From Phycisphaerae bacterium (GTDB taxonomy: Bacteria > Planctomycetota > Phycisphaerae > Sedimentisphaerales > SM23-30): DNA of 33,681 nt. Below the pieces are notes generated by a model, which saw only the letters and a list, made by a program, of their open reading frames with translations, had not been told where the DNA came from and searched no databases. Where the stretch lies: the NCBI GenBank assembly GCA_016342495.1, contig JAEIOG010000056.1, forward strand, positions 1 to 33,681, written 5' to 3'. Made by a program: the position numbers and the translations under genes. Positions 1 through 33,681 of the stretch are shown one piece after another (the stretch's first letter is position 1; each line of letters starts with the position of its first letter).

Positions 1-330
1 GAAAAAGTTTTTCAATCACGAAAAAGTGCAATACGCAAAAGCGGAGTAATTCACTTGTTTAATTGCCGGAGTAATATATCGGCGTATGTAGGGAGGGCTT
101 TATGTAAATGACGTCTATCTGATGATAGTGAAAGTTGATATTTATGACTTTATTGCTCTTGCTGCCAGTTGGCTACAATGTGGCCTGGAACCTGTCGAGC
201 TTTGTGATTAATATTGCTCTGGTATTTTTTTTGTTTGATAATTGAATTCCTGACCGGTATAAGTATAATATGTTTGATTAAAGGGATCCAAATTTAAGTT
301 GATTGCATGTGAGGCTAAAAAGAAAGAATT
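1..330. other. Intergenic region at window edge, upstream of sulfatase
   Basis: There is no convincing gene here. A 33-codon hydrophobic frame (144-245, +) could be the tail of a lost membrane protein, but nothing identifies it. Positions 20-30 carry GAAAAAGTGCA, which recurs at 33619-33629 in the IS-like end at the other window edge. The right part holds a sigma70-like promoter (242-269) for the sulfatase gene. Confidence 0.5.
242..269 (+). promoter_or_regulatory. Sigma70-like promoter for the sulfatase gene
   Basis: TTGAAT (242-247) and a perfect TATAAT (264-269) are separated by 16 bases, about 60 bases upstream of the sulfatase ATG. The spacer contains ACCGGTAT (253-260), also found at 10241-10248 upstream of the GH2 gene. 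A shared operator is possible, but an 8-mer is too short to establish it. Confidence 0.5.
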
Positions 331-1776
331 ATGAATAGAAGAAGATTTATGCAGAATATTGGTGCCGGGTTTATCGGATTAGCATTCCCCGGTTGTTGTC
401 TTGCCGAAAAAAATGACTCGGCAATCCTAATACCGCAGGCCGCGTCGAAAAAACTACCCAATATTATTTTACTTCTTACCGATGACCAGAGAAACGATAC
501 CCTCGGATGTGCCGGAGACTCAATAATACAGACTCCTAATATTGATAAGTTGGCTACCAAAGGGGTTCGTTTTGAAAACAGTTTTGTGACAACTTCGATT
601 TGTGCTGCCAGTCGGGCATCCATTTTCACAGGTGTATGCGAACGCACTCACGGATATACTTTTGGAAAACCCGCTGTTCCTAAAAATTATACCTTGAATA
701 GCTACCCGGTATTGCTTAGAGATAATGGTTATCGTTGTGGTTTTGTAGGTAAATTTGGTTCTGTCATGGAAAATAGCTCGGAAATGTTTGATTTTCGTAA
801 AGATGTTCGAGGCCCTGGCTATTTAAAACAACCTGATGGCAGTAAAAAGGAAAGCACTGAAATTATCGGAGGTTTTGCCAATGATTTTATCAAAGAAGAT
901 GACACCAGGCCTTTTTGTTTATCAGTGAGTTTCCATGCTTCCCATGCCAAGGACAGTGACCATACCCCAGGTAAAGGCCATTATCCATATCCGGAAGGGG
1001 TTAGCGAGCTTTATGAAAATCAGAAAATGCCGGCCCCGAATTTGTCTGATCCAAAATATTTTGAAACCTTACCGGAATTTATGAAAGAATCTATGAATCG
1101 GCAAAGATTTCACTGGCGTTGGGATACTCCAGAAAAATACCAGGCGAATATGCGGGCATATTATCGTATGCTCAGTGGCATTGATAATGTTGTTGGTCAA
1201 TTAGTCCAGACTCTCAAAGAAAAGGGCTTAGCTGACAATACCGTTATTATTTATACCGCCGATAATGGCTATTATATGGGAGATCGAGGCTTTGCTGGTA
1301 AATGGACCCATTTTGAACAGTCATTGCGTGTGCCGCTGGTTGTTTATGATCCGCGTTTACCTGAAAACACACGTGGTCGTGTTGTTGATCCGATGGCCTT
1401 AAATATTGATTTGGCGCCAACCATTTTAGATTTGGCCCATCAGCAAATCCCTAATCATTATCAGGGACGCAGTGTTATGCCTGTCGTTAAGACTCCTTCA
1501 TTAAAAAATTTACAATGGCGAGAAGATTTTTTCTGTGAACATCTTATGGAAAATGATCTTATTCCCAAATGGGAAGGCGTTCGCACCCAACGTTACAAAT
1601 ATGCCTGTTATTTTAGCCAAAACCCTGCTTATGAATTTTTACACGATTTGAAGAATGACCCAACTGAATTTAAAAATTTAGTCGCGGATCCAAATTATCA
1701 AGATGTCCTTAAGCAAATGCGTGCCAAGACCAAAAAATATACCAAACAATATACCCGCTCCAAAAGTAATGGTTAA
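331..1776 (+). CDS. Secreted sulfatase, formylglycine-dependent (S1 family)
   Basis: This 481-residue arylsulfatase-like enzyme would remove sulfate esters from a polysaccharide or its oligosaccharides. The N-terminus (NRRRFMQ then a hydrophobic stretch) is a twin-arginine export signal, so it should act outside the cytoplasm. Metal-site aspartates are in LLTDDQ (about residues 49-53). The C-A-A-S-R motif at 91-95 is the sulfatase signature: Cys91 should be oxidised to formylglycine by a maturase encoded elsewhere. A second metal-site motif, TADNGY, lies near residue 310, and the length is normal for the family. The ATG follows an AAAGAAAG stretch, a plausible ribosome site. The exact sulfated substrate cannot be read from sequence; the neighbouring rhamnosidase and galactosidases suggest a sulfated heteropolysaccharide. 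Confidence 0.93.
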   Translation: MNRRRFMQNIGAGFIGLAFPGCCLAEKNDSAILIPQAASKKLPNIILLLTDDQRNDTLGCAGDSIIQTPNIDKLATKGVRFENSFVTTSICAASRASIFTGVCERTHGYTFGKPAVPKNYTLNSYPVLLRDNGYRCGFVGKFGSVMENSSEMFDFRKDVRGPGYLKQPDGSKKESTEIIGGFANDFIKEDDTRPFCLSVSFHASHAKDSDHTPGKGHYPYPEGVSELYENQKMPAPNLSDPKYFETLPEFMKESMNRQRFHWRWDTPEKYQANMRAYYRMLSGIDNVVGQLVQTLKEKGLADNTVIIYTADNGYYMGDRGFAGKWTHFEQSLRVPLVVYDPRLPENTRGRVVDPMALNIDLAPTILDLAHQQIPNHYQGRSVMPVVKTPSLKNLQWREDFFCEHLMENDLIPKWEGVRTQRYKYACYFSQNPAYEFLHDLKNDPTEFKNLVADPNYQDVLKQMRAKTKKYTKQYTRSKSNG

Positions 1777-2116
1777 ATATCGTATCATTTTAGCTATATG
1801 AAGCAAGTCACAGTTCGATGGGCTATGCCCATAATGATAAAATCATATCGCAATAGCGATACCGATTGTTGCGTATTGCTTTACTTGGCTAAAATGTTAC
1901 TTAAGGGTATCTCTAATAATTGCTTTTGTAGCGAGAACGAAAGATTTTGTTTGCTGGCAAGGAACAAAGAATCGTGCATATTTGTAGATATTCGCGGTTT
2001 TTTGTTCCGCAGTCCAGCGGGCAAAAGATTCGTTCGCAGTAGAAATTGAATTTTTAGAGGTTCCCTTAATATCTATATTTATAGAAACACCTATTTCAGG
2101 TTTGAAAGATTATTTT
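1777..2116. other. 340-base spacer made largely of palindromic repeats
   Basis: The spacer between the sulfatase and rhamnosidase genes holds a short palindrome, ATGGGCTATGCCCAT (1818-1832), of the same type seen near 19.65, 29.1 and 32.05 kb, followed by a large hairpin element (1901-2069). An open frame at 1798-2049 crosses the hairpin and is rejected as a gene. No clear promoter for the rhamnosidase was found. Confidence 0.6.
1901..2069. mobile_element. MITE-like element with about 70-bp imperfect inverted arms
   Basis: The left end reads TTAAGGGTATCTCTAATAAT and the reverse complement of the right end reads TTAAGGGAACCTCTAAAAAT. Similarity continues inward for about 70 bases (for example GCGAGAACGAAAGATTTTGT against GCGAACGAATCTTTTG, and GCTGGCAAGGAACAAA against GCTGGACTGCGGAACAAA). 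A loop of roughly 25-30 bases joins the arms. It has no room for a transposase, so it is either a non-autonomous transposon or a large hairpin repeat. Both ends start in TTAA, which may include a short target duplication. Confidence 0.72.
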
Positions 2117-4912
2117 ATGAAATCAAGTTTTTACCAGAGTGTTAATGTTGTACTTTTAATTTCTTTTACTTTTCTATGTTGTTCCTGTTGTGGTGCTGCA
2201 GAAAAAAACTATTCATCTCTGCTTGTAGCAGAAAATCTACGTTGTGAGTATAAGGTCAATCCATTAGGTATAGATCAAACAATGCCTCGCTTGAGTTGGA
2301 CTTTAAAATCAGCTATGAGAGGGCAAAGCCAAAGGGCATATCAAGTCATGGTCTCGACCAGTCTCGATAATATCAAAGCCAACATCGCCGAACAATGGGA
2401 TAGTCAAAAGATTGTATCAAGTGACTCTATCCAGGTGATTTACCAGGGCGTTCCGCTTACATCTTCCACCCGTTATTACTGGAAAGTTCGGGTATGGGAT
2501 AAAGACGATAAGCCGGGCAACTGGAGCCAACCCGCCTGGTTTGAAACTGCTTTGTTAAATCAAAACCAATGGCAGGCAAAATGGATCAATGATGGCAAGA
2601 CTAATCCTGTTGCTGATGAAGATTTTTATAAATATGACCCAGCTCCATTGTTTCGCAAAGATTTTGTAATCAAAAAAACAGTTAAGCACGCAAGGCTTTA
2701 TATTACCGGTTTAGGCTATTATGAAGCAAGTCTCAATGGTAATCGTATAGGCGACCATATGCTTGATCCGGGCTGGACAAATTATGCAAAACGGGTGTAT
2801 TACAGCACCTACGATATAACCTCCCAGTTGAAAAATGGTGATAATTGCATTGCTGTGATGGTCGGTAATGGTTGGTATAATCCTTTGCCTTTGCGCATGT
2901 GGGGCCGTAGAAATCTTCGTGAACATGTTCCTGTTGGCCGACCAAGGTTTATTTCCCAGCTTGACATTACTTATACCGATGGTTCAACTCAATCGGTTGT
3001 CAGTGACCAGAACTGGAAAGTAACTGAAGGGCCGATTATCCGCAACAGCATTTATCTCGGTGAAATCTATGATGCGCGTAAAGAAATAAATAACTGGAAC
3101 CAACCAGGCTTTGATGATACCAGTTGGAAACATGCTGCTCTGGCCAGAGAACCACTTGGCAAGCTTCAAAGCCAACCCTTACCGCCGATCAAAATAACAA
3201 AAACTCTGAAGCCCGTTAAAATAACTGAACCCAAAGATGGCGTTTATATTGTAGATATGGGCCAGAATTTTGGAGGTTTGGCATCTTTTGTATTTGACCT
3301 TGAAAAGGGCACCATGGTTAAATTCCGCTATGGCGAATTGCTAAATAAAGATGGTTCATTAAATCCAATGAGCGCTGTTTGTGGCCAAATCAAAGGCAAA
3401 AGAAATGACTCTCTTGAATCTCATCCAGGTATTGCCTGGCAGGAAGATATATATTTCGCACGTGGCAATGGCCCGGAAACTTATACCCCACGTTTTACTT
3501 TTCATGCTTTTCGCTATATTGAAATCACAGGCTGTCCGGTTAAACCAACCCTTGATATGATAACCGGGTTGCGAATGAATTCTGATTTGACAGCAGTTGG
3601 CAATTTTTCCTGTTCGAATGAAATGTTTAATTCTATCCAAAAAATGTGCCAATGGACATTCCTCAGTAATATTTTCAGTGTGCAGTCGGATTGTCCCCAC
3701 CGTGAGCGTTTTGGCTATGGTGGCGATTTGGTCAATACCAATGAAGCATTCATTTTTAATTATGATATGGCTGATTTCTATACTAAATCAGTTTATGACT
3801 GGGATGACAGCAAACTCGCTAATGGTATGCTTACCGATACTGCACCATCAGTTGGAATTCAATATTGCGGCGTTGGTTGGGCTATGGCACATCCGCACAC
3901 CCAGCTTAAGTTATACCAGTATTATGGCGACAAAAAAATAATCCAGCAGCAATACCAGACCGCAAAACAATGGCTCGAACTTGTCCGAAAAAGCAGTCCC
4001 ACCCATATCATCAAAGGTGGCTTAAGTGACCATGAATCTTTAACTGCCAAGCCAGCTGATGCAATGGTTACTCCATTGTATTTTCAAAGTGCGAAAATGC
4101 TCTCAAAAATGGCAGATATCCTCGGATATGAAGATCAGGCAGATGATTACGAAACTCTATCCCAAAAAATCCAGAAAGCATATATTGATAAATTTGTCGA
4201 TGCTGAATCCGGTAAATGTCAACCCGGCACACAATCCAGTCAATCTTTTGCATTGTTTTCGGATATCCTTAGCAAACAGCAAAGCTCTGCCGCTCTTAAA
4301 TTCCTTTTAGATGATATAAATAAAAAGGATACCCATTTAACCACAGGTATTTTTGGTACAAGATACATGCTTGATCTTTTGTCAGAAAATGGTTGTGCTC
4401 AAACCGCTTATGATATTGTAAATCAGAAGACCTTTCCAGGTTGGGGCTATATGCTGGAAAATGGCGCAACTACATTATGGGAACACTGGGCCTATAGCGA
4501 CGGTGGTTTTTCTCATAATCATCCAATGTTTGGTTCCGTTTCGCAATGGTTTTATAATTGGCTGGGGGGAATTCAGCCACATCCTGAAGCGATTGGATTT
4601 GACCGCATTATAATCAGGCCCCAAATGCCAAACGGCTTGAATTGGGTAAATTGCAACTATGATTCAATCAGAGGCAATATAACCAGCAATTGGCGAAAAA
4701 CACCCGATTCTATTATTATGGAAATCGAAATCCCGGCTAATACCATAGCCAAAGTATATTTCCCCTGTGATAGTTCCGCAGCAATTAAAGAAAATGATAT
4801 TTCAATTAACCAGATAAAGACTGTTAAATTTATTCGTAATGAGAATAATGCGATAATATATGAAATCCAATCTGGAAAATATTATTTTACTCTTACCAAT
4901 GCTGCCCAGTAA
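2117..4912 (+). CDS. Secreted alpha-L-rhamnosidase (GH78)
   Basis: This roughly 930-residue enzyme should release terminal alpha-L-rhamnose by inversion. A signal peptide ends in a cysteine cluster (LCCSCCG, about residues 20-26), so it is probably a lipoprotein. An N-terminal Ig-like region and the GH78 N domain (NGNRIGDHMLDPGWTNY) follow, then the (alpha/alpha)6 catalytic domain. The catalytic motif has D525, E530 (the expected general acid) and D537, matching the family's D-x4-E-x6-D spacing. E789 in TLWEHW is the expected base. The C-terminal SHNHPMFGSV and GF-x-x-I-x-I-x-P motifs are typical. I chose the ATG at 2117; a TTG 15 bases upstream is also in frame. The next gene starts 20 bases downstream, so they are probably cotranscribed. 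Confidence 0.93.
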   Translation: MKSSFYQSVNVVLLISFTFLCCSCCGAAEKNYSSLLVAENLRCEYKVNPLGIDQTMPRLSWTLKSAMRGQSQRAYQVMVSTSLDNIKANIAEQWDSQKIVSSDSIQVIYQGVPLTSSTRYYWKVRVWDKDDKPGNWSQPAWFETALLNQNQWQAKWINDGKTNPVADEDFYKYDPAPLFRKDFVIKKTVKHARLYITGLGYYEASLNGNRIGDHMLDPGWTNYAKRVYYSTYDITSQLKNGDNCIAVMVGNGWYNPLPLRMWGRRNLREHVPVGRPRFISQLDITYTDGSTQSVVSDQNWKVTEGPIIRNSIYLGEIYDARKEINNWNQPGFDDTSWKHAALAREPLGKLQSQPLPPIKITKTLKPVKITEPKDGVYIVDMGQNFGGLASFVFDLEKGTMVKFRYGELLNKDGSLNPMSAVCGQIKGKRNDSLESHPGIAWQEDIYFARGNGPETYTPRFTFHAFRYIEITGCPVKPTLDMITGLRMNSDLTAVGNFSCSNEMFNSIQKMCQWTFLSNIFSVQSDCPHRERFGYGGDLVNTNEAFIFNYDMADFYTKSVYDWDDSKLANGMLTDTAPSVGIQYCGVGWAMAHPHTQLKLYQYYGDKKIIQQQYQTAKQWLELVRKSSPTHIIKGGLSDHESLTAKPADAMVTPLYFQSAKMLSKMADILGYEDQADDYETLSQKIQKAYIDKFVDAESGKCQPGTQSSQSFALFSDILSKQQSSAALKFLLDDINKKDTHLTTGIFGTRYMLDLLSENGCAQTAYDIVNQKTFPGWGYMLENGATTLWEHWAYSDGGFSHNHPMFGSVSQWFYNWLGGIQPHPEAIGFDRIIIRPQMPNGLNWVNCNYDSIRGNITSNWRKTPDSIIMEIEIPANTIAKVYFPCDSSAAIKENDISINQIKTVKFIRNENNAIIYEIQSGKYYFTLTNAAQ

Positions 4913-4932
4913 ATCAAAATTATGGAGATAAG

Positions 4933-6570
4933 ATGAGAATAAAAGTCATTGGATTGTATATTTTTTTTATCGTTAATACTGTATGGGCAATTAATCCGGT
5001 TGTAGATACTGTAGACTGGTCGGCCTTTTTAGCCGAGCAGGACATGGTGTGGGATAAAATGCCACATAGCTGGAAAGAAGCTCCTTTCCTTGGTAATGGC
5101 CAGCAGGGTACGATGATGTACCAGTTGGATGATCGAACGATACGTTGGGATGTGGGTTGTTCAGCTGCTCACGATCATCGCCCGGTCGAAAAAGACGATC
5201 TCAGTGAGAAAAATGTTCCTACGCTTAATCGAGGCCGTCATTTTATTGGTTATTTGCAGTTAGATTTACCAACGGTGCTTACTGGTGGGAAATCTCGATT
5301 GTCATTATGGGACGCTGAAGCTACTGGCACACTTACTTCAATTGACGGTTCTGCCAATTGGACTGCTTTGGTGCATGCCACCGAACCGGTCATGCGTTTT
5401 GAACTGAAGGCCACTGGAACTCTTTCTGGGGCTGATTTTTCTTATAAGGCTTTGAAAGCACAAAATCCGCGTGCGCTTCGTGCGAAAACGCCAAGAACTC
5501 CTGCCAACCCGGAACCTGTTACCACAGAACTATCCGATGGCGTGCAAACCGTGGTGCAAAATCTCTACGCAGGTGGACAAACAGCAGTAGCCTGGCTCCA
5601 AAAAGATTGTGCAGGAACAAAAAAACTGTGGCTAAGTGTTCAGCATAGTTTTCCCGCCAAAGATGCCATAGATAAAGCGGTAGCCGCAGTGCGAACCGCA
5701 TCCTTAGCTGACCAAATCGTCTGGACAAAAACTCATCGTAACTGGTGGCATAACTACTATCAGGCCAGCTTCGTTTCCACCGGCGATGCATACTGGGATG
5801 CTTTCTACTGGATACAACAATACAAACTTGCCTCTGCTACCCGTGACAAAGGCTGGATTATCGATAATCAAGGGCCATGGCTCCAGCCAACGGCTTGGAA
5901 TGCAATCTGGTGGAATCTTAATGCCCAGCTTTCCCATAGCGGAGCTTATACCGCCAATCGCCGCGCGATGGCTTCGGCTTTAAGTTACCGCCTGGGTATC
6001 AATCGTGATAATCTGGCCCTAAATGTAGCCCCGGAGTTTCGTTCTGATTCCTATGCTATTGGCCGAAGCAGCTCAGGATGGGATTTACTCGCTCGTGTTG
6101 GCCAGCCCGGTGGGCGCAATCCTATGGACGGCAATATTGGTCGTGAATGCGGCAACTTGCTGTGGGCATTGCACAATGTTGATCTTGAATACCGATACTG
6201 GGTAGATACCAAACTCCGTGATGATGTACTTTTTCCTTTGCTGGTGCGTGCGGTGAATTACTACCGCCATTTTCTGATCGAAAAGGATGATGGCTTGTTG
6301 CATTTACCTCAAACTTATAGTCCCGAATATCGACGTGCCGAAGATTGCACCTATGATCTGGACCTCTTACGCTGGGGCTCCGGCAGATTGCTTGAACTTG
6401 CATCTGAAAAAGGTCTCACTCAAAAGAATCAACCTTTGATTGATGTCTGGAAAAATATTCAGAAAAAGCTTGTTCCTTCTCATATTAATGAGACTGGTCG
6501 CATGATCGGCAAAGATGTCGCATTAGCCTCCTGGACATTGGGACCAGTGACAGTTTCAAGTTTTTTATAA
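4933..6570 (+). pseudogene. GH95-like glycoside hydrolase, 3' end lost
   Basis: The start is well supported: GGAGATAAG precedes the ATG, 20 bases after the rhamnosidase stop, with a signal peptide at about residues 1-19. Family features are FLGNGQQGTM near residue 55 (GH95 enzymes have a GNG-x-x-G-x-M motif), the N-L-N pair in WWNLNAQ (GH95 uses an NxN pair at its active site), YSPEYR, and finally ETGRMIGKDVALAS. In GH95 proteins that last motif normally continues into an S-H-R-H-x-S-H-L segment and a further 200 or more residues. Here it ends at about 6531 and runs into antisense HEAT-gene sequence, stopping at 6570. The product (545 aa) lacks the rest of the catalytic barrel and the C-terminal domain, so it is probably inactive. 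The family may instead be a close relative of GH95. Likely substrates are alpha-L-fucosides or alpha-L-galactosides. Confidence 0.72.
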
Positions 6571-7490
6571 GCGGTCTTACCACAAATACCTCGATCTGTA
6601 GCTGCGGTCCGAACCAGCTTATCTACTGTTTCAGGGCTACCAAACTGGGCTAGCGTTACTATCGCTTCCAAACGAACGGATTCATTCGGATTGTCAAGAA
6701 GCTTTATTATATATTTCACAAAAGAATTATCGCCCCGGTCAGCAATAAGTGCCAAAACCTGTTTTTGATTATCCGGTTGCAATTCCGATAGCATTTCACA
6801 TAAAATCCGGGTTAACTCTTTATTTTTGAAATTTCGTGCCGCATGAACCGCGATTACACGAATCTTTGGATCTTTATCAGTTATTATTTCCAGAATGCCA
6901 TCTGCTGCTGTTTCAGGATTACATAAAATAAGACCCACCATCGCATGGCCGCGAATACTGAAAGGAACATTGTTTTCAGGGTTGCTTCCTGGGCCTTTGG
7001 TTGTCCAATTGTAAATCATCTGGTAAATTGCCGACGCTGTAGCATAGTCATTGTCGTCGATATATATCTGGGCAATATCCAACAATCCCTCAGCGGTTTT
7101 AATATGGATGCTACTGAAAGGTTTTTTCAAAACATTTACTAATAGTTTGCCGCTCTGAGGAGAAGAAATTTTTGTGATTGCAACAACTGCAGCACCGGCG
7201 ACTTTGCTATCAGAATCATCAAGATACTTTGCGATCAAGTCAATGCTCGAAACCACTCTCTGTTGGGCAAGTGAATTGATCAGACCTATTTTCCAGTCAG
7301 AATCCTTAGCGGATTTCAATTCATCAAGTATCACCTGAGTTGCCTCTGATGCTGGATTCATTTCCAGTGCGCGCCGGGCATAGTCACGCAGATTCTTATC
7401 CGTGGAACACATTAACTTAGTCAATGCCGGAATCGATACACCAGTATCAATTCGCTGCAACTGCAAGATAAACCAGTTTTGAACAGTAAG
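6532..7490 (-). pseudogene. Internal fragment of a HEAT-repeat protein
   Basis: An uninterrupted minus-strand frame encodes about 320 residues of helical HEAT-type repeats with recurring A-x-x-A-L and D-x-x-x-x-V-R patterns, for example DSDSKVAGAAVVAI, DPKIRVIAVHAARN and NESVRLEAIVTLAQFGS. It has no start region: the frame is closed by a stop just above 7490, where it abuts the broken GH27 gene, so its N-terminus is missing. At the other end, about 6532, it joins the broken GH95-like gene and picks up meaningless residues to a stop at 6480. HEAT repeats are protein-binding scaffolds, common in large secreted planctomycete proteins. The fragment is intact inside but has lost both ends, so a functional product is unlikely. 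Confidence 0.7.
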
Positions 7491-8514
7491 GGTTTATTAT
7501 AAACCTCATGATCGCCATCATCAAAAACCTTATAGCCTTGAAGCCCACGCGAGTCCTGATTAATTGCGATTACCTCTTTTGCGGTAAGAATCTCTTTAAC
7601 TGAGTCAGGCATGGTTCTAAGATCATTACCTGCCATCAAAGGAGCTGACAGAATAACCACATACCAAAATGAGTCCTGCTTTCAATATCAGAACCCAAAT
7701 TGCCAACCTGAAGCATATCAGGATCATTCCAGTATCCAGGCCCGGCAAATTGCCATAGTCCGTTAAATGCCGGATGAATAACATTAGCCCCAGCTGTGGT
7801 TTCTGCACAAGAATACACTGAACTCATCCGGGGATATATATCCATTGAGGTCCGCCACAAATGACCTATTTCATGGCCTTCCCACGCCCATGACGGATCG
7901 TTAAAGTTGGCCATACTCAAAATCATAGGTCGGCCAGTTTTCAAAATACATTCTTTGTAAACTCGATAATCGTCAGAGCTTTTTCTGCCATTCAGTGCTC
8001 CATAGCAACTGTCGAGTTTGAGATAATCAACTCCCCAACGGGCAAATTGATTCATATCTATTTGTTCATGCATATAACTGCCCGGTAGTCCCATACAAGT
8101 TGAATGGCCGCGACATTCATAAATACCAAACTTTAGCCCTTTGCTGTGGATATAATCGCTGAGAGCTTTGATTCCATTAGGGAATTTTTTAGTATCTACG
8201 ACCAATTCTCCATTTTCAGCACGTTCTTTGGTCATCCAGCCATCATCAATCACCAGATATTCATAGCCAGCTTCAAGCATTCCCGAATCCACCATAGCAT
8301 TAGCAATATCTTTGATCTGCTGTTCATTTATTTCACCTTGAAATATATTCCAGCTGTTCCAACCCATCGGTGGGGTCATTGCCAAATTGTGATAAACAGC
8401 AACCGGATCATTCATGTCAATTTCCGGTACATTTTTTGTAGGACCGCTACATGAACATAAAAACAAAAGTGCTGTTGCCATCATTGTAATGATAATTGTG
8501 CTGATGGTTTTCAA
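7488..8514 (-). pseudogene. GH27 alpha-galactosidase, frameshifted and truncated
   Basis: The N-terminal 290 residues (from 8514) are a typical GH27 barrel: a lipoprotein-type signal with Cys22, PPMGWNSWN at 48-56, IDDGW near 90, nucleophile D168 in YLKLDSC, and acid/base D225 in RTSMD. At about 7656 one base is missing: THFGMW continues as nonsense to a stop at 7636, while the expected sequence (ILSAPLMAGNDLRTM, then EVIAINQD) resumes in another frame. That frame runs to NKPL at 7487, where the C-terminal beta-sandwich should follow but is replaced by HEAT-gene sequence. The start is a TTG with AGGAG 8 bases upstream. It lies 67 bases after the esterase gene in the same direction, so the two were probably one operon. 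The frameshift could be a sequencing error; the truncation could not be explained by one base. Confidence 0.82.
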
Positions 8515-8581
8515 AACGAACTCCTTATAAGATTACTTATATCTATTGTGAATTTTTTGTAAAATTTGTGTTACTTACGTT

Positions 8582-10048
8582 CTATTTGCCAATTTCCCAT
8601 TTATCTGTCCTGAACGATGATGATGGCAAGCCTTCTTTATTTGCCAGGTTAGGCATATCGGCATTACCCCAGCCATATCGAACCGCGGCAGGTTGTGCAA
8701 CTTTGTCGCTACTGACCAGAATTGTATCACCATCAATAACAGCCTTCGCCGGAACAAATTTCTTATCTTCGCCTGCAATTACAAAATGAGTCAATTCTTT
8801 ACCATCTCTACTTACCAGACCACTGCCGATATAATCGAAATTAAGTCTTATCTTATTACCTTCGACCTTATAGCTTATATACTCAGGCCCTGAATAAACC
8901 AGATTACTCTTTCCATAATCCTTGGCTAATGCCAGCAATGCCAAACGATGGCCAACAGGTTTTTTCTGTTTTGGATGAATATTAGTAGCTTCACCAATAT
9001 CCATAGTTACAGCCATCCCGGTATTTGGCATCGCCAATGCCATCATCTGTGCTTCACGCAGATAAGAGCTACTTATCGGTTCACGATTATAGTTAAATGG
9101 TGCAATCTGAACATAATAAAATGGAAAGTTCCCAATCGACCATCTTTCTCTCCAGTCCTGGATCATTCTCGGAAAAAGCTTGCGGTATTGTACAGGGTTT
9201 TTAACATTTGATTCACCCTGATACCAGATAACTCCACGAAAGGCAAAAGGCACCAAAGGCTTTATCATGCTATTGTATAATACCGAAGGATTTCGCTGAT
9301 TCATGCCCGCAGGTGGTTTTTGGCCATTTGGATAAAGTTTTCCGGTTTGTTCGATAATCGTTGAGTATTCATCCAGTCTTTTGTTGAATTCCGGAAAATC
9401 TTTTCTCAGCACTTCTTCGCTTACCCATGCTTCAGCAGACGATCCGCCCCAATTTGTTGATATCAAACCAATTGGCACATTCAATTCTTTATAAAGTTCA
9501 ACGCCAAAGAAAAATCCTACTGAACTAAACTCCAGAGCTGTTCTGGGGTTGCACTGCGACCATTTTGCCCCGATTTCTTCCTGGCTTTCCAAAGCTAATA
9601 CCTGTTTTACCTGACAAAAACGAATATTTGGATAATTTGCCTTTTCAATATCTTCTTTGAAATTATCTACACCAAATCCTCTCATTTTCCATTGCATATT
9701 AGATTGCCCTGAGCAGATCCACACTTCACCTGAAAGCACATTCTTCAGCTCAATTTTTTCTTCACCACTTTTTACCGTGATATTGAACGGCCCACCTGCT
9801 TTTGGCGTTTCGATCGATGTACGCCAATTGCCATTAGTGTCAGAACCAGTCTCTATGGCGACTTTGCTCCATGATACGGCAATTGATATTTTCGTATTGG
9901 CCTTGGCCTTGCCCCAGATCGGTGCTTGTGTCTGTTGCTGTAAGACCATATCATTAGCAAACAAACTTGCCAGCTTCAAATTTTGACCAAATGCTGTGGG
10001 GATAAGTAAGGACATGATAAAAAGGGTCTGGACACATAGCTTTTTCAT
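8582..10048 (-). CDS. Secreted sialate O-acetylesterase-type carbohydrate esterase
   Basis: This 488-residue SGNH-type esterase should remove O-acetyl groups from sugars. Despite the family name, the substrate is usually an acetylated plant or algal polysaccharide in such clusters. It has a Sec signal peptide (about 1-21, ending in FGQ), an N-terminal beta-sandwich, and the nucleophile Ser116 in CSGQSNM. Further family motifs are WGGSSAEAW near 200, WYQGESN at 275-281, and a C-terminal catalytic site with His358 in NIHPKQKKPVGHRL. The ATG is preceded by a weak GGAAT site. It is first in a minus-strand pair with the GH27 gene and reads divergently from the GH2 gene. Confidence 0.9.
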   Translation of the reverse strand: MKKLCVQTLFIMSLLIPTAFGQNLKLASLFANDMVLQQQTQAPIWGKAKANTKISIAVSWSKVAIETGSDTNGNWRTSIETPKAGGPFNITVKSGEEKIELKNVLSGEVWICSGQSNMQWKMRGFGVDNFKEDIEKANYPNIRFCQVKQVLALESQEEIGAKWSQCNPRTALEFSSVGFFFGVELYKELNVPIGLISTNWGGSSAEAWVSEEVLRKDFPEFNKRLDEYSTIIEQTGKLYPNGQKPPAGMNQRNPSVLYNSMIKPLVPFAFRGVIWYQGESNVKNPVQYRKLFPRMIQDWRERWSIGNFPFYYVQIAPFNYNREPISSSYLREAQMMALAMPNTGMAVTMDIGEATNIHPKQKKPVGHRLALLALAKDYGKSNLVYSGPEYISYKVEGNKIRLNFDYIGSGLVSRDGKELTHFVIAGEDKKFVPAKAVIDGDTILVSSDKVAQPAAVRYGWGNADMPNLANKEGLPSSSFRTDKWEIGK

Positions 10049-10117
10049 TTTTTTATTCCATTAAATTTTGTTCAATCATCAAGAAAATTTCCAGAACATT
10101 CTGAATTTAATTCTTCT

Positions 10118-10147
10118 ATTATCAACCTTTTTCAACTCAGGTGCCAA
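10118..10147 (-). promoter_or_regulatory. Sigma70-like promoter for the esterase-GH27 pair
   Basis: On the minus strand TTGGCA (10147-10142) and GATAAT (10123-10118) are separated by 18 bases, about 70 bases upstream of the esterase ATG. It lies in the divergent spacer shared with the GH2 gene, which also holds a small inverted repeat, TGTC-N7-GACA (about 10160-10174). Confidence 0.4.
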
Positions 10148-10314
10148 TATAAAATGAAAATGTCGTAAAATGACAATTTTGTTGGGTGAAATTGTTGTTT
10201 TTTAAAAAACACAAAATTTATATTTTTTTATTATACCTAAACCGGTATTGTGAAATACTTATTGTAATGCATTATGAACAATTAATAAATTCATATTTTA
10301 TTGTAAGGAAAAAG

Positions 10315-13251
10315 ATGAAAAAAACAATATGCTATTTTACCGGTATGCTGTGTCTTTTAATTTGTGGCTGTACTGCAAATGCTGCAGTATCACGTCAAAT
10401 TGAAAAATTGACTTTCGATTGGAAATTCAGCCTTTCAAACTCCCCACAATCATCACAACCTGATTTTGACGATTCAAGTTGGCAATCTGTCAGGGTGCCG
10501 CATGACTGGTCCATATTAGGCCCTTATGATAAAAATAATCCCTCGGGCGGTCAGGGTGGATACCTGCCAACCGGCATCGGATGGTATCGGAAAAATATCC
10601 AGATTGATAGTATTGATCCAGATAAACAATATCTTATCTTGTTCGACGGCGCTTTTATGAATACTCAGGTCTGGATCAATGGAGAAAAAATCGGTGCCCG
10701 TCCCTATGGCTATATCAGCTTCTTCTTTGATATAACTAATGAACTCAAGGCTGGTAATAATACCCTGGCGGTGTGTCTCGATAATGAAAAAGCTCCCAAT
10801 GTTAGATGGTACCCCGGTTGTGGCATTTATGGCGATGTAAACCTGATCGTAAAAAATAAAATTAATTTCGACCAGTGGGGCGTTTTTGTTACTACTCCTG
10901 AAATAAATGACAGTCAGACTAACGTTGCTATCGAAGCGACATTAAACAATAATACTGACAAAGATCAAAATGCTATACTGGAATCAATCATCCTCGATTC
11001 TCAAGGCAACCAGGTTGCCATTTCCACTCAGAGTATTAATCTATTAGCTTCCCAGAAAACACTCGCTAAACCAGATATTAAAATCAATAAACCTAAACTC
11101 TGGTCCCCCGAATCTCCTCACCTTTATTCTCTGCTAACCAATATTAAAATCGGTAACAAAATTGTTGATACCACCAAAACAAAATTTGGCATTCGTAGCC
11201 TGAAATTCGATTCCCAAAAGGGCTTTTTCCTCAATGGCAAAGCTACCAAACTCAAAGGCGTTTGCGAACATAGCGATGCTGGTTTGGTGGGTTCCGCTAT
11301 CCCGGAAAAAGTTTTAAGACGACGACTGCAAATCCTCAAAGACATGGGTTGCAATGCTATCCGTACCGCCCATAATCCTCGTGTCCCAATGTTTTATGAT
11401 TTATGTGATGAAATGGGAATTCTCGTCATGGATGAAATATTCGATGGCTGGGGGGCCAAAAGCAAGCATGGCTATGGTAAATATCATTTTAAGCAATGGT
11501 GGAAAACCGATGTCAAAGACTGGGTCAAACGCGACCGCAATCATCCATGCGTGATAATGTACAGCATTGGCAACGAAACCGGTATCAGTGATAGAAATAA
11601 CATAACCGCTGAAGTCAAAAAGTATGATACCACTCGTCCCACAACTGGTGGCAGCCTTTTTTATGGCGTCGATGTTGCCGGCTTTAATGCCCCAGGAGGA
11701 ACACCAGGCATTCTAGAAAAATTCCATCAGGAAAACCCCGAAAAACCTGTAGTTCTGACCGAAGTCCCACATACCTTGCAGACTCGCGGCTTTTATCGCA
11801 CCCTGACATGGTGGCGTAATAAAAGCATCTTGACCAATCCATTCCCGGCCTATAATGACAAACAGATTTTCTTTGATGGCAAACAGCGATACAGTTCTTC
11901 TTATGACAATTGTGGTGTGCGAATCACTGCTCGTACCAGTTGGAAACGCACCAAGGAAAACCCCTGGATCATGGGCGAATTTCGTTGGAGCGGTTTTGAC
12001 TATCTTGGTGAAGCTTCCTTTGGCGGCGGTCGCTGGCCGGCTCGAATCTGGAACTTTGGCATTATTGATCTTTGTGGTTTTGTTAAAGATCACTATTATT
12101 TCTATCAGAGCCAATGGACCACCGAACCAATGGTCCATCTCCTGCCCCATTGGACCCATCCCGGCATGGAAGGCGTTGAAATTCCGGTTGTAGCCTATTC
12201 AAATTGCCAGGAAGTCGAACTATTCCTCAACAATAAATCACTCGGCAGGAGCAAACCTCGGGACCTGCTGGATTTCCTCTGGAAAGTCCCTTATCAGCCC
12301 GGCCAATTAAAAGCCATTGGATACAATGACAATAAAGCCGTAGCGTCTAAGGTATTTAATACCGCAGGTGCCCCGACCTCGATCAAACTATCAGCCGACA
12401 ATATCGCTATGCAGGCGGATCGGTTTGATATTAGTCATATGACAACGACAATCGAAGATGCAGATGGCGATTTTGTGCCATGGTGTAATAATCGTATTGA
12501 TTATAAAATCGAAGGTCCCGTAACACTGCTGGGCTTTGATAATGGTGATCCTCTTGATGTCACTACTCATAGCGAAACTTATCGTAAAACCTTCAATGGC
12601 CTGGCGCTGGGGATTTTCCAGAGTACCGCCAACAATGGCCCCATAGAAATCACCGCCGCTGGTATCCTCGGCCGGGAAATTTTCCCGGAATCCACAACTA
12701 TTACTATCGATATCAGCCGGATTGCTCTGCGGGGTGTCCTTAGCCCTGCAGTTTTTGATATAACTTATTCCATTAATGATTCAAAACCGGTTAACTATTC
12801 CAAACCTTTTGTCCTTGACCAGTCCGCAACCATCAAGGTCAGCATAACTAAAAACAACCAGCCTTTTATGACTAACCAAAGCAATTTCACCAAAGGCCCA
12901 TTACCCATAATTACTGATCCACGCCTGGTAACAGAGCAGGAAGAAGGCGAAAAATCCTTTGGCGGTCCTCTCGACAAAGAAATTGTTGGCCTCTGGACCA
13001 GCGGTAATACCACCTTTTTGTTCTCAGACACCGGCAGTGTCTTTACCTTAAATGGCGATAAGAAAACTTTGTATGGCTATTGGTGGTATGATTATCCTGA
13101 TGATGTTTTTGAAGATCCCGCTGATGCCGGCATCGGCAAACTTTTCATGTATGTCACTGACCAGATGTGTACCTTGAAGCTTTCATCGCAAAAGGCCAAA
13201 GAGCTGACCATCCAGTCCAATTATCGCAAATGGGTCCTGGAACGCAAATAA
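10315..13251 (+). CDS. GH2 beta-galactosidase-type lipoprotein with extra C-terminal domain
   Basis: This retaining exo-glycosidase (978 residues from the chosen ATG) probably acts on beta-galactosides, though GH2 also includes glucuronidases and mannosidases. It has a lipoprotein signal (LLICGC, Cys about 19), a sugar-binding jelly roll (VPHDWS and WYRKN motifs), an Ig-like domain, and a TIM barrel with RTAHNP near 351, acid/base E421 in SIGNETG and nucleophile E555 in MGEFRW. Ig-like C-terminal domains (FDNGDPLD) follow. Residues from about 889 to the end form a further small beta-rich domain (EIVGLW to KWVLERK) that is not usual for the family. The start at 10315 has AAGGAAAAAG directly upstream; the open frame back to 10186 has no such site. 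The gene converges on the secretin gene. Confidence 0.9.
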   Translation: MKKTICYFTGMLCLLICGCTANAAVSRQIEKLTFDWKFSLSNSPQSSQPDFDDSSWQSVRVPHDWSILGPYDKNNPSGGQGGYLPTGIGWYRKNIQIDSIDPDKQYLILFDGAFMNTQVWINGEKIGARPYGYISFFFDITNELKAGNNTLAVCLDNEKAPNVRWYPGCGIYGDVNLIVKNKINFDQWGVFVTTPEINDSQTNVAIEATLNNNTDKDQNAILESIILDSQGNQVAISTQSINLLASQKTLAKPDIKINKPKLWSPESPHLYSLLTNIKIGNKIVDTTKTKFGIRSLKFDSQKGFFLNGKATKLKGVCEHSDAGLVGSAIPEKVLRRRLQILKDMGCNAIRTAHNPRVPMFYDLCDEMGILVMDEIFDGWGAKSKHGYGKYHFKQWWKTDVKDWVKRDRNHPCVIMYSIGNETGISDRNNITAEVKKYDTTRPTTGGSLFYGVDVAGFNAPGGTPGILEKFHQENPEKPVVLTEVPHTLQTRGFYRTLTWWRNKSILTNPFPAYNDKQIFFDGKQRYSSSYDNCGVRITARTSWKRTKENPWIMGEFRWSGFDYLGEASFGGGRWPARIWNFGIIDLCGFVKDHYYFYQSQWTTEPMVHLLPHWTHPGMEGVEIPVVAYSNCQEVELFLNNKSLGRSKPRDLLDFLWKVPYQPGQLKAIGYNDNKAVASKVFNTAGAPTSIKLSADNIAMQADRFDISHMTTTIEDADGDFVPWCNNRIDYKIEGPVTLLGFDNGDPLDVTTHSETYRKTFNGLALGIFQSTANNGPIEITAAGILGREIFPESTTITIDISRIALRGVLSPAVFDITYSINDSKPVNYSKPFVLDQSATIKVSITKNNQPFMTNQSNFTKGPLPIITDPRLVTEQEEGEKSFGGPLDKEIVGLWTSGNTTFLFSDTGSVFTLNGDKKTLYGYWWYDYPDDVFEDPADAGIGKLFMYVTDQMCTLKLSSQKAKELTIQSNYRKWVLERK

Positions 13252-13283
13252 TAAACTTATACACAGCTGTTAGTGATTTCTGT

Positions 13284-13339
13284 TAGAGACAAGGCATGCT
13301 CCGTCTCTACCATCATCCCAGACATTTGCCTGGGATGAT
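13284..13339. terminator. Tandem hairpins between convergent genes
   Basis: Two hairpins lie between the GH2 and secretin stop codons. TAGAGAC (13284-13290) pairs with GTCTCTA (13303-13309), and ATCATCCCAG (13312-13321) pairs with CTGGGATGAT (13330-13339). The second has a 10-bp perfect stem and an 8-base loop. Neither is followed by a strong T-run on either strand, so bidirectional termination is likely but not certain. Confidence 0.5.
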
Positions 13340-13352
13340 AAATTTCCCATCA

Positions 13353-15794
13353 TTAACGCACAATAACATCATTCACTTCTGCGTTACCATCACGATATTT
13401 TGGAATCACCAGACCTTCCTGTTCTTCCATCACATCGGTATTGCGGTCATCATTCTTTTCAACTGTGCTATTCCGTCTGGCATTATTAGTCATTCGCAGG
13501 GATTCTTCCGGCGAGCTGAGAATATGAGGAGTAATGAAAATTATCATTTCTCTTTTTATATGCTGCTTACTTGAGCTTCTAAATAAATATTTAATTAAAG
13601 GAATATCACCCAAAAACGGTACCTTATCAATATTTTCCACTATTTCATCACCTACAAAACCGCCCAGACATATCGTTTGACCATCTTTAACTCGAAGTTC
13701 AGTTGATGCTTGACGTTTTATCATTATATTAGGATTAAAGTCTCGAGAAATCTGCATCGTCTCAGCTGATATCGCGTCGATCTTTTGTACTATTTTTAAT
13801 GTTACATAGTTGTCCGGGTGAATCTTCGGGGTTACTTCCAAATCTGTCGCGACAGCTTCCCAGATTATCGCACTGCTGACAATCCCAGTAGTATTAACGT
13901 TGACACTTTTCACCAGGGGAACCTTGGAACCCATCGTTATCTTTGCCGGTGAATTATCCTTGGTCGTCAAGTGTGGCCGGGATATAATATCAACCTTTCC
14001 GCTTTTCTCCATCGCGTTAAGATATACTTTAAGATTATCGCTGATAATTTGATAGCTCAATCCGGTGTTTGCGGTCTTAGCATTAAAATTCTGCTCCATT
14101 GTAAATGGTATAACTTCCCCTTTACGTTCAGTATCACCCACAAAATTCCAGTCAACCCCAACATCTATCTGATTATCATTAGAAACCTGTGTTATATAAA
14201 CATCAATAAAAACCTGTTTGCGTGGCTGATCCAGCTCATCAATAATTTCCAACAACTTAGGAAAATTACGAGAAAATGTCCTGACAATTATCCCGCTGCG
14301 CTCGGTATCCGGCACTATCGTCAATTCCCCCGATGCCACTATCGATAATGATTTACCCAAACGCTCTGCATCGCCGACTTCGGCAAATCCCCCATCTATT
14401 AATGCATCCTGTATCATTTCCGGCGAACTCATTAGCATCGAAGTTGCCCCGGCTCCGGAACTTGTTTCTTCATTTCTCATTTCACGTCGAACACGCTGCA
14501 ATTCTTCCGGCAATGCCTGCACATCTTTGGTGTCTTTTGGATATACATCAGTAAGCAATTTCGCTAATTTTGTCGGGTCAGCATGATTTATCTTCAAATA
14601 GCGAATTTCCATCCTGTCAACATCAAACGTTGTCTGCATCTTATCGATTTCTTCAAAAATCGTTGGCTCGCGCGTCGATATAATCAAAATATTATTCGGT
14701 GCCTTAAGTGCCGCAAACTTATCCTTTAATGCTTCGTTATTTTCCAGTAGCTTCTCAAATTCATCGGCATCCATATATTTCAGCGATACATATTTTCTCT
14801 GCATTGGTGGCTCCGGCACATCCGGTATCGCCGCTTCCATTTCTACCAGCTTCTTCTCAATCTCATTTACTACCGCTTCTGGCCCCTCCACCACAATCTT
14901 ATTCATATTCGGAACCACTATAATCAACGAAGCCTTGTTGGCCGTATTCTCTCCACTTTGCAGATACACTTCTTTCAAATATTTACAGGTTTCCTCGACA
15001 TTTAGCTTGGTGAGAGTAAATTCTTTTTTCACTATCTTGGCCACTGGCGTATTATCACCGCTTGGCGTATCTAATTGATCCTTAACATATTTTTCCATCT
15101 CTGCTATCATTGCCCGTGGCCCACGCACGATAATTGCCTTGCTGTTGGGATGTACCTCAATCAAGGTAGGAGTTGTGGTGTTTTCGTTGGCTTTTTGAGC
15201 ATAGAGCTTATCCAGAATAGATTTTACTTTAACCGGGTCTGCATATTGCAAGGGTATTGTCTGATCCTGTGAATCTTTCACTCTTTTTATCGCCACCAGC
15301 TGATCTTTCAGGGTAGCTTCAAGATTCTGCTTGCTCAATACCTCATTTAACAGCTTGACCATTCCCTGAACATCAATCATTTCTTTACTGATTAATGTTA
15401 GTGGCCCTTTAACCTGGTCTATACCTTCAAATTGCACATAATAATTTTCCGATAGCCATGAAAACAAATCTTTCGGGTCATTATCTTTATAATACAAAGT
15501 CGATTTTATTGGCTCATCGGTTTTTTTCTTCTCCGCCACCGCTGGCTTTGCCACTGGCGGGGCTTCCTTCGCCGGAGGTGTTGCCACAACCGGGGGGGCT
15601 TCTTTAGCTGGAGGTGTTGCTGGTTTCTCGGCGGGCTTTGTTTTCTCAACCACAGGTATTGCTGGTTTCTCGACGGCTTTTACTTCCTTAGCCGGTGGTG
15701 TCGCAGCTTTCTCCGTTGGCTTGGCATCCTGAGCATTAGCCAGACTAATCCCCGCTATAAATATAACCGTTAGTATAATTATGAATCTACGCAT
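13353..15794 (-). CDS. gspD: Type II secretion/type IV pilus secretin (GspD/PilQ-like)
   Basis: This 813-residue protein should form the outer-membrane ring of the secretion system. After a Sec signal peptide (about 1-21) comes a long Pro/Ala/Lys/Glu-rich stretch (about 22-97) of repeated PPAKE-type units, probably a flexible spacer across the periplasm. Three to four N-type domains (about 100-430) carry the typical V-x-P-N-x-x-K-I-x-V pattern. The C-terminal secretin domain has VPLVKS, LRVKDGQTICLGG and VPFLGDIPLIKYLF, then REMIIFITPHIL. About 50 residues follow, perhaps an outer-membrane targeting tail. It is last in the minus-strand operon, separated from the preceding lipoprotein gene by 343 bases, so an internal promoter is possible. 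Confidence 0.93.
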   Translation of the reverse strand: MRRFIIILTVIFIAGISLANAQDAKPTEKAATPPAKEVKAVEKPAIPVVEKTKPAEKPATPPAKEAPPVVATPPAKEAPPVAKPAVAEKKKTDEPIKSTLYYKDNDPKDLFSWLSENYYVQFEGIDQVKGPLTLISKEMIDVQGMVKLLNEVLSKQNLEATLKDQLVAIKRVKDSQDQTIPLQYADPVKVKSILDKLYAQKANENTTTPTLIEVHPNSKAIIVRGPRAMIAEMEKYVKDQLDTPSGDNTPVAKIVKKEFTLTKLNVEETCKYLKEVYLQSGENTANKASLIIVVPNMNKIVVEGPEAVVNEIEKKLVEMEAAIPDVPEPPMQRKYVSLKYMDADEFEKLLENNEALKDKFAALKAPNNILIISTREPTIFEEIDKMQTTFDVDRMEIRYLKINHADPTKLAKLLTDVYPKDTKDVQALPEELQRVRREMRNEETSSGAGATSMLMSSPEMIQDALIDGGFAEVGDAERLGKSLSIVASGELTIVPDTERSGIIVRTFSRNFPKLLEIIDELDQPRKQVFIDVYITQVSNDNQIDVGVDWNFVGDTERKGEVIPFTMEQNFNAKTANTGLSYQIISDNLKVYLNAMEKSGKVDIISRPHLTTKDNSPAKITMGSKVPLVKSVNVNTTGIVSSAIIWEAVATDLEVTPKIHPDNYVTLKIVQKIDAISAETMQISRDFNPNIMIKRQASTELRVKDGQTICLGGFVGDEIVENIDKVPFLGDIPLIKYLFRSSSKQHIKREMIIFITPHILSSPEESLRMTNNARRNSTVEKNDDRNTDVMEEQEGLVIPKYRDGNAEVNDVIVR

Positions 15795-16137
15795 GTTTAA
15801 TTCCTTGTTCTTTTACTATCGCTTTATTATTAATCTAAATTATTTACCAATGATTAATCACAACTCATCCGGGTGGCAAGGGTCCGCCAATAAGCGGCCC
15901 CTTGGTTTAATTCCATTTTCCATTTTACCAATATCCCAAAACAATTTTAAACCTGAAACCTAATTGTCAAAATCCAATACATTAATCAAAACAAATCCGC
16001 CTCTATCCGCCCAATCTGCGTCATCCGCGTTCTATACTCATAACTATTGAGTTTGTCCATTTTGCCTGCCTGTAAGTTTATGTCCGGCAATACTTTAGCA
16101 TTGGCTCTGCCAGATAAAATCATACCCTTTGGGTATA
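15795..16137. other. 343-base spacer with REP-like copy and degenerate tandem repeat
   Basis: This gap inside the secretion operon contains no gene. It holds a REP-like palindrome (15869-15905) and, at about 15994-16032, four imperfect units beginning ATCCGC or ATCTGC spaced 9-10 bases apart. The remainder is AT-rich, with no feature I can support. Confidence 0.55.
15869..15905 (+). repeat. REP-like palindromic repeat, copy 1
   Basis: The core CAAGGGTCCGCC, loop AATAA, then GCGGCCCCTTG (15877-15904) folds into a near-perfect hairpin, preceded by CCGGGTGG. The same unit recurs at 18053-18088 (same orientation) and 32972-33007 (inverted). This copy lies between the operon lipoprotein gene and the secretin gene. 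Confidence 0.8.
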
Positions 16138-16719
16138 TCAATAATCCAAATCATCAAAACGGATTTCTCTAAATATATTTCTCACAACATCTTTATCTTT
16201 ATATTCAAATTCAATCAATAACAGGTACCTGCCCGTTGCCATCGCATTTTCTCCCCAGCTCAATCTTAACACATAGCCATCCAGCATATTCGTCTTACGC
16301 CAATTTATTGGCAGATAGCCCGGGTGCACATCCCAACGCAGCAAAGCTTTTTCGATAACCTCTTCCTTATTGTTATTGTTTACTATTCGATAAAGCCTCA
16401 CAATTGCCTTACCCTGAATTTCTGTCACATCAAAATTTTTCAATATCGGCGTCGCAATCACCGCATAGCCATCCGCCTTACCATCAAAATTATAGTCACG
16501 ACCACCGCTTACATATCTTAAAGCAATGTCGGCAACCTTACCGCTATTATCGCTATACTGGCGATATTGGCTATAACCTAATCCATCATCCCGGCTCGTA
16601 ACTTCGATCGGCTCTGCCCATTGCTTATTTAACGAACTTTTTTGCCCATCACGCACACATCCACTCGTCAAAATAAACAAGCAGACCGAAACTAAAATAT
16701 AACTTACTCGTTTACTCAC
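16138..16719 (-). CDS. Lipoprotein with EF-hand-like loop, in secretion operon
   Basis: I do not recognise a family for this 193-residue protein. It has a lipoprotein signal (ILTSGC, Cys21), so it should be membrane-anchored in the periplasm. Residues 75-83 read D-Y-N-F-D-G-K-A-D, matching the D-x-N/D-x-D-G-x-x-D calcium loop of EF-hand and dockerin-type sites. The rest looks beta-rich and ends in FDDLDY. The start is a GTG inside a tandem octamer repeat and directly follows an in-frame stop, so no upstream extension is possible; a clear ribosome site is absent. It begins 24 bases after the gspC/pilP-like gene, so translational coupling may help. Its position suggests a pilotin-like or assembly role for the secretin downstream, which is inference from context only. 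Confidence 0.7.
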   Translation of the reverse strand: MSKRVSYILVSVCLFILTSGCVRDGQKSSLNKQWAEPIEVTSRDDGLGYSQYRQYSDNSGKVADIALRYVSGGRDYNFDGKADGYAVIATPILKNFDVTEIQGKAIVRLYRIVNNNNKEEVIEKALLRWDVHPGYLPINWRKTNMLDGYVLRLSWGENAMATGRYLLLIEFEYKDKDVVRNIFREIRFDDLDY

Positions 16720-16741
16720 TTACTCACTTACTCACTCACTT
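16712..16741 (-). repeat. Octamer tandem repeat spanning a start codon
   Basis: On the minus strand the unit GTGAGTAA occurs about three times in a row plus partial units, and the GTG start of the lipoprotein gene lies in the last one. A related octamer, GAGAGTAA, is repeated three times at about 31984-32008. Slipped-strand change in copy number would move any upstream ribosome site relative to the start. Confidence 0.7.
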
Positions 16742-16743
16742 AT

Positions 16744-17457
16744 TTATAATTTATCAGAATTATCCTGCCGGGCCGTTGGTTCGATTGCTATCTCAAAACC
16801 ATCATCATATCGCAAAATAACCTTTCCAGTTTCAATTTTCACTACGGTTGTATCGCTAAGCCGGTCACCTACTTCTACTCGCCAGCGTCTCCCATCAATT
16901 AATACCAGTGCAAAAGCTTCTTTATTGCTAACAGATATTGCCGTCAGTTCATAATCTACTCCATAGCCTTTAAGTCTTTTTAATGCGTCATCGCTTGTTT
17001 CACCTACATCTATTCTTACCGCTTCTTTACCATATAAACATCGAATATAGGTGTTATGGATTTCTTTGATTTCGACAATCTCAATCAATTCTCCCACTTT
17101 CACCGACCGACGCTCACTGGGATTCTCAAACAGCAAATGTGCCACCTTCTGCTTATCTGTCCCACTAAAACCTACCAGCTTAAAAGGGCGATTGAGCTTA
17201 TTTCTCTCATCTTCTTTTTTATTCGTATCGGATTTATCCATGATACTTACCTGGGGCTTTTTCTTGGGCTCAAACATATTCTTAGCCACCAGAGCTTCTT
17301 TCATCTCCTCTATCTTTGGCTCGGTGACCTCCTGTTTCTTTTCTTCAACTTTTTGACCGTCGGCAGATTCCAGACTTTTAACTTCTGCTTTCTCTTCAGC
17401 TACGCAAACAGTTGGCAGCCACAATAGTATTAACAATAATAGTGCTGAATATCTCAT
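16744..17457 (-). CDS. GspC/PilP-like inner-membrane/periplasmic secretion protein
   Basis: This 237-residue protein starts with a hydrophobic signal or anchor (about 1-20), then a highly charged Lys/Glu linker (about 21-85) containing a KNMFEPKKKP motif. Next comes a beta-rich region beginning FKLVGFSGTDKQKVAHLLFE, the pattern of the homology domain of GspC and PilP. A second repeat-like half (LVLIDGRRWRVEVGDRL) follows. Such proteins link the inner-membrane platform to the secretin N domains. Its ATG overlaps the TGA of the PilO-like gene (ATGA), so the two are translationally coupled. Whether it is closer to GspC or PilP cannot be decided by eye. Confidence 0.68.
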   Translation of the reverse strand: MRYSALLLLILLWLPTVCVAEEKAEVKSLESADGQKVEEKKQEVTEPKIEEMKEALVAKNMFEPKKKPQVSIMDKSDTNKKEDERNKLNRPFKLVGFSGTDKQKVAHLLFENPSERRSVKVGELIEIVEIKEIHNTYIRCLYGKEAVRIDVGETSDDALKRLKGYGVDYELTAISVSNKEAFALVLIDGRRWRVEVGDRLSDTTVVKIETGKVILRYDDGFEIAIEPTARQDNSDKL

Positions 17458-18023
17458 GGTAATATTTCTCCAACTTTAGTTTCTGTGTTGGTTTTGACTG
17501 CTGGTATGGAAACCGTCAAGTTTATCGTTAGATCTGGCTCTATCGAATATATTGAACTTTTCTTTTTGGTTATATCTAATTTTTCTATTCGTAGCAGTCT
17601 TTCAGAATTATCCAGTTGGCTTAAAAATTCTGACAAGGAATAAAGATCGCTTGAAAATGTCAAATTATAGCTTAATGTCTGGTATTTGCTCGCTTCTTTC
17701 ATGGGCTGTTCGGTCGGTTCACTTAATACTTCAAAAGTAATTCCCTGACTGCTGCCCAAACCTTGCAGATATGATGTGAACTTCGTACGTCTTTCTCCTA
17801 TTGGCTCATCTTTAAATTCGCTGATAGATTCCCATTTGTCGACATATCCCCGATTTGAATTCTTGAGTTCTTCTATTGCTACCAATTCTTGTTGTTCATC
17901 TCTGATTTGATTATCTTTATCTTTTAAACGGTCTATCATCTTCATAGTGATCCATTGGCCCAGTGAACCTGACACCACTATCGCGATAAAAACCATTAAT
18001 ATTATTGTCTTCTTACTTTGCAT
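17454..18023 (-). CDS. PilO/GspM-like inner-membrane protein
   Basis: From the ATG at 18023 the protein is 189 residues: a transmembrane helix (about 5-24), a coiled-coil-like charged stretch (about 30-65), and a ferredoxin-like periplasmic domain with SLSEFLSQLDNSERLLRIEKL, the pattern of PilO proteins. It should pair with the PilN part of the upstream protein in the inner-membrane platform. The frame stays open upstream to 18074, but that part lies in a REP-like repeat (18053-18088), so it is not taken as coding. An ATG at 18047 is an alternative start with AGGA nearby. It overlaps the next gene by 4 bases. Confidence 0.78.
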   Translation of the reverse strand: MQSKKTIILMVFIAIVVSGSLGQWITMKMIDRLKDKDNQIRDEQQELVAIEELKNSNRGYVDKWESISEFKDEPIGERRTKFTSYLQGLGSSQGITFEVLSEPTEQPMKEASKYQTLSYNLTFSSDLYSLSEFLSQLDNSERLLRIEKLDITKKKSSIYSIEPDLTINLTVSIPAVKTNTETKVGEILP

Positions 18024-18052
18024 TAACTTATACCTGCTCGTTCCCATTGTAT

Positions 18053-18088
18053 CCTGGGTGCAAGGGGTCGCCAATAGTGGCCCCTTGG
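18053..18088 (+). repeat. REP-like palindromic repeat, copy 2
   Basis: CAAGGGGTCGCC, loop AATA, then GTGGCCCCTTG (from 18061) is preceded by CCTGGGTG. It matches copies at 15869 and 32972 with a few substitutions. It sits in the 90-base gap between the pilM-N and pilO-like genes, so a hairpin would form in the operon mRNA. Confidence 0.78.
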
Positions 18089-18113
18089 CTTATTTTATCC
18101 ATATCACATATCG

Positions 18114-19595
18114 TTACCGCACCAGTGTACTTATGTCTGCATCCTGCTTCCTCACACAAGTAACAGAAAATCTATTCGGATAAAATTCATCTCCTACCTC
18201 ACGTAACAATGGACCTGCCTGTCGGGCATCCTGGAAAAAAACCGAACCGTTTAACTTTTCGATAAATTTATTGATAATGTCACCTTCACGGATTCTTCCG
18301 CTGATTTTTATTTCATAATCGCCATTGATACTGCTCTTACTCACATTGAAATTGGTAATATAAGCATCCACCGTGTCGGGAAACTGATTGTTTATCTCAT
18401 ATAATATTCGCAGATAGCTGGTTCTATTGCCATCTTTTTTCTTAGACAGATAGCTGTTAAATAAATTGAAACTGCTTTTGGCATCTTCAATTTCTTTTAT
18501 TTCTGGCGCCATATTTTTTATTTTATCTTCCAGCTCGGCCAGTTGCGTATTTCTTTGTTCCATCAGGCTCAGCCAAAAAGTCAACGCCAGCAATATTGCC
18601 GCAATAAAAGCCACTAATGCTGGCTTCCAGCTGATCGGATGTTTTTTCTCTGGCTGTTTACCCCGCGGATGTAGCATATCAAACCAGGTTGGTGTTAATG
18701 ACAGACCGTCCAGAGCCGCGCCAATTGCTGGCACAAATCCATTGGTGCGACCTTCAGGGGGTTTCTCATCCCATTTCAGGCCTACCGGTTCATAGCATAC
18801 TTGTGTTATTACCCCAAGTCTTTCATTTAATATCTCGCATGCCTGGCCTAACTGCCCATTATTGGCATCGCGACTGCACAATAATATCAGCTCCGGCCAA
18901 AAGCCATCCCCTGATAATTTCATCGTATTAAATACCGCTGGCAATCCGTTAGCCAAGCCTTCGACTATGTCTTTATTGCCCAAACCCAGGTTTTGTATCG
19001 ATAGTAAACCCTGATTGTCCATCATCGCGACAGTACACTGATTATCTTGCTGATATGCAATTGCGATATTTTCCTGCTCCGATTGACTCCAGTTGCCCAG
19101 CAGGCCGTTAATGCCTGCCATCGACCTCAGTTCAATTCCGGCCAGTTTCAGGTCGGCTTCTGACGCTATTTCTTTGCATCGCTCCACCTGATCTTTTTGA
19201 CAGGCCGCTATCAGCACCACATGCTTTCCGGTATTTTCAAATAGATACCCAGGTCTCACCCAGAAATCCAGTATCAAATCATCACTTGCGATTCCAACCG
19301 AATTCCGGGTATGTTCCAGCAGTTTGGCTATTTCTTCTTTTTTACTGACAGATTCTCCGGAAATTTCATATCTTTTCACAAAGCCAAGATTCTCAGGTAG
19401 AGATATCACTACGCTTTGTTTTTGTAAGTTGCGTTTCTCCAGTTCATGTCTTAACAGCATCCCCATTTCGCTGCTGCTTTGCCCTTGTTGGCTGCTGTAT
19501 GGTATCTCAAAAGCATTGCGCACCACTACTCCGGAGCCTTTGCTCTTGATATTTACCACTCGTAATCGATTGTCTCCGTAGTCTATTCCTAGCAT
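18114..19595 (-). CDS. Fused PilM-PilN (GspL-like) platform protein
   Basis: The N-terminal half (about 1-300) is an actin-like PilM domain: it opens LGIDYGDNRLRVV, has the VVISLPEN segment, and ends in VPAIGAALDGL, matching the nucleotide-binding fold of PilM. A single transmembrane helix follows at about 326-345 (WKPALVAFIAAILLALTF), then a coiled coil and a PilN-like periplasmic domain (RILYEINNQFPDTVDAYITN) to the end. Separate PilM and PilN would be two genes in type IV pilus operons; one chain resembles GspL of type II systems. It should connect the GspE ATPase to the PilO-like protein. The start is ATG at 19595; a GTG directly before it is equally possible. Confidence 0.85.
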   Translation of the reverse strand: MLGIDYGDNRLRVVNIKSKGSGVVVRNAFEIPYSSQQGQSSSEMGMLLRHELEKRNLQKQSVVISLPENLGFVKRYEISGESVSKKEEIAKLLEHTRNSVGIASDDLILDFWVRPGYLFENTGKHVVLIAACQKDQVERCKEIASEADLKLAGIELRSMAGINGLLGNWSQSEQENIAIAYQQDNQCTVAMMDNQGLLSIQNLGLGNKDIVEGLANGLPAVFNTMKLSGDGFWPELILLCSRDANNGQLGQACEILNERLGVITQVCYEPVGLKWDEKPPEGRTNGFVPAIGAALDGLSLTPTWFDMLHPRGKQPEKKHPISWKPALVAFIAAILLALTFWLSLMEQRNTQLAELEDKIKNMAPEIKEIEDAKSSFNLFNSYLSKKKDGNRTSYLRILYEINNQFPDTVDAYITNFNVSKSSINGDYEIKISGRIREGDIINKFIEKLNGSVFFQDARQAGPLLREVGDEFYPNRFSVTCVRKQDADISTLVR

Positions 19596-19610
19596 CACTC
19601 ATTCTTCAGG

Positions 19611-19690
19611 TACGGTGGGCTATGCCCACACTGTTAAAATTGGTAGGATGGGCTTTGCCCATGCTGTTAAAACCACGTCGCAAAGCGACA
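19611..19690 (-). repeat. Composite palindromic repeat (GGGC-type), copy A
   Basis: Three palindromes lie in a row: GTGGGCTATGCCCAC (19615-19629), ATGGGCTTTGCCCAT (19648-19662) and GTCGCAAAGCGAC (19677-19689). Read on the minus strand, the order GTCGC, GTGGTTTTAA, CAGCATGGGC, GCCCATCCTACCA matches 29066-29118 almost base for base, and 32013-32064 more loosely. This copy lies between gspE and the pilM-N gene. Confidence 0.8.
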
Positions 19691-19710
19691 CCACTTTCTG
19701 AAATCTAAAA

Positions 19711-21459
19711 CTAATCAAGAAATTTCTTCATCTCTATTCTTTCCTCTCGCGCCACCCGATAAATTTCTGCCAGGCTCGTTCTGCCATTTTTAACCAGCTC
19801 AAGCCCGCTTTTATGCAGAGTTCTCATTCCCTGACCGATTGCATAGTCTTTTACCGTAACCGCATTGTCTCGATTCAGAATCATTTGCCTGATATTATTA
19901 TCTATCGTAAACATTTCAAAGATCGCTGTCCTGCCGATAAACCCGCTATGGCGGCATCGCCCACAGCCTTTGCTTTCATAAAGGTCATTTATTCCATTTA
20001 ACTCCGCAATATCTTGTCCCAACGAGCTATCTGTCATCGCGACTTTCTTTTTGCAATGGCTACATAATTCCCGCACCAGCCTCTGGGCTACAACTGCTTC
20101 CAGTGCCGATGAAATCAAATATGGCTCGACCCCCATTTCCATCAATCTTGCCGGTGCCGATGTTGCGTCATTGGTATGTAATGTACTAAATACCAAATGA
20201 CCGGTCATCGCCGCCGATACCGCTATTTGCGCTGTATCTCTATCTCGAATCTCACCTACCATTATTATATCCGGGTCATGCCTTAATATACTTCTTAATA
20301 CATTAGCAAAAGTCAAATCAATTGAAGGTTTTACTTGTATCTGACAAACACCTTCCAGCTGATACTCTATCGGATCTTCCACTGTTAGTATCTTTCGGTC
20401 AGATCGGTTGATTTCCTGCAAAGATCCATAAAGTGTTGTAGTTTTCCCGCTTCCCGTTGGTCCGGTAACTAAAACCACGCCATGACTTATTCCTAATACT
20501 CTTCGATATAACTCTAAATAATCATCGGGCATACCGACGCGATTCAAATTCAAAAATGCCAGCTGCCGATCCAGCAAACGTAATGCCAGCCCCTGGCCAA
20601 ACATTGTTGGCAATATCGAAACCCGAATATCAATTGGGCGGTTAGCTATTTCAATTCTTATCTGACCATCCTGAGGCAATCGCTTTTCGGCTATATCGAG
20701 GTTGGCCATAATCTTAATTCGAGATATTATCGCCGCTTCCAGGTGTTTAATATTTTCAGGAACCGGTTCATTTTGCAGCATACCATCTATTCGGTATCGA
20801 ACCCGCAGTTTATTTTCAAAAGGTTCAAGGTGTATATCACTTGCCCCGGCCTTGACAGCTTCTATTAAGAGCTGATTTACAAACTTGATTATCGCCGCTT
20901 CATCATCATGTGATTCTACAGCATCATTTTCCAGGATTTCCCGTCCGACTAAATTGACATCTAAACCGCTGGCATTGCTGCCATCCAGCATATCTTCAAC
21001 AGTTTCTGCTCCCAGGCCATAGAGTCTTTTTATCATTAGGGCAATATCGCCTGGTAGTGCCAGACGGGCTCTTATGATTAGTCCATTTTTTATGTTTTCC
21101 CGGACATATCGCTGCTGTGACAGCAATAATGATAATTCCTGACATTTTTCAAATTGTTGCGGGTCGGCTACTGCTATTTCCAGATTATTGTCATCCAGCG
21201 ATAAGGGCACAATTGAATATTCATGCGCTAATCGCGCTGGCACAATACGCACTAACTGATTTGTAGGTTTGACTTTATGGGGGTCGACCAGTTTAACCTG
21301 GAGATATTCAGCTAAGCTTTGCCAGATACCATGTTCTTTATCTGGGAAATCTCTAAGCAACCTATAGTATAATGGCTCATCGCTGGCAACCTGGTATTTT
21401 TTACCTTGATGCGCTTCAATGACTTGTTGTTCTACCAGAAATGTAAGTAAATCTGCCAT
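19711..21459 (-). CDS. gspE: Type II secretion/pilus assembly ATPase GspE
   Basis: This roughly 582-residue hexameric ATPase powers the secretion or pilus machine from the cytoplasm. It has the T2SSE N-terminal domain (about 45-150), then the ATPase domain: Walker A GPTGSGKTT (about 333-341), an Asp box TVEDPIEY, and Walker B IIMVGEIRDRD (about 398-408). Four zinc-binding cysteines are present at about 466, 469, 499 and 502 (CSHC and CGRC), the hallmark of GspE/PilB rather than PilT. The start is uncertain: ATG at 21459 has AAGGAG 14 bases upstream, whereas an in-frame GTG at 21474 overlaps that site. It is the first gene of the minus-strand operon. Confidence 0.94.
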   Translation of the reverse strand: MADLLTFLVEQQVIEAHQGKKYQVASDEPLYYRLLRDFPDKEHGIWQSLAEYLQVKLVDPHKVKPTNQLVRIVPARLAHEYSIVPLSLDDNNLEIAVADPQQFEKCQELSLLLSQQRYVRENIKNGLIIRARLALPGDIALMIKRLYGLGAETVEDMLDGSNASGLDVNLVGREILENDAVESHDDEAAIIKFVNQLLIEAVKAGASDIHLEPFENKLRVRYRIDGMLQNEPVPENIKHLEAAIISRIKIMANLDIAEKRLPQDGQIRIEIANRPIDIRVSILPTMFGQGLALRLLDRQLAFLNLNRVGMPDDYLELYRRVLGISHGVVLVTGPTGSGKTTTLYGSLQEINRSDRKILTVEDPIEYQLEGVCQIQVKPSIDLTFANVLRSILRHDPDIIMVGEIRDRDTAQIAVSAAMTGHLVFSTLHTNDATSAPARLMEMGVEPYLISSALEAVVAQRLVRELCSHCKKKVAMTDSSLGQDIAELNGINDLYESKGCGRCRHSGFIGRTAIFEMFTIDNNIRQMILNRDNAVTVKDYAIGQGMRTLHKSGLELVKNGRTSLAEIYRVAREERIEMKKFLD

Positions 21460-21495
21460 GATATTTTTGGGCACTCCTTGCCGTTCAGCCTTTTT

Positions 21496-21569
21496 GTATG
21501 TGTTAATGTGGGTCTTTTGGTAGCTTCCTGCTACTTAGACCATCATTTGGGGCTTTGGTTCTTACATAC
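21496..21569 (-). ncRNA. Possible structured mRNA leader of the gspE operon
   Basis: In the leader predicted from the promoter at 21577-21604, GUAUGU (21569-21564) can pair with ACAUAC (21501-21496). They enclose a hairpin in which GGUCU (21541-21537) and GUAGC (21534-21530) pair with GCUAC (21524-21520) and AGACC (21515-21511) around an AGGAA loop. The stretch AAAGCC...GGUCUAA faintly recalls part of the c-di-GMP-I riboswitch, but its other conserved parts are not visible, so no class is assigned. Confidence 0.35.
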
Positions 21570-21576
21570 CGTAACA

Positions 21577-21604
21577 ATTATACTCTATTTTACCGATGCG
21601 TCAA
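21577..21604 (-). promoter_or_regulatory. Sigma70-like promoter of the gspE operon
   Basis: On the minus strand TTGACG (21604-21599) and a perfect TATAAT (21582-21577) are separated by 16 bases. Transcription would start near 21570, leaving a leader of about 100 bases before gspE. This is the best-looking promoter in the window and is divergent from the ABC transporter gene. Confidence 0.62.
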
Positions 21605-21754
21605 ATGTAACTTTTTTGACTTTAGTGCGTTCTATTATTGATTATTGGCCATTTTTGTTTAATAATAGCGAATGTCCAACAGTATTTTATTTCTATGACC
21701 GATGATATTGAGAAAGAAATAGAATTTTTAATACTTATTTTGCAGAAATTTAAT

Positions 21755-22540
21755 ATGAATAATTTAGAAAATGAAAATGTGATAGTAGCTGATGAACTGA
21801 GCAAGACGTTTTTAGCTGCTAAGAATAGAGTCGTGGAAGCTGTTAAGAAAGTGTCGTTTTCAGTGGGAAAAGGGGAGATTTTCGGGCTTTTGGGGCCAAA
21901 CGGGGCTGGTAAGACCACTTTGTTGCGGATGATAGCTACTATTATTACCCCGAGTGAGGGGGAGTGTTTTATAGATGGGAAGAGGTCTGATATCGACCCG
22001 CAGGGGGCGCGGCGTGACATTGGGTTCTTGTCTGGTAATACCAGACTGTATGGCCGCCTGTCTGCTCGGGAGCTGTTGAAATATTTTGGCAGGCTTTATA
22101 GTATGGAAGAAGACAAAATAAATCGGCGGATCGAGGAGTTGGTTGAGCTTTTGGATATGGGAGAATTTATTGATCGCAAGTGTGAATCATTTTCTACCGG
22201 CCAGACGCAACGTGTTTCTATAGCTCGAGTTATATTGCATGACCCAGCGGTTTTGATATTGGATGAGCCAACTTTGGGGCTGGATATTATGACCAGCAGG
22301 ACGATTCTGGACTTTATTTTGGAAGCTAAGAATCGTGGCCATAGCATTATTTATTCGACTCATTATATGACAGAGGCAGAGCTTTTGTGTGACCGGATCG
22401 GTTTTATTTATGATGGTTCGATTTTGGCATTAGGGCCAAAAGAGCAGATTTATGGTGAAACTGGAACGTCCAATTTAAAAGATGCTTTTTTGAAATTAGC
22501 TGATGACGCGGATATAGCCAAAGGCGAGGTGGCTGTTTAG
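21755..22540 (+). CDS. ABC-2 type exporter ATPase (NatA-like)
   Basis: From the ATG at 21755 this is a 261-residue ABC ATPase. Walker A GPNGAGKTT is at about 47-55, the signature FSTGQTQRVS near 150, and Walker B VLILDEPT near 165; a switch histidine follows in IYSTHYM. Overall it resembles NatA-type ATPases of ABC-2 exporters. Its natural partner is the NatB-like permease at 29229, now 6.7 kb downstream on the same strand. The start is uncertain: the frame is open back to 21638, with another ATG at 21695, but neither start has a clear ribosome site and similarity to the family begins after 21755. Confidence 0.9.
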   Translation: MNNLENENVIVADELSKTFLAAKNRVVEAVKKVSFSVGKGEIFGLLGPNGAGKTTLLRMIATIITPSEGECFIDGKRSDIDPQGARRDIGFLSGNTRLYGRLSARELLKYFGRLYSMEEDKINRRIEELVELLDMGEFIDRKCESFSTGQTQRVSIARVILHDPAVLILDEPTLGLDIMTSRTILDFILEAKNRGHSIIYSTHYMTEAELLCDRIGFIYDGSILALGPKEQIYGETGTSNLKDAFLKLADDADIAKGEVAV

Positions 22541-22814
22541 CGGCATTTTTAGCATCAGAAAAGTATTCAAAAACCTGCAATTATTGGTACAAAACTGGTA
22601 AAAAGTGTAGAAAACTGGTCATTTCGCGCCCTTTGGGGACTGTGAAAAATGAGGTTTTATCTAATAAGAGAGTAAGAGGCGGTGTTGCTGCGCGACGGAA
22701 TTTGATATTTTTTTGACAGGATTTACAGGATATGGTTTTTTAGTATTGGCTAAGACCTGGGACCTGGCGTTGATGAAATAAGAGTAGTTGGCATTGAGAG
22801 TGAATGAGTTTAGT
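22541..22814. other. Spacer with degenerate repeats before the paralogue array
   Basis: This non-coding stretch of 274 bases contains ACAGGATTTACAGGATAT (22716-22733), a 9-base tandem pair, and AAGAGAGTAAGAG (near 22666), related to the octamer repeats at 31984. The last 40 bases (TTGAGAGTGAATGAGTTTAG before the ATG) resemble the 3' end of the third paralogue and the spacer before the second one, suggesting another rearranged copy boundary. Confidence 0.45.
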
Positions 22815-25775
22815 ATGAATAAAAGAGTTTTGATAAATATTTTAATTTTATTATCCATTTTTGGTGTGGTGGCTGTTGCGGATATATCGGTGGATGATCC
22901 GGTATATCAGCGGCTGGTGCAGAAGTATTCGAAACCAACAAATTATAGTTCAAGTAGATGGAAATCTTTCCTCTTGACTCATCAATTACGCGTGAATAAT
23001 TCAATTCCTGTACAATTTTATGGCAGAGTTGTAGATCAAAAAGGGCAAGGGGTTCAAGGGGTTAAGGTAAGGGCTGTTTGGCATATATATAATGAAGATT
23101 TCATTAAGGAAACTATCGATGCCTATAATTTATTAAAAACCAAAGCTTGGCTTGAGGTGAATTGGCCTTTAGAATTTTCATACAAAATCATTGCTGTTGA
23201 AACTGATAAAGATGGATGTTTTGTTGTAGATGGCCCTCAGCGTCATGAGTTGACGATTTTATGCCAGAAAGATGGGTATTTTGAACCTCAGAAAGATTTG
23301 ACATTTTTCTTTTCTGAACCAAAAGATGAAAAGACACAGGCTCAAAAATATACATATGAGGATAAATCTCCCCATATTGTTGCTATGTGGAAAAAGGCTG
23401 CTAAAATGCCTCGGTTGAAGGAAAAAATTCTAAGCCCCATAGGCAGTAAAAAAACAGAAACTAAGCTCTATGTCAATATGAGTAAAGGGGTCTTTTTAGA
23501 AACTGAATTTAATAATGCTAATTTTACCGTCGAGATTAAGGCAAGTGAAAATAAGATAATATTCAAAAGTAAAGATTATTCTTTTGCAGAAGTCAAAGAT
23601 GAATTTGGTTTTGGAGCTCCTGTGAACGGGTATGCAAATCATTTCACCTTTGTTCCCCAAAATCATGCTGAATTGTTGCCAGCGGTTTATATCAAAACAA
23701 AAGATGGGCTTTTCGGTCTTGTAAAAACAAATTGGACAAAGCGTTCTCGTGATGGATTTTGGAGTATCGAGGGGAAAATAATATTAAATCTTGATGGTCA
23801 AAGAAATCTGGAAGATTATAGTAATTCAACTATTAATAGAGGTTGCTTTGGCACTTGGATAAAGGAATTCTCATTTGTTAAAAAATATAATAACAACATG
23901 AAAGACTGGGGAGAGCGGGTAGTTAAGGCAAAAGAACTTAAGGCGCAAAATAAACCAATCGAATTTTATGGTAAAATCATAGATGAATCAGAACAACCGG
24001 TATCAGGATTAGTGGTTAAAGCTAGATACCGCCGAGAGCATGAGAAATATTTTGACCTACCAATTAAACAAGATAATTTAGACCCTGATGCAAAGTTATA
24101 TTCCATAGATGAAACTTACAATGGTTTTAATGTAACCTCATATGTATACGAGACAGTGAGTGGTGAAGATGGCACTTTCTGTATTAGAGGTATCAGTGGA
24201 GCTTACTTGACCATAGAACTACAAAAACATAACCATAAATATGTAGAGCCTGTTCAGCATATTTCTAAAATGGTAGCTATACAGGGAACGTCTACTGATA
24301 AGCCCTTTAAATTATTTTTCAATACCAAAGTAAACCAGGCTAAAGAAAAACGAGATCAGGATTTTGCTGCTATTTCGCTCGAAGATTTAGAGAAAGAATT
24401 TTCCGATGTCAAAAAACCAGATTCAGTACCTGTTGATGTTTGGAAGCGATTAATCTTGAGTCACAAGCAGGCATTGAGTAGTATGGCTCCCGAAGTGTTT
24501 TGTGGTAGAGTTTTGGACCAGTTTGGCAATTCAGTTAAAAATGTAAATGTACAAACTTATTGGCAAATTTATAATAAAAACTTTTTGGTTGATTCTTACG
24601 ATACTCTTAAAAATACCAAACCTGGCCAACGACCTCATTATGGGAAAGTAAGGATTGACGTACTCATCGAAGCGGTAACAGATGAAAATGGTTATTTTTT
24701 AGTGAAGGGAGCTGATGACAGGAGGGTCGTGGTTGCTTTGCAAAAAGATGATTATTTTTCGCTTAAGCCTAAATCTTTTAGTTTTGATAGGGAATTAGTC
24801 GGTGGTGAAGAGATTTCTTTTTCACCATTCAATCCTCAACTTTTCCATGTATGGAAAAAATCTGACAATAGGCCTCATTTGATCATAGGCAAACATTATG
24901 CAATGGATTTTGCTGATCCTGCCAAAAAAGTGTTTCTAGACTTAAAAGAGAAAATTATTCATAATGAAGCTGAAAAGGATTTTGATCTTTCTATTGAATT
25001 AGTTAAAAATGAAAAAGAAAAACATCTCATTTTGCGTGCTAATAATGGTGGTTTTGCTGAAGTTGAAGATGATTATGGTTTTGGTATGTCTGGCTTGAGT
25101 TATATAGACGAATATGCTTATGTCTTGGATGATAGTAGCCTTAAAATAAAACATTATGTGAAATCTAGAGATGGAAAGCACTATAGTTTTATTGAATTAT
25201 ATGTGAGTATTAAAAATGATGCTATTAGTGCTATCAGTGTTACAAGCATTCTCAATCCAGATGGAAAACTTGATTTGCAGAACTATTTTAGTGATAAGGT
25301 GGCTACTGTATCTTCCTTGGGGCATGAGGTGTTGATTAAAAAGTATCCTCAATTATCTAAACCAGATGGGGTTGATAGAGAGGTCTGGAGAATGAGATTG
25401 TTCCAAGCTGTATATGATTTAGATGAAAACAAGCCGATAGAGTTTTATGGGCAGGTTGTTGATGATTCTGGCAAGCCATTAGACAAAGTCGATGTTAGAT
25501 ACTTTGTTTTTGGTCATAGTATTGATGGAATTAAATCATTTATTGAAACAGGGGAAAAAGCAATATCTCGAGAGAAGGCAGAGAAAGTGTATACTGATGA
25601 GCAGGGCCATTTTTGTATTAGAGGAATTGATGGGTATGGATTAGATGTTAGGTTGAGTAAAATAGGTTATACTGCTATTAGAAGCCATGAAATTACTATA
25701 TTAAAAAATGAAATTATTGTACATGGAACTTGTAAAGATCATCCTATGCAATTTATTATGAAAAAAGATGGGTGA
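22815..25775 (+). CDS. Exported repeat protein, duplicated A-B-A architecture (paralogue 1)
   Basis: I cannot assign a function. The 986-residue product has a signal peptide (about 1-21, ending VAVA-D). It then shows beta-sandwich-like A domains with F-Y-G-x-V-V-D-x-x-G and T-D-x-x-G-x-F-x-V motifs, like carboxypeptidase-regulatory or other surface Ig-like domains. These alternate with B domains that begin near a V-W-K-K motif and end in I-L-N-x-D-G. Rough layout: A1 45-170, B1 185-340, A2 355-505, A3 520-665, B2 673-825, A4 835-986; the protein is thus two tandem A-B-A halves of about 500 residues. It is related to the two following genes, which have one A-B-A unit each. The ATG at 22815 has no strong ribosome site. 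Confidence 0.78.
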   Translation: MNKRVLINILILLSIFGVVAVADISVDDPVYQRLVQKYSKPTNYSSSRWKSFLLTHQLRVNNSIPVQFYGRVVDQKGQGVQGVKVRAVWHIYNEDFIKETIDAYNLLKTKAWLEVNWPLEFSYKIIAVETDKDGCFVVDGPQRHELTILCQKDGYFEPQKDLTFFFSEPKDEKTQAQKYTYEDKSPHIVAMWKKAAKMPRLKEKILSPIGSKKTETKLYVNMSKGVFLETEFNNANFTVEIKASENKIIFKSKDYSFAEVKDEFGFGAPVNGYANHFTFVPQNHAELLPAVYIKTKDGLFGLVKTNWTKRSRDGFWSIEGKIILNLDGQRNLEDYSNSTINRGCFGTWIKEFSFVKKYNNNMKDWGERVVKAKELKAQNKPIEFYGKIIDESEQPVSGLVVKARYRREHEKYFDLPIKQDNLDPDAKLYSIDETYNGFNVTSYVYETVSGEDGTFCIRGISGAYLTIELQKHNHKYVEPVQHISKMVAIQGTSTDKPFKLFFNTKVNQAKEKRDQDFAAISLEDLEKEFSDVKKPDSVPVDVWKRLILSHKQALSSMAPEVFCGRVLDQFGNSVKNVNVQTYWQIYNKNFLVDSYDTLKNTKPGQRPHYGKVRIDVLIEAVTDENGYFLVKGADDRRVVVALQKDDYFSLKPKSFSFDRELVGGEEISFSPFNPQLFHVWKKSDNRPHLIIGKHYAMDFADPAKKVFLDLKEKIIHNEAEKDFDLSIELVKNEKEKHLILRANNGGFAEVEDDYGFGMSGLSYIDEYAYVLDDSSLKIKHYVKSRDGKHYSFIELYVSIKNDAISAISVTSILNPDGKLDLQNYFSDKVATVSSLGHEVLIKKYPQLSKPDGVDREVWRMRLFQAVYDLDENKPIEFYGQVVDDSGKPLDKVDVRYFVFGHSIDGIKSFIETGEKAISREKAEKVYTDEQGHFCIRGIDGYGLDVRLSKIGYTAIRSHEITILKNEIIVHGTCKDHPMQFIMKKDG

Positions 25776-25789
25776 TATTTATATAAATA

Positions 25790-25870
25790 AGAAGGAATAT
25801 TTGGTTTTTGGTGCAGGGGTCATCGGTGAAGTATCCGGTGGAATTGGTTTTGAGTGAAAATGAGTGAGTT
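25790..25870 (+). pseudogene. Remnant 3' end of a lost paralogue
   Basis: The spacer between paralogues 1 and 2 is a near copy of the last 90 or so bases of paralogue 3 (28910-29004). Both share GGAATATTTGGTTTTT, GGTGCAGGGGTCATC, and TTGGTTTTGAGTGAAAATG followed by AGTGAGTT. Relative to paralogue 3, 14 bases are missing after the first block. The fragment leads straight into the ATG of paralogue 2, so it marks a deletion or unequal crossover in the array. Confidence 0.82.
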
Positions 25871-27454
25871 ATGAATAAAATAAATCTAATAAATATTATG
25901 ATGTTGGTTGCCTTTTTCGGGGCTATTGTGGTTGCAAATATATCGGTGGATGATCCGGTATATCAGCGGTTGGCGCAGAAGTATCCGGAGCTTAAAAAGC
26001 CGGATGGTATACAGCAGCTTGATTGGCGAATTTTTTTACGGTCTTATGATGAGTATTTGGAGGCTTCAAAAACTCCATTGGTATTTCATGGGCAAGTTGT
26101 TGATCAGGATGGCAAGGGGGTTGCTGGGGTATTGCTTCAAACTGAATATGTGAAATATGAACCGATTGATGTTATTAAAATTGATAAGCGACGTGATTAC
26201 CCTATGCATGAACAGCAATGGATTTATCAGGAAATAGAGACAGATGCTGAAGGGAAGTTTGAGATTGATATGTCTAGTTCATTATGGCTTAAAATCGCAT
26301 TTGGGGATACTGAAGAATATTGTCTGCCGAATCAGAAAAAAGTTTTTAGCTTTAATTATAAGGAAGTTCGAAAAGGCAAATATATAGGCAATGCGGATAG
26401 CCCGGTGGTATTTGACTTATGGAAATATTCTGGAGATTGGCCTTATCTTGTAAAGTATTCTGGTTTTAAATCGAGATTAGGATGGAAAAAAGGGGATGGA
26501 CTGATTTATTTTGATCTTGTTAATCGCAAGAGATCATTAGAGAAGCCTCAGCAGTATGATTTTACCATAGAAGTTGATATGGATAATAATAGTATCGAAA
26601 TGAGTGTTCCAGAGGGAGGCGTAACAGACGCTAAAACGCTGTTTCCTTTTCGTGCACCGGATGTGGGCTATGTTCAGAATAGAACTTTTGTGGTAAGAAA
26701 TACAAGATTAAATGATAGTGGCAAAAGCAATATATATGTTAAGTCGAGAGTGGGTTTATGCCATTCTTATCTGGAATTGTCATACAGATTTTACGGTGAT
26801 GAATGTATAGTCGGTGCAGCAGTGGTTCTAAATCCCAATCGAAGTACAAATCTGGAAGATATTAATTATAAAGTTAGGCATGATAGCGATTCAATACCAA
26901 AGGTTGCGGGTAAGCTATATAAAACTTATCCGGATTTAGTAAAGCCTGAAGGAATGCCAGATTCTCGCTGGATAAGTAAACTTGCAAGTATCAAAGAAGA
27001 AATGGAAATGAATAAACCTATTGATTTCTATGGCAGAATAGTTGACCGTGATGGTAAGTCAATATCTGATGTTCAAATTAATGCTTCTTATAAGATGGTT
27101 GACCTTGAATTGGTCAAGGCCAGTATCAGCAATCCTGACCTTAAAGAGCCTAAGTACAAATCAGGACAAGTGAAAACCAAAACAGATGAAAATGGTATTT
27201 TTGTTATTAAGGATATTGAATGTTATTATTTGGGACTTGAACCATCCAAGCCTGGCTATAGTTTCGGTTACGACAATGATCTAACCCGGGTAGAACTTGG
27301 CATGATCATATCACAAGCTATGACTGATGGAAGGCTTGATAAGCAGCGAACCAGTTATGAACATCCAGTAGATTTTGAGGTTTCTCTAATAAAGAATCTT
27401 CCAAAAGATACGAAGGAGCCAGAGAAACCTCGCGGTGGTGGCTGGTTTGATTGA
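25871..27454 (+). CDS. Exported repeat protein, single A-B-A unit (paralogue 2)
   Basis: This 527-residue exported protein has unknown function. The signal peptide (about 1-22) ends in VVAN, and the next residues ISVDDPVYQRL are identical to paralogue 1; 32 bases here (25938-25969) match 22882-22913 exactly. A domain: VFHGQVVDQDGKGVAGV near 71 to about 165. B domain: from VFDLWKYSGDWP (about 177) to VLNPNRSTNLED (about 318). Second A domain: IDFYGRIVDRDGKSISDV near 384, with TKTDENGIFVIKDIE. The C-terminus carries an extra charged, Pro/Gly-rich tail ending RGGGWFD, absent from the paralogues. The gap to paralogue 3 is 47 bases, so cotranscription is likely. Confidence 0.78.
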   Translation: MNKINLINIMMLVAFFGAIVVANISVDDPVYQRLAQKYPELKKPDGIQQLDWRIFLRSYDEYLEASKTPLVFHGQVVDQDGKGVAGVLLQTEYVKYEPIDVIKIDKRRDYPMHEQQWIYQEIETDAEGKFEIDMSSSLWLKIAFGDTEEYCLPNQKKVFSFNYKEVRKGKYIGNADSPVVFDLWKYSGDWPYLVKYSGFKSRLGWKKGDGLIYFDLVNRKRSLEKPQQYDFTIEVDMDNNSIEMSVPEGGVTDAKTLFPFRAPDVGYVQNRTFVVRNTRLNDSGKSNIYVKSRVGLCHSYLELSYRFYGDECIVGAAVVLNPNRSTNLEDINYKVRHDSDSIPKVAGKLYKTYPDLVKPEGMPDSRWISKLASIKEEMEMNKPIDFYGRIVDRDGKSISDVQINASYKMVDLELVKASISNPDLKEPKYKSGQVKTKTDENGIFVIKDIECYYLGLEPSKPGYSFGYDNDLTRVELGMIISQAMTDGRLDKQRTSYEHPVDFEVSLIKNLPKDTKEPEKPRGGGWFD

Positions 27455-27501
27455 GAATTGTTTTAAATAAGAAGAATAGATTATAAATATTGCGAGAGAT
27501 T

Positions 27502-29001
27502 ATGATTAAAAGAAATATTATTTCCATATTATTGTTATCGTTTTTATTAACAGTATATGTCAATGCTGCCAATGATGGAGCTGATTTGGTTAAGCCTGAG
27601 AAATTAGATGATAAGCTGTGGAAAGCATTGCTAGGTCAACATGAAAAATTTTCACAAGATTGCGTTCCAGCATTTTTTTATGGCAAGGTTATTGACCAGG
27701 ACGATAAAGCAGTTGTGGGCGTAGATGTTTTAGCTGTGTGGGATAAATATAAATGCGAAGAGATTCAGTCAATAGTGCACACCATAGCGAATGATAAGGG
27801 TAAATTTAAAGGCGATGGTGATTATGTGTTTTTTGAAGATAAAGCTGAAACTATAAAAACTGATGTCAATGGTTGTTTTAAGGTGGAAATGGGGCAAAGC
27901 CATGGTCTGGTGTTAAATGTGAAAGATAAAAGATATTTGCCGCCATTGAATAATCGAGCCTTTAGCTTTGCCAAACATCGATATAGATATAAGCTAAATG
28001 AATCTACTGCTGATAATCCAACAGTTTTTAAAGTATGGAAATTATCTGGAGAAAAGCATTGTTTGATAAGAAATGAATTTGACTTTAATAATAGTAAGAT
28101 AGAAAAATTATATATTGATTTGTTTAATAAAACAATCGAGAGTGAAAAGCCTGACCAATATGATTTTTCGATAAAATATGATGTCAATAGTAAGAATTAT
28201 TTATTTGAGTTCCCTAATGGCGGTATTGTTGAAATGTCATCTGATTCTGAATTTCCTTTTAGGGCGCCAGAAAATGGATATCAGGCAAAATATACATTGA
28301 CGCCTGATTCTAAACTAATTAGGCGATATTTTTATGCTAAGTCAAGAGATGGCCAATATTATAGTTCTTTATATATTAATTTGCAGCCTGGCCGTGGTGC
28401 TCAAAGACCAAGTTTGCAAATTATGAGCGTTTTGAATCCTGATGCATCAAGAAATCTGGAAGATCGGCTGAGCAAATCTTATAATGTGACGGGATATATG
28501 GAAAAAGTTACTTCGCTCTATGAATTGCAACATGATTTTCCTGACAAGAAAAAACCTGCTGATATTGGCCTTAAAGAATGGGAAAGTTTATTGTATCGTG
28601 AATCAATTATTATAGCAAATGCAAATCAAATTGAATTTCATGGTAAAGTATTAGATACAAATGGGGTGGCGGTCTCTGGCGAGAAAATAAGGATTTCATA
28701 TAAATCTTTTAATGAAAATTATCGAGAGACATTAGGGAAAATGAGAAAAGAATTAAAAAGGCCATTGAACGAATCAGAATTAAATGATGCTATTTCTCCG
28801 AAGAAGAAATTGGAAGTTGTTACTGATGCAAATGGTTGTTTTGTAGTAAGTGGGATTGAAGGGGAGGAGATGGCGATTATGCCTGATGATGCGAAATATT
28901 TTGTTAATGGGAAGGAATATTTGGTTTTTAAGAAGGATGTTTTGGTGCAGGGGTCATCTGCTAAACATCCGGTTAAATTGGTTTTGAGTGAAAATGAGTG
29001 A
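27502..29001 (+). CDS. Exported repeat protein, single A-B-A unit (paralogue 3)
   Basis: This 499-residue exported protein belongs to the same family. The signal peptide is about 1-22 (LLSFLLTVYVNA). The first A domain has FFYGKVIDQDDKAVVGVDV near 55 and TDVNGCFKVE. The B domain begins VFKVWKLSGEKH (about 175) and ends VLNPDASRNLED (about 315). The second A domain has FHGKVLDTNGVAVSGEKI near 380, TDANGCFVVSGIEG, and ends HPVKLVLSENE. The ATG at 27502 is preceded by GAGAG; a TTG 12 bases upstream is also in frame. The base sequence after its stop (GAGTGAGTTGTGAATAATAG) resembles the start of another paralogue with its ATG changed to GTG, so the array seems to have once continued. Confidence 0.76.
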   Translation: MIKRNIISILLLSFLLTVYVNAANDGADLVKPEKLDDKLWKALLGQHEKFSQDCVPAFFYGKVIDQDDKAVVGVDVLAVWDKYKCEEIQSIVHTIANDKGKFKGDGDYVFFEDKAETIKTDVNGCFKVEMGQSHGLVLNVKDKRYLPPLNNRAFSFAKHRYRYKLNESTADNPTVFKVWKLSGEKHCLIRNEFDFNNSKIEKLYIDLFNKTIESEKPDQYDFSIKYDVNSKNYLFEFPNGGIVEMSSDSEFPFRAPENGYQAKYTLTPDSKLIRRYFYAKSRDGQYYSSLYINLQPGRGAQRPSLQIMSVLNPDASRNLEDRLSKSYNVTGYMEKVTSLYELQHDFPDKKKPADIGLKEWESLLYRESIIIANANQIEFHGKVLDTNGVAVSGEKIRISYKSFNENYRETLGKMRKELKRPLNESELNDAISPKKKLEVVTDANGCFVVSGIEGEEMAIMPDDAKYFVNGKEYLVFKKDVLVQGSSAKHPVKLVLSENE

Positions 29002-29065
29002 GTTGTGAATAATAGAATATTGTTCTATTGATGTTTTGGGTGTCTGGCAGAAGGTGCAAGTTATT

Positions 29066-29195
29066 GTGTCGCTTTGCGACGTGGTTTTAATCAGCATGGG
29101 CTGAGCCCATCCTACCAGGTTATTTTGGCCTTTCAGGCCATGCTTTGGTATTTGCCTATGGCTTACGGTTAAGGATAGACAAGCAGGATGCTTGT
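29066..29195 (+). repeat. Hairpin cluster including composite repeat copy B
   Basis: Four palindromes follow each other: GTCGCTTTGCGAC (29068-29080), ATGGGCTGAGCCCAT (29096-29110), TGGCCTTTCAGGCCA (29126-29140) and ACAAGC-AGGAT-GCTTGT (29179-29195). The first two with their linker match 19611-19690 in inverted orientation. The cluster separates the paralogue array from the permease gene and could stop or stabilise transcripts. Confidence 0.75.
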
Positions 29196-29228
29196 TGGAC
29201 TTAGTTGAAATAGATTTTGGAAAGAATA

Positions 29229-31268
29229 ATGAATACAAAAGTAATATTAACGATATTGAAAAAAGAACTGCTGGAAACTTTGCGGGATAAGCGGACGCTG
29301 ATTGCTATGATTGGGATACCGATTGTGTTGTATCCGCTGCTGTTTTTGGGGGTGGCCCAGGTGGCGGTGCATGAGCAGGTGAAGTTGCAGAAGCAGAATT
29401 CACGGGTTGCTTTGGTTGGCGATAGCAGCGAGATAATCAAAGGGTGGCTGGCTGAAACTGAAAAGGTTGAGATTGTTGAGACGGAGTCAGCAGAGCAGGA
29501 TCTTAAAAATGGTGATGTTGATGTTATAGTTAAGATCGAAAGTGATATCGATGAGACATTATTAGATAATAAGACGGTGGCAATTAAACTCGATTATGAT
29601 AATACTGTACCTCGCAGTCAAAAAGCAACTAATCGATTAGGTAAAGCAATAAGAGAAAAATCGGCGGAATTATTGAATCAGCGGCTGGAAAAGCAGGGGC
29701 TGGATAAGGAATTTTCCCAGCCATTGAGAACAGAAGTAAATGATATTGCTCCGCCAGCGAAGACGACCGGGTCGATGTTGGGGCGGATATTGCCGATGCT
29801 GATGATTATTATGCTGGGGGTAGGTGCGTTTTATCCGGCGGTGGATTTGACTGCTGGGGAAAAGGAACGCGGGACATTTGAAACATTGCTATCGACGCCA
29901 GCGGCGAAATCGGAAATTGTCTGTGGGAAGTTTTTGGCGGTGTTTGTCTTAGCGATGATAACGGCGATGCTGAACCTGGCATCGATGGGGCTGACAATAT
30001 CATCACAGGTATCAATGATGGCTGGAGCTGAAGGTCAGGGAGTTGGTGGTTTGGATATAAGTTCATTGCAGATAAGCTTTGGCAATATCATGGTATTTTT
30101 TATTGTGCTGCTGCCATTGGCGTTTTTTATCTGTTCGGTAATGATGGGGATTGCGATGCTGGCCAGGAATTTCAAGGAAGCTCAGAATTATATCAATCCG
30201 TTTTATATGATGATTGTGCTGCCAGCGATGTATGCATCGATGCCGGGGGTGGAACTGAATGCGACGACGCAATTGATACCGATTACCAATGTGGCATTAT
30301 TGTTTAAGAAAATGCTGATAGGTGAATTTGTGGCTCAGGAAGTGATAATGGTGCTGTTGAGTACGGTATTTTTTGCGGCATTGGCACTGGTAGGGGCGGT
30401 GGCGATATTCCAGCGGGAAGATGTGATATTAAGCCAGGAAAAGGGGATGCCATTTACATTGAATCGGAAGGCATTTGTGCCATCGCTGCGGCCCACGATG
30501 GGTTTGTCATTTGCGATGTTCCCGATTGCGATGCTATTGTCGTTTTATGTTGGTCAGTATTTACAGACTTGTGATTTTGTCAGCGGGGTGATATTGACTC
30601 AATATGGATTGTATGCGGGGCTGCCGATTGCGATTTTGATATATATCAAGGTGAATGTGAAAGAAACGCTGAGTTTGAAGATGCCAAAGGTTTCGGATGT
30701 GATAGTAGTGCCGTTCATCGCTTTGGCTTCGATAGTATTAGTTAACTTGTATGCGGGGTTACAGGGTAAGTTTATCGAAGTACCTGAAGCTTTTGAAGAA
30801 ATGATGCAAGTAATTTTTGACAAACATAACTTAGGGGTGCTAATATTTGTTGTAGCGGTAACGCCAGCGATATGTGAAGAGATATTGGCTCGAGGCATAA
30901 TAATGGCCGGCTTGAAAGGGCGAATGCCTGATTGGGCGACGATTTTGCTGGTGGGGATGATGTTTGGCGCTATGCATATGGTAATATCAAATATTATCCC
31001 GACGGCATTGCTGGGGATGGTTATCGCCTACCTGGTATTGCGGACTGGCTCGATTTTTGTTGGGATGCTGTTCCATTTTATAAATAATGGATTTAGTGTG
31101 CTGGCTGAGAAAAAAGCATTGCCGGAAGGTTTGATGATTTTTTTGGAGAATATCGAAAAGAGCCAGGGCGGGATGGTTTTGCTGGTTGGTGTGGCGGTGA
31201 TTGTATTTGTGGTTTGTGTGGTGGTGATTGAGGCAGGGCATAGGAAGAAGTTAACAGTGAAAAGTTAA
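29229..31268 (+). CDS. ABC-2 exporter permease fused to CPBP intramembrane protease
   Basis: This protein has about 679 residues. The N-terminal part is a NatB-like ABC-2 permease: cytoplasmic start with ELLETLRDKRTL, first helix, a long extracytoplasmic loop, then five or so helices with the DLTAGEKERGTFETLL motif typical of the family. The C-terminal part (from about 530) is a CPBP (CAAX-type) protease domain with EEILARG (EExxxR), FGAMH (FxxxH) and HFINN (HxxxN), all catalytic or metal motifs present. Such fusions are known; the protease may process or protect against the exported substrate. The ATG at 29229 has GGAAAG upstream; a TTG at 29217 is less likely. Its expected partner is the ATPase at 21755. 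Confidence 0.92.
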   Translation: MNTKVILTILKKELLETLRDKRTLIAMIGIPIVLYPLLFLGVAQVAVHEQVKLQKQNSRVALVGDSSEIIKGWLAETEKVEIVETESAEQDLKNGDVDVIVKIESDIDETLLDNKTVAIKLDYDNTVPRSQKATNRLGKAIREKSAELLNQRLEKQGLDKEFSQPLRTEVNDIAPPAKTTGSMLGRILPMLMIIMLGVGAFYPAVDLTAGEKERGTFETLLSTPAAKSEIVCGKFLAVFVLAMITAMLNLASMGLTISSQVSMMAGAEGQGVGGLDISSLQISFGNIMVFFIVLLPLAFFICSVMMGIAMLARNFKEAQNYINPFYMMIVLPAMYASMPGVELNATTQLIPITNVALLFKKMLIGEFVAQEVIMVLLSTVFFAALALVGAVAIFQREDVILSQEKGMPFTLNRKAFVPSLRPTMGLSFAMFPIAMLLSFYVGQYLQTCDFVSGVILTQYGLYAGLPIAILIYIKVNVKETLSLKMPKVSDVIVVPFIALASIVLVNLYAGLQGKFIEVPEAFEEMMQVIFDKHNLGVLIFVVAVTPAICEEILARGIIMAGLKGRMPDWATILLVGMMFGAMHMVISNIIPTALLGMVIAYLVLRTGSIFVGMLFHFINNGFSVLAEKKALPEGLMIFLENIEKSQGGMVLLVGVAVIVFVVCVVVIEAGHRKKLTVKS

Positions 31269-31280
31269 CAGCGAAAAGTT
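31252..31280 (+). repeat. 14-base tandem repeat over the permease stop codon
   Basis: AGTTAACAGTGAAA is followed directly by AGTTAACAGCGAAA and a partial third unit (AGTTGTT). The stop codon of the permease gene (31266-31268) lies in the second unit, so the extreme C-terminus may have been altered by the duplication. Confidence 0.6.
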
Positions 31281-31337
31281 GTTGGGTTCGCTTTGCCCCG
31301 AATTTTATTAATATGATTTTGGAAGTGAGAGAGTTTT

Positions 31338-31976
31338 ATGAAAAAGATTTATGATATATCGATGAGTTTGGAAAATGATATGCTGATTTATCCTAAGGAT
31401 ATACCTTATGAGAGACAAATGCAGCGGTCGTTTGCCAAAGGTGACAGTTCTAATGTGTCCTGTTTTACCAGCACGGCGCATTTGGGGACACATGTGGATT
31501 CGCCTTTGCATTATGTTAAGGATGGCTATGGAGTAGAAGCGATGCCACTGGATCAGCTGGTGGGGCCGGCAGATGTGCTGGATTGTACGGGACATGCATC
31601 AGTAACGGCTAAGTTGATTGAGCCGATGCTGAAAGATGATACGCAGCGAGTATTGTTCAAAACGGATAATTCGCTTGATTTGAAGAAAAATCCGAAGGGG
31701 CCATTTAATCGGGCGTTTGTATTTGTTTCCGGTTGTGCGGCGAAATTGTGCCTGGAACGCGGGATAAAGTCGGTGGCGATTGATTATTTGAGTATTGATG
31801 AATCAGGGAATCCGGCCAAGTCGGCACATCATATATTGCTGGAGAATAATATAGCGATAATCGAAGGAGTGCTGCTGGCCGACATTGAGCCGGGGCGGTA
31901 TTTTTTGTCTTGTCTGCCTTTGAAAATGGTGGGGGCAGATGGGGCACCGGCGCGGGCGGTTTTGATTGAGATGTGA
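31338..31976 (+). CDS. Cyclase-family metal hydrolase (kynurenine formamidase-like)
   Basis: This 212-residue protein belongs to the cyclase/KynB superfamily. The metal-binding motif H-x-G-T-H-x-D-x-P-x-H is intact (H48, H52, D54, H58 in AHLGTHVDSPLHY). The N-terminus IYDISMSLENDMLIYP and the C-terminal VGADGAPARAVLIEM match the family pattern. Members hydrolyse N-formylkynurenine, cyclic amides or related amide and ester bonds. No tryptophan-catabolism genes are nearby, so the substrate is open. A purine-rich GAGAGAG stretch precedes the ATG. No signal peptide is seen, so it is cytoplasmic. Confidence 0.86.
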   Translation: MKKIYDISMSLENDMLIYPKDIPYERQMQRSFAKGDSSNVSCFTSTAHLGTHVDSPLHYVKDGYGVEAMPLDQLVGPADVLDCTGHASVTAKLIEPMLKDDTQRVLFKTDNSLDLKKNPKGPFNRAFVFVSGCAAKLCLERGIKSVAIDYLSIDESGNPAKSAHHILLENNIAIIEGVLLADIEPGRYFLSCLPLKMVGADGAPARAVLIEM

Positions 31977-31983
31977 TGATATG

Positions 31984-32008
31984 GAGAGTAAGAGAGTAAG
32001 AGAGTAAG
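31984..32008 (+). repeat. Octamer tandem repeat (GAGAGTAA x3)
   Basis: Three consecutive GAGAGTAA units lie between the cyclase and exonuclease genes. The octamer resembles GTGAGTAA at 16712-16741, and a single degenerate unit occurs near 22666. Confidence 0.7.
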
Positions 32009-32012
32009 AGTT

Positions 32013-32064
32013 GGTGTTCGCTTTGCTCACGGTTGTTTTATCAGTGTGGGTATGGCCCATTGTA
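32013..32064 (+). repeat. Composite palindromic repeat, degenerate copy C
   Basis: GTGTTCGCTTTGC, GTTTTATCAGTGTGGG and TATGGCCCAT align with the composite repeats at 29066 and 19690 (minus) with several mismatches. It lies immediately before the ribosome site of the exonuclease gene. Confidence 0.62.
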
Positions 32065-32075
32065 TGGAAAGATAT

Positions 32076-32858
32076 ATGGTTAATAAAAAAGAGATACGGA
32101 TATTGAATTGGAATGTTAATGGTTTGCGGGCGGCGTATCGCAAGGGGTTTATTGATTGGCTTAAAGCTGAGAAGCCCGATGTGATGTGTGTTCAGGAAGG
32201 GAAAGCCCATCTTGACCAGCTGCCAAAGAAGATGATTGAAGTCGATGGCTATGATTTTTATTTGAATAGTGCCGAGCGCAAAGGTTATTCGGGGGTGGCC
32301 AGCTGGTGCGCGATTGAGCCGGTCAGTGTAACCCATGGGTTTGGAATTGAAAAGTTCGATGTGGAAGGGCGGGTGCAAGAGCTTGATTTTGGTGATTTTG
32401 TGCTGTTTAATGTTTATTTCCCCAATGGGGGGGCGTCACCGGAACGGTTGGCCTATAAGATGGAATTTTATGCTGAGTTTCTGGAACATTTGAAGGGATT
32501 GAACCCTAAAAAGAAGAATATCATTGTCTGTGGCGATGTTAATACGGCTCATAAGGAGATAGATTTGGCGAGGCCAGAGGCGAATACTAAAAGTTCTGGT
32601 TTTCTGCCAGAGGAACGGGCCTGGATTGATGAATTGCTGGAAGCGGATTTTTATGATGCGTTTCGGATGTTCGATGAATCAGCGGAAAAATATAGCTGGT
32701 GGGATTATAAGACTAAGTCGCGGGAAAGAAATGTGGGCTGGAGGATAGATTATTTCTTTGTATCTGAAGCGATAAAAGATAAAATAACCGATTGTAAGAT
32801 ATTAGCAGAAGTGCCAGGGTCAGACCATTGCCCAGTAGAACTAACACTAGGCGTGTAG
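32076..32858 (+). CDS. xth: Exodeoxyribonuclease III / AP endonuclease
   Basis: This 260-residue enzyme of base-excision repair cuts DNA 5' of abasic sites and digests 3' ends. Conserved elements are ILNWNVNGLRA (Asn13 and Asn15 region), metal ligand Glu41 in CVQEGK (most homologues have QETK, so Gly-Lys is a small deviation), GYSGVA, NVYFPNG, GDVNTAHKEIDL, WRIDYFFVS and the catalytic His251 in GSDHCPV. The length is standard. I chose the ATG at 32076, with GGAAAG 7 bases upstream; the open frame back to 32046 lies within a palindromic repeat. It should be cytoplasmic. Confidence 0.94.
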   Translation: MVNKKEIRILNWNVNGLRAAYRKGFIDWLKAEKPDVMCVQEGKAHLDQLPKKMIEVDGYDFYLNSAERKGYSGVASWCAIEPVSVTHGFGIEKFDVEGRVQELDFGDFVLFNVYFPNGGASPERLAYKMEFYAEFLEHLKGLNPKKKNIIVCGDVNTAHKEIDLARPEANTKSSGFLPEERAWIDELLEADFYDAFRMFDESAEKYSWWDYKTKSRERNVGWRIDYFFVSEAIKDKITDCKILAEVPGSDHCPVELTLGV

Positions 32859-32971
32859 CCAGCTTGTTCTTGATTGTTGGTGTATTTGTCGCTTCTGTTG
32901 GTCGCTGCGTTTGTATGCTTCGTGCTGGGTATTATGAGTTGGGCAATGTTAAGTAAAAATATAATAGATTG

Positions 32972-33007
32972 CCAAGGGGCCGCTTTTGGCGGACCCTTGC
33001 CACCCGG
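32972..33007 (-). repeat. REP-like palindromic repeat, copy 3 (inverted)
   Basis: CCAAGGGGCCGC, loop TTTT, then GGCGGACCCTTGCCACCCGG is the inverse of the copy at 15869-15905 with very few changes. It lies just upstream of the ArfB-like gene. Confidence 0.8.
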
Positions 33008-33025
33008 GGAATTTAGGTAATGTAA

Positions 33026-33445
33026 GTGTTATATATAAATGAGAATATAAGTATAGCCGATGAGTATTTGGCGTTTAATTTTGTACGCAGTAGTGGGCCG
33101 GGTGGGCAGAATGTCAATAAAGTCAATAGTTGTGCGCAGTTACGTTTTGATTTAGCGGGTTGCGGTGATATTTCTAATGCGGTTCGGCAGCGATTGCTTG
33201 GTATTGCAAGTCGATATCTGGTTGGCAATGGTGAATTACTGATAGAATCGCAGCAATCGCGCAGCCAACATCAAAATCGGCAGATTTGTCTGGATCGACT
33301 CAGGGCGATGATTTTGCAGGCTTTGATTGTGCCAAAGAAGCGCAGGGCAACTAAGCCAACCAAGGCGGCTAAGCAACGGAGACTGGATGCAAAGAAAAGA
33401 AGGTCGGCAATAAAGCAGAATCGTAGCGGGAAAATAGATTATTAG
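33026..33445 (+). CDS. arfB: Peptidyl-tRNA hydrolase ArfB-like release factor
   Basis: This 139-residue protein should rescue stalled ribosomes by hydrolysing peptidyl-tRNA. The GGQ catalytic motif is at 26-28 in SSGPGGQNVNK. The C-terminal tail, rich in Lys and Arg with KPTKAAKQRRL, is the ribosome mRNA-channel-binding extension that defines ArfB (YaeJ) rather than a full RF1/RF2. The start is a GTG with AGG upstream. Other small GGQ proteins exist, but the tail favours ArfB. Confidence 0.9.
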   Translation: MLYINENISIADEYLAFNFVRSSGPGGQNVNKVNSCAQLRFDLAGCGDISNAVRQRLLGIASRYLVGNGELLIESQQSRSQHQNRQICLDRLRAMILQALIVPKKRRATKPTKAAKQRRLDAKKRRSAIKQNRSGKIDY

Positions 33446-33463
33446 TACAGATTGGAGTTATGG

Positions 33464-33610
33464 ATGTTGATGAGATTTATTTGTTTGGTGATGTTGTTTT
33501 GCTCGGGCTGTTCGATGGTTGGCCAGAAAGCGGAAGTGGAATATATTGGGCACCGAGGGGCATCATTTGATGCACCTGAAAATACGCTTGCGGCAGTGGA
33601 ATTGGTGTAA
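33464..33610 (+). pseudogene. Glycerophosphodiester phosphodiesterase, cut after about 47 codons
   Basis: The preserved part has a lipoprotein signal (LFCSGC, Cys about 16) and then YIGHRGASFDAPENTLAAVE, the unmistakable start of the GDPD catalytic barrel (His-Arg-Gly and the PENT motif). It stops at TAA 33608-33610, three bases into what looks like an IS21-family end beginning at 33606. The rest of the 250 or so residues must lie beyond the insertion. The intact gene would hydrolyse glycerophosphodiesters at the cell envelope. Confidence 0.85.
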
Positions 33611-33681
33611 ACGCCGGTGAAAAAGTGCAGCGCATGTCGGCGGAAAAGTGTGGCGCTTTTGGGTAAAATATATCCCGTTTT
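33606..33681 (+). mobile_element. Partial insertion sequence end, IS21-like
   Basis: The sequence starts TGTAAACGCCGGTGAAAAAG, continuing TGCAGCGC, followed by a second imperfect copy, GTCGGCGGAAAAGTGTGGCGC. Repeated terminal units around a GAAAAGTG core, starting with TG, are typical of IS21-family ends. No coding part is included because the window ends. The position inside the GDPD gene supports an insertion. Confidence 0.68.

Follow-up and report, generated by a model that had tools for sequence, protein, structure and literature searches.

A tandem array of predicted exported proteins in a Phycisphaerae bacterium pairs a transthyretin-like domain with an unnamed domain family

We analyzed a stretch of 33,681 nucleotides (here called the window), which is the entire contig C5 of a draft genome of 5.42 Mb in 221 contigs. 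Another genome of the order, G027, carries the protein of Anaerohalosphaeraceae bacterium SMBSF06, and the order is accordingly Sedimentisphaerales (class Phycisphaerae, phylum Planctomycetota). The window contains an array of three genes that is real and intact. Half of the encoded sequence is a common domain (A), and the other half is a homologous family that has no name (B). We favor, at even chances, the reading that the array is a set of locally amplified exported cell-envelope proteins, periplasmic or on the surface, which were diversified by tandem duplication and would act in binding. This role is favored because the proteins carry export leaders, have a modular beta architecture and were diversified in tandem.

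All three genes lie on the plus strand. Gene 1 (positions 22815 to 25775; open frame 22788/22815) codes for 986 amino acids, gene 2 (25871 to 27454) for 527, and gene 3 (27502 to 29001; open frame 27490/27502) for 499. The intergenic gaps are 95 bp between genes 1 and 2 and 47 bp between genes 2 and 3. Gene 1 contains two repeat units (units 1 and 2), and genes 2 and 3 contain one each (units 3 and 4). Segment comparison placed the four B domains, all on the plus strand, at 23373 to 23828, 24837 to 25295, 26405 to 26872 and 28021 to 28476 in units 1 to 4, respectively, and B profiles matched all three genes. The open frames and an end-to-end alignment of the units agree with the preliminary description, in which three adjacent genes encode four A-B-A units. 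In this alignment, 42 columns are invariant and the other units are 27 to 30% identical to the third. Compared pairwise by segment, the units are 22 to 39% identical, with shuffle z-scores of 7.8 to 15.0 for B, 8.2 to 17.8 for the first A and 7.9 to 14.2 for the second A. Given the local base composition, the probability that 2012 codons would stay open by chance is about 10 to the power of -75 (log10 P ~ -75), which indicates that the array genes have been maintained.

The motifs described earlier (FYGxVVDxxG, TDxxGxFxV, VWK and LNPDxxxNLED) were all found. In addition, a conserved linker, KPxxxxxxxWxxxL (L), precedes both A domains of each unit. Because the linker stands before every A, the unit is better written L-A-B-L-A. 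Gene 1 thus reads as a leader and one such unit fused to a second, while genes 2 and 3 each encode a leader and a single unit. Each of the three genes begins with a hydrophobic leader that, judged by eye, resembles a Sec signal peptide; no lipobox was seen. Together with the adjacent genes on one strand, these leaders fit the initial view of exported proteins encoded in a tandem array.

Gene 1 had been described as an internal duplication. The presence of two units in this gene stands, but a recent duplication does not, and the gene may instead have arisen by the fusion of two genes. The best segment scores joined B of unit 2 with unit 4, the second A of unit 2 with unit 3, and the first A of unit 1 with unit 3. 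Units 1 and 2 do not pick each other as best match in any segment, so their duplication or joining is old, about as old as the array. Unit 2 has no leader but keeps a stretch (..ISxxD..) similar to the one found after the leader of units 1 and 3, as would be expected if two neighboring genes had been joined.

The A domain turned out to be less novel than had been claimed. It corresponds to CarboxypepD_reg (PF13620), a common and well-known transthyretin-like domain. PF13620 matched gene 1 with an E value of 9.9e-13 and 48.7 bits (cut-off, 32.3); genes 2 and 3 scored 20.0 and 18.2 bits, under the cut-off, and both align with gene 1 throughout. An A-type match in another genome (G013) was rejected as an unrelated multi-TTR protein. 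We then considered an AlphaFold model of the A-B-A region of gene 3, which is of low confidence (pLDDT 63.8; pTM 0.52) and in which strands are predicted, with modest confidence, in both A regions. Foldseek matched this model to CNA-B pilins, the NTE domain of SusC and catechol dioxygenases, with low global TM-scores; these matches were dominated by A and carried little information on B. Array A is therefore described here as a predicted transthyretin/CNA-B-like beta-sandwich.

For B, the claim that it belongs to no known family held at the level of sequence in Pfam, NCBIfam and the PDB. No Pfam family matched consistently among 13 B domains, no NCBIfam model matched across B in the window proteins, and the best PDB match by sequence had an E value of 0.012. 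The domain has a recognizable signature (GG..., AP..GY, YVKSR.G..YSR and NPDGSRNLE); apart from a few G, Y, N and L positions, its alignment contains no conserved pocket signature. Modeled alone, B of unit 4 was predicted to be all-beta, with pLDDT values of about 75 to 90 over most of its length (overall pLDDT 75.7; pTM 0.72). In a Foldseek search of viral models, one unnamed match fell below 1e-3, and phage fibre-type proteins stood below it in the list. Against the PDB, the best match was 8b6a, BfrB of Bacteroides fragilis (E value, 1.9e-3; TM-scores, 0.59/0.54). The same protein is named HmuY-Bf-2 in PMC12106395, where it is reported to lack iron coordination. This top match raises the idea of B as a hemophore-like domain of the HmuY family, with array proteins that capture heme or porphyrin; we regard this as highly improbable. 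The E value of 8b6a is not below 1e-3, the other HmuY structures named in PMC12106395 are absent from the top 50 Foldseek matches, Pfam gave no match of B to the HmuY family, and B has no conserved His or Met column. As the match is weak and 8b6a stands alone among HmuY structures, we do not claim a hemophore.

We built the B family stepwise, from the four units to G027, then to contig C148 of the same genome and G180, and then to G506, which was reached with the codon pattern of NPxGSRNLE. The resulting profile (A6) added G728, G730, G733, G736 and G738, and it detected B relatives in 7 of the 161 genomes of the order. A further profile (A8) added G347 and G312, so that 5 of 392 genomes of the phylum, including the genome of the window, gave matches; that of G312 had an E value of only 0.004. 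G224 was marginal (E value, 0.009); its sequence nevertheless shows a leader of the lipoprotein type together with an A-like region and a B-like tail. As iteration can make profiles drift, the profile was rebuilt without the window sequences. This window-free profile recovered genes 1, 3 and 2 with E values of 7.1e-15, 1.2e-13 and 1.3e-7, and one made from the more distant members only still matched the window genes (5.8e-9, 4.4e-8 and 1.1e-4). Recovery of the window genes by a profile from other genomes indicates that B is a true homologous family. Where we speak of a genome lacking B, we mean that it gave no match at the thresholds used, and the family is divergent. On this basis, the B family appears sparse and scattered in Planctomycetota. 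A pattern scan of genome contigs returned only a metagenome-assembled genome (MAG) of Anaerohalosphaeraceae; the pattern was narrow and is no measure of spread. No relative was found among viral contigs, and a translated search of a plasmid collection with three relatives gave no match. Similar A-B proteins are probably common in Verrucomicrobiota.

The relatives have signal-peptide or lipoprotein-type leaders, with A before B. An A-B layout was found in G027, C148, G728 (with the linker), G736, G738, G506, G347 (as a tandem pair) and G312. Only G180 has A-B-A-B, with a long N-terminal region, and in G730 B stands without an evident A. The A-B-A pattern, which had been proposed for the family, is therefore not its layout, and L-A-B-L-A was seen only in this window. 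What all four array units and nearly all relatives share is an A directly before B. The gene neighborhoods of the relatives had nothing in common that points to a ligand.

The array is flanked by the genes of an ABC transporter. On its 5' side lies a natA-like ATPase gene (21757 to 22540, plus strand, in a frame open from 21638; Pfam ABC_tran, 1.3e-32; NCBIfam drrA/GldA-like), and on its 3' side lies a natB-like permease gene with a fused CPBP protease domain (29232 to 31268, plus strand; NCBIfam NF041647, E value 2.8e-220). Further 5' of the array, the window holds genes for a sulfatase, GH78, GH95, an alpha-galactosidase, a SASA esterase and GH2 (331 to 13251), a cluster resembling a polysaccharide-use locus. 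Adjoining the array, on the minus strand (13353 to 21474), are secretin, PilO/T2SSM-like, PilM/PilN-like and GspE genes, a cluster of the type II secretion or type IV pilus type. The window contained no RNA families or tRNAs, and promoter-like sites were no more frequent than expected by chance.

Given its position on the same strand between natA, which ends at 22540, and natB, which starts at 29232, the array proteins could be substrates of the NatA/NatB-CPBP transporter or additional subunits of it. We consider this quite improbable. The natA-natB pair is complete without the array in a genome of the same family (G004), no B homologue elsewhere was seen beside natAB, and gaps of 274 bp (to natA) and 230 bp (to natB) set the array apart from both transporter genes. 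In G004, the only relative that shows this arrangement, the two genes are contiguous (they meet near position 5382 of L037); in the window, 6.7 kb separates them, with the array in between. The array also differs from its flanks in composition: its GC content is 0.34 to 0.38, compared with 0.44 for natA and 0.45 for natB, and its GC3 is 0.27 to 0.31, compared with 0.38 and 0.51. The simplest reading would be that natA and natB were separated by an insertion, with tandem duplication; alternatively, the block may have been lost in G004.

The spacer between genes 1 and 2 (25776 to 25870, plus strand) holds a non-coding remnant that resembles the 3' end of gene 3. It bears two direct repeats, D7 (25779 to 25809 versus 28899 to 28929, 84%) and D4 (25806 to 25883 versus 28940 to 29017, 87%). 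This copy of the gene 3 end records recombination or a deletion between copies. A further element, on contig C6 (L014:1498-1800), has a leader-like start followed by an out-of-frame tail of the second A, by which we identify it as a decayed copy of an array gene. An apparent transposase remnant lies upstream of it. This decayed copy, the patchy presence of the B family and the occurrence of an integrase-type gene, of a transposase or of a REP-type transposase near relatives would all suit the view that duplication and mobile DNA produced the array as a by-product and that it now serves no selected function in the host. Such an origin is nevertheless rather unlikely, as all three frames have stayed open across 2012 codons and can still be aligned at about 30% identity, which requires long purifying selection.

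A different role is suggested by Rhs genes in other genomes. In G027 and G736, genomes from two separate families, the second gene downstream of an Rhs core is a member of the B family, and in G736 no other Rhs core was found in the genome. At these loci (L024:9240-11888 and L052:2-2826), an Rhs C-terminal gene is followed by a gene for 157 to 158 amino acids and then by the B-family gene. About 0.03 such cases would be expected, and the probability of at least two is about 5e-4, a post hoc estimate based on approximate genome sizes. In the genome of the window there are 36 Rhs-core matches, on contigs C12, C60, C86, C111, C143, C153 and others. Many of these are short frames that share a contig, which suggests that orphan Rhs C-terminal cassettes form islands.

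B proteins might accordingly be immunity proteins that act outside the cytoplasm, the array being a bank of divergent paralogues against the toxins of neighbors. Polyimmunity loci and proteins of polymorphic toxin systems have been described, the proteins being mostly cytoplasmic (PMC3482391), and the array resembles those loci in its single strand, its 95- and 47-bp gaps, its divergent paralogues and its double-unit protein. We hold this reading to be unlikely. In both cases a smaller gene immediately follows the Rhs gene and is the better immunity candidate, the sequence read at most of the other B loci contains no Rhs core, and the window itself contains no Rhs gene. Moreover, the immunity proteins identified are cytoplasmic in all but a few cases, and extended loci of four or more genes were found only in other phyla (PMC3482391). 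The Rhs link concerns 2 of about 14 B loci and was noticed after the fact; we treat it as a lead. Its more specific form, which places B at the core of an exported, Rhs-linked immunity family in Planctomycetota and sees in the window an exported polyimmunity array whose TTR-like domains present several B domains, is somewhat more doubtful still.

According to the favored model of exported binding proteins, a Sec-type signal peptide would carry each protein out of the cytoplasm. There, the transthyretin-like A domains and the linkers would serve as rigid beta-sandwich spacers, and the all-beta B would contact a ligand or partner. Four divergent units, probably of different specificity, would have arisen through old tandem duplication, the fusion of two units within gene 1, and recombination or deletion among the copies, and an insertion would have placed the block in a transporter operon, between its natA and natB. 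Binding proteins of varied specificity, as first proposed, are plausible, although the missing pocket signature in B and the lack of a shared gene neighborhood among relatives count against the model. Beyond this role, B is an unnamed domain with a recognizable signature that present profile libraries miss, thinly spread in a poorly characterized phylum, and the array illustrates how a gene of this kind can be multiplied, fused and placed inside a transporter operon. Should the Rhs link prove true, it would also be a pointer to exported immunity in Planctomycetota.

The array can be compared with several known systems. Its A domains match CarboxypepD_reg (PF13620) by sequence and at the level of fold; they differ in a long insertion between strands and in their pairing with B. 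Sortase-pilus CNA-B proteins (FimP, BcpA, SpaA and others) headed the Foldseek list for the A-B-A model and share stacked beta-sandwich domains and export. However, global TM-scores were only about 0.15 and no LPxTG-type sorting signal was seen in the array proteins, so the likeness is that of the A fold. To HmuY-family hemophores (8B6A), B shows a weak overall fold match, with neither a sequence match nor conserved heme ligands. Polyimmunity loci (PMC3482391) share tandem divergent paralogues, short gaps and a multi-unit protein with the array, which differs in being exported rather than cytoplasmic and in having no toxin link in the window. Finally, planctomycete A-B proteins, such as that of the Anaerohalosphaeraceae MAG (JAIORA010000012.1; 359 amino acids), have a single A and a single B, with no second A and no tandem array, but share with the array proteins a leader, A and then B with YVKSRDxxxYSR ... 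NPDGSRNLE.
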